From assembly GCF_002443295.1 (NCBI RefSeq), contig NZ_BAOS01000034.1:1-56641 (forward strand): a stretch of 56,641 bases of DNA, written 5' to 3'. Under the pieces are notes generated by a model. It saw only the letters and a program-made list of their open reading frames with translations, was not told the origin of the DNA and did not search any database. Positions 1-56,641 of the stretch are shown here, piece after piece. The DNA is from Candidatus Scalindua japonica (GTDB lineage: Bacteria; Planctomycetota; Brocadiia; Brocadiales; Scalinduaceae). How positions within the stretch are numbered: the first letter of the stretch is position 1; every line of letters begins with the position of its first letter. The position numbers and the translations under genes were made by a program.

Positions 1-192
1 CCTGCATTTCACTTTACCTGTTATAATACCGGGATTCTCTACCCCAACATCCAGCCTTATCTCATTCTTTAATTCCCGCATGGCCTTTTGCAGTTTCTCC
101 TTCATTTTCTGGGATTCATCCTGGGCCCTCAAGTCAGTTGCAAGTAGAAATAAAACAAAAAATGCGAGTACTGTTAAACATAATCTCTTCAT
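1..192 (-). CDS. Secreted protein, N-terminal part only (truncated by window edge)
   Basis: Sixty-four codons read on the minus strand from ATG (190-192) to the window edge without a stop. The N-terminus has a basic start and a hydrophobic run (residues 4-19) ending near ARAQ-like residues (LRAQ), a typical Sec signal peptide. After it comes a charged helical stretch rich in Lys and Glu (about residues 24-47), then GIITGKVK, which resembles the first strand of carboxypeptidase-regulatory or cupredoxin-type beta domains such as the protein at 10369. The visible part does not identify a family. It is oriented like the barrel gene at 415-1986 but separated from it by a strong hairpin (271-328), so it is probably a separate transcription unit. 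Confidence 0.6.
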   Translation of the reverse strand, partial: MKRLCLTVLAFFVLFLLATDLRAQDESQKMKEKLQKAMRELKNEIRLDVGVENPGIITGKVKCR

Positions 193-270
193 AAATTGAA
201 ATCTCCTTTTCCCGTCATAATAAGACATCATCCATGACACTGCACGAATGTAGACTTTCGGCTATAAATG

Positions 271-328
271 ACAGAAGCCCGGGCTTGAATGGTAAACGGG
301 GAGGTTTATATCTGGCCCGGGCTTCTGT
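271..328. terminator. Strong inverted repeat between two minus-strand genes
   Basis: A perfect 14-bp GC-rich stem (271-284 with 315-328, core AGCCCGGGC) encloses a 30-nt loop. It lies about 90 bp past the stop of the barrel gene and before the start of the truncated secreted protein. There is no long T-tract on either strand, so it may be a weak terminator, an mRNA-stabilising hairpin or a REP-like element. Confidence 0.45.
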
Positions 329-414
329 TTATCAACATAGTAATTTATTCAAAAAATTTTGTACTACATGTTCTTAACAAAATGCTATGTAACATACTGA
401 CTGTTGCCAACAGC

Positions 415-1986
415 TTAGAATGCGATATCTACGCCAAGTCTGTAGGTAGTATCCAGAAAACTTCCAAGATCAACTCTATCTGCCTCGTTGCCGTCAGTTC
501 CTGTTTGTTCGTCTTGATAATCTGACCAGTGTGCACCGGCAACTACCTTGAAATTTGCTCTGGGAACAATTGTTGCGTCAAAAGAGTATTTCGTAAATGA
601 CCCGATATCCCTTACATCATAATCAGGATTAACATTTTCTACCCTGACAGCAGGTATAAGCCATGGAAGGACGACGCACTGCAGTTCTGCCGTGTAAATA
701 GATGTATGAAATGATGAACCTGACTCCTGGGCTAAATTACTACCGAATGTACCTGCTCCGTAAGTTATTGTTCCCTTTATATCATCTTCCATAAATGACG
801 CGGCCCCTATAAAATTAAAATTACGCCAGTTTGCGTCAACAAGAACACCAAAACGTTCAAACCTGTTTGCCTCGGAATCGAAAAGACCTCCATCAATCGG
901 ATTGCCAAAAGCGCCTGATGTAGGATCATCAATATATGCTCCGGTAACACCTCGATAATAATAACCCTTTATCCTGACAGAATCGTCACGCCAGTTCTCT
1001 TTTGCTGCCAGCGAATCGTCTACAGACTCTTCACCTAGTACGCCCATACCGCCTATCTTATACGATACCGTTACATACCAGTCTTTGCTCTTATTTATCT
1101 CTCCTCCAAAAATACCACCAAGCACTCCATCGTCGCCAACCATGTTTGTTATTATAGTATCCATATCACCGGAACCATCGAACAGTTCAGATCCTTCTCC
1201 TGTTTCACCATTAACGATACCTGCCGCCCATTCAAAACCACCTCTGCCTTTAGGCCCATTCCAACTACCCCAGATCTCAATTCCATTCTGGGCCGGGTGG
1301 AAACCAAAGAAGTTACCGGCCGATATTGTAGGCATCACATCCATCATGTAATTTGATAACGAAAGCTGTTTTCTGTGGCTGGACATTGGCGTGCCCCGCA
1401 TATCCAACCTTCCAAACCTGAAATTAAAATGACCCTGTTCTCCAAACAAGTAAGGAGCATAGTTTAAATATGCCCTCTCCAGTTCATCAATTGAACCGGC
1501 GCCAAAGAAAGATAGTGTCTCTCCAAACGTTCCTCCAAAAAGCACCTCAAGGGACTCTATTCCTGTAAATGAGGTATCCTGGGACCTTTCAGGACTTCCA
1601 AGAGTTCCTCCTCTAGGATTTTTCGGCCTTTCACGTGTAATGGCAAACTCAGACACCATCTTAAAACCAATAGCAGGCAGATGGGGTATTGAACCGGGCC
1701 ATACTGCCTTAGGGAATAATTTTGACCATGCTGGAGCTCCCATCTTAACAGGTTCTTCCTTTACAAAGACTTCATCACCACCTCCCGGCATTCTCAAACC
1801 ATTAGCGAAGAATGCCCTGCCAAATGCGTTGAGCTTGGGAAAAGTTCCCCAGTGGCAGGTTGTACACGCAGTCTTATATTTTCTCGCAAAAGGTGGAATA
1901 GCCTCTGAAACAGTGGGAAATGTTGCAAATAGCATCCCCACAAAAAAAAAGGCTGCTAAGCCAATTAACAAGAATTTTTTTTTCAT
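415..1986 (-). CDS. Outer-membrane-barrel-like protein with one N-terminal heme c site
   Basis: The 523-residue precursor has a signal peptide (about residues 1-29) followed directly by a monoheme motif CTTCH (41-45) within the phrase PPFARKYKTACTTCH. This phrase recurs in exported proteins that join a short cytochrome segment to a beta-barrel. The rest is rich in Gly, aromatic and alternating polar/hydrophobic residues and ends in an aromatic-rich strand with a terminal Phe (GVDIAF), the usual C-terminal signature of outer-membrane barrels. An AGGAG ribosome site precedes the ATG. A role in electron transfer or substrate passage across the outer membrane is inferred; the barrel topology is not proven. 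It is transcribed away from the probable small RNA at 2218-2308. Confidence 0.7.
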   Translation of the reverse strand: MKKKFLLIGLAAFFFVGMLFATFPTVSEAIPPFARKYKTACTTCHWGTFPKLNAFGRAFFANGLRMPGGGDEVFVKEEPVKMGAPAWSKLFPKAVWPGSIPHLPAIGFKMVSEFAITRERPKNPRGGTLGSPERSQDTSFTGIESLEVLFGGTFGETLSFFGAGSIDELERAYLNYAPYLFGEQGHFNFRFGRLDMRGTPMSSHRKQLSLSNYMMDVMPTISAGNFFGFHPAQNGIEIWGSWNGPKGRGGFEWAAGIVNGETGEGSELFDGSGDMDTIITNMVGDDGVLGGIFGGEINKSKDWYVTVSYKIGGMGVLGEESVDDSLAAKENWRDDSVRIKGYYYRGVTGAYIDDPTSGAFGNPIDGGLFDSEANRFERFGVLVDANWRNFNFIGAASFMEDDIKGTITYGAGTFGSNLAQESGSSFHTSIYTAELQCVVLPWLIPAVRVENVNPDYDVRDIGSFTKYSFDATIVPRANFKVVAGAHWSDYQDEQTGTDGNEADRVDLGSFLDTTYRLGVDIAF

Positions 1987-2183
1987 CTTTTTCTGCTCCT
2001 TTCTTTTTTTGCAAAATAATTAACTTAGAGGCGAACTGAATGTACAACTTCCATTACGCCGCCCCGTAGAACCTGTCTGAAACGGCCAACTTCATTTGCG
2101 AAACATTAAGAGGTAGGAAAAAAGAGCTCTCAATGCGTTAAAAACACGAAATGATTGCACCTAAGCCAATTTGTTTTTGCCAT

Positions 2184-2211
2184 TTGACATGAAAAGAGCT
2201 GTCGATATAAT
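2184..2211 (+). promoter_or_regulatory. Consensus sigma-70 promoter
   Basis: TTGACA (2184-2189) and TATAAT (2206-2211) are separated by 16 bp, so both hexamers match the consensus exactly. No open reading frame with a ribosome site follows, but an intrinsic terminator ends about 95 bp downstream, which points to a non-coding transcript. Confidence 0.75.
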
Positions 2212-2217
2212 GAAAAA

Positions 2218-2308
2218 AGGCCAAATGCAAAGGGGTATATACCCCTTCCGCGTTTCCGTGCCGGGCTATCAGTTAATGCCTTCCGAGCGAAGCTGATAGC
2301 CTTTTTTG
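2218..2308 (+). ncRNA. Probable small RNA of about 90 nt, unknown family
   Basis: The segment begins at the expected start point 6-7 bp after the -10 box and ends in a T6 tract. It contains a perfect 16-bp palindrome AGGGGTATATACCCCT (2231-2246), which would form a GC-clamped hairpin, and a 9-bp terminator stem (2264-2272 with 2293-2301). There is no start codon with a Shine-Dalgarno sequence inside. It does not resemble SRP RNA, 6S RNA, tmRNA or RNase P RNA. The boundaries are inferred from the promoter and terminator only. Confidence 0.55.
2264..2307 (+). terminator. Rho-independent terminator of the small RNA
   Basis: A 9-bp stem GGCTATCAG / CTGATAGCC with a 20-nt loop is followed by TTTTTT (2302-2307). 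It sits 53 bp after the probable transcription start and has no coding sequence upstream on this strand. Confidence 0.8.
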
Positions 2309-2558
2309 ATCAAATAAATCTAATTCAGACTCAATCTCAACCAATGGGTCTAAAGAAATAGTTCTTATTTCTTTTCAGGTTAAATGGTTAAAAATCTTCA
2401 AATGAAATGTATGTACAAATAGGAAAACAGACATCTTTGTTGAGATTAAGTCTCATTTGCAATATTCTAGAAAAATTTTCGGTTATGTCAAATACTTTTT
2501 AATTTTTTTAATTGTATCATTACACCGGTTTAAAACTATATACTTACAGGGTGGATTA

Positions 2559-2594
2559 AGACAAGTAGGGTGCATTCCATGCACCGCTAACAAC
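2559..2594 (+). repeat. 36-bp direct repeat, copy 1 (REP-like)
   Basis: This 36-bp segment is repeated exactly at 2896-2931. It contains TAGGGTGCATTCCATGCACC, a short hairpin-forming unit of the kind dispersed as REP elements in many genomes. A related diverged unit in the opposite sense lies between the copies (about 2655-2676: GGTGCGTAAAACGCACCCTA). Confidence 0.8.
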
Positions 2595-2654
2595 GTTGGA
2601 TATGGCAATGGTATTATATATTACACACATATTTAATTATGCTGGGATGTTTCT

Positions 2655-2676
2655 GGTGCGTAAAACGCACCCTACG
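2655..2676. repeat. REP-like hairpin unit between the direct repeats
   Basis: GGTGCGTAAAACGCACC forms a short hairpin followed by CTACG, the complement of the GTAGGGTGC core in the flanking 36-bp repeats, so it is an inverted diverged member of the same repeat family. The 2.0-3.0 kb stretch otherwise holds no convincing gene. Confidence 0.6.
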
Positions 2677-2895
2677 ATTTTTGTTACCGGATCAGCTTCA
2701 CTGTATATGGACGCTGCCGGAGGACGATTCAAACTTTGGTGTTTGCTGGGCTATGATAAAATGTTTCATGACAAAATGATGTGGTCCGGACTAACGCCGT
2801 GATGATTGGACGAATGCACCAAAAACGGAAACGAAATGAATCCACAATTTGGCAAAGGAGATTCTGGGAGCATATGATCCGTGATAAAGTTTTGT

Positions 2896-2931
2896 AGACA
2901 AGTAGGGTGCATTCCATGCACCGCTAACAAC
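2896..2931 (+). repeat. 36-bp direct repeat, copy 2 (REP-like)
   Basis: Identical to 2559-2594. The two copies lie 337 bp apart and bracket a noncoding segment, which suggests a duplicated REP unit or the ends of a small defective mobile element. Confidence 0.8.
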
Positions 2932-3047
2932 TGGACACTCAAGCTGGGTCAAATGAGAATTTATTAAATGAGTATCGTAGTTCAAGTTCAACATCAGTAT
3001 AATATAGCCTGAATTATTCTATTAATGATTAAAACCTGGAGTAAGTA

Positions 3048-3746
3048 ATGGTTTATATAGTAGGAGAGAGAAAACAACAAACATTCCTTCCGCCGTCAAT
3101 AGATGAGTATATAAAAGTAAATGATCCAGTGCGAGTATATAATGCATTTATTATGATCAGTGTGGTAATACCGATATTAATCTATGCGAGACAGACTTTC
3201 GGGGAGGCAGATAACAAAGAGATTAAAGCATCTATTGTTACACAAACAGAATTCCGGTTAATTTCAAAAGAGAATTTCTTCGGAAAGTCAGTAGTAAACA
3301 TGCTCAAGGATAACAGTTTTTATGATAGGGATTGGAATAGCTCTGCATCCGGATTTCCCAATGACTATCAGTTGCAGAGTAATGGTAAAGTTGTCTTAGA
3401 CCGTGCCAGCGGACTCATGTGGCAGCAGTCCGGATCAGCCGGAGATGTCTCCTTTGATGAAGCTGAGAGATATGTTCTAAAACTAAATAGTGATCAATTT
3501 GCCGGATACAACGACTGGCGCCTGCCCACGCTTGAGGAGGCAATGTCCCTTATGGAGTCGACAGAAAAGAGCGGTGGTTTGCATATAGCCGCAGTATTTG
3601 ATAATACGCGTAGGTGGATCTGGACTTCAGACAAGAACAACGCCTCTCTCCCCTGGATTGTCAATTTCGTCAGTGGTAATTGCTACACCTACGTCAACGA
3701 TTACTTCGACTTTACCAGCGACGGCTATATTCGATCAGTTCGTTGA
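3048..3746 (+). CDS. DUF1566 (Lcl C-terminal-like) protein with an IS1182 transposase N-terminus
   Basis: Residues 1-35 (MVYIVGERKQQTFLPPSIDEY then NDPVRVYNAF) match the conserved N-terminus of IS1182-family transposases. Residue 36 then starts a fresh Met and a hydrophobic segment (MISVVIPILIYA) that looks like a signal peptide. The remainder is a DUF1566 domain: VLDRASGLMWQQSG at about 116-129, YNDWRLPTLEEAMSLM and a final IRSVR. DUF1566 proteins are usually exported lectin-fold-like proteins of unknown role. A ribosome site (CTGGAG) precedes the first ATG, whereas the internal Met (3153) has none. The chimera probably arose by deletion inside an insertion sequence, and the native start would be 3153. 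Confidence 0.7.
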   Translation: MVYIVGERKQQTFLPPSIDEYIKVNDPVRVYNAFIMISVVIPILIYARQTFGEADNKEIKASIVTQTEFRLISKENFFGKSVVNMLKDNSFYDRDWNSSASGFPNDYQLQSNGKVVLDRASGLMWQQSGSAGDVSFDEAERYVLKLNSDQFAGYNDWRLPTLEEAMSLMESTEKSGGLHIAAVFDNTRRWIWTSDKNNASLPWIVNFVSGNCYTYVNDYFDFTSDGYIRSVR

Positions 3747-3797
3747 TGTAATTCATTTGAATATTTGATTACTAGATACAAATTTCTCTAATTACAC

Positions 3798-3925
3798 GAA
3801 TTGTTCTAATTCTGGTAAATTTGTGTCTTTGGGAATATGCAATAGATATTTTCGGAACTTGTCGATAATCTCAGTGTTTTTCATAACTCTATCAGTCAGA
3901 AAGATTGGAATATCGACATAGCTTG
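3798..3925 (-). pseudogene. Decayed duplicate of the 3' end of the radical SAM/PCP_red gene
   Basis: Read on the minus strand, this stretch encodes KNTEIIDKFRKY followed by LLHIPKDTN, against KNTEIIDKFRKY followed by MSHVPEDAN at the C-terminus of the gene at 4976-6727. The preceding DIPIFLTDRVM aligns with DIKEFLANRDV. The similarity continues past the stop codon into the flanking DNA (about 3786 against 4932). No start codon or upstream body remains, so it is a vestige of a tandem duplication or a deleted paralogue. Confidence 0.8.
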
Positions 3926-4024
3926 AAAAGCAGATTTCTGGATTGCATCAGATTTGACTGGTGTATTTTAAGAGGATATCACTACTACGTAAAATGTTTC
4001 TCTACCTGATTATCGTATTAAGTC

Positions 4025-4513
4025 TTATGGTACAGGCCAATCACCTCGTGAATCTATATGGCAGGCAAAGCATATGTTTCTCAGCATTGTATCAAAGAAT
4101 TCATATGTTTCCATAGAATCCATGTTTTTAGAAATCTCAGCAAGCTTTTTGGAGTCTGCTGCAAGTTTTTTTGTGTATTTTTCATACTTATTCCTCATCG
4201 TATTGTCAGACATTTTGAACTTACGTCCTTCTAACCCCCATTTATCATCCGGGAAAAACAGATGCACCATGTCTACACTGATTCTGGATATCCTATTTGA
4301 CTCTTTGAAGACTATATCGAAATCAGCATTCAATATTCCTTCCAGTATTTTTGTCATAGATGCACCTATCGCATGCATCACAATTTTGGTAGCTTCTGTA
4401 CCATGCTTTTCAACACTGTCTTCTCCATATGCCCTATTGACAAAAGAACCAGCACTGGTAGTAAGAACGAACAGGTAAAGTAAAACTATACAGATTTGAA
4501 TGGTTTTTTTCAT
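4025..4513 (-). CDS. Small periplasmic monoheme cytochrome (cytochrome c'-like architecture)
   Basis: The 162-residue precursor has a signal peptide (about 1-30, ending at NRAYG) and one C-terminal CFACH site (148-152). The stretch between them is mostly charged alpha-helix. A heme motif at the end of a four-helix-sized domain is the layout of class II cytochromes (c' or c556 type), but helix packing cannot be confirmed here. It is followed downstream on the minus strand by the vestigial radical SAM fragment. Function is unassigned; electron transfer or NO binding are possibilities for the family. The lipoproteins at 33.9-34.8 kb share the same overall plan. Confidence 0.65.
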   Translation of the reverse strand: MKKTIQICIVLLYLFVLTTSAGSFVNRAYGEDSVEKHGTEATKIVMHAIGASMTKILEGILNADFDIVFKESNRISRISVDMVHLFFPDDKWGLEGRKFKMSDNTMRNKYEKYTKKLAADSKKLAEISKNMDSMETYEFFDTMLRNICFACHIDSRGDWPVP

Positions 4514-4975
4514 AATACGAATTTCCTTTCACTTTATAAAACTCAAGTAAAGTTTCTTTGCCGGTAATATATTAGAACCATCTCACGACTTCACTCTGGA
4601 TAATTAGAGTTATTGCTTCAGTGCTGGAATTCATGTGGGCTACAGGAGTTGAAAATATAATATAAATGAGACGTACTTATTGTTTTGGCTGGTACAACAA
4701 TAGCTATGAGGTATTGATTGTAGAATCAAGAGGAAATTATGCAAGTATTTTTCAGGGCAGATTCACTGTCTGGTTGCATTTATTAATGTAATAATGTTTA
4801 AGGAAGGTAAAGTGTGTTCTTGCCTACCCGTCTGAAAGGAAAGAAAAAGAGGTTGGCTCAATTTACTATTAGTGTGAGGTAAAAAGTCTTGTGTTCGATA
4901 GTAGAACGGTCGAACAGTCAAGAGACACAAATATCACGAATTATACTGATTTTGGTAAATTAGTGCAAATTTGTG
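4514..4975. other. Intergenic stretch, no gene seen
   Basis: No open frame with a ribosome site and no clear hairpin-plus-T-tract was found. The last 45 bases (about 4932-4975) are the flank duplicated at 3786-3835. The promoter of the cytochrome gene at 4025-4513 should lie at its left end. Confidence 0.5.
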
Positions 4976-6727
4976 TTAATTCGCGTCTTCTGGCACGTGT
5001 GACATATATTTCCGGAACTTGTCGATGATCTCAGTATTCTTCACATCTCTATTTGCAAGAAATTCCTTAATGTCGTCAATAACCTCTCTCTTCTTTTGAT
5101 TTTTTGTTTTTGATTTTGCTGTATCAAATGCTCCCATGTCGAGTTTGTCGAACCCAAGTTTTTTCATCCTTCTGGATGCAAACTGCATGGACTCATCTCT
5201 TATCTCAGAGAGAAATGCTGAGGTTATTGTTTTGTATCCCTTTTCCCTGGCGCGTATTTCCATCAGCTTGTAAATTCCGGGCCTTACAAAATCGGGGGCG
5301 TTTTTAACACGCTCCAGCGCCTCGGTCTCCCACTCAATCTTACCGTTCCTGGCAGGTTTCTTTTTAAGCAGCTTCATAAAAGGGAACATAGCCTTCTTGT
5401 CGCCTGCCATCTTTTCCTTTGCTTCTTTCATGATGTCCGGAGTGATCTCGGTATACCCTTTTTCTCTCGCGTACTGTTCTACCCTTTTTATTACCATTCC
5501 TTTTCCAAAGGAGGGTACTTTGCCCAGTCGCTTCTCTGCGTCTTTACTCCATGAGAGCTCAAACTTCTTCTCTAAACCAAATGTGTTCTCTTCTTTAAAC
5601 GACAACTTCTTTCCTCCATATTTTCCTGGTTCATAATCACACCAAGAATCTTCTTCCATCTGATCTCCTGTCGTAACGAGGGCCCTTGCGCGGCAACCTT
5701 TGCACATTGATTCAAACTCACACTCACCGCATCTGCCCTTGAGGTCCGCTTCCCTTAATTCATTCAGTATCCCGGAGTTGTTCCAGATTTCCGCAAAACT
5801 CTTTTCCCGTAAACTTCCACAGGATGTTTCCATATAGGGACAAGCGGTGACGTTACCTTCGGGTGTAATCCTGCAGTAGTTTGTGCCAGCCGGGCATCCG
5901 CCTGAATAGTATTTGACTAATGCCGACTCGGGGTCCATCTCGTATGCTATCCTTCTGTAATGTGGAGCGCACTTTGCGCTGACGAGCATCTTTCCCTCAT
6001 ATTGACTATGGAGTTTGTAGATCTGTTTCAACGCGTCCTCATATTGTTCTGATGTAATATCGGTTATGTCCTGGCCTCTTCCCGTACAGACGAGGAAGAA
6101 AAGGTTAAAGACCCTTGCTTCCATGTTGTTCGCGAAGGCAACCAGTTGGGGAATTTCGTCATAATTCTTTTTAAAAACTGTGGTCTGTATCTGGATTTCC
6201 AATCCGTTTCTTCTGCACGCCTTCATCCCTTCGACCGCCTTTTCCCATGAACCTTTTGCGCCTCGAATTGAGTCATGTACTTCAGGATGAATGGAATCGA
6301 GACTTATGCCAATCCCGGAAAAACCGTTATCTTTCAGCTTTTTAGCCATTTTATCATCAATAAGACATGCATTGGTGCCGAGGAGGACCATCATGCCTTT
6401 CCCCGCAGCATGACGGGACAGATCAAAGATGTCTTTTCGTAAGAGCGGTTCTCCGCCTGTCAGAATCAGGATCAGGTTTGGGTTTAGTTCCGCGATTTCG
6501 TCTATAACCTTCAGTGCGGTGTCAGTGTCCAGTTCATCAGCGGTACTGCCTGTTCCACATTGTATCTGATTAAAGTCAAGAGTGTCTTCGCTGGGTGTGT
6601 AGCCGGGCAGGCTGGTATTCTCCTGGTCTGGTGGTTGAACATTATCTGCCAGAAGGTAACAATGGGTGCACAGTAAGTTGCATGCTTTTGTGAGGTTCCA
6701 GGAAATTACGTGAGGTATGGATTTCAT
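4976..6727 (-). CDS. Radical SAM protein (NirJ/AhbD-like) with two C-terminal PCP_red-like domains
   Basis: The 583-residue protein opens with the radical SAM cluster motif CNLLCTHC (C16, C20, C23), the GGEPLLR motif (91-97), and a SPASM-type C-terminal iron-sulfur region (C278, C285, C296, then CGECEFESMCKGC at 333-345). This set fits the NirJ/AhbC/AhbD group that modifies heme precursors (siroheme or heme d1 pathways). An insertion of about 35 residues (30-65) follows the cluster motif. Two repeats of a small helical domain follow, at about 392-440 and 466-512 (pattern W..DAE.RL..VP.F..G and ..R..ARE.GY..IT), resembling the C-terminal PCP_red domain of light-independent protochlorophyllide reductase subunit B. 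The same domain ends the stress protein at 19010. Substrate is unknown. Confidence 0.75.
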   Translation of the reverse strand: MKSIPHVISWNLTKACNLLCTHCYLLADNVQPPDQENTSLPGYTPSEDTLDFNQIQCGTGSTADELDTDTALKVIDEIAELNPNLILILTGGEPLLRKDIFDLSRHAAGKGMMVLLGTNACLIDDKMAKKLKDNGFSGIGISLDSIHPEVHDSIRGAKGSWEKAVEGMKACRRNGLEIQIQTTVFKKNYDEIPQLVAFANNMEARVFNLFFLVCTGRGQDITDITSEQYEDALKQIYKLHSQYEGKMLVSAKCAPHYRRIAYEMDPESALVKYYSGGCPAGTNYCRITPEGNVTACPYMETSCGSLREKSFAEIWNNSGILNELREADLKGRCGECEFESMCKGCRARALVTTGDQMEEDSWCDYEPGKYGGKKLSFKEENTFGLEKKFELSWSKDAEKRLGKVPSFGKGMVIKRVEQYAREKGYTEITPDIMKEAKEKMAGDKKAMFPFMKLLKKKPARNGKIEWETEALERVKNAPDFVRPGIYKLMEIRAREKGYKTITSAFLSEIRDESMQFASRRMKKLGFDKLDMGAFDTAKSKTKNQKKREVIDDIKEFLANRDVKNTEIIDKFRKYMSHVPEDAN

Positions 6728-7236
6728 TATAAAAAATATATTATAAATGGTTAGTTTTTAACAGGTAGATGAAAAACCTTCTTTAGTCCCCTCATAGAAA
6801 AGGAGGGGATATGCGGGTGATAAAATATTGAAAAAAATCTCAAGTAACTCAATAATGTAGGAAAACTTAAAATATGCTTAAAATATGATAGATCAAGGTT
6901 AATTTAATTGCAAGATTAATATGCTCATGAGTGATTTTTTTGACAAGAGTTTCAAATTTTGCCTTTTACATTTAATGGTGTTATACGTGATTGGTTAGGG
7001 TAGAGTAATAATGAAGTAGTATGTTGTCGAATGTCTTTATCCTGCTGTATTTAGATATACTTACAGAATTGACAGTTACGTCCGTTTTTCCTTGAGTTAT
7101 TTGGCATTATGGTTGCAAAAACAGTGATTTTCTGATTATATAGTGTTTGTTAATTTCATGTTTTTTGTGTTATTTAAATAGAGACTCTTTTGTCATATTT
7201 TTCCTATTATTATCTAGTAGGCGTGGGGATTTCATC
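6728..7236. other. Divergent intergenic region upstream of the cytochrome cluster
   Basis: This 509-bp AT-rich region separates the divergent radical SAM gene and octaheme gene and should hold both promoters. A hairpin-like inverted repeat (TCCCCTC ... GAGGGGA, about 6787-6808) is visible. A TTGACA occurs at about 6949, but no well-spaced -10 box accompanies it. An in-frame ATG at 7147 could extend the octaheme gene by 30 residues but lacks a ribosome site. Confidence 0.5.
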
Positions 7237-10092
7237 ATGAAAAAAGAAGAAGAAAAATCATATGCAGGTTTGTACTTGTTTCTGAGTATTATACTTACCT
7301 TAACGATAGCATGGGCTGTCTGGAATGAAGTAGTTACAAAAAGGCCATGGAAATCGTATCAATCCAGGTTTCATGAGTTAGAAAAAGATAAGGTCAGGGG
7401 GGACTACGGTGAAGCGATGGAGGAGTTTAGTCAACCTGAAGTTCAGGAAAAATATAGAGAAATCCAGGAAAAACTTGCTGTGGCATGGGGCAGGTTTAAT
7501 ACACCGGAAGTCCAGCAGAAATACAGGAAAACATTCAGAGAGTTGCGCGTTTTGGATAAAGAGAAGTTGTCTCCTTTAAAGTTTGAAGCGATGGTAACGC
7601 GAAATAAGATGATGGAAGAGGAGTACCGGTATGGTGTACACAGGAGTGATGAGTCGGAGGGGAAGATTAAGGCGTTGGAGGAGCGTGGCAAGGAGTTGGC
7701 GGCAAGTATAGGCCAAATTGAGAAAAAGAGGGCAGAATTACAAGCTTATCTGGATGAATCCAGGCGTGGTATAAATATGTATGCAGATGAATTGAAGACG
7801 TTTACCGGTGATATGAATAGATATCAGGAAGCAATGGCAATATTAAAGTCAAAAAGGCCGTCGTTGCAGATCCACCAGGTTCACCTTGAGGATATTAATG
7901 AGGCGGACCGGTGCATGTCGTGTCATGTTGGTATTAACAGGAAAGAGGGTGTTTCAGAAGAGCAGCCGTACGCGGGCCATTCAAGGAGAAACGTCTATCT
8001 TGGCAATCATCCTCCTGAGAAGTTTGGTTGTGTATTATGCCATGAGGGGCAGGGAAGGGCGACCATAAGCCCGGAGAAGGCACATGGTGAAGTGGAGTAC
8101 TGGTTGACTCCGCTTCACAGGGGCAATGTAGCTCAGTCTTCATGTGTCAAGTGTCACAATAAAGGTGAAAAGTTGGTAGGGGGAGAGGATATCGCGAAAG
8201 GGATAGAGTTGTTTGAAGGATTAGGTTGTTTTGGTTGTCATGAGGCAAAAGGGTTCGGAGAAGACCGGAACAGTATGATAGGGCCTGACTTGACTGAGAT
8301 AGGCAGCAAGGTAAATTCGGGATGGTTGCTGGAGTGGTTGAAAAACCCTAAACATTTCAGGCCAAGTACAAGGATGCCTGATTTCAGGCTGGAGGAGGAA
8401 GACGCGATGGCTATAACCTCATATCTCTGGCAGAATTCGGAAAGTTTTGATCCCGGTGAGCCGGAAGAGTTTGATGATGAAACGATAGACGAGGGTGCAT
8501 ATTTATTTGAGAGTATAGGGTGTCTCGCGTGTCATAGTGAAATAGAGGAAGATGGGAGGGTCCACGGGCCTAACCTTTCCCGGATTGGTGACAAGGCAAA
8601 TTACGAGTATCTGGTAAGTTGGCTTCTTGTTCCAAAATCACATCAGCCGAAGACAAGGATGCCTGACATGAAACTTGATGAGGAAGATGCGCAGTACATT
8701 GCATCGTACTTGATGAGTTTGAAGGGCGAAGGAGGGTATGAAAATTTATCAGGTTCAGATTGGTTAAATGATAAAGAAACTGCTGAAAAAGGAGAAGAGT
8801 TGATAGGCAGGTATGGTTGTTTCGGCTGTCATAAGATAATGGGAATGGAAGGGATGGGTAAGATAGGTGTTGAGTTGAGTGAGGTGGGTTCCAAGCATAT
8901 TCATCTGTTTGACTTTGGTTTGTTGGAGAAGGAGGTACTTGGTAGGGTCGGGTTGAATAATGCGCATGAAAACATTTCAGAGGCAAGGCGCGCATGGTTT
9001 GCGGCGAAACTAAGTGATCCAAGGCAGTTTGATAAAGGTCGTTATAAGAGGCCCAAAGACAAATTGAAGATGCCTGATTTCGGTTTATCTGCGGAAGAGA
9101 TAGAGACGTTGTCTATTCTGTTGACAGGGATGAAAGAGGGTGGGTTGCCTGAGGGTTATATCGCGAAATTATCTGATGAAAAAAGTTACTTGATGGAGGG
9201 TGAAAGAGTAATTGATAAATACAACTGTATGGGGTGTCATCAGTTTACCATAGATACTTTGTATTTGAAGAGTGGGCTTGAGGTTAAAGGGATGGTCAAG
9301 CTTGAGGAGGAAGATGGTCTCTATTTTCAATTATGGGTAGATAATGAAGGGCTTGGTAAAAAGGCGGGAGATACTGTCCAGATAATGGATGAAGAGATAG
9401 AGAGAAGGGTCTCGTCGCAAGGAGGGGATATCAGTTCGTTTATTATAGACTACCATGTAGAGGTAGAGGGGAGTTTTCCTGAAGAGGCTAAGGTATTTAC
9501 TCCTCCTGTGCTGTATGAAGAGGGCAAAAAGGTGCAGGGTGCGTGGCTTTTTGACTTTCTCAAAGAACCGAAGACCTTGAGGCCGTGGCTTGATGTTCGA
9601 ATGCCTCTTTTTAAAATGACTGAAAATGAAGCTACGGTATTGTCCAGATACTTTGCGGTTTTGGAAAAGGAAGAGTACCCTTATGAGTTTATTGTTGAGA
9701 CTAAAGAGAGTTATTTAAACGAGAAACGTAAAGAGAATCCCGAATATCTTGCTATGGCTCAGCATTTATTCGAGCACAAAGATGTAAATTGTGCGTCATG
9801 TCATGTTAGAGGAGATATCACACCTGAAGGTGATCCTTCAGATTGGGCCCCTGATTTGTCAGTGTCTCGGAACAGGTTAAAGCCTGACTGGATAGTGGAT
9901 TGGCTTTTAGATCCACAAATAAAGCAGCCTGGTACAAAGATGCCTAAGTTTTTCAGGGAAGGTGAATTTCAGGATATATTCCCCGGAACACCGGAGGAAC
10001 AGGCTGTTGCATTAAAGGATTTATTGATGAATCTGCCGGAGGAGATGTTGAAACAGGAGGAAGTTGACTCGGCAGATTCCTTAGTTGAATAA
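7237..10092 (+). CDS. Membrane-anchored octaheme c-type cytochrome
   Basis: The chosen ATG follows GTGGGGA and gives a 951-residue protein with one N-terminal membrane segment (about 10-30) and a long charged coiled-coil-like region (about 45-200). Eight CXXCH sites follow, at residues 226, 265, 303, 331, 429, 528, 664 and 852. The first three are closely spaced (a triheme-like block). The later ones sit in repeated class I cytochrome c domains, each ending in a candidate Met ligand (TRMPDFRL, TRMPDMKL, LKMPDFGL, VRMPLFKM, TKMPKFF). About 130 extra residues separate sites 7 and 8. The protein should lie mostly outside the cytoplasm as an electron wire. As first gene of the cluster with the CydA-like protein, it likely hands electrons to or from that core. 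Confidence 0.85.
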   Translation: MKKEEEKSYAGLYLFLSIILTLTIAWAVWNEVVTKRPWKSYQSRFHELEKDKVRGDYGEAMEEFSQPEVQEKYREIQEKLAVAWGRFNTPEVQQKYRKTFRELRVLDKEKLSPLKFEAMVTRNKMMEEEYRYGVHRSDESEGKIKALEERGKELAASIGQIEKKRAELQAYLDESRRGINMYADELKTFTGDMNRYQEAMAILKSKRPSLQIHQVHLEDINEADRCMSCHVGINRKEGVSEEQPYAGHSRRNVYLGNHPPEKFGCVLCHEGQGRATISPEKAHGEVEYWLTPLHRGNVAQSSCVKCHNKGEKLVGGEDIAKGIELFEGLGCFGCHEAKGFGEDRNSMIGPDLTEIGSKVNSGWLLEWLKNPKHFRPSTRMPDFRLEEEDAMAITSYLWQNSESFDPGEPEEFDDETIDEGAYLFESIGCLACHSEIEEDGRVHGPNLSRIGDKANYEYLVSWLLVPKSHQPKTRMPDMKLDEEDAQYIASYLMSLKGEGGYENLSGSDWLNDKETAEKGEELIGRYGCFGCHKIMGMEGMGKIGVELSEVGSKHIHLFDFGLLEKEVLGRVGLNNAHENISEARRAWFAAKLSDPRQFDKGRYKRPKDKLKMPDFGLSAEEIETLSILLTGMKEGGLPEGYIAKLSDEKSYLMEGERVIDKYNCMGCHQFTIDTLYLKSGLEVKGMVKLEEEDGLYFQLWVDNEGLGKKAGDTVQIMDEEIERRVSSQGGDISSFIIDYHVEVEGSFPEEAKVFTPPVLYEEGKKVQGAWLFDFLKEPKTLRPWLDVRMPLFKMTENEATVLSRYFAVLEKEEYPYEFIVETKESYLNEKRKENPEYLAMAQHLFEHKDVNCASCHVRGDITPEGDPSDWAPDLSVSRNRLKPDWIVDWLLDPQIKQPGTKMPKFFREGEFQDIFPGTPEEQAVALKDLLMNLPEEMLKQEEVDSADSLVE

Positions 10093-10368
10093 GTGGATAA
10101 GAAGGGGTTATAAATTTTTTTTTAAAATGTAGTAATTTATATTTGAAATGTTAAAGTTTTTCTGATATAAGTTTTACCTTTGAGGTTTCAGCATTTCTTG
10201 GGTTCTTCAAAAGAAGGTAAATACCAGATTTATTGAATAGATTATCTGGTAAAGTATATTTATCGATTTGCTGATTTCTGGTTTTTTGTATCAAATTATT
10301 TTTATTTATCAATTTTATTTATCAAATAGATAACCTAAAAGATCTTGACATAGATTGGGGGGATTAAG

Positions 10369-11136
10369 ATGGATAAGTTTATGAAGAATTGCGTTTGTTA
10401 CCTGGCAGTAGGATTGCTTTCACTAGTTTTGGTGGTAGGTAATTCAAGAGATACTCTGGCGGCATACGAGGGTGGCGATGTATCTAACGGCGGTACAATA
10501 ACCGGTACTGTGAAGATTGCTGGCGATGTGCCAGCAGTAAAAGCACTGAAAGTGGACAAAGATCAGTCTACATGCGGGCATGATGATCTTCCATCAGAAG
10601 CATTGATGGTTTCAGATGGTGCTATACAGAATGCGGTAGTCTCTATTACTAACATCTCTAAAGGTAAAAAATTTGAAGGCGGTACCCCGGAATTAGATCA
10701 GAAAGGGTGTGTTTTTATCCCTCATATTGCTATGATTCCTCAGGGAAGTTCTATTAAGCTGCTAAACAGCGATGATGTTATGCATAATCTTCATTCGTGG
10801 TCCATGAAAAATACAGCATTTAACGAAGGAGTTGCGGCCCATGGAAATATTTCCAAAACATTTGAGTTTCCTGAAACTGTCAAGGTGACATGTGATGTTC
10901 ACAAGTGGATGACTTCCTGGCTGATAGTGCAGGCGAATCCTTACTATGCTATAACAGATGCAAATGGAAACTATAAGCTTGAAGGGGTGCCTGCTGGTAC
11001 ATATACAGTTCAGGCATGGCAGGAGTCACTTGGAAAGAAAACTCAGGAAGTTACAGTAACTGCTGGTGGCGAAGTCAAGGCAGACTTTGGGCTGGAAAAG
11101 AAAGCAAAGAAAAAGAGAAAAAGAAAAAAGCATTAA
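10369..11136 (+). CDS. Cupredoxin (type 1 copper) protein with carboxypeptidase-regulatory-like tail
   Basis: The 255-residue precursor has a signal peptide (about 1-32). A GTITGTVK strand opens the mature protein, and a plastocyanin-like domain supplies a full type 1 copper ligand set: H139 (VMHNLHSW), C175 and H178 (TCDVHKW) and M181. The C-terminal DANGNYKLEGVPAGTYTVQAW is typical of carboxypeptidase-regulatory domains, and the last 15 residues are strongly basic. A GGGGGA ribosome site precedes the ATG. It sits between the octaheme cytochrome and the CydA-like protein, so a role as soluble or loosely bound electron carrier, or as a copper subunit of the complex, is likely. Confidence 0.8.
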   Translation: MDKFMKNCVCYLAVGLLSLVLVVGNSRDTLAAYEGGDVSNGGTITGTVKIAGDVPAVKALKVDKDQSTCGHDDLPSEALMVSDGAIQNAVVSITNISKGKKFEGGTPELDQKGCVFIPHIAMIPQGSSIKLLNSDDVMHNLHSWSMKNTAFNEGVAAHGNISKTFEFPETVKVTCDVHKWMTSWLIVQANPYYAITDANGNYKLEGVPAGTYTVQAWQESLGKKTQEVTVTAGGEVKADFGLEKKAKKKRKRKKH

Positions 11137-11204
11137 GTTGGTTGTTGCTTTTGAATTGGTTTTATAAGGATTAGCTGAATCTAATTTTAGACTATATATA
11201 AAGA

Positions 11205-13214
11205 ATGAACTTAAAAAATTTGAATTTGAAAATTGTTTTTGCTCTCTTTCTCGCAATCTTTTTTGTTGCGCTGGCAGTTAACTCTGGGATAGCTAATGAA
11301 AGTGGCGGTGAGTCAGATGCCGTAGAGGCATCAGTGGATACCGGTGAGACGGCAGAAGAGGAAGAAAAATCTGTGCCTTTTGAAGTTGTCGAATACAGAA
11401 ACTTCTTTGGTATTGATGGCAGGCTTCTTGTCTGGATAGTTTCTCAGTTACATCTCATGTTCGCGGCCTTTGTGTTGGCTGTACCACTTTTTGTGGTTAT
11501 CATTGAGATGATTGGGGCAAAGACGAATCAAATAAAATTTGATAATCTGGCGTATGAGCTTACGAAGCTATTGTCAACAGCATTTGCTACAACGGCCGCA
11601 CTTGGTGGGCTTCTGGCTTTTGCATTATACGGTTGCTATCCAGGTTTTATGCGGTACATGACTGATGTTTTTCATCCGTATATGTATGTGTATGCGCTCT
11701 GCTTCTTCGGTGAGGTGTTCTTTCTTTATGCCTACTATTATTCATGGAATTTATTAAATAAAGGTATGGGGAAGTGGGTTCATATTTTTCTGGGTGTAAT
11801 GTTGAATGTTTTCGGTACAACCTTGATGATGCTCGCTAATTCCTGGGCAACATTTATGATGGCGCCAGCGGGAATAGATATGAAAACCGGAGCGATATTA
11901 AGCCGGTCTGCAGCGTTCTTTAATTTTCTCTGGATGCCTGTTAACATTCATCGTATTATAGCCAATGTGGCCTTCGGCGGTTTTGTAGTGGGGGCATATG
12001 CAGCAGTTAAGTTTATGGGGGCGAAAACTGAAGAAGATAAAGCACACTATGATTGGATGGGTTATATAGGTAATTTCATTGGTCTGGCTGCGTTTATTCC
12101 GTTGCCTTTTGCCGGTTACTATCTAGGAAGAGAAATTTACAGTGCCAGTCCTGTTATGGGTAATATCATGATGGGAGGGGCTTTTTCCTGGACTTTCATT
12201 ATACAGGCAATTCTTATCGGTATGCTGTTCGTTGGCGGAAACTATTATTTGTGGAACGGTATGGGCAGGATAAAAGGTGCTGAGCGCTATACTCCTTATA
12301 TTAAGTATATAAATATAGTTATATTCTTCTGCTTTGCCGTTTGGCTAACACCTCATAATCTTCCGCTTAGTGGAGAAGAGAGGGCTCTTATTGGAGAGCA
12401 ATATCATCCATTTTCCAAATTCTTCGGAGTTATGGCTGCAAAAAATGCGGTTGTAAACCTCCTAATTCTTTCTACATTCTTCAGTTTCCTGTTGTATAAA
12501 AGAGCTAATAAGGGTGAAACAAAGCCGTTTAAGAGTCATGGTAATACTGCGAGAGTTACGATGATTATTACTGTCGGTCTGACAGTAATGTACCTGATCT
12601 GGTATGCAATGGGTCTTAAGGGGCAGGATTTGGACGCGGCAGTAAAGCCGTACTTGTCGCCTCTTCTCAAGTGTATTACGATACAGATTATAGCACTGAT
12701 TGGTGCGCTGTTTCTTACTTTTGCAAATAAAGGCAAGCTTGCGCAGACTTTGCTGTTTGTTGTGACAGTCTCAATATCTGTTGTATACTTCTGGTATTAT
12801 GGTTTTGTTGTTATGGAAAAGGCAAACATGGTATTAAGGTTTTTGTCAGTAACGCAGGTGTCCATAGTGATTTCAACTTTGATAGTTAACACGGTTATTG
12901 ATGTTTTTCTTTTTAAAGACGCAAAAGAAGTAGGTGGAATTCAGTGGGGTAAAATACCAAACAGGGCACAATACGCACTGTTGCTTCTCTGTGTTGCTAT
13001 CGTTACACTTATGGGCTTGATGGGTTTCATACGTTCAGGTCTCAGGATGAACTGGCATATTTACGGATATATGCAGGATAAGTCTGCAGGTGCGTTTACA
13101 CCCAGTATTGCTTATATGGGTTGGGTAGTTTCTTTGATTGTATTCCTCTTTTTGTTTATGGTAGCTGCTGTATTCTGGCTGGCAGGTCTTGCTGGTAAGA
13201 AGAAGAGTGTCTAA
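11205..13214 (+). CDS. Cytochrome bd-like quinol oxidase subunit I (CydA-like) membrane protein
   Basis: The 669-residue polytopic protein starts with a signal-like segment (10-30) and an acidic linker (32-56), both unusual for CydA. It then shows CydA-family helices: SQLHLMFAAF with H83, which resembles the heme b595 ligand position; HPYMYVYALCFFGEVFFLY with H157 and E170; ANSWATFMMAPAG, equivalent to the NSW/NGW motif of CydA; and NIHRIIANVAFGG with H249. About five further membrane helices follow, extending beyond the usual CydA core. No CydB lies nearby; cytochromes c and a cupredoxin flank it instead. Homologues of this type are known in Nitrospira and anammox genomes as bd-like proteins of unproven function. 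Oxygen reduction, NO turnover or quinol oxidation are all possible. Confidence 0.75.
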   Translation: MNLKNLNLKIVFALFLAIFFVALAVNSGIANESGGESDAVEASVDTGETAEEEEKSVPFEVVEYRNFFGIDGRLLVWIVSQLHLMFAAFVLAVPLFVVIIEMIGAKTNQIKFDNLAYELTKLLSTAFATTAALGGLLAFALYGCYPGFMRYMTDVFHPYMYVYALCFFGEVFFLYAYYYSWNLLNKGMGKWVHIFLGVMLNVFGTTLMMLANSWATFMMAPAGIDMKTGAILSRSAAFFNFLWMPVNIHRIIANVAFGGFVVGAYAAVKFMGAKTEEDKAHYDWMGYIGNFIGLAAFIPLPFAGYYLGREIYSASPVMGNIMMGGAFSWTFIIQAILIGMLFVGGNYYLWNGMGRIKGAERYTPYIKYINIVIFFCFAVWLTPHNLPLSGEERALIGEQYHPFSKFFGVMAAKNAVVNLLILSTFFSFLLYKRANKGETKPFKSHGNTARVTMIITVGLTVMYLIWYAMGLKGQDLDAAVKPYLSPLLKCITIQIIALIGALFLTFANKGKLAQTLLFVVTVSISVVYFWYYGFVVMEKANMVLRFLSVTQVSIVISTLIVNTVIDVFLFKDAKEVGGIQWGKIPNRAQYALLLLCVAIVTLMGLMGFIRSGLRMNWHIYGYMQDKSAGAFTPSIAYMGWVVSLIVFLFLFMVAAVFWLAGLAGKKKSV

Positions 13215-13279
13215 GACGGTTTCGTCGCTGGTTGAATTAAACGTAGTTGCAATAATAAATATTTAGGAAAAAATAAATA

Positions 13280-14227
13280 ATGAAAAGTTTCTTAAAGGCA
13301 GTAGCGTTTACACTGTCTGTTCTTGGTTTTTTTGCTTATGTTTGTATTTACGTAACTGGGCTTTCCGGCGGCAGTGGCGGAGGTGGAGCCACCGGGATAA
13401 GTCCTGAAGCGGGTGAAAAGATTTACTGGGGAGATGGTCAATGCCATACATGTCACAGTATCGGTACATCCGGTAGTGCGACAAGAGGGCCTAACCAGGA
13501 GGGTCTCGCATCAAGGGCTGAGGAAAGGGCGAAGGCAGCTGGACTCTCTTCTGGCCTTGAATACCTGGTGGAATCAATCGTACATCCATCGTCCTTTGTA
13601 GTAGAAGGTTATGACAATATTATGCCTAAGGTTTACGAAGCTCCTATTATGCTAGGTCGTGAACAGATACAAGCCGTACTGGTCTATCTTCAGACATTGG
13701 GAGGTGAGCCGGATGTTGAGGCGGTAGCCAAATTTGCAGAAAAGATACCAGAGGCATCAGGTGAACAAGTTGCTCCTTGGGTGCCTCCAATTGATGTAGA
13801 TATAAAAGAGGGAGAGTTGGTCTTCTTTGATGAATCAAGGGGTGTTACATGTTCTAAGTGTCATGTTTTAAACGGAAAAGGCTCTAAAGTCGGGCCAGAT
13901 CTAACAGGTATTGGTGCGGTACAGACACCGGAATACCTTATTGAATCGGTACTTAAGCCTAGTGAAGTAATAGTAAAAGGCTATGAAACTATGTATCTTA
14001 TGACAACAGAAGGAATGGCGTATAACGGGCTCCTTGTCAGTCAGGATGAAGAAGAAGTAGTTTTGATGGTTGATGAAGACGGAGTTATGGAAGAATATGT
14101 TTTCTATCCAGATGAAATAGCTCAGATGCAGAAACAGGACGTATCAATTATGCCAGGTAATTTCAGGGATATGCTTACAACAAAAGAATTTTATGGTGTA
14201 ATTTTGTATCTTTTGAGCCAGAAATAA
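13280..14227 (+). CDS. Membrane-anchored diheme cytochrome c
   Basis: The 315-residue protein has an N-terminal membrane anchor (about 6-27), then a Gly-rich linker and two class I cytochrome domains with heme sites CHTCH (55-59) and CSKCH (191-195). The phrases EYLVESIVHPSSFVVEGYDNIMP and EYLIESVLKPSEVIVKGYETM are repeats of one domain type, also seen in membrane-bound heme dehydrogenase proteins, and each offers a Met. AGGAAA precedes the ATG. It directly follows the CydA-like gene (65-bp gap) and is probably a tightly bound electron-transfer subunit. Confidence 0.8.
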   Translation: MKSFLKAVAFTLSVLGFFAYVCIYVTGLSGGSGGGGATGISPEAGEKIYWGDGQCHTCHSIGTSGSATRGPNQEGLASRAEERAKAAGLSSGLEYLVESIVHPSSFVVEGYDNIMPKVYEAPIMLGREQIQAVLVYLQTLGGEPDVEAVAKFAEKIPEASGEQVAPWVPPIDVDIKEGELVFFDESRGVTCSKCHVLNGKGSKVGPDLTGIGAVQTPEYLIESVLKPSEVIVKGYETMYLMTTEGMAYNGLLVSQDEEEVVLMVDEDGVMEEYVFYPDEIAQMQKQDVSIMPGNFRDMLTTKEFYGVILYLLSQK

Positions 14228-14290
14228 ATTTAATAATAGAATAACCAGAGAAAGAGAAATTAGTTAGTAGATTGTGGGAAAGGTAACTTG

Positions 14291-15064
14291 ATGGCAAAAA
14301 ATAAAAATTCGTATTCGATGATAATGGTAATAGTATCAGTACTAATTGTATTTGCCATTATCAAAGTAATTGCACCATACGTTTTCATGATTTTGCTGGC
14401 AAAAGATCATACTATGCCTACTCCAAGTACGTTGTTGCTCTGGTACATGGTATTGGCAGTGCTTGCATCACTTGTATATGTTTCAACAAGTGATCTGAAG
14501 TGGGCAAATTTTTTAAGCTTTATATTGCCTGCGGGTGATGATAAGTTTAAAGCTCTTTTCCAGAAGATGATGGTGATTGCATTCCCATTACTTGTTGGTT
14601 GGTTTGTTTATTCCGGGACTGTTCCAGGTACGGCGTCTCCAGTAGAATTGAGAATCCAGCATCCGACGTTGCTGCAAGAGTTTGAGAAACTTGAAAATCC
14701 TTTTGCGAATGCTGACGAAGCAACTAAAAGAAAGTGTATTGAAGAGGGTAAACATCTTTATCAGCAGAACTGTCGCCCTTGTCATGGATCTAAAGCAGAC
14801 GGTAATGGACCATTTGCCAATGCTTTCCGTTTAAGACCAATTAATTTTACCGATCCTGGAACAATTGCAACAGTTGTAGAAAATTTTGCTTTCTGGAGAA
14901 TTAAAGAAGGTGGACCAGGGCTTCCGGCGGTATCAACTCCATGGGATTCAGCAATGCCAGCTTGGAAAGATGTTTTAACTGATACACAAATATGGAAGAT
15001 AATAATGGGTGAATATGTGACTGCAGGAGTGCAGTCACGTCAAAGAGAAGAGATGGAACACTAA
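14291..15064 (+). CDS. Membrane-bound monoheme cytochrome c
   Basis: The ATG at 14291, behind AAAGGT, was preferred to an adjacent TTG. The 257-residue protein has three membrane segments (about 10-36, 46-64 and 93-110) and then a cytochrome domain with CRPCH (161-165) in the phrase CRPCHGSKADGNGPFA and a late Met (SAMPAWKDVL). Membrane segments plus a single C-terminal heme domain suggest a CcoP-like topology as the cluster's integral electron-entry or exit subunit. The next gene starts 20 bp downstream, consistent with one operon. Confidence 0.8.
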   Translation: MAKNKNSYSMIMVIVSVLIVFAIIKVIAPYVFMILLAKDHTMPTPSTLLLWYMVLAVLASLVYVSTSDLKWANFLSFILPAGDDKFKALFQKMMVIAFPLLVGWFVYSGTVPGTASPVELRIQHPTLLQEFEKLENPFANADEATKRKCIEEGKHLYQQNCRPCHGSKADGNGPFANAFRLRPINFTDPGTIATVVENFAFWRIKEGGPGLPAVSTPWDSAMPAWKDVLTDTQIWKIIMGEYVTAGVQSRQREEMEH

Positions 15065-15083
15065 CATAGTTTGGATTATAAAT

Positions 15084-16811
15084 ATGAGCAAAATAAAAAA
15101 TAAATCAGTTCTCAGGAACATTCTTATAAGCATGCTTGCGGGGATATTTGTTATTATGTGTCTGAGAGATAGTGATGCCCAGACTTCGCAGCTATTCAGG
15201 GTCTATAGTACCGAAGTTTCAGGGAAAATAGCGGAAACATCTGAAGCTGTTGCTGCGGGAAAAAAAATATATGAGATCAAATGCTACTATTGTCATGGAA
15301 TAAAAGGTGACGGAAATGGTTCCGATGCTCCTCGACTTGATCCAAAACCAAGAAATTTTACCAGAAATGAATACAAGATACGTTCTACAGGTCCGGGAGT
15401 TCTTCCTACCGACGAAGATCTCTACAGGATTATATCCAGTGGTGTTGAGGGTTCAGCGATGCCTTTCTGGAATACGTTAAAACCTGAAGAGAGATGGCAG
15501 GTGATCTTTTACATAAAGACATTCAATCCGGAATTTAAGAATAAGAGTGATCGATCTGAAGTATCCTTAGCTGGCGGAACTGCTTCAAGCCCCGATTCTA
15601 TAAAACGAGGAAAGAAGTTGTTTAAGGAGGCTAAATGTATTTTGTGTCATGGTGAAGATGGTAGAGGAGAGGGGCCCATTACAACAACGCTAAAGAAGCA
15701 ATGGGATCTTCAATTTAAGGCGAGAGATCTTACACAAAGTTGGATGTATAAAGGTGGTAACACTGAAGGTGATATTTTCAGAACGATAACAACCGGTCTG
15801 AATGAAACCCCAATGGGATCATATGCTGATTATCTTACTGACGATGACAGATGGCACCTTTCGCATTATGTGAAGTCTATTTCTCATGATATGAAAACAG
15901 ATGTTGTGCTTAAGTCGAAGCTGCTAGAAGGAAATCTCCCGAAAGGACCTGATGATGTTGCCTGGGATACTTTAGAGGCCGTTGAACTGCCTTTGGCTGG
16001 TCAGATTGTAGCAAGTCCAAGATTCTGGACACCATCTGCAAACTCTATAAGAATTAGATCTTTTTACAACGATAAAAATATTGCGTTTCTTGTAGAGTGG
16101 GATGACAGGACAAATGAGCAGAGTGAGATATATAGTGATGCAGTCGCTCTGCAATTTCCTACAAAGATTCCAGAAGGATTAAAAAAGCCCTATTTTGCAA
16201 TGGGCGACTCCAGCAAAGGTGTAGAACTTTTGCATTGGAAAGCGTATGATGAATCTGTTCTTACTGTGCAAAGCTCTGAAGAAGATAATATAGAGACGGA
16301 AGCAGATGGTGGTTCTGAAGCTGAAGATGAGCCTGATGAAGCAGAAAGTGAAGAAACTGCTGATGAAGAACAGGAGGATGAACTGGTATCAGAGGGTTCA
16401 GCCATGCAAGAATTTGAGGGCTTTTTTTCGATAAAAGAGATGAATGCCAAGGGCTTTAAAAGGCTATCAGTACAACCAGATGCTAGCCAGAATTCTAAGG
16501 GTAAAGGTCACTGGAAGAATGGTAAATGGCAGGTTATGATTACAAGGCCTCTTTTTACTCGTGACAAGAAAATAGATGTTCAATTTGAGAAGGGTAAATT
16601 AATTCCTTACGCTTTAGCAGTGTGGGATGGCTCAAACTCAGAGATTAAAGGACAGAAAGCGATATCATCGTGGTATTATCTTACTTTGGAGATGACAACG
16701 CCAAATAGCGTTTACATTTATGCAATTGTTGCCGTTATTATGGCAATCTGTATTCAATTCTGGGTGGTAGCAAGGATACGAAGATTCCCGACTGAAATTC
16801 CTGAAGAGTGA
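15084..16811 (+). CDS. Diheme cytochrome c fused to an NxrC/ethylbenzene-dehydrogenase-gamma-like domain
   Basis: The 575-residue precursor has a signal peptide (about 8-32) and two cytochrome c domains with CYYCH (67-71) and CILCH (185-189), each followed by GxGxG-type loops and an AMPFW or PMGSY Met. Residues about 295-400 (SPRFWTPSANSIRIRSFYND, AFLVEWDD, DAVALQFP) match the EB_dh fold that binds heme b in gamma subunits of ethylbenzene dehydrogenase, perchlorate reductase and nitrite oxidoreductase. A very acidic insertion (about 398-435) interrupts or follows it, and a C-terminal membrane helix (about 545-563) anchors the protein. A fusion of heme c, heme b domain and anchor is an unusual design. 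No molybdenum catalytic subunit is nearby. Confidence 0.8.
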   Translation: MSKIKNKSVLRNILISMLAGIFVIMCLRDSDAQTSQLFRVYSTEVSGKIAETSEAVAAGKKIYEIKCYYCHGIKGDGNGSDAPRLDPKPRNFTRNEYKIRSTGPGVLPTDEDLYRIISSGVEGSAMPFWNTLKPEERWQVIFYIKTFNPEFKNKSDRSEVSLAGGTASSPDSIKRGKKLFKEAKCILCHGEDGRGEGPITTTLKKQWDLQFKARDLTQSWMYKGGNTEGDIFRTITTGLNETPMGSYADYLTDDDRWHLSHYVKSISHDMKTDVVLKSKLLEGNLPKGPDDVAWDTLEAVELPLAGQIVASPRFWTPSANSIRIRSFYNDKNIAFLVEWDDRTNEQSEIYSDAVALQFPTKIPEGLKKPYFAMGDSSKGVELLHWKAYDESVLTVQSSEEDNIETEADGGSEAEDEPDEAESEETADEEQEDELVSEGSAMQEFEGFFSIKEMNAKGFKRLSVQPDASQNSKGKGHWKNGKWQVMITRPLFTRDKKIDVQFEKGKLIPYALAVWDGSNSEIKGQKAISSWYYLTLEMTTPNSVYIYAIVAVIMAICIQFWVVARIRRFPTEIPEE

Positions 16812-16850
16812 TTGTAAGACATTTTAGAGTTGAAACTTAAAGTAAATAAA

Positions 16851-18332
16851 ATGATTAATAAGAAAAAAATAAATTATACATCGATTATAGTAGTTATTTG
16901 TGTAGTATTAGGATTTGTACTGGCTTGTGAACAACCAGGTATTGCGCAATCGCTGGAACCTGATCCGCTTTTTCTTGAATTGGAATCTATATATAGAGGA
17001 GATAAGGATTACAAGCAACTACCTTTTGATCTTGAAGACCCTTATAAGAGATCTAAAAATGGACCAACTCTTAAAAATGTTGTTCATAAGGCAAATAAGG
17101 AATGGATTAAGAAGTGGATTGATAATCCCAGTGCCATGATTCCAAATGCTAGAATGCCGAGGCTTATGCTGAGCCCGGAGGATATTGAAGCTGTTATTGC
17201 TTATCTTGAAAGTATTGCCGACAGTAGCTTTCCAAAACAGGAGTGGGAGGCTGGATTGCTAAAACCAGAGGACGATATGACAGATGAAGAATACGAGCTT
17301 ATGGATGAACTGGTATCTGGCGGAAAGGGTGTCTGGGGACGCGCAAGATGTAACATATGTCATCCTGTCAAGGGAAAGGGCGGAGCTGTAGGAGTCGGTC
17401 CGGATCTTGGTGCTGTCGCAAATAAGGTCAATCGTGACTGGTTATATCAGTGGATTAAGGAGCCTAGAGGCTATTTTCATGAAACACAGATGTCAAGATA
17501 TAGGCTAGATGAAGGTGACTTGAGAAAACTTGTGGAATACTTGATGCAGGATTGGGATTTTAAACCTGAGGAAGCGGATGAGGACGCTAGTGAAGAAGAA
17601 GAGGTTGCGGCTTCAGAGGTATCTGAATCTGTAGAAACACTTGATGTTGAACCATCGATTAATATAGAGGGTACGTTAGCCGAGAGAGGGAAAAAGATTA
17701 TTGAATTCAATCGATGTTTTGTCTGTCATGAAATAGAAGGTGTTTCTGAATTGCTCCCTGTTAAAAACCAGAAAAGTGAGAGTGAAACAAATAACGAATT
17801 TGAGAAATTGTTAAATGATGTCAGATGTATGACATGCCACAATATACAAGGGCACGGTGGCTTATTTGCACCTGAGCTTACTCATGAAGGCAGTAAGCTG
17901 AAGGGTGAGTGGATAAAGGGGTTTATAGAGACGCCTGATATTATTCGTCCCTTACTAAAACAGATGCCGAAGTTTAACCTGACTTCAGATGAGGCGCAAA
18001 CCGGTGCTGATTTTGTAGAAGAGTATTTTGTGAGTGATGAGATTGACTTAGATTCTTTTGCTAATGTAGAGCCAACGGAAGAGCAGATTAACAAGGGTAA
18101 AGAGATTTATGCAGCTAAGGGCTGTAAAACCTGTCATACCATTCAGGTGGGTGGTATCGTTGGTCCCAATATGAAAAGGGTTGGTGATAGAATGGAAAAC
18201 GGTTTTATTTTCTTCCATTTAAAAGATCCTCACCATGAAACTCCTGATTCTGTTGAACCTGACTATAAACTTACTGACGAAGAAGCAACCGCGTTAACAC
18301 ATTACCTGATGTCTTGTAAAGACAAAAAATAA
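16851..18332 (+). CDS. Tetraheme cytochrome c with an additional heme-less cytochrome domain
   Basis: The ATG at 16851 gives 493 residues; an upstream in-frame TTG at 16830 would add seven. A hydrophobic signal ends in VLAC, a possible lipobox. The first domain (about 70-120) has the C-terminal half of a class I cytochrome (NARMPRLMLSPEDIEAVIAYL) but no CXXCH, so it has lost its heme. Four CXXCH sites follow at about residues 167, 289, 326 and 425, with an acidic linker (about 240-265) after the first. Sites 289 and 326 are close together and separated by an insertion. It belongs to the same operon as its neighbours, 10 bp before the next gene, and probably forms part of the extracytoplasmic heme chain. 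Confidence 0.8.
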   Translation: MINKKKINYTSIIVVICVVLGFVLACEQPGIAQSLEPDPLFLELESIYRGDKDYKQLPFDLEDPYKRSKNGPTLKNVVHKANKEWIKKWIDNPSAMIPNARMPRLMLSPEDIEAVIAYLESIADSSFPKQEWEAGLLKPEDDMTDEEYELMDELVSGGKGVWGRARCNICHPVKGKGGAVGVGPDLGAVANKVNRDWLYQWIKEPRGYFHETQMSRYRLDEGDLRKLVEYLMQDWDFKPEEADEDASEEEEVAASEVSESVETLDVEPSINIEGTLAERGKKIIEFNRCFVCHEIEGVSELLPVKNQKSESETNNEFEKLLNDVRCMTCHNIQGHGGLFAPELTHEGSKLKGEWIKGFIETPDIIRPLLKQMPKFNLTSDEAQTGADFVEEYFVSDEIDLDSFANVEPTEEQINKGKEIYAAKGCKTCHTIQVGGIVGPNMKRVGDRMENGFIFFHLKDPHHETPDSVEPDYKLTDEEATALTHYLMSCKDKK

Positions 18333-18342
18333 CCTGGAAATC

Positions 18343-18987
18343 ATGAATATATTGATAAAAAATTATATAATAGTAATCATATGTTTCTTTGTTGTCGGAT
18401 TCACATCAATTAATCATGTAGGTGGTTCAGAGGGACAATCAACAAAGAATGCACAAGCTGGATCTGAAGAACCTGATAAGAAATATGAATTGATTGAAAA
18501 GGCAAAGATATACATGACGTCACCTAAAGAAGTATTTCTTTATTATTGCAGTCCATGCCATGGTAAAAAGGCTAATGGAAAGGGAATCTATTTTACTATA
18601 GACCTGAAACCAAGCCCCTCAGATCTGACAAATGTAGAGTATATGGCAGCTCTGACAGACGATTATCTTCTGAACTTTATTACTCAAGGTTCTGCAGCCA
18701 TGGAAAAATCTACGCTATGTCCACCTTGGGGTAAAACTCTTGATGAAGGAACAATAAAGGGTATCATAGGTTATCTGAGAAGCCTGACTATTGCAAAATC
18801 GAAAGAAAGTACGAATGCTTCTGATAAAGAAGAGGTGGATGCTGCAGTTGTTGCAGAGGTAACAGATCAAGGAACCCCGCAGGCAGTTATATGGAGCGTT
18901 TTGGCATTCTTGTGTGCCTTCTTTGCTATCGGTGCGGCTAGAGAGTGGAAGAAGTTAGCTAAAGAAGGCCCCTCAAAGAAAAAATAA
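18343..18987 (+). CDS. Monoheme cytochrome c with C-terminal membrane anchor
   Basis: The 214-residue precursor has a signal peptide (about 5-28), one heme site CSPCH (69-73) in YYCSPCHGKKANGKG, a late Met (AAMEKSTLCPPWG), and a C-terminal membrane helix (about 177-195: AVIWSVLAFLCAFFAIGAA). It resembles the single-domain oxidase-associated cytochromes of the same cluster at 14291 and 15084. The start lies 10 bp after the previous stop. Confidence 0.8.
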   Translation: MNILIKNYIIVIICFFVVGFTSINHVGGSEGQSTKNAQAGSEEPDKKYELIEKAKIYMTSPKEVFLYYCSPCHGKKANGKGIYFTIDLKPSPSDLTNVEYMAALTDDYLLNFITQGSAAMEKSTLCPPWGKTLDEGTIKGIIGYLRSLTIAKSKESTNASDKEEVDAAVVAEVTDQGTPQAVIWSVLAFLCAFFAIGAAREWKKLAKEGPSKKK

Positions 18988-19009
18988 CTATTAATGCTGG
19001 GAGTTGATT

Positions 19010-20266
19010 TTGTACAAGAAAATATTCATTCCTCTGGATAATTCAAAATATTCCGACTTTTGTGAAGATATTGCAATATCTATTGCGAAGAAATCCAATT
19101 CTGAACTTGTAGGGGGGCATGTATATGCCGCCAGTCTGCATCACAAACGTTTCAAAGAGATGGAAGTCGGACTTCCTGAAAAATATAAAGAAGAAAGCGA
19201 GCTTAAAAAACAGAGAGAATATCACAATTCTTTGATAGGTCGCGGACTTCGAATGATCTCAGATTCATATCTGGATAGCCTCGAAAGAAAAAGCAAAGAG
19301 CAAAGCATTCCCTTTAAAAGAAATATTAAAGAAGGGAAAAATTACATTGAGTTGGTAAAGGATATCAACAATAATGATTATGATTTAGTGATTATTGGTG
19401 TCAGAGGCCTTGGTGAGGTGGAAGGCAATGCAATAGGTAGTGTCTGTGAAAGAGTCGTCAGGAGAATTAATACAGATGTTTTAATAGTAAAGAATAAAAG
19501 GCCGCTTTCAGGTCGGGTAATCGTGACTGTTGATGGCAGCGAACAGTCATTTCGGGCAGTTGAGATGGCATCTGATTTAGCTGTAAAAAATAATCTTGAG
19601 TTGGAAGCTGTGTCAGTCTATGATCCACACTATCACCGTGTAGCTTTTAACGGAATCGCTAAGATACTTTCCGGTGAAATGGGAGAAGTATTCAAGTCTG
19701 ATGAACAGGAAAAACTGCATGAGGATGTAATAGATAAGGGGCTTGAAAAGATTTATCAAGGACATCTTGAAAGCGCGTTAAACAAAGTAATAAAATCAGG
19801 GTTACAATTAAAGACTACACTTCTTGAAGGTAAGCCATATGATCAGATATTAAAGTATATTGAAAAAGTAAAGCCTTCTCTTCTGGTATTGGGCCGTACT
19901 GGTATTCATGCTATCGATGGTCTGGATCTGGGAAGTGCTACAGAGAATATTCTGAGAAATGCAAATTGCAATGTCCTTATTACTAAGAGCAGGCAAAAAG
20001 TGGAGACAAATCCATTTTACCAGGATGAGGAAATTGTAAAGAGGGAAATAATGAAGGAGCAGGCAGAGGAACAGGCTATAACCACAGAGACTGTTTCCTG
20101 GACCGAAGACGCAAACACCTTAATCTCAAAAGTTCCTGCTTTTGTAAGGCCTATGGTTGTTGGTGAAGTTGAGAATTATGCAAGAACGAAAGGCAGTCGT
20201 GAGATTACAAGAGAAATAGTTGAAGAGGTAAAGTCTAAGTGGGCTGACTCAATGAACTATTCTTGA
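19010..20266 (+). CDS. Tandem universal stress protein with C-terminal PCP_red-like domain
   Basis: Two UspA domains are fused. The first (about 1-155) begins with a strand and a Leu-Asp pair (KIFIPLDNS) and ends near INTDVLIVKNKR. The second (about 164-330) has VIVTVDGSEQSFRAVEMA and the nucleotide-loop sequence LGRTGIHAIDGLDLGSATENILRNANCNVLITK, close to the GxxGxxxxxxxxGS ATP-binding pattern. Residues about 365-412 repeat the PCP_red-like domain seen twice in the radical SAM protein at 4976. TTG at 19010 was chosen because GGGAG lies 6 bp upstream; TTG 19004 is in frame too. As a cytoplasmic last gene of the cytochrome operon it may sense energy state or support complex assembly. Confidence 0.75.
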   Translation: MYKKIFIPLDNSKYSDFCEDIAISIAKKSNSELVGGHVYAASLHHKRFKEMEVGLPEKYKEESELKKQREYHNSLIGRGLRMISDSYLDSLERKSKEQSIPFKRNIKEGKNYIELVKDINNNDYDLVIIGVRGLGEVEGNAIGSVCERVVRRINTDVLIVKNKRPLSGRVIVTVDGSEQSFRAVEMASDLAVKNNLELEAVSVYDPHYHRVAFNGIAKILSGEMGEVFKSDEQEKLHEDVIDKGLEKIYQGHLESALNKVIKSGLQLKTTLLEGKPYDQILKYIEKVKPSLLVLGRTGIHAIDGLDLGSATENILRNANCNVLITKSRQKVETNPFYQDEEIVKREIMKEQAEEQAITTETVSWTEDANTLISKVPAFVRPMVVGEVENYARTKGSREITREIVEEVKSKWADSMNYS

Positions 20267-20606
20267 GTACTTTATACATAGATATACTGATTTTTAAATC
20301 ACTTCTTTTTTCAAATCAAAACTACTAAACCTCTGATCTGCAAGGTTTTTAATATAGCTATATAGCCTGAAACTGCATACAATTGCTTGTTAAACGGTGT
20401 GTTACCTGGAGGCTTTAGATTTATATTCCCATCCTAGTAAATAATAGTAAATACTTTAATTGTCATGAACCGTTATATCTTTTAAGTTATTATCATAGTG
20501 CTTGTCTTGTTGGTTTTGTCTGAATATCAGTATAGGCATTTCGATATTGAAAAATAGTTTATGATGCAATAGCGACTTGATTGGTAAAAAAGGAGAATGA
20601 ATTCTC
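20267..20606. other. Intergenic region after the cytochrome operon, no gene seen
   Basis: The 340-bp AT-rich stretch has no open frame with a ribosome site. A weak palindrome (GATTTTTAAATC, about 20289-20300) near the operon end lacks GC content for a convincing terminator. The promoter of the next gene should lie near 20560. Confidence 0.4.
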
Positions 20607-21518
20607 ATGTTGGGAATTTCTACTGTTTGGAAGTCCGGAGAATGTAAAAATGGTCAGGAACTCATGGAGAGCCTTACCAGACTTGGATTCAGGGAAATAG
20701 AGCTGGAATACAGAATTTCAGAGGATACATTTGAGGAAATTAAACAATTTCTGAAAACCCGGAAGGATACAAATATAGTTAGTATACACAACTTCTTTCC
20801 TATCCCTGACATTCATGAAACAGGTGGGGCGGATATATTTCATTTCTCATCAGATGACGTTGAAGAGAGATCTCTGGCTGTTAAGTATGCCATTAAGACT
20901 ATTCAAATTGCTTCTGATATGGGAGCCCGGGCGGTTGTCTTACATCTTGGCAGAGTAAAAATGGATATGCTGAGCCAGGAGCTTTTCAGATTATATGATA
21001 CAGGTATGGTGGGTTCTGACATATACGTGAGTAAGCTTGATCAGATCAGGGTGCTGAGAGATATACAAAAAGGAAAGACACTAGATATGATGTTGCTGAG
21101 TATGGATGAGATACAGAAATCTGCAGAGAGATATGATATTAATATTGGCATAGAAAACCGATACTTCTTCGAGGAGTGTCCAGATTTCGAAGAGATGGCT
21201 GTAATTTTTAAAGAGTTCGGAAATGGACGTATCGGGTACTGGCATGACGCCGGACATGCGCAGGTACAGGAAAATTTAGGTTTTGTGAGGGTAGAAGACC
21301 TTCTAGACTCTTATGGCAAATTTCTCATCGGCTTCCATCTTCATGATGTAAAGGGGTATTCTGACCACCATGTTCCGGGAATAGGTGATGTTGATTTTGA
21401 ATTGTTAAAAAAATATACTAAGAAAAATACAATAAAGATACTGGAAATTCATCCAAGAGAAACAGAAAAGGATTTAATGAGTGGCGTTGATTTTTTAAGG
21501 AATATGGGGTTTGAATAA
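20607..21518 (+). CDS. Sugar phosphate isomerase/epimerase-type TIM-barrel protein
   Basis: The 303-residue protein matches the AP endonuclease 2/xylose isomerase-like TIM barrel: ARAVVLHLGRV on a central strand, IGIENRYFFEE with the metal-binding Glu, YWHDAGHAQVQENLG, GFHLHDVKGYSDHHVPGIGDVDFELL and a final ILEIHPRE. These give the usual His/Glu/Asp metal-site residues. Members isomerise sugars or cyclitols or hydrolyse small cyclic compounds, and substrate cannot be read from the sequence. A GGAG site lies just before the ATG. Neighbours do not define a pathway. Confidence 0.8.
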   Translation: MLGISTVWKSGECKNGQELMESLTRLGFREIELEYRISEDTFEEIKQFLKTRKDTNIVSIHNFFPIPDIHETGGADIFHFSSDDVEERSLAVKYAIKTIQIASDMGARAVVLHLGRVKMDMLSQELFRLYDTGMVGSDIYVSKLDQIRVLRDIQKGKTLDMMLLSMDEIQKSAERYDINIGIENRYFFEECPDFEEMAVIFKEFGNGRIGYWHDAGHAQVQENLGFVRVEDLLDSYGKFLIGFHLHDVKGYSDHHVPGIGDVDFELLKKYTKKNTIKILEIHPRETEKDLMSGVDFLRNMGFE

Positions 21519-21668
21519 GAATTAATTACTAAATAAACTGAGGATAATTTGTATTTACAACCACTCCTTGCCACTCCTTAACAAGCAGGGGGATTAAGTT
21601 TCTCGTTGTCTGTCCAGGGGAGTGTTTGTTGTACTAAATTATTGAGTAATTTCAACAAGAGCATACAT

Positions 21669-22022
21669 ATGAGAAAATTATTAATCAGCTTTTATGTTCT
21701 GTATCTTTTAATTCTAACCTATTTTTTTCTTACTCCGGTACAGTATAAAGTTTCTGAAAGTATATGGGACAAGCTGCCACATTTTACTGCTTATCTGTTA
21801 TTAGTTATTTTAATAAAAAAAGTACACTTCAGATTAAATTATCTGATATGTATAATAATCTGTTGCATTTATTCATTTTTTATAGAATGCATTCAATACC
21901 TCATACCGAACAGAAATTTTGATATCTTAGACATGCTTGCAAACCTATTGGGTACAATCGTGGGTGTAATGATATATTATTTTATAATAAATAAACACTT
22001 TAATAGAAATGGAATCAAATAA
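21669..22022 (+). CDS. VanZ-like small membrane protein
   Basis: From the ATG at 21669 (AAGAG upstream) the protein has 117 residues and four predicted membrane helices. It carries the VanZ-family pattern DKLPHFTAYLLL, then IECIQYLIPNRNFDILDMLANLLGTIVG, whose E..Q..P.R..D..D...N..G signature is diagnostic. The biochemical role of these proteins is unclear; one member affects teicoplanin resistance. An upstream in-frame start would add 21 residues with no ribosome site. It overlaps the next gene by 14 bp. Confidence 0.85.
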   Translation: MRKLLISFYVLYLLILTYFFLTPVQYKVSESIWDKLPHFTAYLLLVILIKKVHFRLNYLICIIICCIYSFFIECIQYLIPNRNFDILDMLANLLGTIVGVMIYYFIINKHFNRNGIK

Positions 22023-22635
22023 TAATACAGGGCGTTTCAAGGGTTGTATTCCTTCCTATGGCGATGCTGATCTTTGTGCCGCTATAATGGATACAAACAG
22101 AGAGAACTGGCAGAGGCCAGATATTGTCGGTAAGCTGATCACTCAACCTGGCATGACAGTAGTTGATCTTGGGGCAGGTACAGGGTACTTTGTAGACCTG
22201 TTTTCCAAGAAATTGCCTGAAGGAAAGATCATTGCACTTGACCCTGAACCTTCACTGATAACATGGATGGAAGAGAGAAAGAATAGGGGCTCTATGGATA
22301 ATGTATCCATTCATAAGATAACGGAAAACGACCCGGGACTTGATCAACTAAACGTTGAAATTGATATACTCTTTGTCGGATATACCTACTTTCATTTCAA
22401 TACTCCTGTAAGATATTTTCGTGAAAAAATTTATCCTTATATACAGAATAAAACAGTAGTTGCGATTGCAGATATGGCTCCGGTTCCAGGTCAGGTACGC
22501 CATACCGTTTCATCAGAACAGGTAATAATGGAAATGGTAAAAGCCGGTTTTGAGTTAACGGATGAGCCGACTACCTGTTATGATCAGTACCTGCTTGTAT
22601 TCAAAAAAGTACCTCAAAAGTATGTCTCGGAATAG
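22009..22635 (+). CDS. SAM-dependent methyltransferase (class I)
   Basis: The 208-residue protein has the class I SAM-binding loop VVDLGAGTGYF (51-61), an acidic motif II (IIALDPEPS, about 76) and a later strand-loop IDILFVGYTYFHF. The N-terminal REDWQRP-like segment (RENWQRPDIVGKL) is typical of small methyltransferases acting on metal-organic or unknown small compounds. The substrate cannot be told. The start overlaps the VanZ gene, indicating translational coupling. Confidence 0.8.
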   Translation: MESNNNTGRFKGCIPSYGDADLCAAIMDTNRENWQRPDIVGKLITQPGMTVVDLGAGTGYFVDLFSKKLPEGKIIALDPEPSLITWMEERKNRGSMDNVSIHKITENDPGLDQLNVEIDILFVGYTYFHFNTPVRYFREKIYPYIQNKTVVAIADMAPVPGQVRHTVSSEQVIMEMVKAGFELTDEPTTCYDQYLLVFKKVPQKYVSE

Positions 22636-22759
22636 AGGCAAATTCCTCGTTGTCGTGCGAGATGTTTTCAAGCGGCATAGTAGATCAGAAGTTCAAACTC
22701 CAGGAGCTGGAGAGGTGGCTCATGAAGAGTGTCAGGTGTTTTTCAGAATAAATGAGGGC

Positions 22760-23323
22760 TCAACTGTTCTTATTTGTTTTTTCAGATATCATTTCTGATG
22801 TAAAGATATAAATATCAATGTTTTTGCTCTTCCACGCATCCGGTGAGAGGCCTGCTTTCATACTACAGCATTGGGACAGAAATTCTTCTTTTGTCCATCC
22901 GTTTTCAGTAGCGACTTGAGGTAAAAAACATCCGGTTGAAAAGGCTTTTTTAATGTATATTCCATGCCTGCCAAGCTCGAAGTCAAGTGGGTCATCAATT
23001 TTTTGTAAAGGCGTCAGTACAGATATATCTATTTCCAGGTCTTCTAATTCCGACAGTTGGATTTGATTAAACCTTGGGTCTTCTTTGGCAGCCGATACAG
23101 CCATCTCGGAGACAAGTTTGTACAGTGGTATATTGGAATCCATTCTCCCTATACATCCTCGTAGTTTTCCGTGTGACTTTAATGTTACAAAGGCACCGCT
23201 CTTTTTGATCAGCGAGGGACTGGTTGTTTCAATTTGTATATGTTCGCCTGGAGTGTTTGTTATTGATGATTTGATACTCTCTCTTGCTATTGAGAGTAGT
23301 ATTTTTTTGTCTTTTTTGTCCAT
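22760..23323 (-). CDS. amrA: AMMECR1-family protein (AmmeMemoRadiSam system protein A)
   Basis: The 187-residue protein carries the family hallmark GAFVTLKSHGKLRGCIGRM (about 46-64), followed by AAKEDPRFNQIQLSELEDLEIDISVLTPL, and ends with FLPQVATENGWTKEEFLSQCC. AMMECR1 proteins are conserved but biochemically unclear; they co-occur with Memo and a radical SAM protein, AmrS. Here the next gene on the same strand encodes Memo fused to a second AMMECR1 domain. The stop overlaps nothing on the plus strand of note. Confidence 0.85.
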   Translation of the reverse strand: MDKKDKKILLSIARESIKSSITNTPGEHIQIETTSPSLIKKSGAFVTLKSHGKLRGCIGRMDSNIPLYKLVSEMAVSAAKEDPRFNQIQLSELEDLEIDISVLTPLQKIDDPLDFELGRHGIYIKKAFSTGCFLPQVATENGWTKEEFLSQCCSMKAGLSPDAWKSKNIDIYIFTSEMISEKTNKNS

Positions 23324-23504
23324 TATAAATTAGCCCAATCAGTCGCTAATTTAGATGATTTGCACACGCAAATAAATTTATTTATTTATCCCCTGGCTTC
23401 TCGCGAAAGCATCGTTATTTCACTTGCTTCCCCATACAAAAGGCACCCACTCTTCGTCCGGCAGGTAGGGCTTTTCGCACTGAGTTCATGTGCCGTATCT
23501 AGTG

Positions 23505-25055
23505 TTATTTCATGGCCAGGCATTTATCTTCATGGAATACTTCTGCTGTAAAAACAAAAAACTCCATCTTCTCGTCCTTCCAGGCAAATGATGGTAGACC
23601 CGCTTTGTTACATAGGTGGGTAAGTGTCTCTTCTCTGTCCCAACCCTGCTCCGTAGCTACCTGAGGTAGGAATACTGCCATCATGCCTCCAAGACGTATG
23701 ATAATTCCATGTTTTCCAGGTATGAATTTATCAGCACCGCTTATCTTATTTATGGGACTGAGTACCGAGATGTCTATCTCAATATCTGGTAGTTCATCTT
23801 CACTGACAGGGCTGAAACGTCCATCGTTTATTGAAGAATTTATTGCATTATCTATCACAGCATTAAAAAGTTGTTCTCTGGGCAGGATGTGGCCTATACA
23901 ACCGCGTAGATTACCGTTCTTGTTAAGGGTTACAAATACACCCCTTTTTTCATTCAGGTTCTTACTTAATGTGTATTCTCCTGAGTTTACATCAGGTTTC
24001 TTCCCGTCCTTAATACAGCATTCAAGTGTATCTCTCGCGAGCTTGAGTAGGGTCAGCTTTTCTTCGTTATTTAAACTATTATTACCAATAATATCCGGGG
24101 GTTCATTGTCTTTTGTAAACACTATTGAAGCATAGCTCACAGAACTGTTAAAATCACCCAGTATGCTGCCTGATGTATCATACTTCAGTATTTTTCCCTG
24201 TACGTTACCAGGCAAGAGTTTCATCAACAGCGCGATCGGCATAAACCCGCATGCAGTTATTCCGGTCGCCCTTTTATATTTGAAGAACCCGTCAATATCC
24301 AGGGCGAGGATACGTTCAAATGCACCGTGGTCAAGCTTTCTTATATTAGCCTCTACATCATTTTTAAAAGGGACATAATCATAACCGTAACCGTAGTGAG
24401 TAAAATCAGAACTTACCACAATCAGTGTGTCTTCGTTTATTAATGGTTTTAATTTATCGGCAATAAAGTCAAACTCTTCGTTATGGAGCCTGCTTATAAG
24501 CACTGGAATCAGTTCAATGTCGTCTCCCAGGACTACTTGCAGAAAAGGTAATTGAGTCTCAAGGGAATGTTCTCTTTTGTGGGCATTCTTAAATGTTCCA
24601 AAAAAAGGAGGATTGTTTATAAGGTTGTTACAAATACCCTGGTTCAATTTCACAAGTCCCAACGGTGTTTTATAGGCTTCAACATCGAGTATTGATGCTC
24701 CCCTGTATCTGGAGTAGTGACTTGGAGCAAGTACAATTACTCTTTTAAATCCGTAGTCCTTTATGGCTTTATACCCGTAAGCAGCAACTGCTCCAGAATA
24801 TTGGTATCCGGCATGTGGTGATATAATTGCTACTGGTTTACCCGGCAGGTTTTCTATCAATGCCTTGTCAAGATAACTGTTTATCTTTTTTAAGAGCTCG
24901 GCTTCAGATTCGGGATAAAAACGTCCCGAGACAGCAGGTTCACGTACATTTTTTTCTTCACCCGGTACATCTCCAACAAAATAATCTTCCGCGTAACTGA
25001 TTGAAGAAAAAGTAATAAAAAAAATGGAAAAAAGTAATAAAAGGTTTTTATGCAT
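23505..25055 (-). CDS. Exported Memo-AMMECR1 fusion protein (AmmeMemoRadiSam B+A)
   Basis: The ATG at 25053-25055, preceded by AAGGAGAA, gives 516 residues with a signal peptide (about 1-22, MHKNLLLLFSIFFITFSS). The Memo domain (about 35-300) shows REPAVSGRFYP, ISPHAGYQYSG, LAPSHYSRYRG and VSSDFTHYG, the His-rich metal-site motifs of the family, which is related to extradiol dioxygenases. An AMMECR1 domain (about 325-510) follows with RGVFVTLNKNGNLRGCIGHI. Export of an AmmeMemo protein is notable because family members are usually cytoplasmic. A longer reading to 25100 lacks a ribosome site. It lies between the VTT gene and the free AMMECR1 gene on the same strand. Confidence 0.85.
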   Translation of the reverse strand: MHKNLLLLFSIFFITFSSISYAEDYFVGDVPGEEKNVREPAVSGRFYPESEAELLKKINSYLDKALIENLPGKPVAIISPHAGYQYSGAVAAYGYKAIKDYGFKRVIVLAPSHYSRYRGASILDVEAYKTPLGLVKLNQGICNNLINNPPFFGTFKNAHKREHSLETQLPFLQVVLGDDIELIPVLISRLHNEEFDFIADKLKPLINEDTLIVVSSDFTHYGYGYDYVPFKNDVEANIRKLDHGAFERILALDIDGFFKYKRATGITACGFMPIALLMKLLPGNVQGKILKYDTSGSILGDFNSSVSYASIVFTKDNEPPDIIGNNSLNNEEKLTLLKLARDTLECCIKDGKKPDVNSGEYTLSKNLNEKRGVFVTLNKNGNLRGCIGHILPREQLFNAVIDNAINSSINDGRFSPVSEDELPDIEIDISVLSPINKISGADKFIPGKHGIIIRLGGMMAVFLPQVATEQGWDREETLTHLCNKAGLPSFAWKDEKMEFFVFTAEVFHEDKCLAMK

Positions 25056-25107
25056 GATAATTCTCCTTGTATATGAAAATGCAACTACTGCATGGAACAA
25101 AGTTAAA

Positions 25108-25731
25108 CTATTTGAGATATTTCACAGCAATAAAACCACTGATTAATAATATAACAAATATGATGGACAGGATGTTGAAATATTTCTCTATAAACGTTTT
25201 TATCTTTGGGCCAAATACATAAAACAGCCCAGCTACCAGAAAGAATCTTGCACTTCTGCTTAAAGCCGATGCTAGGATCAGGGTAAAGATATTTATTTTG
25301 CAGGCTCCGGCTGCAATGGTAAATACTTTATAGGGTATTGGAGTAAATCCCGCCACTGCAATTGCCGAAAATGCGTTGTTATGATATTGTGTACTTACTG
25401 TATCAAATATATCAGTGATGTTATAAAAGCTGATAATCGGCCTTCCGACAAATTCAAAAAACTGATAGCCAATAAAATAACCAAAACATCCACCTAATAT
25501 CGATCCGACAGAGCATATTATTGCGTATTTAAATGATTTACCTGGTAAAGCAACTGCTAACGCTATTAATAGAACGTCAGGCGGTATTGGGAAAAAAGAG
25601 GATTCGCAGAACGCGAGTATAAAGAGTGCCCAGGTACTGTGAGGTGTTTCTGCCCAATGTATTGTCCAATCATAGAGCCTTCTTATATGATTAGCCTTTC
25701 TCGTGATCTGCTCTTTTTCGATGGATTCCAC
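25108..25731 (-). CDS. VTT/DedA-family (YqaA-like) membrane protein
   Basis: The 207-residue protein has four to five membrane segments and the VTT-domain pattern FCESSFFPIPPDVLLIALAVALP (about 43-65), GSILGGCFGYFIGYQF, and AVAGFTPIPYKVFTIAAGACK. These amphipathic re-entrant loops with Pro-rich motifs mark the SNARE-associated/VTT family, linked to lipid scrambling and membrane maintenance. The start is 9 bp from the stop of the AhbD-like gene, so the two are likely co-transcribed. Confidence 0.85.
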   Translation of the reverse strand: MESIEKEQITRKANHIRRLYDWTIHWAETPHSTWALFILAFCESSFFPIPPDVLLIALAVALPGKSFKYAIICSVGSILGGCFGYFIGYQFFEFVGRPIISFYNITDIFDTVSTQYHNNAFSAIAVAGFTPIPYKVFTIAAGACKINIFTLILASALSRSARFFLVAGLFYVFGPKIKTFIEKYFNILSIIFVILLISGFIAVKYLK

Positions 25732-25740
25732 CTATTCAGC

Positions 25741-26937
25741 TTACCCTTTGCTCGCCAACTTGGGCGTATAGATACAATACGGTTCTTCTGCCATATAGTC
25801 CCCTGTCTCGTAGAACGCACGTGCTCTGCAACCTTCGCAAACCTTTTTGTATTCGCACAGGCCACACTTGCCTCCAAGCAGGTCAGGTTGTCTGAGTTTG
25901 GCGAAGACAGCAGAATCTTTCCAGATATCTACAAACTTCTGTTTCTTGATATGTCCCGCTTCAACTGGCAGATATCCACATGGGAAAACCTCTCCCTTGT
26001 GAGAGACAAAACAGACTCCTGTTCCGGCCAGACAGCCCTTTGTCATTGCTGCCATTCCATGGGTTTTTGGTGTAATTTTGACACCTTCTTCTTTTGCCCG
26101 TTCTCGCATTATCCTGAAATAGTGAGGTGAACATGTCGCCTTTGTCTGTATAACCGCTTCCTTGGATAAATCATAGAAAAGATTAAGGAGCTCCTCATAC
26201 TTGTCCGCTGGTAGCATCTGGTCGTCGGCAATTTCAACACCGCAACCTACCGGAACGAGCATAAATATATGAATCGCCTCGGCACCCAGATCAACGGCAA
26301 GATTATACATGTCGCGAAGCTGGTCCTGGTTATGTTTTGCAATAGTACAGTTAATCTGCATACCCATCCCCTGGTCCTTCAAATGATTAAATCCCTTTAT
26401 GGCCTGGTTGAACGATCCCTTTAGTTTGCGGAACATGTCGTGAGTCTCTGCATCCGCGCCGTCAAGGCTTATTGATACTCTGGATACTCCCGCGTCTACA
26501 ATTTTCTTTGCCATGGCCTCATCTACCAATGTGCCATTGGTAGCCAGTGCCACTGTTAAACCCTGTTTTACCGCGTGTTTCGAAATGTCGAATATATCGG
26601 GACGAAAAAGCGGTTCTCCTCCGCTTAAGACAAGGATAGGTTTACCCGCTTCGGCTATTGCCTCGACGAGTTCGAAGGATTCTTCTTTGGTCAAATCATC
26701 ATTCATCAGCTGGGTACTCACATCCAGCCTCCTGCAATGAATACACTCCAGATTACAGCCGGCTGTTGTTTCCCAGAAGACAAGTCGAAGCTGGTTTTGC
26801 ATATTACTCATATATTTCCGAGAAACTTTGCCATCTTCATGGTCTTTTATTTGTGAATATACTTCCTTTATAGTACCCTCCGGCATGCCATGTGGCATAC
26901 CGGGATGACCTGAACCCTTACCGTGATGATCCTTCAT
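25741..26937 (-). CDS. ahbD: AhbD-like radical SAM protein (alternative heme b synthase)
   Basis: The 398-residue protein has a His/Gly/Met-rich leader (1-20), the radical SAM motif CNLECIHC (C61, C65, C68), GGEPLFRPDIF, a DGADAETHDMFR segment, and a SPASM region with CLAGTGVCFVSHKGEVFPCGYLP and CGLCEYKKVCEGCRARAF. This arrangement is that of AhbD, which decarboxylates the propionates of iron-coproporphyrin III in the siroheme-dependent heme route; NirJ and AhbC are close relatives, so the exact step is less certain. Such a route would suit an organism with heavy heme demand. It is not the AmrS radical SAM that normally accompanies AMMECR1 and Memo. A divergent promoter region precedes citramalate synthase. 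Confidence 0.75.
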   Translation of the reverse strand: MKDHHGKGSGHPGMPHGMPEGTIKEVYSQIKDHEDGKVSRKYMSNMQNQLRLVFWETTAGCNLECIHCRRLDVSTQLMNDDLTKEESFELVEAIAEAGKPILVLSGGEPLFRPDIFDISKHAVKQGLTVALATNGTLVDEAMAKKIVDAGVSRVSISLDGADAETHDMFRKLKGSFNQAIKGFNHLKDQGMGMQINCTIAKHNQDQLRDMYNLAVDLGAEAIHIFMLVPVGCGVEIADDQMLPADKYEELLNLFYDLSKEAVIQTKATCSPHYFRIMRERAKEEGVKITPKTHGMAAMTKGCLAGTGVCFVSHKGEVFPCGYLPVEAGHIKKQKFVDIWKDSAVFAKLRQPDLLGGKCGLCEYKKVCEGCRARAFYETGDYMAEEPYCIYTPKLASKG

Positions 26938-26989
26938 TCTTGCCCCCAGTATTCTACATTATTGATAAAATGTGTTAAATTGTTTGTTC

Positions 26990-27017
26990 TTGACAAGACA
27001 ATTTAGCACTGTAATAT
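26990..27017 (+). promoter_or_regulatory. Likely promoter of the citramalate synthase-valS operon
   Basis: TTGACA (26990-26995) and TAATAT (27012-27017) are spaced by 16 bp. The expected start point gives a leader of about 80 nt to the ATG at 27107. No T-box or leader-peptide-like structure was recognised in that leader. Confidence 0.5.
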
Positions 27018-27106
27018 TAAAATTTTGCGTAAGCTTAACGATTTTACCCTTATGTTTATATAAATTCAAATACAAAAATATCTAATTAATCATAAATGCG
27101 GATGTT

Positions 27107-28687
27107 ATGAAAACAGGAAATAAAGTAATAATATATGATACAACGTTGCGTGACGGCAGTCAGACCGAAGGTATCTCATTCTCCTTACAGGATAAGATTG
27201 GAATTGCACTTAAGCTTGATGATCTTGGTGTAGATTATATTGAGGGTGGATATCCTTTGTCGAATCCTAAGGATAAGAGTTTTTTCAAAGAGATCAGGAA
27301 GAATTCATTACAGAATGCTAAGATTGCGGCATTTGGGAGTACAAAACGGGCGAATAAAAAGGCATCGGAAGACCCGGGAATAAAGGCCCTGCTCGCAACA
27401 GAGATGCCTGTGGTGACAATCGTAGCTAAGAGTTGGGATTTTCATGTAACTGATGTTCTCAATGTGTCATTGGATGAAAATCTGAAAATGGTGTCTGAAA
27501 CTGTCAAATATCTGAAAACAAATGATAGAGAGGTAATCCTTGACGCTGAACATTTTTTTGATGGGCACAAGAATAATGCCAGATATTCATTAAAAGTGTT
27601 GAAGGCTGCTCAGGACTCAGGGGTGGATTCAATTGTTCTTTGTGATACTAACGGAGGTTGCTTGCCACATGAAGTGGAAAAGATCACAGCAAATGTCATA
27701 AGTAAGATAAAAGTTCCACTGGGTATACATACACACAACGATGGCGAACTGGCAGTGGCCAACACACTTGCAGCCGTTAATTCCGGTGCCAGGCATGTAC
27801 AGGGTACGATTAACGGGCTTGGAGAGAGATGCGGCAACGCGAATCTCTGTTCGGTAATACCTGACCTGGTGTTAAAGAGTAAATTCAGATGCAGGTATAT
27901 TGGTAATTCGGAACTGAAAAAGCTTACTGAGATATCAAGGTATGTTAATGAAATTGCAAACTTTGTGCCCATGCCTAATCAACCTTTTGTAGGTTCAAGC
28001 GCGTTCGCGCATAAAGGCGGTCTGCACGTAAATGCGATACAAAAGAACAGGAGTACTTATGAGCATATAGAACCGGAAGCAGTCGGCAACGAGAGAAGGA
28101 TCCTGATCTCGGAGCTTTCCGGAAGCTCAAATATTCTAAAGAAGGTAGAAAAATATAAGATAGAACACGATCAGAAAACAATGCGAAAGATCCTGAATAG
28201 AGTCCAGGATATGGAGAACGAGGGGTATCATTTTGAATCCGCGGAAGGCTCCTTTGATCTCCTGGTGAAGAAGGTGCTGGGTAAACATAAAGGTTTTTTC
28301 GATCTGGAAGATTTCAGAGTAATTGTAGAAAAAGGAAAAAATGGGAACTCTATTACCCGTGCGACGGTTAAAATAAAGGTTAATGGTGTAGAGGAATTGA
28401 CTGCAAGCGATGGTGACGGGCCTGTAAATGCTCTGGACGGCGCATTACGGAAAGCCCTTAAGGAATTCTATCCATCTCTTTCTGATATGCATCTTGTCGA
28501 TTTTAAGGTACGTGTTATTAATCCTAAAGAGGCGACTGCCGCGAAGGTAAGGGTCATAATTGAATCACGTGATCACAAAGATACCTGGGGCACTGTAGGG
28601 GTATCGGAAAATCTGATTGAGGCTAGCTGGCAGGCCCTTGTAGAAAGTATTGAATATAAACTTTTAAAGGATGAAGATGGAGACTGA
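27107..28687 (+). CDS. cimA: (R)-citramalate synthase
   Basis: The 526-residue protein begins with the alpha-IPM synthase-type catalytic motif YDTTLRDGSQTEG (10-22), then GIHTHNDGELAVANTLAAV with the metal-binding His pair, and a C-terminal regulatory domain (about 385-520) containing TASDGDGPVNALDGALRKAL. DGSQTEGISFSLQDKI and the long form distinguish citramalate synthase from isopropylmalate and homocitrate synthases. The enzyme condenses pyruvate with acetyl-CoA to start the threonine-independent route to isoleucine. The C-terminal domain normally binds the feedback inhibitor isoleucine. Its 3' end overlaps valS by 17 bp, linking branched-chain amino acid synthesis with valine charging. 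Confidence 0.88.
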   Translation: MKTGNKVIIYDTTLRDGSQTEGISFSLQDKIGIALKLDDLGVDYIEGGYPLSNPKDKSFFKEIRKNSLQNAKIAAFGSTKRANKKASEDPGIKALLATEMPVVTIVAKSWDFHVTDVLNVSLDENLKMVSETVKYLKTNDREVILDAEHFFDGHKNNARYSLKVLKAAQDSGVDSIVLCDTNGGCLPHEVEKITANVISKIKVPLGIHTHNDGELAVANTLAAVNSGARHVQGTINGLGERCGNANLCSVIPDLVLKSKFRCRYIGNSELKKLTEISRYVNEIANFVPMPNQPFVGSSAFAHKGGLHVNAIQKNRSTYEHIEPEAVGNERRILISELSGSSNILKKVEKYKIEHDQKTMRKILNRVQDMENEGYHFESAEGSFDLLVKKVLGKHKGFFDLEDFRVIVEKGKNGNSITRATVKIKVNGVEELTASDGDGPVNALDGALRKALKEFYPSLSDMHLVDFKVRVINPKEATAAKVRVIIESRDHKDTWGTVGVSENLIEASWQALVESIEYKLLKDEDGD

Positions 28688-31373
28688 AATACCAACAAAA
28701 TACAACCCGAAGGAGATCGAGGATAAATGGTATCGTTACTGGGAAGAAGGTAATTTCTTTCATTGTGAACCTGGTCCTGACAAAAAACCATATACGATAG
28801 TAATTCCACCTCCGAATGTTACAGGTGTTTTGCATATGGGGCACGCGCTCAATAACATCTTACAGGATATACTGATAAGGTGGAGAAGGATGCAGGGATT
28901 TAATACGCTGTGGATGCCGGGAACTGACCATGCGGGCATAGCTACACAAAATGTCGTTGAGAGGAAATTGGCGAAAAAAGGTACAAACCGTCATGAGCTT
29001 GGACGAGAGAAGTTTATCGAAGAGGTGTGGAAATGGAAAAAAGAGTACGGTTCGGAAATTCTGAAACAGCTTAGAAAACTTGGTTCTTCGTGTGATTGGG
29101 AAAGAGAAAGATTTACGATGGACGAGGGTTTATCAAAAGCCGTAAAAGAGGCGTTTGTTAAACTGTATGAGAAAGGATTTATATACAAGGGAAAATACAT
29201 AACTAACTGGTGCCCAAGATGCCTTACTGCTATTTCAGATGATGAAGTAGAGCATGAAGATCATGAGGGGTATCTATGGTATATCAGATATCCTTTTCGG
29301 GATGCTCCGCATCTGTTTGTCAATATCGCAACGACTCGCCCGGAAACGTTGCTGGGTGATGTCGCTGTTGCTGTAAATCCTGAGGATGAAAGATACAAGG
29401 ATATGATAGGAGAAATGCTGGTTCTCCCAGTGGTTGGGCGCGAAATACCAATAATTGCAGATGAAGCGGTAGATCCCAAATTTGGTACGGGCGCTGTAAA
29501 GGTCACTCCCGCACACGATCCGAATGACTTTGAAATCGGCAGGAGACACAATCTGGACCACGTTATAATTATGAACGAAGATGGATCTATAAGAGGAGAC
29601 GCGGATAATTATATCGGTATGGACAGGTATGAATGCCGAGAGGCATTGGTTGAGGAACTTAAACAGGAAAAGCATATTGTAAAGGTCGAACCGCATTCCC
29701 ACTCAGTGGGACATTGTTATCGCTGCAGGACGGTTATAGAACCTTATCTTTCTGATCAGTGGTTTGTTAAGATGAAACCTTTGGCAGAAGCTGCAATAAA
29801 AGCACAAAAAAGCGGTAATCTCAGTTTCTACCCCGAAAGATGGACAAAGGTCTACATGAGCTGGCTTGAAAATGTGAGGGATTGGTGTATCTCAAGGCAG
29901 ATATGGTGGGGACACAGGATTCCGGCCTGGCAGTGTGAAAGCTGTGATGAGATAAATATTACTCGTGAAGCGCCTGAGAAATGTTCTAAATGCGGTCACG
30001 ATACGTTGATTCAAGAGACAGATGTTCTGGATACATGGTTTAGTTCTGCATTATGGCCTTTTTCTACAATGGGATGGCCTGAAGAGACTGAGGAGTTAAA
30101 ATATTACTATCCTACATCTACACTTGTTACTGACCGTGGCATTATATATTTCTGGGTGGCAAGGATGGTGATGATGGGCCTGGAAATAAGGAACCAAGTC
30201 CCTTTTTCAAATGTTTACGTACATGGTACCATCCTCGATGATTTGGGGAGAAAGATGAGCAAATCTCTGGGTAATGGAATTGACCCTCTGTTAATGATTG
30301 ATCAGTACGGAGCTGACGCGGTCAGAACATCAATAATCATGTTAACTGTTGAGGGCCAGGACGTGAAGCTCAATGAAAACAGGTTTGAGATGGGTAGGAA
30401 TTTCATTAATAAGGTATGGAATGCCGCCAGATTTGCGATGATGAATCTGGAACCTGATGGCTTCTCAGATACGCAAGTCACTGAGGACGATTATCATTTT
30501 GAAGACATTTGGATAATCAGTCGTCTTCATTCAGTTACAGAAATTTGCACAAACTACCTGGAGAATTACAGGTTCAACGAGACAATAAGAGCTCTTTATG
30601 AATTTATCTGGAATGATTTTTGTGATTGGTATCTGGAGATAATCAAGCCGAGGCTTTACAATACGGATAATACGGTGAGTAGGATGGCGGCACAGAAGGC
30701 TTTGGTATATGTTCTTAACGATACGCTTCATTTGCTGCACCCTTTTGCTCCGTTCATGACTGAAGAAATTTGGCAACACTTAAAAAGCATGGTTGCTCAA
30801 AACAGTGCTATTTCTGTTGGTTCAATGAAAAATGAAAGCTTGATGATTTGCCAATGGCCAAAAAAAGGTGCTGCAAAGATTGATAAAAATGTATTAGAAA
30901 CTATGCCATTACTTCAAGATCTGGTAAGGGCAGTACGAAATATTAGAAGTAATATGAATATACCGAACAAAAAATCATTGAATGCTCTTATTTCAGTCCG
31001 TGATAACGAAGTTAAAACCAGGCTTGATAATCATCAAAATTTTATTATCCAGATGGCAAATCTTGATGGCATGGAAACGGGTATTGATTTGGAAAAACCG
31101 GAATCATCTGCAAGCGAGGTAGTAAACGATATACAGATATTTGTCCCATTAAAAGGTCTTATTGACAAGGATGCAGAAAAAGAAAAACAGCAGGAACATC
31201 TGAATAAGGCCAATGTGCACCTGGAAATTGTACGGAAAAAACTCTTTAACGAGAACTTTGTTAAAAATGCTCCCGCACACATTGTTAACGCGGAAAGGGA
31301 TAAAGAGGCGGAGCTTTTAGGGCAAATTATTAAAATAAAGAGTATCTTACAGGATTTAGATAAAGATGATTAA
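28671..31373 (+). CDS. valS: Valyl-tRNA synthetase
   Basis: The 900-residue protein has the class I signatures PPNVTGVLHMGHALNN (HMGH at 55-58) and KMSKS (528-532), the editing-domain phrase ATTRPETLLGDVAVAVNP, and DWCISRQIWWGHRIPAW with a zinc-type CESC...CSKCG knuckle (about 424-443). The C-terminal 70 residues form the coiled coil typical of ValS. Length is normal for the family. ATG 28671 or 28677 could be the start, since both overlap the end of cimA. The enzyme attaches valine to tRNA-Val in the cytoplasm. Confidence 0.95.
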   Translation: MKMETEIPTKYNPKEIEDKWYRYWEEGNFFHCEPGPDKKPYTIVIPPPNVTGVLHMGHALNNILQDILIRWRRMQGFNTLWMPGTDHAGIATQNVVERKLAKKGTNRHELGREKFIEEVWKWKKEYGSEILKQLRKLGSSCDWERERFTMDEGLSKAVKEAFVKLYEKGFIYKGKYITNWCPRCLTAISDDEVEHEDHEGYLWYIRYPFRDAPHLFVNIATTRPETLLGDVAVAVNPEDERYKDMIGEMLVLPVVGREIPIIADEAVDPKFGTGAVKVTPAHDPNDFEIGRRHNLDHVIIMNEDGSIRGDADNYIGMDRYECREALVEELKQEKHIVKVEPHSHSVGHCYRCRTVIEPYLSDQWFVKMKPLAEAAIKAQKSGNLSFYPERWTKVYMSWLENVRDWCISRQIWWGHRIPAWQCESCDEINITREAPEKCSKCGHDTLIQETDVLDTWFSSALWPFSTMGWPEETEELKYYYPTSTLVTDRGIIYFWVARMVMMGLEIRNQVPFSNVYVHGTILDDLGRKMSKSLGNGIDPLLMIDQYGADAVRTSIIMLTVEGQDVKLNENRFEMGRNFINKVWNAARFAMMNLEPDGFSDTQVTEDDYHFEDIWIISRLHSVTEICTNYLENYRFNETIRALYEFIWNDFCDWYLEIIKPRLYNTDNTVSRMAAQKALVYVLNDTLHLLHPFAPFMTEEIWQHLKSMVAQNSAISVGSMKNESLMICQWPKKGAAKIDKNVLETMPLLQDLVRAVRNIRSNMNIPNKKSLNALISVRDNEVKTRLDNHQNFIIQMANLDGMETGIDLEKPESSASEVVNDIQIFVPLKGLIDKDAEKEKQQEHLNKANVHLEIVRKKLFNENFVKNAPAHIVNAERDKEAELLGQIIKIKSILQDLDKDD

Positions 31374-31442
31374 ATTAGATTTTTTACTCCGATCAGATGA
31401 CAATATCATCCAGGTGGAGATTTACTTTTGGAGAGAATATTA

Positions 31443-32843
31443 ATGTTAGAATTTTTGAATAAGTATATCGTGTTTTTACAAAATACTTCCTATAAGAAGA
31501 AGGTTTTATTGTGTAGTAGTTTAATTTTGTGTTGGATATCTGTTTCTGCTACATCACTTGCAGAGGTAGAGTCATCTAAACAGGAATTGCATAATGAATG
31601 CCCGGAATGTGGAGCGAAATATTCATATGATATTAAGTTTTGTGGGAAGGATGGGAGTAAATTAGTAGAAACACAGAAAAGTTCAATATGTCCTAAATGT
31701 AAACAAAAAGGCGTTCCTGGAGAAGTATTCTGCAGAGGCGATGGAGAAAGGCTTGTAACTGTTGAAGAGATAAAGGTAAACGAACAAATGCTTATTGAAA
31801 ATAGACAGAAGGCATTTGTTCATATTAAAGAGGGTATTACATTTCTGGATAGTGAAGATTATGGTAAAGCACTGGCAGAATTCAAAAAAGCAGTTGCATT
31901 ATACGAGGATATACCGAAACTTCAATACAATATAGGTTTACTGTACGGAAAGCTGGGAAATCATAAAAACGCAATCAAACATCTGAGAAAATATTGTAAT
32001 TTGTCACCCGATGCTGAGGATAAAGATAAAGTATTAACCAAGATTGCTGTTTTGCAGGGTATTTTAGACAAAAAGAACAGGCTCATAAAGAAGTATAAAG
32101 ATAGAAATGAAGTTATGACTAAAGCGTTGCCGGGTATTAAAGAAAAGAGTGGTATGGTTTTTGTTCCTGCAGGTAATTTTGTGATGGGAAACAATAGTAT
32201 AAAAAGAGAGCAACGCCCAAGTCACACAGTTTATGTTGATGCATTTTATATTGATAAATATGAAGTAACAAATGCTCAATATTATGAGTTTCTGGACTAT
32301 ATAGAAAAAACAAATGATCATAGTAAATGCAGGGAAGATGAACCAATTAATAAAGACCATAAACCCAATAATTGGGAAAATGATTACTATAATCACCCGG
32401 AGTATCCTGTTGTAAGGATAGATTGGTACGATGCTTGTGCTTATGCCGGATGGGTCGGTAAACGATTACCGACTGAAGCAGAATGGGAAAAGGCCGCCAG
32501 AGGGACTGATGAAAGAAAATGGCCCTGGGGTAATGAATGGGACCATTCAAAATATAATGTTGGGGATCCTGAACCGGTTGGTTCACACGAAGACGGTAAA
32601 AGCCCTTACGGATGCCATGACATGGCTGGAAGTGTTGCAGAGTGGTGTGCTGATTGGGCCAATATGGATTATTATGTAAAAAGTCCTAAGAGAAATCCAA
32701 AAGGGCCTGAAAAAGGAGAAAAGAAGATTATTAGAGGTGGTTCACGATTTATCACAATGGGGCTATTGCTACGTTCAACGGCAAGAAAAGCTATGCATCC
32801 AAATATCGGGAATAGGAGTGTGGGGTTTCGGTGTGTAAAATAA
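31443..32843 (+). CDS. FGE-sulfatase-domain protein with zinc ribbons and TPR
   Basis: The ATG at 31443 follows GGAGAG by 8 bp; an in-frame TTG at 31428 was not chosen. The 466-residue protein has a signal-like hydrophobic segment (about 20-45), two zinc-ribbon units (CPECGAKYSYDIKFCGKDG and CPKCKQKGVPGEVFCRGDG), a TPR-like region (about 110-205), and a C-terminal formylglycine-generating-enzyme-like domain (about 235-466). Diagnostic phrases are MVFVPAGNFVMGNN, EVTNAQYYEFLDY, RLPTEAEWEKAARG, YPWGNEWD-type WPWGNEWD and IRGGSRF. Most bacterial members with this domain are not true formylglycine-generating enzymes. An exported scaffold or modification enzyme is possible. Confidence 0.8.
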   Translation: MLEFLNKYIVFLQNTSYKKKVLLCSSLILCWISVSATSLAEVESSKQELHNECPECGAKYSYDIKFCGKDGSKLVETQKSSICPKCKQKGVPGEVFCRGDGERLVTVEEIKVNEQMLIENRQKAFVHIKEGITFLDSEDYGKALAEFKKAVALYEDIPKLQYNIGLLYGKLGNHKNAIKHLRKYCNLSPDAEDKDKVLTKIAVLQGILDKKNRLIKKYKDRNEVMTKALPGIKEKSGMVFVPAGNFVMGNNSIKREQRPSHTVYVDAFYIDKYEVTNAQYYEFLDYIEKTNDHSKCREDEPINKDHKPNNWENDYYNHPEYPVVRIDWYDACAYAGWVGKRLPTEAEWEKAARGTDERKWPWGNEWDHSKYNVGDPEPVGSHEDGKSPYGCHDMAGSVAEWCADWANMDYYVKSPKRNPKGPEKGEKKIIRGGSRFITMGLLLRSTARKAMHPNIGNRSVGFRCVK

Positions 32844-33151
32844 ATGATAAATATCAGTGAAAATCGTAAAAAAGCTTAATGAGATCGGGTAATACTATTA
32901 TTATACAAAAACATACCTGTTTAAATCTTTGTACAGTAAGAAGATGTGGTGTTTTGGGGAATTGTTCATGTTATTTAAAATAATTTCATGGATATGAACA
33001 CAATTTATTGCTAAGATTGATAAATACTCAGTAGTTTAATGCTTTGTGTTTTATCCACAAAATATATAAAAGATTATACATGTTCATGGATAGTTTAAAG
33101 TGGAATAATACTACGTGGCACACGTTACACTCATACGATATTGGAGATAGT

Positions 33152-33502
33152 ATGAAGGTCGAAGAAATAGGCTCTGACAAAAGAAATGATACACGGTTAG
33201 ATCTTTCTTTAGAAATATTACTTAAAAACCAGAATCTTGGTAAGACGATAAATATTAGTACGAGCGGCGTTTATTTTGAAGTAATAACAAATGATATAGA
33301 AGCATTTACTGTTGGCACAACTCTTCCAATTAAAATCGCTGCTATCACTACCACGCCTGGCTTTGAAGAAAGAAAAATCAAACTTGATGGTAGTGGAGTC
33401 GTTGTCAGGAGTGACATAATGGAGGTGACAAACCGTGGTAATAAATTACGTATAGCTTTGAAATTTAATGATACACTTAATATCATACCAAATGGTATTT
33501 GA
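33152..33502 (+). CDS. PilZ-domain protein
   Basis: From the ATG at 33152, 6 bp after TTGGAG, the protein has 116 residues. KRNDTRLDLSLEI at the start and TINISTSGVYFEV further on match the PilZ pattern (RxxxR followed by [D/N]xSxxG), although the Arg pair is shifted to KRNDTR. PilZ domains bind cyclic di-GMP; with an altered first motif, binding is uncertain. The region before 33152 can be read in frame to 33044 but has no ribosome site. Confidence 0.75.
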   Translation: MKVEEIGSDKRNDTRLDLSLEILLKNQNLGKTINISTSGVYFEVITNDIEAFTVGTTLPIKIAAITTTPGFEERKIKLDGSGVVVRSDIMEVTNRGNKLRIALKFNDTLNIIPNGI

Positions 33503-33589
33503 AGAATTATTCCTTGAATTTCGCTGTTAAGTTTGTATAATTTTCACAAACAATACAATTCGGGTAATATTAAATCAGGAGATATTCTT

Positions 33590-33829
33590 ATGGGTGACTT
33601 TTTTAAAAAACTAGATGACATAATGACGGGTGACTTAGTACGGAAAGTTGGAGGGTTAGTCTGTTTGCTTGCCGTCGTCTTGGTAGGGCTTGGGTTTCTT
33701 GTTGGTGCAAAGAGTGTTTTATCTACAATGAAAGGACCTGCTTCTGCTACAGTGGCCACTGATGATGCAGAACAAGATGAAGAGGATTACGAAGAAGAAG
33801 AAGATGATGATGATGAAGATGAGGAGTAA
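33590..33829 (+). CDS. Small single-pass membrane protein with polyacidic tail
   Basis: The ATG at 33590 follows AGGAG by 9 bp and gives 79 residues. Residues 18-40 form one membrane helix (GGLVCLLAVVLVGLGFLVGA), and the last 22 residues are almost all Asp and Glu. The family is not recognised. The acidic tail recalls the acidic linkers in the cytochrome proteins at 15084 and 16851 and could be a cation- or protein-binding tether. Confidence 0.65.
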   Translation: MGDFFKKLDDIMTGDLVRKVGGLVCLLAVVLVGLGFLVGAKSVLSTMKGPASATVATDDAEQDEEDYEEEEDDDDEDEE

Positions 33830-33888
33830 CTCAAAATATTAGAAAATGTTCTTTAATATTTCGAAATTATGGAAATTAATAGAATGCC

Positions 33889-34341
33889 TTATCTGTCACC
33901 ATTTTTTTTGTATCCTTCGTGACACAATTCACATAACTTTATCATCTTTCCGAATTGTACATCGACAATTTCACTGTCTTGTTTTTTGCAAGACAGGATT
34001 AGCCTGTTTGTTGCGTTATAAAACCTGTCACTTAATATAATAAACTCGCCCGATGCGCCTGGATGGGTTTTTATATACAAGTTTACACAACTGACTCCGA
34101 TTCCCTGTTTTAGCTCATTTGCCCACATCTCAATCTCTATCCAATCCCTGGATTCTAAAGCTTTTGCCAGTCTTCTGGTATCTCGGGAAGTTTTTTTCAT
34201 TGCCAGTTTTAATGTTTTGTCTTCTGACATATACGCCTGTATCTCCTCATCATCGACTGCCTTCTCCTCTGCCTTTTTACAGGAAATCAATCCCGTTAGC
34301 GCTACCGATAGAAATAGAAATAGAATCAATAACGCTTTCAT
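33889..34341 (-). CDS. Monoheme c lipoprotein, paralogue 1
   Basis: The 150-residue precursor has a lipoprotein signal (MKALLILFLFLSVALTGLISC, lipobox Cys at 21), a charged helical domain and a C-terminal CELCH site (about 139-143). The phrases LKLAMKKTSRDTRRLAKALESRDWIEIEMWANELKQGIG and SVNLY-like CVNLY align along their whole length with the neighbouring gene at 34360. The layout (helical bundle, terminal CXXCH) resembles class II cytochromes. It is presumably a membrane-tethered periplasmic electron carrier or ligand binder. Confidence 0.75.
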   Translation of the reverse strand: MKALLILFLFLSVALTGLISCKKAEEKAVDDEEIQAYMSEDKTLKLAMKKTSRDTRRLAKALESRDWIEIEMWANELKQGIGVSCVNLYIKTHPGASGEFIILSDRFYNATNRLILSCKKQDSEIVDVQFGKMIKLCELCHEGYKKNGDR

Positions 34342-34359
34342 GTTTCTATAATTGACATT

Positions 34360-34818
34360 TTAGTGCTGTAACATTAATGGCAGACCTTCTTTCTCTTTAT
34401 ATATATCATGGCAATCATCACAGGTCTTTATCAATCGATCAAACTTAGAATCTATAGCTTCAACATCGTGTTCTTTGCAAGACTCTGTCAGTTTTCTTAC
34501 CGCGTCGTAAAATTGACTGCCCAGTATGACAAATTCACTTGAAATACCACGATGTTCAGCCATATATAGCTCTACACAGCTGTAACCAATTCCTTCCTTC
34601 AGCTCTTTCGTCCACATCTCTATCTCGACCCAGTCTCTGCCTTCAACAGAGCTTGATAATCTTCTTAAATCTCTAGATGCTCTTTTCATCGCGTCTCCTA
34701 AAGTTTCATCTCCTTGAGATGTAGAAAGCTTTTCAACTTTTACTTCCTCTACCTTATTACAGGAAGTAAGGGCAGAAAATAATGTACATATGATTATAAG
34801 TAGTATTAATTGTCTCAT
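34360..34818 (-). CDS. Monoheme c lipoprotein, paralogue 2
   Basis: The 152-residue precursor has a lipoprotein signal with lipobox Cys (ALTSC, Cys 20), a helical domain (AMKRASRDLRRLSSSVEGRD, then WVEIEMWTKELKEGIGYSC) and CDDCH near the end (about 136-140). It is clearly a tandem duplicate of 33889-34341, 18 bp upstream on the same strand, with conserved W, E and C positions including an extra Cys in GxxCxxLY. Function is unassigned. Confidence 0.75.
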   Translation of the reverse strand: MRQLILLIIICTLFSALTSCNKVEEVKVEKLSTSQGDETLGDAMKRASRDLRRLSSSVEGRDWVEIEMWTKELKEGIGYSCVELYMAEHRGISSEFVILGSQFYDAVRKLTESCKEHDVEAIDSKFDRLIKTCDDCHDIYKEKEGLPLMLQH

Positions 34819-34887
34819 TTTTTTAATTAGTTTAAATTCTTGCCTTTTACTTGCCCTTGGCGCTGTTTGTCCGGGGGAAATTATAGT

Positions 34888-36018
34888 CTACACTTCAAGT
34901 ACCTTTGGTGATTTTGTCAGGTTTCTGCAACCATCATCTGTTATAAGTATCATATCCTCAAGCCTCACTCCACCAATACCCGGATAATAGAGCCCTGGTT
35001 CTACGGTTACGATATTTCCTGTCTGTAACGTACACTTTACCTTTGATATTCGGGGTGGCTCGTGGACGTCCAGTCCAACACCATGACCGGTTCCATGAAA
35101 GAATCCCTGCATTTTTCCTTTGGCCTTGCCAGTTTTAAACCCCAGGGATGTTAAGTGCTTCATGACTTTCCTGTGTATGGTGTCACCACTAATTCCGTTC
35201 CCGGCAGACTTGAAAACCAGTTCTTGTGCAGATGCTACTGCCTTATACATTTTTTTTAATCGCCTTGATGCCTTGCCTTTAACAATTGTTCTGCTTATGT
35301 CCGCATAATAGCCTGTTTTCTCATCTTTCGGAAAAACATCAAAAATAATAGATTCATTTGCTCTTAACGGACCGTGTCCAACATTGTGTGGTTCACAGGA
35401 TTGTTCACCACAGGATACAATGGTATGCTTTGCCGTACATCCCTTCTTCATCAATTCTACATTTATTATGTTCCTTATCGATTCAGAGGTAATCTGGCGA
35501 TTACGGCTGGAGAACAAAAAACCATCTTTAACAATCGATTTTCTTACGCAGTCAATTGCCTTTTCAAGAGCTTTTTCCGTATTACGTAAAGTTGCAACAA
35601 TGTCCCCTTTTTCCTCATCATTCTTCACCTCTCTGGAATCAAAGAATGGATCTTTTTTAACTTCCAGCTTGAAACCATCTTTTCTCAGAAAGTCAGCATA
35701 TTCTATACTGAAATTAGCCGGAACCTGTAGCTTTATTATTTTCATTTCCTTCAGAGCCACGGCAACTATATCGATAAGGCCGGTTGCCTTTCCATTTCTC
35801 TTCTTTGCTATCCTTTCGTATTTAGAGAAAGAGAGTACCGTGTCAGCTTTGGACTGAGATTTTGCACGGTCCAACTCAAGATCACTGGTAATAATAAACC
35901 TTTCACTGCTCCTCTGGATAAAAGCAAAAGTATCCGGTGCAGAAAAACCTGTCGCGTAATACATATTCGAATCCCGCTCGCTGTCTGCAACTATCAGAAT
36001 TGCTTTGTTGTTACTCAT
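34888..36018 (-). CDS. M24-family Xaa-Pro aminopeptidase-like protein
   Basis: The 376-residue protein has an N-terminal creatinase-like domain (1-150) and a C-terminal pita-bread domain with the dinuclear metal ligands: SIIFDVFPKDEKTGYYADISRT (two Asp), FHGTGHGVGLDVHEPP (His), VTVEPGLYYPGIGGVRLED (two Glu). The family removes N-terminal residues preceding proline in the cytoplasm. All expected ligands are present, so it should be active. It is the last chromosomal-backbone gene before the tRNA-derived repeat. Confidence 0.85.
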   Translation of the reverse strand: MSNNKAILIVADSERDSNMYYATGFSAPDTFAFIQRSSERFIITSDLELDRAKSQSKADTVLSFSKYERIAKKRNGKATGLIDIVAVALKEMKIIKLQVPANFSIEYADFLRKDGFKLEVKKDPFFDSREVKNDEEKGDIVATLRNTEKALEKAIDCVRKSIVKDGFLFSSRNRQITSESIRNIINVELMKKGCTAKHTIVSCGEQSCEPHNVGHGPLRANESIIFDVFPKDEKTGYYADISRTIVKGKASRRLKKMYKAVASAQELVFKSAGNGISGDTIHRKVMKHLTSLGFKTGKAKGKMQGFFHGTGHGVGLDVHEPPRISKVKCTLQTGNIVTVEPGLYYPGIGGVRLEDMILITDDGCRNLTKSPKVLEV

Positions 36019-36300
36019 GAGAAATATATCATTATATTAATTTGTAATAACTAGCTGATACAGTGTCTGTTATGTCATTATCACTTTATAACACAATGAG
36101 TCATAATTTCAATTTAATTCTGTTGATTCCTGCTGACTACGATGGAGTTGATTATGTTTTGATAATACTTTTCAATAGGTGGCTACAGTGGTTTTGTGGT
36201 TTTTATTGCCATTAAGTTTTTGATCGGGGAGTAAAGAACCTTTTCTTCCCGTTTACTCACATACTTAAAAACCTTTCTGATTTCATAGCAAATATTTGAT
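36019..36300. other. Intergenic region left of the integrative element, no gene seen
   Basis: No tRNA 5' half (D-arm or acceptor strand GGGCGAT) was found upstream of the tRNA-like repeat at 36331, so the target tRNA gene is not intact here. No coding frame with a ribosome site is evident. Confidence 0.5.
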
Positions 36301-36309
36301 TATACAGCA

Positions 36310-36358
36310 CTCGAACCAGTGACCCATTGCTCGACAAGCAAGGGGTCACTGGTTCGAG
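36310..36358. repeat. Perfect long hairpin overlapping the left attachment repeat
   Basis: ACTCGAACCAGTGACCC (36310-36326) is the exact reverse complement of GGGTCACTGGTTCGAGT (36343-36359 within the repeat), separated by a 16-nt spacer containing TTGCTCGACAAGCAA. The hairpin duplicates the tRNA T-arm in inverted form. It is absent at the right repeat, so it is not part of the repeat itself. Confidence 0.8.
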
Positions 36359-36376
36359 TCCAGTATCGCCCATATT
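36331..36376 (+). repeat. attL-like 46-bp direct repeat, tRNA-Val-like 3' half
   Basis: The sequence is identical over 46 bp to 46775-46820. It folds as the 3' half of a tRNA: anticodon loop with GAC (33rd position C instead of U), T-arm ACTGG-TTCGAGT-CCAGT, acceptor strand ATCGCCC and discriminator A. Tyrosine integrases commonly use tRNA 3' ends as attachment sites, and an integrase gene lies inside the right repeat. Neither copy has a complete tRNA. Confidence 0.85.
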
Positions 36377-36423
36377 GTTATATAAAGAGTTATGACAAGT
36401 GGTAGATGAATGAATCCTGTAGG

Positions 36424-36450
36424 TTGTGACCATTTTGTGACCAAAATTTT
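36424..36450 (+). pseudogene. Possible vestige of a tyrosine integrase C-terminus
   Basis: This short stretch reads CDHFVTKIL before a stop, closely matching CDHVVTKT near the C-terminus of the element's integrase (46638-46661). It lies just inside the left repeat, on the side where that integrase would not be expected, so it suggests remains of another integrated element. The match is short. Confidence 0.4.
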
Positions 36451-36451
36451 A

Positions 36452-36487
36452 AGGGGTATGGTGAGCAAATTACCATGCCCCTTTTTT
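36452..36487 (+). terminator. Rho-independent terminator at the left end of the element
   Basis: An 11-bp stem (AGGGGTATGGT with ACCATGCCCCT, one G-U pair) and a 9-nt loop are followed by TTTTTT. It follows the vestigial integrase end, consistent with that gene's original terminator. Confidence 0.8.
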
Positions 36488-36565
36488 ATACTAATGTAAA
36501 GGGTTTGATTTCCAGCTTCGACATTTACTCAACCATTTATTATCAAGAGTTTAAATAAAATAGAG

Positions 36566-36633
36566 AGAGTTGGTAACAGGACTTGAACATTTGGTCTCCA
36601 GATTATGAGTTCTAATTCTGTCCTTTCTCTAAG
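36566..36633 (-). pseudogene. Degenerate tRNA-like sequence (CAT anticodon)
   Basis: The minus strand reads ACTCATAATCTGG around a CAT anticodon (complement of 36605-36607), then AGACC as variable loop and TTCAAGT as a T-loop, but the T-stem (AAATG/CCTGT) and acceptor do not pair. It looks like a decayed tRNA-Met/Ile2 gene or phage-borne tRNA. It is not a functional tRNA. Confidence 0.4.
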
Positions 36634-36935
36634 TCTAAGAATATCAAGTATCTTCCTGATATAACAAGATTTAAGTACTGTTGAATACAATTGATAATTG
36701 TTGAATAAATTGATTTTTTTGAATAGTATGGATACTTTTTGAACACCCATCCCCCATCATATGGCGAAGTTGAATCAGTTCTTTTACCATCCTGCGTCGG
36801 CAATTTCATACTAAATCTATCCCACTAAAGCAAGTAATCGGCATGTATTATGCTGGAATATAAAATTGTTGCTAGATGGACTTATTAAAGATAAAATGCT
36901 TATTCTAAAAGAATAATCGTATATAAAAGGATACA
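36634..36935. other. Intergenic region upstream of the DUF6941 gene
   Basis: AT-rich, with no open frame carrying a ribosome site. The short minus-strand frames here overlap the degenerate tRNA and are not convincing. The promoter of the three-gene unit that starts at 36938 should lie near its right end. Confidence 0.4.
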
Positions 36936-36937
36936 AT

Positions 36938-37345
36938 GTGTCTGTAACACCTAAAATTAAATCTTTTCTTATAGCGGATACGGTCATTCGCGAGCAAAAT
37001 ACAAATAAATGGAGTGTGATAGGAATATTTGAAAAAATATTTACGTTTAGTTTTCCTTGTACACATCATAGTCTAGCCTTATATGTTCGCCTCGCTGATG
37101 GTGATGGTGAATTTAATATACGTGTTGAATTTTGCGATGATAAGAATGCTATATTAGCAGCGTTTGAAGGATTAAAAATAAACATTCATAATAGACTAGT
37201 TTCGCCAGAGATAGGAATTCAAACTTATAACCTGCCATTACCAAAGCCGGGAAAATATAATTTTCTAATTTATTTCAATGATGAGCTTGCGGAGATAAGC
37301 ATTCCTTTAGAAGCCATACTAGTTGAGAAAACCCAAGTAAAATGA
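36938..37345 (+). CDS. DUF6941-like protein
   Basis: The 135-residue protein starts at GTG behind AAAAGGA. It matches the pattern of a small uncharacterised family: FLIADTVIREQNTNKWSVIGIFEKI, FPCTHHSLALYVRLADGDGEFNIRVEF, and a Pro-rich LPLPKPGKYNFLIYFNDE. The sequence suggests a compact beta-sandwich, cytoplasmic, with no membrane segment. The role is unknown. It begins a three-gene unit whose members are nearly contiguous (33 bp, then a 1-bp overlap), so the three products may act together. Confidence 0.7.
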   Translation: MSVTPKIKSFLIADTVIREQNTNKWSVIGIFEKIFTFSFPCTHHSLALYVRLADGDGEFNIRVEFCDDKNAILAAFEGLKINIHNRLVSPEIGIQTYNLPLPKPGKYNFLIYFNDELAEISIPLEAILVEKTQVK

Positions 37346-37377
37346 TTTCCTATTTCTAAGAAATGAAAGGAGACGCA

Positions 37378-37776
37378 ATGATAACAGAAACAGAAGAACA
37401 AAGTGCAGTTTTCTTTGACACAGAAAACAGACCATATGAAAACAAAGCATACGAAATCTCACTAACTGAAAATTATAATGCTGAGTGGATGACTCCGGGT
37501 TTCTATCTTGCAGAAAGAATTAAGATTAACTCTTTGGTACGTTTTGTAGGAGAAGAAAAGAAAACTGATCACTTGCAAATTGTTGTTGTGGTAGATGATG
37601 ATACAGATGATCTTGCAGATAGCATCTTTTCTATTGAACAAGAAATGTATGACAAATTTAAAAATCATACATTTGACTTGAGGTTAAGAGTAATTTCTAA
37701 AGATGAAAGTATTGAAGATATCGAAAATTGTTCAATTGTTTATTATGATAGAAAAAAATTTGAAACTTCTTCTTAA
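37378..37776 (+). CDS. Hypothetical protein, middle gene of a three-gene unit
   Basis: The ATG at 37378 follows AAGGAG by 6 bp, giving 132 residues; an upstream ATG at 37363 lacks one. The protein is acidic and soluble, with a run VVVVDDDTDDLADS (about 70-83). No family was recognised. The stop and the next start share one base (TAATG), which indicates translational coupling. Confidence 0.6.
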   Translation: MITETEEQSAVFFDTENRPYENKAYEISLTENYNAEWMTPGFYLAERIKINSLVRFVGEEKKTDHLQIVVVVDDDTDDLADSIFSIEQEMYDKFKNHTFDLRLRVISKDESIEDIENCSIVYYDRKKFETSS

Positions 37777-38201
37777 TGGTCAATATTGATAAATATCTAA
37801 ATCTAGTCGAACATAACTCCAATCTTCTTCGGTTAATAACTGAAAAACCTTCCGGTAGTTATAAAGATGTGGATTTTTCTGATTGGCAAGTCACTATAAT
37901 CTTTTACATAAGTTGTATTTATTTAAAGTCAGTATGTTCAATATTTGGTTTAGACGTACAAAATCATTTTACAATACGTAAAACAATGAATGAACGTGAT
38001 GAGTTACGTCCCATTTTTAATGACTACCGTAAAATTGAAGAAGCTAGTAGAGATGCCCGTTACGAAGGGAAGAAATTTGAAGAAAGAATTATAAAAAAAA
38101 GGATTTTGCCCAGATTTAATACTGTACGAGACTGTGTAGTGGAAATTATCAAAAATAATGGCATATCAAAAGTGCCTGTTGTAAATCTAGACTTTTTATA
38201 A
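37776..38201 (+). CDS. HEPN-like helical protein
   Basis: The 141-residue protein is predicted mostly alpha-helical. FSDWQVTIIFYISCIYLKSVCSIFG followed by YRKIEEASRDARYEGKKFEE resembles HEPN-type helical bundles, in which an SRDARY-like segment follows the second helix pair. The classical RX4-6H RNase motif is not evident, so catalysis is doubtful. HEPN proteins often act in toxin-antitoxin or defence systems. The assignment rests on pattern similarity only. Confidence 0.5.
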   Translation: MVNIDKYLNLVEHNSNLLRLITEKPSGSYKDVDFSDWQVTIIFYISCIYLKSVCSIFGLDVQNHFTIRKTMNERDELRPIFNDYRKIEEASRDARYEGKKFEERIIKKRILPRFNTVRDCVVEIIKNNGISKVPVVNLDFL

Positions 38202-38837
38202 AAGATACGCTAGCCTTAGAATCATAAAAAATATTTTATCTTTTCCCTTGTCTTCCTCCTGGGCAGGTGTGACTTCTTCCCTGAAACCAAATTCACAATT
38301 CCTCTTGATTTTGATAAGCACTTGAGTATTATAAACCACAGTATTGCAACAATCTACTATAAGCAATTCATCCTTCTTTTTATTCAGTGTTTTGGTTCAG
38401 GTAAAAAAGTGTGAAATATAGTAAAATTATGAGTTCTTGATATTAGACTGGTTTCCCGTTTTGCCTTGGAAATTGAGGGATTGTTACCTCTATTTCAACC
38501 CAATAGATTCAAACAATTCTATCTTAGTTTCTGTCCGAAAATATAATTTTTTCCAGAAACGAAACCCTTAAATTTAACACTTTAAGAGGAGTTGATACTC
38601 CCAAAAAAACTATTTCCGGACGGAAACTAAGTAACATCCTTGACATACCAATCTTGTATGTATTTATAAAGTTCAATTCTAACACACACGATGTCTTGTC
38701 TTGGTTGTCAAATTGGATAAAACCACAATAGTGATGTTACCAGTTACTTGAGCTTTTAACAGGTAGGGATGTAAGATTCAAAAGGTTTCATGCTGTTTAT
38801 AAAATTTTATATATGCCATATCTAACCTACCCGTGTC
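38202..38837. other. Noncoding stretch with a large imperfect palindrome
   Basis: An inverted repeat pairs about 38523-38547 (CTTAGTTTCTGTCCGAAAAT) with about 38607-38631 (CTATTTCCGGACGGAAACTA), around a smaller CTTAAA/TTTAAG hairpin. A minus-strand open frame (about 38390-38210) reads LLIVDCCNTVVYN and so on but has no ATG and may be a coding remnant. No complete gene was seen. Confidence 0.5.
38523..38631. repeat. Imperfect inverted repeat upstream of the IS66-fusion gene
   Basis: The two arms of about 25 bp differ at a few positions and carry the motif TTTCCG(N)CGGAAA, or its relative, which recurs at 41759 and 50211. It lies 200 bp upstream of the transposase-fusion start and may be an end of that element. 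Confidence 0.6.
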
Positions 38838-41636
38838 ATGAAAAATATTAATGAACGACCACAGATCACAGATGAAACAGTGGTTGCTTATTCTTTATGT
38901 TCTAGAAAAGCATTTCTTTTACTCCACAATAAAGTAGCACTTGGAGGACTGCATGAATACGTAGAGATAATTCGAGAACAGGCTGTTGCCGCTCGAACCG
39001 ATTATTTCTCAGACTTGAGAAAAGCTGGCTACAGTATAGGCGACTTCGACAGCAATCATGATAATGCGGATTTTCTATGCAACGTAACTTTGAAATTTGA
39101 AGACTTAAAAGTTACCTGCGATCTACTAAGAAAAAATCATTATGAACCTCGAATTGTTGTAGGAACTCATCTCATAAGTAAAGAACATAAGATTCATCTA
39201 GCTTTGGTTGGTTACATATTAAATGAATGTTACCATAAAAAATTATTAACTGGTCAGATTATAACAAAAGCATTAGAAACACGTTCGATTCAACTTGAAA
39301 AACTAATTACAACTATTCAAAAAATATTGAAAGTTTTGCGCAGATTTGGACATGCCAATTCTAAATGCCCTCCGATGATACGAAATAAACATTGCTCTCT
39401 GTGCGAATTCCGTATGCAGTGTTTTGAAGAAATTGAAAGTAAGGACGATTTGGCTTTGCTTGACCGCATGACACCAAAGATGCTATCCCAATACCATAAC
39501 AAGGGTATTTTTACAGTTAATCAGCTTTCATATTTATTTAAGCCGAGGCGAAGAAAAAAGCGTTCCACTCCTTTACCAACAACATTTAAAGTTGAATTGC
39601 AGGCATTAGCAATTCGAACAAATAAAATATACTTGCATGAAACACCAGACTTACATGAACATCCGATAGAAATCTACTTAGATATAGAAGGCATAACGGA
39701 TGAGCAGTATTACTATCTCTTTGGAATTCATATCTGTAAGGATGCATACATAGAGCGTTACAATTTTTGGGTAGATTCTTACCAAGACACAGAAGTCGTA
39801 TTTTCTAAAGTGATATCTCTCTTGAATGGAGAAGCAGGAGCACCGATTTTCCATTATGGAAATTTTGAACCTAAAGTCTTAGAAAAGGTATCGAAGAAGT
39901 TTGAGTTAGATATACAGACAATTCAAAAACGACTTATTAATGTAACCTCATTTGTGTTTGGAAAAATATACTTTCCGGTAAGATCAAACAATCTCAAAGA
40001 TCTAGGTCGAGTAATTGGAGCCACTTGGAGCCATCATAATGCATCTGGATTACAGTCATTGGTTTGGAGATATCGATGGGAACAAACCAAAGATCCTTCG
40101 TTAAAGGAAGTGCTGATTACGTATAACAGAGAGGATTGTGACGCTCTTAGAATGTTGTGCGATGAACTAAAGAATATTTGTAAATTTTCAGATTCTCGTA
40201 CTGACATTGATTTTGCTAACAAACCGAAGGTTGAGTCAAGTAAGCTTGGGAAAGACATTCATCATGATTTTGAAGGAATATTAAAATCCGCTCATGCCAC
40301 ATATAAAAAACGTCGGATCTCTTTACGTTCTGAAGAGAACGATATAAAACCTGTACAAATTAAACCAGGAGGTCAGAAAGGACACCTCGCATACTGCCGG
40401 ATTGTTCCGAAACGAGCCAATAGGCTAGTCAAAGTGCGATCTAAACAAAACTGTACTCGGCACCCAAGTTTGTCTCTGGAAACAATGCAAGATGAATCTG
40501 AATATACAACTATTGATCTTGTTTTTACTGGCAACGGATGTCGAAAAATAATCACTAAATATGTTGGGAAGAAAAAATATTGCACTTCTTGTCACCGCAT
40601 TTTTCATCCACCAAAAATATCCAAGTTTGCAGGAAGGCTTTACGACCATGGTTTCTTAGCGTGGATGGGTTACCAAAGGGTGGTATTGCGCTTGCCGTAC
40701 AATGTAATCTCACAGACTGCGGATGATCTATTCGGAGAACGTTTGACGCAAGGAACTGTTGTAAATGCCTTTAATTATCTAGAGAAATATTATCGTAAAA
40801 CCAACGAACAACTTCTTACTCGGATACTGGATAGTCCTTATATTCATGTCGATGAAACGAAAATTAATATTCAAGGTGTCGATAATTTCGTCTGGGGGAT
40901 TACAAATGGTGTTCATGTTTATTTCATAATGACAGAAACCAGAGAAACTATACATCTTGAAAAATGGTTTAACTCTTACAGTGGTGTTCTCGTAACCGAT
41001 TTCTATCCCGGATTTGATTCGTTTACATGCCTACATCAGAAATGTTTAGTGCATCTTATTCGTGACTTGAATGATGATCTATGGAAAAACCCATTTAATG
41101 TTGAACTTGAAAGTTTTGCCAATAATTTTAAAGAATTGATAAATCCGGTTTTTGCTGATGTTGGTAGATACGGTTTAAAAAAGCGCCATCTTCGTAAGCA
41201 TGAAAAGTCTCTCGATAAGTTTTATCACAAATATATTGACGAAAGTGCCTATGACTATGAGATTACACAAAAGTATCAAAAACGTTTTCAGAAGTATAGG
41301 GCTGGACTTTTTACATTTCTGAATAGAGATGACATTCCATGGAATAATAACACTGCCGAAAGAGCACTTCGTCATATAGCTGTGCAGAGAAAAATTTCTG
41401 GCTATTTTCATAAGAGGGTTGCCCCACAATATCTCACTTTACTGGGTATTGCTCAAACATGTCGTTTTCAGGATAAATCTTTTTTACGGTTTATGCTATC
41501 ACAAGAAATCAATGTTGATCTGTTTAAACAACCCAGACGTCAGGCAAAATCAGAAGTTGTTAGCAAGAAAAGGGTCAACGTAAATTCTGAATTGAAACGA
41601 GATGAAAAGTATCCAAACTCTAACAAAAGCAAGTGA
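38838..41636 (+). CDS. Fusion of Cas4/RecB-like domain, DEDD nuclease domain and IS66-type transposase
   Basis: The 932-residue protein has three parts. Residues 1-200 resemble TM0106/Cas4-type RecB nucleases, with an Fe-S-like Cys set C21, C186, C189 and C195 (CSLCEFRMQC). The nuclease core is altered: D95 and E103 are present but the expected ExK Lys is Arg or absent. Residues 275-445 match the RNase H-fold DEDD exonuclease partner (IEIYLDIEG with D282 and E284; YNREDCDALRML). Residues 480-900 are an IS66 transposase: a zinc-type CTSC (582-585), DDE residues D672 (HVDETKI), D721 (VTDFYPGF) and E841 (NNNTAERALRHI). No tnpA or tnpB helper gene is adjacent. The tail is basic. It may be a transposase with an accessory nuclease, or a domesticated recombinase. 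Confidence 0.8.
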   Translation: MKNINERPQITDETVVAYSLCSRKAFLLLHNKVALGGLHEYVEIIREQAVAARTDYFSDLRKAGYSIGDFDSNHDNADFLCNVTLKFEDLKVTCDLLRKNHYEPRIVVGTHLISKEHKIHLALVGYILNECYHKKLLTGQIITKALETRSIQLEKLITTIQKILKVLRRFGHANSKCPPMIRNKHCSLCEFRMQCFEEIESKDDLALLDRMTPKMLSQYHNKGIFTVNQLSYLFKPRRRKKRSTPLPTTFKVELQALAIRTNKIYLHETPDLHEHPIEIYLDIEGITDEQYYYLFGIHICKDAYIERYNFWVDSYQDTEVVFSKVISLLNGEAGAPIFHYGNFEPKVLEKVSKKFELDIQTIQKRLINVTSFVFGKIYFPVRSNNLKDLGRVIGATWSHHNASGLQSLVWRYRWEQTKDPSLKEVLITYNREDCDALRMLCDELKNICKFSDSRTDIDFANKPKVESSKLGKDIHHDFEGILKSAHATYKKRRISLRSEENDIKPVQIKPGGQKGHLAYCRIVPKRANRLVKVRSKQNCTRHPSLSLETMQDESEYTTIDLVFTGNGCRKIITKYVGKKKYCTSCHRIFHPPKISKFAGRLYDHGFLAWMGYQRVVLRLPYNVISQTADDLFGERLTQGTVVNAFNYLEKYYRKTNEQLLTRILDSPYIHVDETKINIQGVDNFVWGITNGVHVYFIMTETRETIHLEKWFNSYSGVLVTDFYPGFDSFTCLHQKCLVHLIRDLNDDLWKNPFNVELESFANNFKELINPVFADVGRYGLKKRHLRKHEKSLDKFYHKYIDESAYDYEITQKYQKRFQKYRAGLFTFLNRDDIPWNNNTAERALRHIAVQRKISGYFHKRVAPQYLTLLGIAQTCRFQDKSFLRFMLSQEINVDLFKQPRRQAKSEVVSKKRVNVNSELKRDEKYPNSNKSK

Positions 41637-41640
41637 TTAG

Positions 41641-41657
41641 AACGCTACTGTAGCGTT
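41641..41657 (+). terminator. Short hairpin after the IS66-fusion gene
   Basis: AACGCTACTGTAGCGTT forms a 7-bp stem 5 bp after the stop codon. No T-tract follows, so it is a weak terminator or a transposon-end feature. Confidence 0.45.
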
Positions 41658-41718
41658 TAACCCAAAGATATTTCAACCCCGGTGTTTGTATTTAAGACAA
41701 GCCTCTAAACTATCCATG

Positions 41719-41788
41719 GAAATGCTTAATATCAAAATCACTCAATATGTGATTAATGTTTCCGCCGGAAACTTATTAGCATTTTATA
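41719..41788 (+). repeat. Left copy of a long-range inverted repeat (about 65-70 bp)
   Basis: This segment contains ATCACTCAATATGTGATTAA and the palindrome GTTTCCGCCGGAAAC (41759-41773). Its reverse complement recurs with few differences at 50190-50258, 8.4 kb away. The sequence does not code for protein. It could be a terminal repeat or a dispersed recombination site. Confidence 0.75.
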
Positions 41789-42002
41789 CCCCCATAAGAT
41801 ATTAATGTGTTAAAAAAAAGTTATGAGATTATAACTTCAAACAAAAAATAGATGATACAATAGGAATTATTTCTCTTTGTAGAAAGTAGGTGGAACACCT
41901 CTGTATTATTTTTGAATAATCAGATACTGTATTTGAATTACGGTAATACACCGTTTTACTTTTTATAAATATTTGTTATAGATATTTTATTACATAAAAA
42001 AA

Positions 42003-42032
42003 GGAGGACATAAGCGGCAACTTATATCCTCC
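42003..42032 (-). repeat. Hairpin 1 upstream of rep
   Basis: GGAGGACATAAG pairs with CTTATATCCTCC with one mismatch around a CGGCAA loop. On the minus strand it is followed by TTTTTTT, so it can also act as a minus-strand intrinsic terminator. Confidence 0.75.
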
Positions 42033-42107
42033 AGAACATTATTCCCATTCACCAATGAAAAAGAATAACAACAATAGCTTAGTTAAAATTAATAATATAT
42101 CAACTAC

Positions 42108-42160
42108 AAAAACCAGTGTTGAGTACGCCCACCAAGCGCACGCAAACACTGGTTTTTTTT
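42108..42160 (+). repeat. Hairpin 2 upstream of rep (origin or bidirectional terminator)
   Basis: AAAAACCAGTGTT pairs perfectly with AACACTGGTTTTT around a 24-nt loop GAGTACGCCCACCAAGCGCACGCA (42121-42144), followed by further T residues. The single-stranded loop is a candidate nick site for the Rep protein encoded 135 bp downstream. Confidence 0.7.
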
Positions 42161-42294
42161 GGTTTCAGATTGGGAAATCCCTATGACTTGATACTAAGAA
42201 ACAACCGGAACACGATTTTTTAAGATGTTTAAAATCAATGACTTACAAATTAGCAGTTTTTGACCGTTTTTATAGCCTTTTCAGGAGCAAAATT

Positions 42295-43281
42295 ATGTGT
42301 AAATGTGCAGTAAAAAAAGAAGAAAAATCTAAAGTTATGATCGTTAAAAATAGCTGGAGACTAAGAGCTCTTTGGCGTATCGAAAAATATATCCGTGAAA
42401 TTGGACAGGAGAAAAGAGCCAAAAGGATGGGTATATGTGGAAATACTATTTTTGTAAAAGTTAAGAAGGGAGATCCATCCAATGTTTTATATGAACCACA
42501 ACTACGTTGTAAAGACAGGGTTTGTCCAGTATGTAATTCATACCGTGCGTCTATTCTTTCTCGAAAGGTAGAAAAACTTGGTAAAGATATGGAAAACCCT
42601 CATTTACTGACAATAACGGCGAATACATTAAACAGAGATAGTTTAAAAACTGCTGTTGAGTGTTTTAAGAAATCAACAAGTCTGATTAAGAAGGAAAGGT
42701 CTTGGTGGAAAAGGTATATCCGGGGAGGTGTAGAACATATAGAGATTACATACAAAGAAGAAACTGGCTGGCACGTTCACTCTCATATGTTAGTTGATCT
42801 GGCCGTTGATCGTAAGGTTGAAAATATGCAGCTTACAGAGAATGGTTATTTTCTAGACCCACTTAAGAGAGACCTTGAACATGTTCTTAAAAAAGTTGGT
42901 CTTGGTTCTATCTCTGATATCAGGCCAGTAACCGAAGGATATGGAAAAGAGATTTCAAAGTATTCTATGAAGTTTGGCCTTGATATTGATGAAGATAGAC
43001 TTAAAGAGATAATTGTTGATATGAAGGGAAAGCGGATGGTGTCAAGGTTTGGCAATTGTTATGGGTTGAAAGACATAGAAGAACTTACACCACAAGAGGA
43101 AGATCAATATGAAACGTTAGGAACTATTAAGGAGGTTGTTGATAACTGCTTTAAAGAGACTGGCGTTGATGGTGACTTGGTTGGCTATGCACTCGGGGCG
43201 GTAAAGATCGGTCTTATAGAGTTATGGTCAGCACACTATAAACCTGAACCTTTCCAAAGCGTGAAAAATGATACATCTTAA
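42295..43281 (+). CDS. rep: Rolling-circle replication initiator (HUH endonuclease, Rep_1-like)
   Basis: The ATG at 42295 follows AGGAG by 8 bp, giving 328 residues; a reading from 42238 has no ribosome site. An N-terminal zinc-knuckle (C72, C77, C80 in CKDRVCPVCNSYRA) precedes motif 1 (HLLTITA), motif 2 with the metal-binding His cluster WHVHSHMLV (160-164), and motif 3 with the likely nicking Tyr (ISKYSMKF, Y223). This order is that of plasmid and integrative-element Rep proteins, which nick one strand at the origin and stay covalently attached. The hairpins upstream (42003-42157) are candidate targets. It implies that the integrated element can replicate as a circle after excision. Confidence 0.85.
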   Translation: MCKCAVKKEEKSKVMIVKNSWRLRALWRIEKYIREIGQEKRAKRMGICGNTIFVKVKKGDPSNVLYEPQLRCKDRVCPVCNSYRASILSRKVEKLGKDMENPHLLTITANTLNRDSLKTAVECFKKSTSLIKKERSWWKRYIRGGVEHIEITYKEETGWHVHSHMLVDLAVDRKVENMQLTENGYFLDPLKRDLEHVLKKVGLGSISDIRPVTEGYGKEISKYSMKFGLDIDEDRLKEIIVDMKGKRMVSRFGNCYGLKDIEELTPQEEDQYETLGTIKEVVDNCFKETGVDGDLVGYALGAVKIGLIELWSAHYKPEPFQSVKNDTS

Positions 43282-43614
43282 TGTGATCTCTACTTCCCTG
43301 AGTCTTTAGTAAAAAAACGGAAAGGAAAATCACAAACCCTTTTCATTTACGCTTTTTTTATAATGCTTTTAAACTAAAGGTTTCTGGAAGTATGTAAAGG
43401 CATGACAAAAACGCCTTATCTTTGGCGTGGTTTTTCATACTGTAAGAAATATCAATATTGAAAAGGGATTTACGTAAAAGTCAGGAATGCAGTGAGTCTT
43501 AGTATTTGTAATATGTTTTTAACTCCAGGATAATCTACAAAAAAACTTTTTACAAATACGACTATGACTAAAGGTGTGGGAATAGCGAAATTAGCCGTTT
43601 GATTAATATTAACT
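43282..43614. other. Intergenic region between rep and the excisionase gene
   Basis: It contains an imperfect hairpin with a T-run (AAAAACGCC ... GGCGTGGTTTTT, about 43407-43436), probably the rep terminator. Nothing else is recognisable. Confidence 0.5.
43407..43436 (+). terminator. Probable terminator after rep
   Basis: AAAACGCC and GGCGTGGTTTT form a stem with a G-U/bulge around TTATCTT, followed by TTTT. It lies 126 bp after the rep stop codon. Confidence 0.55.
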
Positions 43615-43935
43615 ATGAAGATTGAAATTGATAATTCACAACTGATAAATGATATCGTTGAGAAGGTGGTTGCAAGGCTTAAACCACTGCTTGGTAACTC
43701 TCGCGATTCAGAACGAAATATATTAATGACTGTGGGTGAGTTAGCAGATCAATTAAAAGTTAAAGAATCATGGGTATACGAAAAGATCCATACAAGGGAA
43801 ATACCATTTAAGAAGATAGGGAAATTTCCACGCTTCCGGAAAAGGGATATTGACATTTGGATAGACAATCCGTACCATCCCGATTTGAGTCATTATAACC
43901 TTAGATATATTGGAAAGGGGGTGAATAAAATATGA
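43615..43935 (+). CDS. Excisionase-like helix-turn-helix protein
   Basis: The 106-residue protein has a charged N-terminal helix (1-35) and a MerR/excisionase-type winged helix: ILMTVGELADQLKVKESWVYEKIHTREIPFKKIGKFPRFRKRDIDIWI (helix-turn-helix then the wing GKFPRFRKRDI). Such proteins bend attachment DNA and steer integrases towards excision. Its stop overlaps the integrase start by 4 bp (ATGA), confirming a coupled pair. Confidence 0.8.
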   Translation: MKIEIDNSQLINDIVEKVVARLKPLLGNSRDSERNILMTVGELADQLKVKESWVYEKIHTREIPFKKIGKFPRFRKRDIDIWIDNPYHPDLSHYNLRYIGKGVNKI

Positions 43936-44659
43936 ATGGCAGTTTATACAAACGTGGTCAGACGTACTACATTGATTACAGGCTTAATGGCAAGCGATAT
44001 CGAGAGAGTACCAACACAACGAAGAGGCGTGACGCTGAGCTTATTCTGGATAGCCGTAAACGGGAAATCCGTGAAGCGAAGAGGCCAAAGATTAAGAACA
44101 GAGTGAATGAATGTAAACTTGCAGAGCTGGCTCAGGAATATCTGAAGTGGACAGAGAGACAGAGAGTACATAAGACGAAGAAGATATGGGTCAAGCAGCT
44201 GGTTGAGGTTTTCGGTAATCTTTATCTGAAGGATCTGAATCCTAGGATCATTGAGCAGTGGCAGAGTGTAAGGCTTAAATACAATAAGCCTTCTACTGTA
44301 AATCGCCTTACGGGCTGTTTAAAGCACATGATCAATAAAGGTGTACAGTGGGAGATGGCAAGTGAGGAAGCATTGAAACTTGTGCGTATGGTAAAGCCAT
44401 TGGAAGAGAACAACAGACGTCTCAGGTTCTTAACCATTGAAGAGTGTCAAACACTGATTGATTGTTGTGCGGATCATTTAAAGCCGATTGTAACTGTAGC
44501 CTTGCATACCGGAATGAGGCGTGGAGAGATTCTAGGCTTGAAATGGAAGCAGGTGGATTTGAATCATGGTTTTATCCTGCTTGATACGACAAAGAATGGT
44601 GAACGTAAGGAGATCCCGATAGATGACACACTTCAGGAGATGTTTAGTGAGATGCCACA

Positions 44660-44665
44660 CAGCAT
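44660..44665 (+). repeat. Target-site duplication, left (CAGCAT)
   Basis: CAGCAT occurs directly left of the insertion sequence and again directly right of it (46338-46343). Removing the insertion and one copy restores the integrase frame. Confidence 0.9.
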
Positions 44666-46337
44666 CCTGAATTGGAGAAATAGTTAATAACCATGAATTA
44701 ATATTTGCATTAATACTGTATATACCGTACTATACGGCTATTTACTAGTTATTAAATAGTTAATACTATGGCTTATACTGTAGAGCAGAAAATAAAAGGT
44801 AGGATATACCTCTACAAGGTAGAAAGTTACTGGGATAAAGCAAAAAAGCAATCACGTCAACGAAGAACCTATATCGGTCCAAAACGGAACGTAAATAAGG
44901 ATAAAACCAAGCAAATCCGTTCCAGTTTGGTCTCAAAAGGACAAGGCAACGTCTTTTTGCTAAGATTTTTATCAGACAAGCTTGGATTGACGGAGATTTT
45001 AAAATCTCTCTTTCCTGATAACTATCAAGAGATATTAGCATTAGCATTTTATGAAATTATAGAAGCCTCGGCCTTGTACCTGTTTCCTTATTGGCTTGAT
45101 GAGCATAATTTGCCGAGAGTTAAAAAGATGTATTCTCCTGACATATCAAAACTGTGTGATATTTTGGGAAGATCGCAATCACAAAGGGTAGAGTTTGTTC
45201 AAAAATGGATAGAACATTTAAAGCCAATCAACGGGATATTTTACGATATAACTTCTATTTCCAGCTACTCTACAAACGTTGATTTTATAGAATGGGGTTA
45301 CAATCGTGATAAAGAGAATCTACCTCAATTAAATATGGGAGTAACATTTTGCCACAATCACTCTTTACCCATTTATTACAATTTATACCCTGGAAGTATT
45401 GTAGATGTTACTACCTTAAAGAACTGCGTTGAGTATTTGAAAGTATTCAAGCTAAAAGACATTTTGTTTGTGCTGGATAGAGGTTTCTTTAGTAAAGCAA
45501 ATGTATTGGAAATGAATAACAGCAAAAGCAAAGTGTCCTTTGTTCAGCCACTGCCTTTTAGCTTAAAAAAAGTAAAGACTTTAATAAAAAAAAATAAACG
45601 ATTATTGTCAGATCTTTCCAGTGCCTTTAAATTCAATGAAGAGATACTGCATTACCAGCAAAGACCTTTTGAATTTGATGGAAACGAATTTGACGCACAT
45701 ATTTTTTTCAATGAAAAATCTGAAGTAGAACAAAAACATAATTTTTTCTCAGTATTATTCGAATACGAGGAGAAGTTTAAGGATAAAAGTTTTAAAGTGC
45801 TTAAGGAATACCTGAAATATAGAAAGTTAAATATTCCAGAAAAATACAGAGATTATTTTAAATGGAATAAAACGACATTGCGGATAGAAAAAAATGCAAA
45901 AAAGATAAAATCGTTTATTTATAAAATGGGAAGCTTTGTGTTAATAACAAACAAACAACAAATGGACAAAGCGGAAGTATTAAATCTTTATCGCCAAAAA
46001 GATCAGGTTGAAAAAATGTTTGATATATACAAAAATGAAATGAATGGAGATAGGTTGCGAGCACATAGTCAATATAATGTCGATGGCCGTTTATTTATAA
46101 AATTTGTTGCGTTGATTATCTATGCAGAAGCATCAAGAGTTATGAAGGAAAAGAAGTTATTTAACAAATACACAGTAAAAGAATTATTTGCTGAACTCAA
46201 AAAATTAAAAATCACTCACATAGAGAAAAACGATCCGATTCTCAGCGAATTATCCAAAAGACAAAAAATTATTTTTGATGCTTTCGGCATCCAGGAAGAC
46301 ACATTGCATAGTTATTAACTTTTTTCTCCAATTTAGG
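44666..46337 (+). mobile_element. IS1634-type insertion sequence (1,672 bp)
   Basis: The terminal repeats are CCTGAATTGGAGAAA (44666-44680) and its near complement at 46323-46337 (rc CCTAAATTGGAGAAA), with one transposase gene inside. It generated a 6-bp duplication (CAGCAT). It is inserted within the tyrosine integrase gene. The intact transposase and the good duplication indicate a young insertion. Confidence 0.92.
44768..46318 (+). CDS. IS1634-family DDE transposase
   Basis: The 516-residue protein shows the IS4-superfamily motifs: FYDITSISSYS with the first Asp (about 159), LFVLDRGFFSKA with the second Asp (about 238), and the YREK motif Y-R-K-E-K region (LYRQKDQVEKMFDIYKNEM, about 424-442). 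EWGYNRDKENLPQLNMGV is typical of IS1634. It starts about 100 bp inside the left terminal repeat and ends 19 bp before the right one. The frame is complete, so it should be functional. Confidence 0.93.
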   Translation: MAYTVEQKIKGRIYLYKVESYWDKAKKQSRQRRTYIGPKRNVNKDKTKQIRSSLVSKGQGNVFLLRFLSDKLGLTEILKSLFPDNYQEILALAFYEIIEASALYLFPYWLDEHNLPRVKKMYSPDISKLCDILGRSQSQRVEFVQKWIEHLKPINGIFYDITSISSYSTNVDFIEWGYNRDKENLPQLNMGVTFCHNHSLPIYYNLYPGSIVDVTTLKNCVEYLKVFKLKDILFVLDRGFFSKANVLEMNNSKSKVSFVQPLPFSLKKVKTLIKKNKRLLSDLSSAFKFNEEILHYQQRPFEFDGNEFDAHIFFNEKSEVEQKHNFFSVLFEYEEKFKDKSFKVLKEYLKYRKLNIPEKYRDYFKWNKTTLRIEKNAKKIKSFIYKMGSFVLITNKQQMDKAEVLNLYRQKDQVEKMFDIYKNEMNGDRLRAHSQYNVDGRLFIKFVALIIYAEASRVMKEKKLFNKYTVKELFAELKKLKITHIEKNDPILSELSKRQKIIFDAFGIQEDTLHSY

Positions 46338-46343
46338 CAGCAT
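46338..46343 (+). repeat. Target-site duplication, right (CAGCAT)
   Basis: Second copy of the 6-bp duplication, directly after the right terminal repeat of the insertion sequence. Confidence 0.9.
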
Positions 46344-46671
46344 AGAGAGCATCCACGTATTCACTGACAGGGATGGTAATCCATACAAGTCAATCAAGCA
46401 TAGCTTCAGTACGGCATTAAGGAAGGCGGGAATCCATGATTTCAGATTCCATGATTGTCGTCACACTTTTGCGAGTCATCTTGTTATGGCTGGTGTTGAT
46501 CTGGTTAGTGTAAAGGATTTACTTGGACACAAATCATTAACCATGACTCTGAGGTATGCACATCTTGCATCAGGGCACAAACGAAAAGCAGTCAATACCC
46601 TTGATAGGCTTTTGCAGAACAGGCAGGAAGATGGTGATTGTGACCACGTAGTGACCAAAACATTTCAAAAC

Positions 46672-46760
46672 AGTCTGCAATAGACTGGAAATGGTTACAA
46701 TAAATTTGTCATAAACCTAGACAGGATAAACCAGTCAGTACTAGACTGGAAAACTTTGTG
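46672..46760. repeat. Clustered AGACTGG motifs near the right attachment repeat
   Basis: CAGTCT...AGACTGGAAA at 46672-46690 and CCAGTCAGTACTAGACTGGAAAA at 46731-46753 contain inverted and direct copies of AGACTGG. They lie between the integrase stop and the attachment repeat, where integrase or excisionase arm sites would be expected. The role is inferred from position. Confidence 0.45.
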
Positions 46761-46774
46761 ATTAGATGAATTAA

Positions 46775-46820
46775 TCGACAAGCAAGGGGTCACTGGTTCG
46801 AGTCCAGTATCGCCCATATT
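46775..46820 (+). repeat. attR-like 46-bp direct repeat, tRNA-Val-like 3' half
   Basis: Identical to 36331-36376 and ending in the tRNA acceptor sequence ATCGCCCA. The second integrase gene, on the minus strand, ends 36 bp to the right, so this copy may serve two elements. Confidence 0.88.
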
Positions 46821-46856
46821 ATCAAACAAGGACTTACGACAAAATAAGGGCTACTT

Positions 46857-47906
46857 TCAACCACCTTTTTGAGCCATTGTAGTAAGATTGTAGTCAAACT
46901 TTTCCAAAATCTGAACTCCAACCATTAAACTTTCCTGGCAATGGTGCGAATAGCGTTGCGTATTCTTCAGATCTTTATGATTTAAGAGCTTTGCTATTTT
47001 GTAAATATCTACACCATTCTGGGCTAATCTTGTGGCAAATGTGTGACGAAGACAATGAAAAGTAAACTCCTTAATCTCCGCATTTTCTAATGCCTGGGCA
47101 AATGCCCTTATCAGGTTACGCTTACCAATCTTTGTACCTGACATACTGATAAACACAAGATCATTCTTAAGGCTTCTCACCTTACCTTCATGCTTCTGCA
47201 TAATGACATTCAGTGCCAGACTATTCAGAGGAAGAGTGTTGGGCTTATTATTCTTAGTCTTTTGTATAAGAATAGTTTTACGGAGCTGATTTACACGGCT
47301 CCACTCAAGGGATAATAGTTCATCCTGTCGTAAACCTGTGTTCAATGCAAAAACTATTATCTCACGTAGCCAGTCAGGACTATTTCCAAGAAGCCTTCTC
47401 TCCTCATCTTCTGTCAGCCACCTGTCAACTTCATTGTTCTCCCGCTCCTTCTGTACCCTGGAAACAGGATTATCCTTTAGCCACTCCCACTCTTTGACTG
47501 CCAGATTGAAAGCCTTTGAAAGCATATAAAGCTCACGGTTTACAGTTGAAGGGCTTGCTCCGTAATCTCTACGATACAATTTATATTTTGCTACAATCTT
47601 AGGCGTTATAGACATCAAACCTGGATTGCCAAAAAACCTGTTAAGATTTTTTAAATAATATTTGTACCCTTCTTGAGTATTCAAAGAAACTGTAGGAGCA
47701 TAATCCTTCATAAACCTATCCATCATGTCCTTGAAGGTTTTGCACTGCCCTGTCAATCTCTCATAATACTTTCCCTCAACAATCTCACTCCTGATCTTAG
47801 CCTCTATAGCTTGTGCAAGCTTTTTGTCAGAGGTTTCAAGACTCTTCTGAACCTTCCTGCCGTTATGACTAATACACGTCCACCAGATATCGCTTCGTTT
47901 AAACAT
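46857..47906 (-). CDS. Tyrosine recombinase/integrase, second element
   Basis: The 349-residue protein has an N-terminal DNA-binding strand region (MFKRSDIWWTCISHNGRK), a core-binding domain, and the catalytic set: R in ALNTGLRQDELLSLEW, HCLRHTFATRLAQNG, and LLNHKDLKNTQRYSHH with the nucleophilic Tyr. It is intact, unlike the integrase left of the repeat. Its 3' end lies 36 bp from the 46-bp repeat, so that repeat is probably its attachment site too. An excisionase-like gene precedes it on the same strand. The element it mobilises likely extends rightwards; no third repeat copy is seen in the window. Confidence 0.88.
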   Translation of the reverse strand: MFKRSDIWWTCISHNGRKVQKSLETSDKKLAQAIEAKIRSEIVEGKYYERLTGQCKTFKDMMDRFMKDYAPTVSLNTQEGYKYYLKNLNRFFGNPGLMSITPKIVAKYKLYRRDYGASPSTVNRELYMLSKAFNLAVKEWEWLKDNPVSRVQKERENNEVDRWLTEDEERRLLGNSPDWLREIIVFALNTGLRQDELLSLEWSRVNQLRKTILIQKTKNNKPNTLPLNSLALNVIMQKHEGKVRSLKNDLVFISMSGTKIGKRNLIRAFAQALENAEIKEFTFHCLRHTFATRLAQNGVDIYKIAKLLNHKDLKNTQRYSHHCQESLMVGVQILEKFDYNLTTMAQKGG

Positions 47907-47959
47907 TTATATATCCTTTCTCGAAGCCTGATTGTATCTGTATGTCGCTATCGGCAGTA

Positions 47960-48214
47960 TTATATACCATTACTATGAAGGTCTCCAATGATTTTATTAA
48001 TAGTATTCTCATGGTCAAGATACGGTCGTTTCAAGTTGGCCATTGCTTTATCTACGTCTTGAAGATCAAATAGAATACGTCTCCCATATTTAATACAGGG
48101 GAATTTTCCCTGATTCGACCAATCGTATATAGTCTTTACCGGGAGAGAGGTATATGTGGATACTGTTTTGATATCCACATATCTTTCTCTATCTAGCTCA
48201 GATTCGATTTTCAT
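47960..48214 (-). CDS. Excisionase-like helix-turn-helix protein, second element
   Basis: The 84-residue protein contains a MerR/excisionase-type winged helix: RYVDIKTVSTYTSLPVKTIYDWSNQGKFPCIKYGRRILFDLQDVDKAM. It is transcribed towards the integrase with a 53-bp gap. This mirrors the excisionase-integrase pair at 43615-46683 but in the opposite direction. Confidence 0.8.
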   Translation of the reverse strand: MKIESELDRERYVDIKTVSTYTSLPVKTIYDWSNQGKFPCIKYGRRILFDLQDVDKAMANLKRPYLDHENTINKIIGDLHSNGI

Positions 48215-48223
48215 TTTTATCCA

Positions 48224-48358
48224 ATGATAATCAAAGCTAAAGAAATTAATGGAAAATACAATGCCGATATCGTAATATCATACTCTGACGTGCAGAAAAT
48301 CATTCACGCTGACAGCAAAGGCGGCATCATCAGCGAGGACAAGGTTGTGGTTGATTAA
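48224..48358 (+). CDS. Small 44-residue open frame, unrecognised
   Basis: The frame reads MIIKAKEINGKYNADIVISY and continues to a stop at 48356-48358, with normal codon use. No ribosome site precedes it, and the sequence looks like the end of a larger protein. It may be a truncated remnant left beside the integration site. Its distance to the toxin-antitoxin pair argues against coupling. Confidence 0.4.
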   Translation: MIIKAKEINGKYNADIVISYSDVQKIIHADSKGGIISEDKVVVD

Positions 48359-48404
48359 ACACGCTAATATAAATATTTTTGGCAAGAAATCTGGCGTTTT
48401 TGTA

Positions 48405-48419
48405 ATCACTAAAAGTGAT
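48405..48419. promoter_or_regulatory. Possible operator of the toxin-antitoxin pair
   Basis: ATCACTAAAAGTGAT is a perfect inverted repeat of 6+6 bp with an AAA spacer, 33 bp before the antitoxin start. Ribbon-helix-helix antitoxins usually repress their own promoters at such sites. Confidence 0.45.
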
Positions 48420-48452
48420 CATTTTATATCGTAAGAAATGGAGAACAGAGAC

Positions 48453-48656
48453 ATGAAAACCATTAAGGTTGCCTTACCAGAGAAATTGTGTATAGAAGTT
48501 GATAATTACGTTAAGAATGGATGGTTTACTGACGAAGGAGAGTTGTTACGCACTGCTCTACAGGAGTTTATCCGACATAACAGGATTAAATTGACAGACC
48601 AGTTTATGAAAGAAGACATAGAGTGGGCATTAAAAGCAAAAACAAGCACTAAATGA
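48453..48656 (+). CDS. Ribbon-helix-helix antitoxin (VapB-like)
   Basis: The ATG at 48453 follows GGAG by 9 bp, giving 67 residues; ATG 48438 is in frame but poorly placed. MKTIKVALPEKLCIEVDNYVKNGWFTDEGELLRTALQEFI is a ribbon-helix-helix fold (beta strand, then two helices). The C-terminus (residues 45-67) probably neutralises the toxin. The next gene overlaps it by 4 bp (ATGA). Confidence 0.75.
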   Translation: MKTIKVALPEKLCIEVDNYVKNGWFTDEGELLRTALQEFIRHNRIKLTDQFMKEDIEWALKAKTSTK

Positions 48657-49156
48657 AAATTATCGTAAGCGATACTGGACCAATTGTCCATCTAAAGGAA
48701 GCGGGACTTCTTGAACTGCTTGGAGAAATAGGCGATATCTATATTCCCAAAATGGTAGATATTGAAATAACCAAACTACAGCCTCACTGGACAAAGTTTA
48801 AACCTGAATGGTTATATACTGAATCTTTATTACCAGATGAAGCGAAACAAGCAGAAAATTTATTTCTCTCAGGACTTCTGGATTTAGGAGAGGCGGAAGC
48901 AATTCTCTTAGCTAAAAGGTTTAATCCAAAATGGTTTTTAACGGATGACACAGAAGCAAGAATTTTTGCAAATTCTTTGGGTATAGAGGTGCATGGCTCA
49001 CTTGGTATAGTGCTATGGCTTGCTGCTGTTGGCCATTTAAACCATATTGAGGCCAGAGACGCCCTTATAAGACTTTTCAGGACTTCACTTTGGGTATCAA
49101 AAAATATCATGGAAGATGCACAAAATGCGTTAAAGACAATATTCCGGCGGAATTAG
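48653..49156 (+). CDS. PIN-domain toxin (DUF3368/VapC-like)
   Basis: The 167-residue protein begins KIIVSDTGPIVHLKEAGLLELL with the first acidic residue (D7) of the PIN fold, then LDLGEAEAILLAKR (central acidic residue) and FLTDDTEARIFANSLG (two Asp). The VHGSLGIVLWLA segment is typical of DUF3368 PIN proteins, predicted RNases. With the overlapping antitoxin this forms a type II toxin-antitoxin pair that may stabilise the integrated element. Confidence 0.8.
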   Translation: MKIIVSDTGPIVHLKEAGLLELLGEIGDIYIPKMVDIEITKLQPHWTKFKPEWLYTESLLPDEAKQAENLFLSGLLDLGEAEAILLAKRFNPKWFLTDDTEARIFANSLGIEVHGSLGIVLWLAAVGHLNHIEARDALIRLFRTSLWVSKNIMEDAQNALKTIFRRN

Positions 49157-49221
49157 TTTATTCGGACTTTTGATCATTACTAATGCGTAATCCGAACGAG
49201 TCGGAAAAGAAATAGTTCACA

Positions 49222-49236
49222 GCAAAGAGCGCAAAG
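49222..49236 (+). repeat. 15-bp inverted repeat, left of the GxxExxY gene
   Basis: GCAAAGAGCGCAAAG lies 3 bp outside the GxxExxY stop codon. Its exact reverse complement sits upstream of the gene's start (49633-49647). Confidence 0.75.
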
Positions 49237-49238
49237 CT

Positions 49239-49622
49239 TTAAAGATTATTGACTATTCTCTTAATCCCGTCTTTTAAAATTGAAACATTGAAATTGATCA
49301 AAATTCCTAATTTTAAATCTGCAAGCTTTAAATATGTCAAAAGTTGTGCGTCGTGAATTGATTCAAACTTGTTAACAGACTTTAATTCCAAAATTACTTT
49401 GCCTTCAACTACTACATCCAATTTATATCCACAGTCTAATGTTATTCCTTTATAAACCACGGCAAGAGGTTTTTGCCTCTCAAACCCAATATCTCTAATT
49501 TCCAATTCCTTACAAAGACACTCTTCGTATGCTGATTCTAACAACCCCGCACCAAGGTGACGATGCACCTCAATTGCTGCACCTATGATTTCTTTTGACA
49601 ACTTATCTTCTTCTTTCATCAC
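49239..49622 (-). CDS. GxxExxY-family protein (PD-(D/E)XK-like fold)
   Basis: The 127-residue protein has the family hallmark GLLESAYEECL (GxxExxY), an E-rich FERQKPLAVVYKG, then DCGYKLDVVVEGKVILELKSV, whose D...E-x-K fits a PD-(D/E)XK nuclease core. The biochemical role is unknown. It is flanked by inverted 15-mers (49222-49236 and 49633-49647), so gene plus repeats may move as a cassette. Confidence 0.85.
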   Translation of the reverse strand: MMKEEDKLSKEIIGAAIEVHRHLGAGLLESAYEECLCKELEIRDIGFERQKPLAVVYKGITLDCGYKLDVVVEGKVILELKSVNKFESIHDAQLLTYLKLADLKLGILINFNVSILKDGIKRIVNNL

Positions 49623-50107
49623 TCTCGATCTCCTTTGCGCTCTTTGCGACTTTGCGGTGAATAATTACTCATTTCTTTGGACAATATAATGCGTTGCCTA
49701 TTGCAATAAATGAAGAACTTCCTCATGTTTTGAAATATTACATTCTCTAATTCCAAACCGCTTTTGAATAGCCACCTCCTGTCATTTTTTTTATCATCGT
49801 TTATTGCAGGCCGAGTTGTATGCAAAATAAGATCCTTGTCTGACAGATGTGACAATTGCGAGACTTTCGGTTTTTGTTTTTTATAAAGCTTTGGAGGCAT
49901 GTTGTATAATATGCCTCCAAAATCATATTTCCCTTTAAGTAATTCAAATAAATATAGGCATGCAGCGCTATCTCTTAACATGTGAAGCGTATTTATAATT
50001 TTTGGAGGTTGCTTATGGCTTTTGCGAGTTAATACATCAATTGATACTAAGTGTGACCACCAAAAGAATCTCCCTGGTTCGTTCTTGTTTGTGGTTGTAC
50101 TCTTCAT
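49619..50107 (-). CDS. Hypothetical protein, doubtful
   Basis: A 162-residue open frame on the minus strand with no recognised domain. Its C-terminal SPQSRKERKGDRE is encoded by the repeat sequence upstream of the GxxExxY gene, so the frame probably reads through non-native DNA there. The N-terminal part (about 1-110) is basic, with PPKIINTLHMLRDSAACLYLFELL. It may be a remnant of a transposition or recombination protein, or not a gene. Confidence 0.3.
   Translation of the reverse strand: MKSTTTNKNEPGRFFWWSHLVSIDVLTRKSHKQPPKIINTLHMLRDSAACLYLFELLKGKYDFGGILYNMPPKLYKKQKPKVSQLSHLSDKDLILHTTRPAINDDKKNDRRWLFKSGLELENVIFQNMRKFFIYCNRQRIILSKEMSNYSPQSRKERKGDRE
49633..49647 (+). repeat. 15-bp inverted repeat, right of the GxxExxY gene
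   Basis: CTTTGCGCTCTTTGC is the exact reverse complement of 49222-49236 and lies 11 bp upstream of the GxxExxY start. Confidence 0.75.
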
Positions 50108-50428
50108 TAATCCCCCATTTCTTGTATTTAGAATTAAATACCTCTGAGCATGTTGATAAATATCACATATAAAAATATTATTTAGTTATAATGTGCAAAC
50201 TAGTTTCCGCCGGAAACATTAATCACAAATTGAGCGATTTTGAAATTAATCATTCTCACCCATCCAAAAGAGATGATACGGATTTGTACAAAAGATAATA
50301 TACTGCTATGTGACTATAAAGAATACACTTGAAACAATTCTGATATACTATAGAATCCTGTTTCTATACATTGACAATGAGGAAACTTAATAACAGATAA
50401 ATTCTTTTAATCCAAAAAGGGCTTTTAC
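50108..50428. other. Intergenic region upstream of hsdM with inverted-repeat copy
   Basis: It holds the right copy of the long-range inverted repeat (50190-50258). A moderate promoter-like pair TTGAAA/TAGAAT (about 50331-50358) lies upstream of the GTG start of hsdM. No gene was seen. Confidence 0.45.
50190..50258 (-). repeat. Right copy of the long-range inverted repeat
   Basis: The reverse complement of this stretch matches 41719-41788 with scattered differences, including GTTTCCGCCGGAAAC and TGTGATTAATGTTTCCGCCG. It is inverted relative to the left copy, as terminal repeats would be. Confidence 0.75.
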
Positions 50429-51911
50429 GTGTTTGAACAAACTTTTAAAAATATTGACGATACGCTTTGGAAAGACGCAGGGTGTAGCAGCGAACTGGAT
50501 TACGTGGAACAGACTTCCTGGGTCTTGTTTCTCAAATATCTGGACGATCTGGAAAAAGACAAAGCAACCGCAGCCGAACTAACGGGAAAAATCTATACCA
50601 ATATCATTTCTCCCGAATTTCAATGGACAAAATGGGCAGCTCCTAAATTAAAGAGTGGCAAGATTGACCATAACGCTTTAACAGGCGATGACCTTGTGGA
50701 TTTTGTAAACGGTAAACTTTTTCCCTATCTGAAGAAAATTAAAACAGATGCGGAGCATGCAGATACTATTGAATACAAGATTGGTGAGATATTCAGCGAA
50801 CTGAAAAACAGAATTCAAAGCGGTTATAACCTGCGTGAAGTGATAAACAATATTGATCAACTTCGGTTTAGAACACACAAAGAAAAGCACGAGATGAGTC
50901 ATCTGTACGAAGCGAAAATTAAAAATATGGGGAATGCAGGACGAAATGGTGGCGAATATTACACTCCTCGACCGTTGATTAAAACCATTGTTAAAGTGGT
51001 GGCTCCCGAAATTGGCAACAAAATTTATGATGGTGCGGTTGGTTCTGCAGGCTTCTTGTGTGAATCCTTTGAATATTTGAAGAATAAGGGTAAAGACGGA
51101 ACATCTTCCGTCTCTAAGCTGACCACCGCCGATACAGAAAGGTTACAGAAAAACACTTTTTACGGCAAAGAGAAAAAATCGTTGGCATATATTATTGGCA
51201 TTATGAATATGATATTACACGGAGTTGAAGCACCAAATATTATACATACGAATACACTTGCAGAGAACCTTGCTGATATTCAGGAAAAAGACCGTTACGA
51301 TATTGTTTTGGCAAATCCCCCTTTTGGGGGGAAAAGAGAGAGCCGAAGTGCAACAAAACTTCCCGATAAAAACAGGCGAAACCGCTTCCCTGTTTTTACA
51401 GCACTTTATTAAAATACTCAAAGCTGGTGGAAAAGCAGGCGTAATAATCAAAAATACCTTTTTAAGCAATACTGATAATGCCTCTATTGCGTTGCGTAAA
51501 GAACTATTGACCAATTGTAATTTACATACAGTGTTGGATTTGCCTGGTGGAACATTTACAGGTGCAGGAGTAAAAACAGTTGTGCTCTTTTTTGAAAAAG
51601 GAAACTCCACTAAAAAAACCTGATTCTATCAACTCAATTTAGGTAGAAACCTTGGCAAAACAAATGCTTTAAACGAAAACGATTTAGCCGATTTTATAGA
51701 ACTGCAAAAAACAAAGGCCGAAAGCGAAAACTCCTGGACAGTAAATATAAAGGAGATTGACCAATCCACCTTTGATCTTTCTGCTAAGAATCCCAATACG
51801 CCTGAAGAATCGCCTTTACGAAATCCAAAAGAGATTTTGAAAGAGATGAAAGCTCTTGATAAAGAAAGTATTGATATTTTACATAACATTTATAAGTTGA
51901 TAGATGGTTAG
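50429..51911 (+). pseudogene. hsdM: Type I restriction-modification methyltransferase, frameshift and nonsense
   Basis: It starts at GTG (50429) with MFEQTFKNIDDTLWKDAGCSSEL, typical of HsdM, and has the N6-adenine motif NPPFGG (about 293). In the run GGGGGG (51326-51331) an extra G shifts the frame: the old frame gives FGGKRESRSATKL, while the correct FGGKERAEVQQNFP continues in the next frame. A TGA at 51621-51623 replaces an expected Trp codon (KT-stop-FYQLNLGRN). The frame then resumes to 51911 (ends NIYKLIDG). The two independent lesions argue for genuine decay. The S gene overlaps its last bases. Confidence 0.85.
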
Positions 51912-53099
51912 AGTAGAGAATATTAAATTAATGAATAATTGGAAGCGATATAATCTTCAAGAAATGTTAGATAAAGGTATTATTCTAAGTCATTTAGATG
52001 GGAATCATGGAGGATTATATCCTAAGAAGATGAGTTTGTAGAAGGTGGAGTCCCTTATCTTTCAGCCAATTGTATAGTTGACAATGAGATTGATTTTACT
52101 AAAACAAAATATCTAACTCATAAAAGGGCAAAAACTTTTAAAAAGGGAGTGGCGAAACATGATGATGTTTTATTTGCACATAATGCTACGGTTGGTCCTG
52201 TCGCAATTTTGAAAACAAATTTAGACTTTGTCATTCTAAGTACAACACTGACATATTATAGATGTAATAAATTTTTTTTGTTTCCTGATTATTTAGCTCT
52301 CTATATGATTTCTGATTTTTTTGTCAATCAGTATACAGAAGTAATGAGACAAGCTACAAGAAATCAGGTTCCTATTACCAAGCAAAGAACATTTTTTCAT
52401 TTAGTACCCCCACTCTCCGTGCAAAAAAGCATAGTAGCCATTTTAGACAAAGCCTTTGCCGCCATAGCCAAAGCAAAAGCCAATGCCGAACAAAACCTTA
52501 AAAACGCCAAAGAACTTTTTGAGAGTTATCTGCAATCAATAAAAGCTGAAAAGAAACCATTAAGCAATTTGGTTGATATTAAAACAGGAAAACTAAACGC
52601 GAATGCTGCAGTTGAAAACGGTAAGTATCCATTCTTTACTTGCTCTCGTGAGATATTTGCGATTGACAATTATGCCTTTGATTTAGAAGCAATCCTTTTG
52701 GCAGGAAATAATGCAAGTGGCGATTTTAATGTAAAACATCACAAAGGGAAATTTAATGCTTATCAAAGAACGTATGTAATTACCGTTAACAAGGAGAATA
52801 AAGTACTTTATCGCTATTTGTATTTTCAGTTGTTGAATAGTTTGAAGGAATTTAAAAAAAAGTCAGTTGGAGCGAACACTCGTTTTTTAAAATTAGGAAT
52901 GATACAAGAAATGCAAATTGCATTACCGAGTATTACAGAACAACAAACCATAGTCAAAAAGCTTGACACCCTTTCAGCCGAAACAAAAAAACTGGAAGCC
53001 ATCTACCAGCAAAAAGCAGATGATTTGGAAGAGTTGAAAAAATCAGTATTACAAAAAGCCTTTAATGGTGAACTAACCGAAAAAGAGATTGCCCTATGA
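51904..53099 (+). pseudogene. hsdS: Type I specificity subunit, frameshifted
   Basis: The first frame starts at ATG 51904 with MVRVENIKLMNNWKRYNLQE and ends at TAG 52039-52041. A one-base loss near 52021-52029 restores the rest in a second frame: DEFVEGGVPYLSANCIVDN, then FKKGVAKHDDVLFAHNATVGP. The remainder has the two target-recognition domains and conserved coiled regions (KSIVAILDKAFAAIAKAKANAEQ and a C-terminal KKLDTLSAETKKLEAIYQQK). The gene overlaps hsdM by 8 bp and hsdR lies downstream. The product would be truncated or start late. Confidence 0.8.
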
Positions 53100-53947
53100 A
53101 TAAAAAACAGTTGATAGAATTATTGAACGAGCTTGTGAAGGAGCTCCATGAAAGTGAATGGATAGAGTTTAAGCTAAATTTTCATTCACCCGAAGAAATT
53201 GGTGAACAGATTTCAGCCCTGGCTAATGGGGCATGCATTCAAAATAAACCGTTTGGGTATTTGGTTTTTGGGGTTGAGGACCAAACACAACTTATTAAAG
53301 GAACTGCGTTTAAAGCAAAATCACATAAAAAAGGGAATGAAGATTTAGAACATTGGCTTGTCACACGTATAAACCCCAAAATAGATTTTAAAGAGAGGGA
53401 ACTTGTTGCAAATGCGTTAATACATCAAGACCTCACAGTAAAAGGGTTTCCAATGGTAGAAATTTTTACTGATAGAATTGAAATCTCAAATTCTGGAATT
53501 CCATTGGTTACTCCGGATAGATTTATTGATGCTTATGTATCACGTAATGAAAAACTAGCTGATTTAATGCGTAGAATTGGATTCTGTGAAGAAAAAGGAA
53601 GTGGATTAGACAAGGTTATTTTCTTTAACGAGCTTTATCAATTACCGGCTATAAATGTAATTGTTGCTGAAAATCAAACAAGAGTCACCATGTATGGCTA
53701 TAAGACACTTAACAGCTTAGATAAAAAAGAAAAGATTAGGGCTTGTTATCAGCATGCTTGTTTAAAATATGTTTCTAACGAGAAAATGACAAACCAATCA
53801 TTAAGAGAAAGATTTAAAATTGAAGACCATAATTATTCTATTGCATCTAGAATTATTAAGGACGCATTACTTGACGGGGCAATAAAAGAAGATGATCCTG
53901 ATAGTAAATCAAGAAAATATGCAAGTTATTTGCCATTTTGGGCATAA
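53096..53947 (+). pseudogene. AlbA_2/RecG-like ATP-binding protein with internal deletion
   Basis: The 283-residue frame starts with the AlbA_2-type segment ESEWIEFKLNFHSPEEIGEQISALANGA, QNKPFGYLVFGVED and LVTRINPKI, then jumps at about residue 100 to ELVANALIHQDLTVKGFPMVEIFTDRIEISN, the GHKL-like C-terminal domain. In intact relatives roughly 150-200 residues lie between these parts, so an in-frame deletion near 53390 is likely. The C-terminus (RIIKDALLDGAIKEDDPDSKSRKYASYLPFWA) is normal. It is probably non-functional and sits inside the restriction locus, as such genes often do. Confidence 0.7.
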
Positions 53948-54036
53948 ATCTTATGTGATGGTAATGTGATTGAAAGGAGATTTTAAGAACATAACTCCTG
54001 TATTATCAACAAAATCTTATGTGATTGTCATGTGAT
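53946..54036 (+). repeat. Pair of imperfect 25-bp direct repeats upstream of hsdR
   Basis: AAATCTTATGTGATGGTAAT (53946 on) and AAATCTTATGTGATTGTCAT (54012 on) repeat 66 bp apart and each ends in GTGAT. They lie between the broken ATPase and hsdR and could be protein-binding sites. Confidence 0.55.
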
Positions 54037-54092
54037 GATGAAGGAAAATTATTTGCAATATCGGTTCTAAAAAAAGTGTAAGGGTAGTCTTT

Positions 54093-56585
54093 ATGAACGA
54101 AGCGGAAACAAGAGCAGAATTAATAGACCCTAAACTTAAAACCTGTGGATGGGGCGTGATCGAGGGTTCTAAAATACTCCGTGAACGGGATGTTTGTAAG
54201 ATTACAGACGGCAGGATACAAGTGGGGGGCGGGAGAAAAAAACCGCTTATTGCTGATTATATTCTTGTTTACAAAGGCATTAAACTCGCGGTTGTTGAAG
54301 CTAAAAGTGATGAATTGGAAGTGGGTGAAGGCGTGGTACAGGCAAAACAGTATGCTTCCAAACTAAATTTAGAAACCACGTACTCCACTAACGGTAAAGA
54401 GATTTACCAAATCTGTATGAAAACTGGTGTAGAGAGTTTGGTAACCGATTTTCTTTCTCCTCAAGAACTTTGGGATAAAACTTATGCCGACCAGAACGAC
54501 TGGCGTGATAGATTTGCAAACATTCCTTTTGAAGACAAAAGCGGAACCTGGCAATTACGTTACTATCAGGAAATTGCGATTAAAAACACACTCGAAGCAG
54601 TGGCACAAAACAGAGACAGAATTTTATTAACCCTTGCCACAGGAACAGGAAAAACGGCAATTGCTTTTCAAATTGCATGGAAACTATTTCAAACCCGTTG
54701 GAACTTAAATCGTGACGGACAGAGAAGGCCAAGAATACTGTTTTTAGCCGACCGCAACTTTTTAGCTGACCAGGCATTTAACGCATTTTCAGCATTTCCC
54801 GAAGATGCTATGGTTCGCATAAAACCCAAAGATATCAGGAAGAGAGGGAAAGTGCCAACCAACGGCAGTATCTTCTTTACCATTTTTCAATCCTTCATGT
54901 CAGAATCAATTGATAATGGAAAATCGATAATTTACAACGAATACGAAAATAATTCTCAATTATCAACTGTCGATTATCAATTAAGTAAAGTAGCTGAAAC
55001 AGAAGGAGAATATGAAGCTTCAAATTATAACTTTGGGGAATACCCTAAAGATTATTTTGATTTCATAGTGATAGATGAGTGTCACAGAGGGGGAGCCAAT
55101 GACGAAGGAAACTGGAGAGGGATTTTAGAATATTTTTCACCAGCCGTACAGTTGGGGCTTACTGCTACGCCCAAACGAAAAGACAATGTTGATACTTATA
55201 AATACTTTGGGGAACCTGTTTATATCTATTCACTCAAAGAAGGTATTAACGATGGATTCCTTACGCCATTCAAGGTAAAACGCATCCGGACAACGCTGGA
55301 CGATTATATATACACCAGTGATGACAATATTATTGAAGGAGAGATTGAAGAAGGAAAGATATACGAAGAACCAGATTTTAATAAAATTATTGAAATAAAA
55401 GAGCGGGAGGCGAAGCGGGTTCAGATTTATATGGACGAATCCAATCAGAACGAAAAAACCATTATTTTCTGCGCCACACAAATTCACGCAGCCGCAGTTC
55501 GAGATTTGGTAAATCAATATAAAAAAAACAAAGAGACGAACTATTGTGTTCGTGTAACTGCAAACGATGGTGAAATAGGAGAACAGTTTTTGCGGGAATT
55601 CCAGGATAATGAGAAAACAATTCCAACGGTATTAACCACTTCCCAAAAACTATCAACAGGTGTTGATGCCAGAAATATTCGCAACATTGTTTTAATGCGT
55701 CCGGTAAATTCAATGATAGAGTTTAAACAGATTATAGGACGTGGTACGAGATTATTTGATGGCAAAGAGTTTTTTACTATTTACGATTTTGTGGATGCCT
55801 ATCATCATTTTCAGGATGATGGCTGGGATGGCGAAGCCCTGCCTTGTGAGGTTTGTGGTAAAATAGTATGCGAGTGTATTGGAACACCATCCCCTGAACC
55901 AAAACCTTGCAAAGTTTGTGGTCAGCGACCTTGTATTTGTGAAAAAGAACCGCCACAGCCTTGTGAAAAATGCGGAGAAAGACCTTGTGTCTGCATAAAG
56001 AAAGTTAAAATTAAGCTGAGAGATGGAAAAGAGCGTGAAATACAACACATGATTGCTACTTCTTTCTGGAGTGCTGACGGCAGACCCATATCAGCCGAAG
56101 AATTTCTGGAAAGTCTTTACGGTGAATTACCTAATTTTTTTAAGGATGAAGAAGAGCTGAGAAGAATCTGGTCTGTCCCGGCAACTCGAAAATCATTCCT
56201 GGAAAAACTGGAAGAAGCCGGATATGGTAAAGATGAATTAGACAATCTGCAAAAACTGATAAATGCGGAAAAAAGTGATTTGTTTGATGTGCTCGAATAT
56301 GTGTCCTTTGCGATCAAGCCCATTACCAGAGAAGAACGGGTAGTGAATGCCAGTTCACAAATTTTTGAAGGACTAAATTACAAGCAAAAAGATTTTCTGG
56401 ATTTTGTTTTGAACAAATATATTGACACCGGCGTCAGCGAACTCGACCAAGATAAATTACCAAGCTTGCTGGAATTGAAATATCAATCCATTACAGATGC
56501 TGCGGAGGCACTCGGCGGTGTTGAAACAATAAAGAATACATTCATTGAATTTCAAAAGTATTTATATCAAATTAGAGCGGCGTAA
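54093..56585 (+). CDS. hsdR: Type I restriction endonuclease, R subunit
   Basis: The 830-residue protein has an N-terminal nuclease-like domain (PLIADYILVYKGIKLAVVEAKSDE, the D...E-x-K pattern), Walker A TLATGTGKTAIAF (about 180), DECHRGG (about 326), and the helicase C-lobe with IIGRGTRLFDG (about 548). A Cys-rich insertion (about 588-640) has three repeats of CxxCG.xPCxC (CEVCGKIVCEC, CKVCGQRPCIC, CEKCGERPCVC), probably zinc-binding. The frame is open, with RBS GTAAGGGTAG upstream. Since hsdM and hsdS are broken, HsdR probably lacks its partners. Confidence 0.85.
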   Translation: MNEAETRAELIDPKLKTCGWGVIEGSKILRERDVCKITDGRIQVGGGRKKPLIADYILVYKGIKLAVVEAKSDELEVGEGVVQAKQYASKLNLETTYSTNGKEIYQICMKTGVESLVTDFLSPQELWDKTYADQNDWRDRFANIPFEDKSGTWQLRYYQEIAIKNTLEAVAQNRDRILLTLATGTGKTAIAFQIAWKLFQTRWNLNRDGQRRPRILFLADRNFLADQAFNAFSAFPEDAMVRIKPKDIRKRGKVPTNGSIFFTIFQSFMSESIDNGKSIIYNEYENNSQLSTVDYQLSKVAETEGEYEASNYNFGEYPKDYFDFIVIDECHRGGANDEGNWRGILEYFSPAVQLGLTATPKRKDNVDTYKYFGEPVYIYSLKEGINDGFLTPFKVKRIRTTLDDYIYTSDDNIIEGEIEEGKIYEEPDFNKIIEIKEREAKRVQIYMDESNQNEKTIIFCATQIHAAAVRDLVNQYKKNKETNYCVRVTANDGEIGEQFLREFQDNEKTIPTVLTTSQKLSTGVDARNIRNIVLMRPVNSMIEFKQIIGRGTRLFDGKEFFTIYDFVDAYHHFQDDGWDGEALPCEVCGKIVCECIGTPSPEPKPCKVCGQRPCICEKEPPQPCEKCGERPCVCIKKVKIKLRDGKEREIQHMIATSFWSADGRPISAEEFLESLYGELPNFFKDEEELRRIWSVPATRKSFLEKLEEAGYGKDELDNLQKLINAEKSDLFDVLEYVSFAIKPITREERVVNASSQIFEGLNYKQKDFLDFVLNKYIDTGVSELDQDKLPSLLELKYQSITDAAEALGGVETIKNTFIEFQKYLYQIRAA

Positions 56586-56617
56586 TTATTTTAAGATACG
56601 AATGAAAGAGGAAAAAA

Positions 56618-56641
56618 ATGACAAATTCAAGGCCAGTGGAT
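56618..56641 (+). CDS. Start of a further gene, cut by the window edge
   Basis: ATG at 56618 is preceded by AGAGG 6-7 bp upstream and reads MTNSRPVD to the window end. Too short to identify. An overlapping ATG at 56602 is in another frame. Confidence 0.4.

Follow-up and report, generated by a model that had tools for sequence, protein, structure and literature searches.

The stretch of DNA analysed here (the window) is a 56,641-nucleotide contig of the anammox bacterium Candidatus Scalindua japonica, and nine genes, g1 to g9, lie between its positions 7237 and 20266 (Table 1). An earlier note on this DNA had described them as a co-directional cluster around a CydA-like protein, and all nine open reading frames (9/9) were found on the plus strand; its count of 18 CXXCH sites in six cytochromes was likewise reproduced (8+2+1+2+4+1). 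Simple hydropathy gives four membrane-anchored cytochromes instead of the three claimed, with anchors at the N-terminus of g1, in the three helices of g5, and at the C-termini of g6 and g8, and the hydrophobic stretch of g1 could alternatively be a signal peptide. Because the intergenic gap between g1 and g2 is 276 nt, versus 10–68 nt at the other junctions, g1 may form a unit separate from g2–g9. A promoter/terminator scan gave a signal no higher than the shuffled background, and the limits of the operon are therefore unproven.

Table 1. Genes of the cluster and two associated or possibly associated genes, in positions of the window.
Gene	Positions	Strand	Description	Basis
-	4025..4513	-	monoheme protein, possibly associated; weak relationship (24%) to the NXR-T (kustd1705) position gene of a Kuenenia-type NXR cluster	
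-	4976..6727	-	associated radical SAM/SPASM protein, two PCP_red domains, NirJ2/AhbD-like, divergent from the cluster	
g1	7237..10092	+	951-aa octaheme cytochrome c; hydrophobic anchor at the N-terminus, followed by a charged, probably coiled-coil stretch	8 CXXCH; relatives in Rieske/cytb operons
g2	10369..11136	+	secreted type-1 copper protein: cupredoxin and CarboxypepD_reg-like C-terminal domain; kustd1713 position	ligands, Pfam, synteny
g3	11205..13214	+	CydA-like (bd-like) integral membrane protein, 669 aa, ~15 predicted TM helices; kustd1712 position	PF01654, Foldseek, ligand table
g4	13280..14227	+	diheme cytochrome c; kustd1711 position	CXXCH count, synteny, fusions
g5	14288..15064	+	monoheme cytochrome c, three N-terminal TM helices; kustd1710 position	domains, fusions, hydropathy
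g6	15084..16811	+	alternative NxrC with a diheme cytochrome c domain, an EB_dh domain for heme b, and a TM helix at the C-terminus; kustd1709 position	PF09459, PDB matches, synteny
g7	16830..18332	+	tetraheme cytochrome c; kustd1708 position	CXXCH count, synteny
g8	18343..18987	+	monoheme cytochrome c, C-terminal TM anchor; kustd1707 position	CXXCH count, synteny, hydropathy
g9	19004..20266	+	double universal stress protein domain and PCP_red domain; kustd1706 (UspA) position	domains, synteny

The cluster is the marine (Scalindua-type) anammox form of a known, functionally unsolved cluster. It is not new, since g2–g9 are already known as the kustd1706–1713 type (PMC6423088), called “bd-like” in the literature, and bd-like/alternative NxrC clusters have also been described (PMC3578206, PMC6606698, PMC8026999). 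In Kuenenia stuttgartiensis, kustd1706–1713 (PMC6423088, PMC8387239) are the identical eight genes in identical order, and the order common to Kuenenia, the Brocadiaceae, and the host is cupredoxin (annotated “conserved protein”), CydA-like, diheme, monoheme, diheme/EB_dh, tetraheme, monoheme, and UspA. This gene order is far beyond chance, being preserved between anammox families and in many further phyla, and homologues were found in anammox bacteria and Nitrospirota, in line with the earlier note, and in Nitrospinota as well. Nitrospira has a bd-like_3/alt_NxrC_2 cluster, and Nitrospina gracilis a counterpart of it (PMC6606698, PMC3578206); in common with the anammox cluster, they encode c-type cytochromes, cupredoxins, a bd-like protein of about 14 helices without a Q-loop, and an alternative NxrC that is membrane-bound and has two heme c sites. 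Named Nitrospira species are absent among the loci that we fetched, and the equation of the anammox copy with bd-like_3 relies on those two publications, not on fetched Nitrospira loci.

Unlike in Kuenenia, the host cluster stands apart from NxrABC, and a complex III-type octaheme cytochrome lies ahead of it. In 15 Brocadiaceae loci with enough contig, g2–g9 are followed directly by NxrC-NxrB-TorD-NxrT?-NxrA, and in Kuenenia the genes kustd1699–1713 are jointly down-regulated when nitrite is withheld (PMC6423088). In the host, NXR lies on contig C3 and the cluster on contig C34, and the two are also apart in other Scalinduaceae. We treat the missing linkage as a lineage difference, the Brocadiaceae orthologues being linked; that the same eight genes are joined to NXR in Brocadiaceae and separate from it in Scalinduaceae is new here. 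Co-location of the module with NxrAB was also found in Poribacteria and Rokubacteria. Two neighbouring monoheme proteins of the window (33889–34818) were considered as NXR-T, and the comparison did not support them.

The CydA-like protein g3 matches PF01654 over its N-terminal part only (residues 73–317, E 5e-20), and is the sole match to this family in the 4.8 Mb genome. The claim that CydB is lacking stands: PF02322 occurs nowhere in the host genome, and the same profile detects 10 of 14 control genomes. An AlphaFold2 model of g3 (pLDDT 79, pTM 0.80) was compared with the PDB using Foldseek, and the top 10 matches were all cytochrome bd subunit I (E 1.5e-7 to 1.6e-4), so that the predicted fold places g3 in the cytochrome bd superfamily. 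A search of plasmids with the CydA-like protein returned zero matches.

The ligands were tabulated in 108 CydA-like homologues, 71 of clade A and 37 of clade A'. Among the three heme ligands proposed earlier, H83 (69/71 in A, 37/37 in A') and H249 (71/71 and 37/37) are conserved, and H157 is rejected, its position holding K, H, A, G, or S. Clade A retains H19 (69/71), E107 (70/71), and H186 (71/71), and probably M393 (68/71), whose equivalent, M537, lies in a poorly alignable region; the invariant M410 is an alternative counterpart. H193, H384, H401, and H618 of g3 are also invariant or nearly so. In cytochrome bd, E99 belongs to the heme d site and E445 to b595, and E74 is another dihaem-site residue (PMC6853902). 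These three residues, and K252 and E257 of the Q-loop, are absent in 108/108 homologues; g3 has M318 and M323 where K252 and E257 stand, and extra helices replace the Q-loop. Because the Q-loop and the dihaem-site carboxylates are missing in every homologue examined, the bd-type quinol oxidation or O2 reduction entertained in the earlier note is unlikely, and the family looks, from its residues, built for carrying electrons and not for bd-like O2 reduction.

The partner proteins give further clues. The assignment of g2 as a type 1 copper protein is borne out by its ligands H139, C175, H178, and M181, conserved in 100 of 100 homologues. The g6 protein matches PF09459 (EB_dh, 7e-30) and, in the PDB, NXR subunit C (7b04_C, 1.9e-19) and a diheme cytochrome (6h5l_B, 4e-49); its EB_dh domain, together with two heme c sites and one TM helix, gives it the features of an alternative NxrC. 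This NxrC-like domain was missed by the earlier note and is the best functional clue. A g6-type protein is encoded immediately upstream of NxrA in two anammox families, f2 and f3. Two types of natural fusion were found: a CydA-like paralogue (CydA') fused C-terminally to a diheme cytochrome in four anammox loci (844–880 aa, 2 CXXCH), and monoheme (g5-type)–EB_dh (g6-type) fusions in some loci (754–765 aa, 3 CXXCH). Both types are new here and predict which subunits touch: because of them, physical association of the CydA-like with the diheme protein, and of the monoheme with the NxrC-like protein, is likely. The view of the locus as a CydB-less, multi-subunit candidate respiratory complex is thus upheld, by its conservation and by fusions that argue for physical contact.

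Full-length relatives of g1 are encoded directly after Rieske/cytb6/cytbC in other anammox genomes, and g1 is the orthologue of the octaheme subunit of the anammox Rieske/cytochrome b operons. None of the nine proteins is a Mo/FeS-like ActB or NrfD-like (ActC/ActF) subunit of alternative complex III. In family f2, cytb6/cytbC-octaheme is followed directly by the CydA-like module; in f3 the order is NXR-Rieske-cytb6-cytbC-octaheme, the CydA-like gene being absent; and f4 has a complex III operon of its own. The tie of g1 to complex III, and the family in which NXR-Rieske-cytb-octaheme replaces the CydA-like module, are also new here. HZS is found in 6/9 genomes of f3, NxrA in 7/9, and a CydA-like gene in none, so the CydA-like module is not indispensable for anammox or for NXR.

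Outside the anammox bacteria, the module follows iodate-reductase-like genes in Proteobacteria, and in 22 loci an IdrA-like gene adjoins a CydA-diheme-monoheme-EB_dh module. The iodate reductase clusters (IdrABP1P2; PMC8692401) encode a Mo enzyme different from NXR and are absent in the window; the extension of the module to such clusters is new here, and its occurrence beside both enzyme types agrees with a general role in linking Mo enzymes of the periplasm to the membrane.

The domain search confirmed the Usp and PCP_red domains of g9, the latter being the C-terminal domain of the protochlorophyllide reductase B subunit. For the energy-state control suggested by the earlier note we found no evidence either way, and favour another association: a NirJ/AhbD-like radical SAM-PCP_red protein, in the window the one at 4976–6727, is found next to the module again and again in different phyla, and this speaks for a part in the handling of tetrapyrroles. 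That this recurring protein is a dedicated cofactor-maturation enzyme is a possibility raised here for the first time. In a broader and more speculative proposal, which we advance tentatively and think improbable as a whole, the cupredoxin/CydA-like/diheme/monoheme/EB_dh module would be a general reversible connector of unrelated periplasmic Mo enzymes (NXR, IdrAB-type) to the membrane chain in many phyla, and its CydA-like subunit would carry a non-standard tetrapyrrole, the product of the radical SAM-PCP_red protein assisted by Usp-PCP_red.

Most likely, the cluster connects nitrite oxidation with the electron-transport chain of the membrane. The explanation that we prefer, and give somewhat better than even chances, is an electron-transfer complex, anchored in the membrane, which works for NXR and trades electrons with either the quinone pool or complex III. 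The complex would sit on the anammoxosome-lumen (periplasm-equivalent) side of the membrane. Electrons from nitrite would leave NXR for g6, the membrane-tethered NxrC-like protein with one heme b and two c hemes, and then reach the b hemes of the CydA-like subunit by way of g5, g4, the cupredoxin, and the remaining c-type cytochromes. This subunit, having lost the bd oxygen site and quinol loop, would probably spend proton motive force to hand them on to quinone or the neighbouring Rieske/cytochrome b/octaheme complex, and reverse electron transport would thereby be supplied for CO2 fixation. What the sequences themselves show is which parts exist, that their order is conserved, that some are fused, and that in different anammox families they are linked to NXR and to complex III genes; we infer that the parts form one stable complex, which way the electrons flow, that the complex reacts with quinone, and that it draws on proton motive force. 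Counting against this explanation are the family f3 without a CydA-like gene, the host NXR on another contig, and the fact that no quinone site was identified in the cluster; in addition, the electrons of anammox NXR have been argued to go to nitrite reduction (PMC8387239).

A rival explanation, rather improbable in our view, is that the module hands NXR electrons to the nitrite-to-NO step in the anammoxosome, the membrane protein being mainly an anchor or ion-translocating wire and not a quinone reductase. The diheme part of g6 is indeed related to the structure-solved 6h5l cytochrome, which we take to be the partner of an octaheme hydroxylamine-oxidoreductase-like protein. However, a lumenal shuttle needs neither a 15-helix b-heme subunit nor a complex III octaheme, the module adjoins iodate-reductase-like and other systems in non-anammox lineages, and in Nitrospira and Nitrospina it has been discussed for reverse electron transport or terminal respiration (PMC6606698, PMC3578206).

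We think it unlikely that the CydA-like protein reduces O2, perhaps for detoxification in anammox bacteria, as a cytochrome c-oxidising oxygen reductase of the OR-N/CydAA' type. These putative oxygen reductases (PMC10839748, PMC12342949) belong, judged by description, to the same superfamily branch and are partnered, as here, by cytochrome c and not quinol; such a role has been proposed for the OR-N1/OR-N2 proteins of Nitrospirota and Nitrospinota, g3 is homologous to the bd superfamily, and many relatives belong to lineages with aerobic members. Against this stands the loss of all three dihaem residues throughout the family, to which the anammox and Nitrospinae copies, according to a published comparison (PMC8026999), add the lack of one CuB histidine and of the high-spin heme histidine. 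Several Nitrospirota loci carry both A and A' modules, whereas the host genome has a single CydA-like gene, of clade A, and like the closed Brocadiaceae genomes has no A' partner. Anammox bacteria are, moreover, anaerobic, and two strong COX1-family matches in the host genome could do the O2 reduction.

NO is a central anammox intermediate and bd enzymes interact with it, but a nitric oxide reductase or NO-detoxifying bd-like enzyme is very unlikely, the NO-/O2-binding dihaem ligands being lost and the Kuenenia cluster being down-regulated, not induced, during growth on NO (PMC6423088). A canonical cytochrome bd quinol oxidase that has simply lost CydB is scarcely credible: g3 shares with E. 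coli CydAB the PF01654 match, the subunit I fold, and equivalents of H19, E107, H186, and probably M393, but the absence of CydB, of the Q-loop residues, and of E74/E99/E445, the extra helices, and the c-type cytochrome partners contradict it.

For anammox bacteria and nitrite oxidisers alike, the route of electrons from NXR to the quinone pool has long been a question in research on the nitrogen cycle. The NXR-C partner was not named in the structural paper (PMC8387239), and our comparisons name a specific membrane-tethered NxrC-like subunit, g6; in one anammox family, a Rieske/cytochrome b operon follows NXR at the place that the CydA-like module takes in others. Together, the comparisons argue against naming the CydA-like complex an oxidase, and with g6 named, the fusions, the complex III swap, and the iodate extension make the idea of reverse electron transport directly testable. 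If the connector and tetrapyrrole reading were true, the module would be a respiratory membrane complex of a new class, and its heme of a new type.

The cluster g1 to g9 (octaheme cytochrome, cupredoxin, CydA-like protein, diheme cytochrome, monoheme cytochrome with transmembrane helices, alternative NxrC, tetraheme and monoheme cytochromes, and a Usp-PCP_red protein) is present as the earlier note stated, with nine co-directional genes and 18 CXXCH motifs in its six cytochromes (8, 2, 1, 2, 4, and 1). The claim that the CydA-like protein has no CydB partner extends to the whole 4.8 Mb genome, in which no CydB was found and this protein is the sole match to PF01654 (restricted to residues 73-317). 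The earlier note overlooked an EB_dh domain in g6, the type of domain that holds heme b in NxrC; the C-terminal part of g6 matches subunit C of nitrite oxidoreductase (NXR; 7b04_C, E 1.9e-19), and the N-terminal part matches a diheme cytochrome of solved structure (6h5l_B, E 4e-49). The genome also encodes hydrazine synthase alpha and, on a different contig from the window's, an NxrC-NxrB-...-TorD-...-NxrA cluster; the DNA is that of a Scalindua-type anammox bacterium.

The cluster is real, conserved, and already described. In Kuenenia, kustd1706-1713 (UspA, monoheme, tetraheme, diheme, monoheme, diheme, "cydA", and a conserved protein) adjoin NxrA/B/C, and all are down-regulated together with NXR during growth on NO versus nitrite (PMC6423088, Table 1). 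The bd-like protein has been assigned 14 helices, three of them in place of the Q-loop, without the quinol residues and with reverse electron transport as a possible role (PMC3578206). A bd-like_3/alt_NxrC_2 cluster is described in Nitrospira (PMC6606698), and the synteny is conserved across the Nitrospinae, Nitrospirae, and anammox bacteria, with two heme-copper ligands missing (PMC8026999).

In an alignment of E. coli CydA and AppC to 108 homologues, H19, E107, and H186 (H83, E170, and H249 in the window) are kept, and E74, E99, E445, and the Q-loop residues K252/E257 were absent from all 108. In E. coli, E99 is described as the axial ligand to heme d and E445 as that to b595, and changing E74 abolished the signal of heme d (PMC6853902). 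Among the residues that have newly become invariant, or nearly so, are H384, H401, M410, and H618. The ten best PDB matches of the AlphaFold2 model (mean pLDDT 79, pTM 0.80) are all cytochrome bd subunit I. These matches and the residue losses indicate that the protein has the bd fold but neither the oxygen site nor the quinol loop of bd. A FastTree phylogeny of the 108 proteins splits them into clade A (n = 71), to which every single-copy anammox protein belongs, and clade A' (n = 37), which contains the diheme fusions; M393 is kept in 68/71 and 0/37, respectively, its equivalence to window M537 being uncertain because the region aligns poorly. Most Idr (iodate reductase)-linked proteobacterial loci and some Nitrospirota loci have one copy of each clade. 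The window genome has a clade A copy only, and this is evidence against a CydAA' oxygen reductase there.

Counted from the table of a class-wide search, the CydA-like protein occurs in 52 of 75 genomes: 16/17 Scalinduaceae, 33/33 Brocadiaceae, 2/2, 0/9, and 1/1 in the families f2, f3, and f5, and 0/13 of the remainder. With hydrazine synthase in 6/9 genomes and NxrA in 7/9, f3 is an anammox lineage that lacks the module. In the Brocadiaceae, NxrC-NxrB-TorD-(NxrT?)-NxrA directly follows g2-g9 in all 15 loci with enough contig, and the full-length relative of g1 is an octaheme cytochrome after Rieske-cytb6-cytbC (L205, L207). In the Scalinduaceae, g2-g9 lies apart from NXR, with g1 in front of it. 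Family f2 has a tandem duplication of the core g2-g6, and its module starts directly after cytb6/cytbC-octaheme. The f3 operon (loci L105/L193, L108/L194) reads [g6-type]-NxrA-NxrB-TorD-Rieske-cytb6-cytbC-octaheme, its last gene being a full-length g1 relative. Each pair drawn from NXR, complex III, and the CydA-like module is therefore linked in one anammox family or another. As separate observations, the NXR operon of family f3 (G003-G011) includes a diheme EB_dh gamma-type subunit, and the window genome has seven cytochrome b matches; its contig G000:C31 (L208) carries an octaheme paralogue of 828 aa with two sets of Rieske/cytochrome b genes close by.

In Brocadiaceae the module is linked directly to NXR, in f2/f3 a g6-type protein adjoins NxrA, in f3 a Rieske/cytb operon lies behind NXR, and f1 (Scalinduaceae) and f2 have the complex III octaheme. 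Together these arrangements favour, as the best reading, a membrane complex that would draw electrons from NXR via the NxrC-like g6 and the c hemes, pass them to b hemes in the CydA-like subunit, and deliver them to quinone or complex III. We infer the direction of flow, the quinone chemistry, and the energy coupling. The main rival view, argued in PMC8387239, would send the electrons from NXR to nitrite reduction.

Contacts within the putative complex are predicted from gene fusions. In L065, L068, L069, and L070, the CydA-like protein (844-880 aa) ends C-terminally in a diheme cytochrome, and a single polypeptide with three CXXCH combines the monoheme with the EB_dh protein in L063 and L070; as Rosetta stones, these predict g3-g4 and g5-g6 contacts, the former indirectly for the window copy because the fused CydA-like member is a clade A' paralogue.

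At least 586 relatives, spread over many phyla, turned up in a scan of genomes, and the core order cupredoxin-CydA-diheme-monoheme-EB_dh is kept in most of 80 retained loci. NxrAB also lies beside the module in Poribacteria (L128) and Rokubacteria (L132). By the locus gene table, an IdrA-like Mo protein (arsenite-oxidase-like in NCBIfam) accompanies the module in 22 mostly proteobacterial loci (L131, L132, L146-L148, L150-L153, L155-L157, L159, L162, L164, L167, L169-L171, L173, L186, L191), often as an A + A' pair of CydA-diheme-monoheme-EB_dh with a HEAT-repeat protein between; both diheme peroxidases, the two peroxidases that mark iodate reductase (PMC8692401), occur in 17/22. No report of the module beside idr genes was found in the searchable literature.

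In a partly redundant set of 120 loci, 51 have a Usp-PCP_red protein and 15, spanning about nine phyla, have a radical SAM-SPASM-PCP_red protein (present, for instance, in the window and in L128, L135, L140, L145, L160, L171, L181, L183, L187, L188, L189, L191), the two often being paired beside the bd-like module; given the redundancy, the association is suggestive. The nearest NCBIfam models of the window's radical SAM protein are NirJ2 and AhbD, both under cut-off, and the match to PCP_red is at the C-terminus of protochlorophyllide reductase subunit B. Dedicated tetrapyrrole maturation is a possibility. Elsewhere in the window, an AhbD-like heme b synthase candidate was seen, an enzyme expected in an anaerobe with the siroheme route. 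Transposase-, integrase-, and restriction-modification-like ORFs make the right half look like a mobile region.

Features of the window
Feature	Position	Strand	Remark
Monoheme protein	4025-4513	-	2.7 kb off cluster; weak relation (24%) to NXR-T (kustd1705)-position gene of Kuenenia-type clusters
Radical SAM-SPASM-PCP_red	4976-6727	-	divergent from cluster
Nine-gene cluster	7237-20266	+	
AhbD-like candidate	25741-26937	-	492 bits, cut-off 500
Cytochrome c-prime-like monoheme	33889-34341	-	adjacent to next, mutually 49% identical
Cytochrome c-prime-like monoheme	34360-34818	-	
Transposase-like genes, with integrase-like ORFs	38838-41636, 44768-46318		one with IS66 transposase domain behind RNase H-like domain
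Restriction-modification-like ORFs	50-56 kb		after the preceding

New here are the Scalindua version of the cluster, the gene fusions, the differing arrangements with complex III genes, the lack of an A' partner, the relatives beside Idr genes, and the association with a radical SAM protein.
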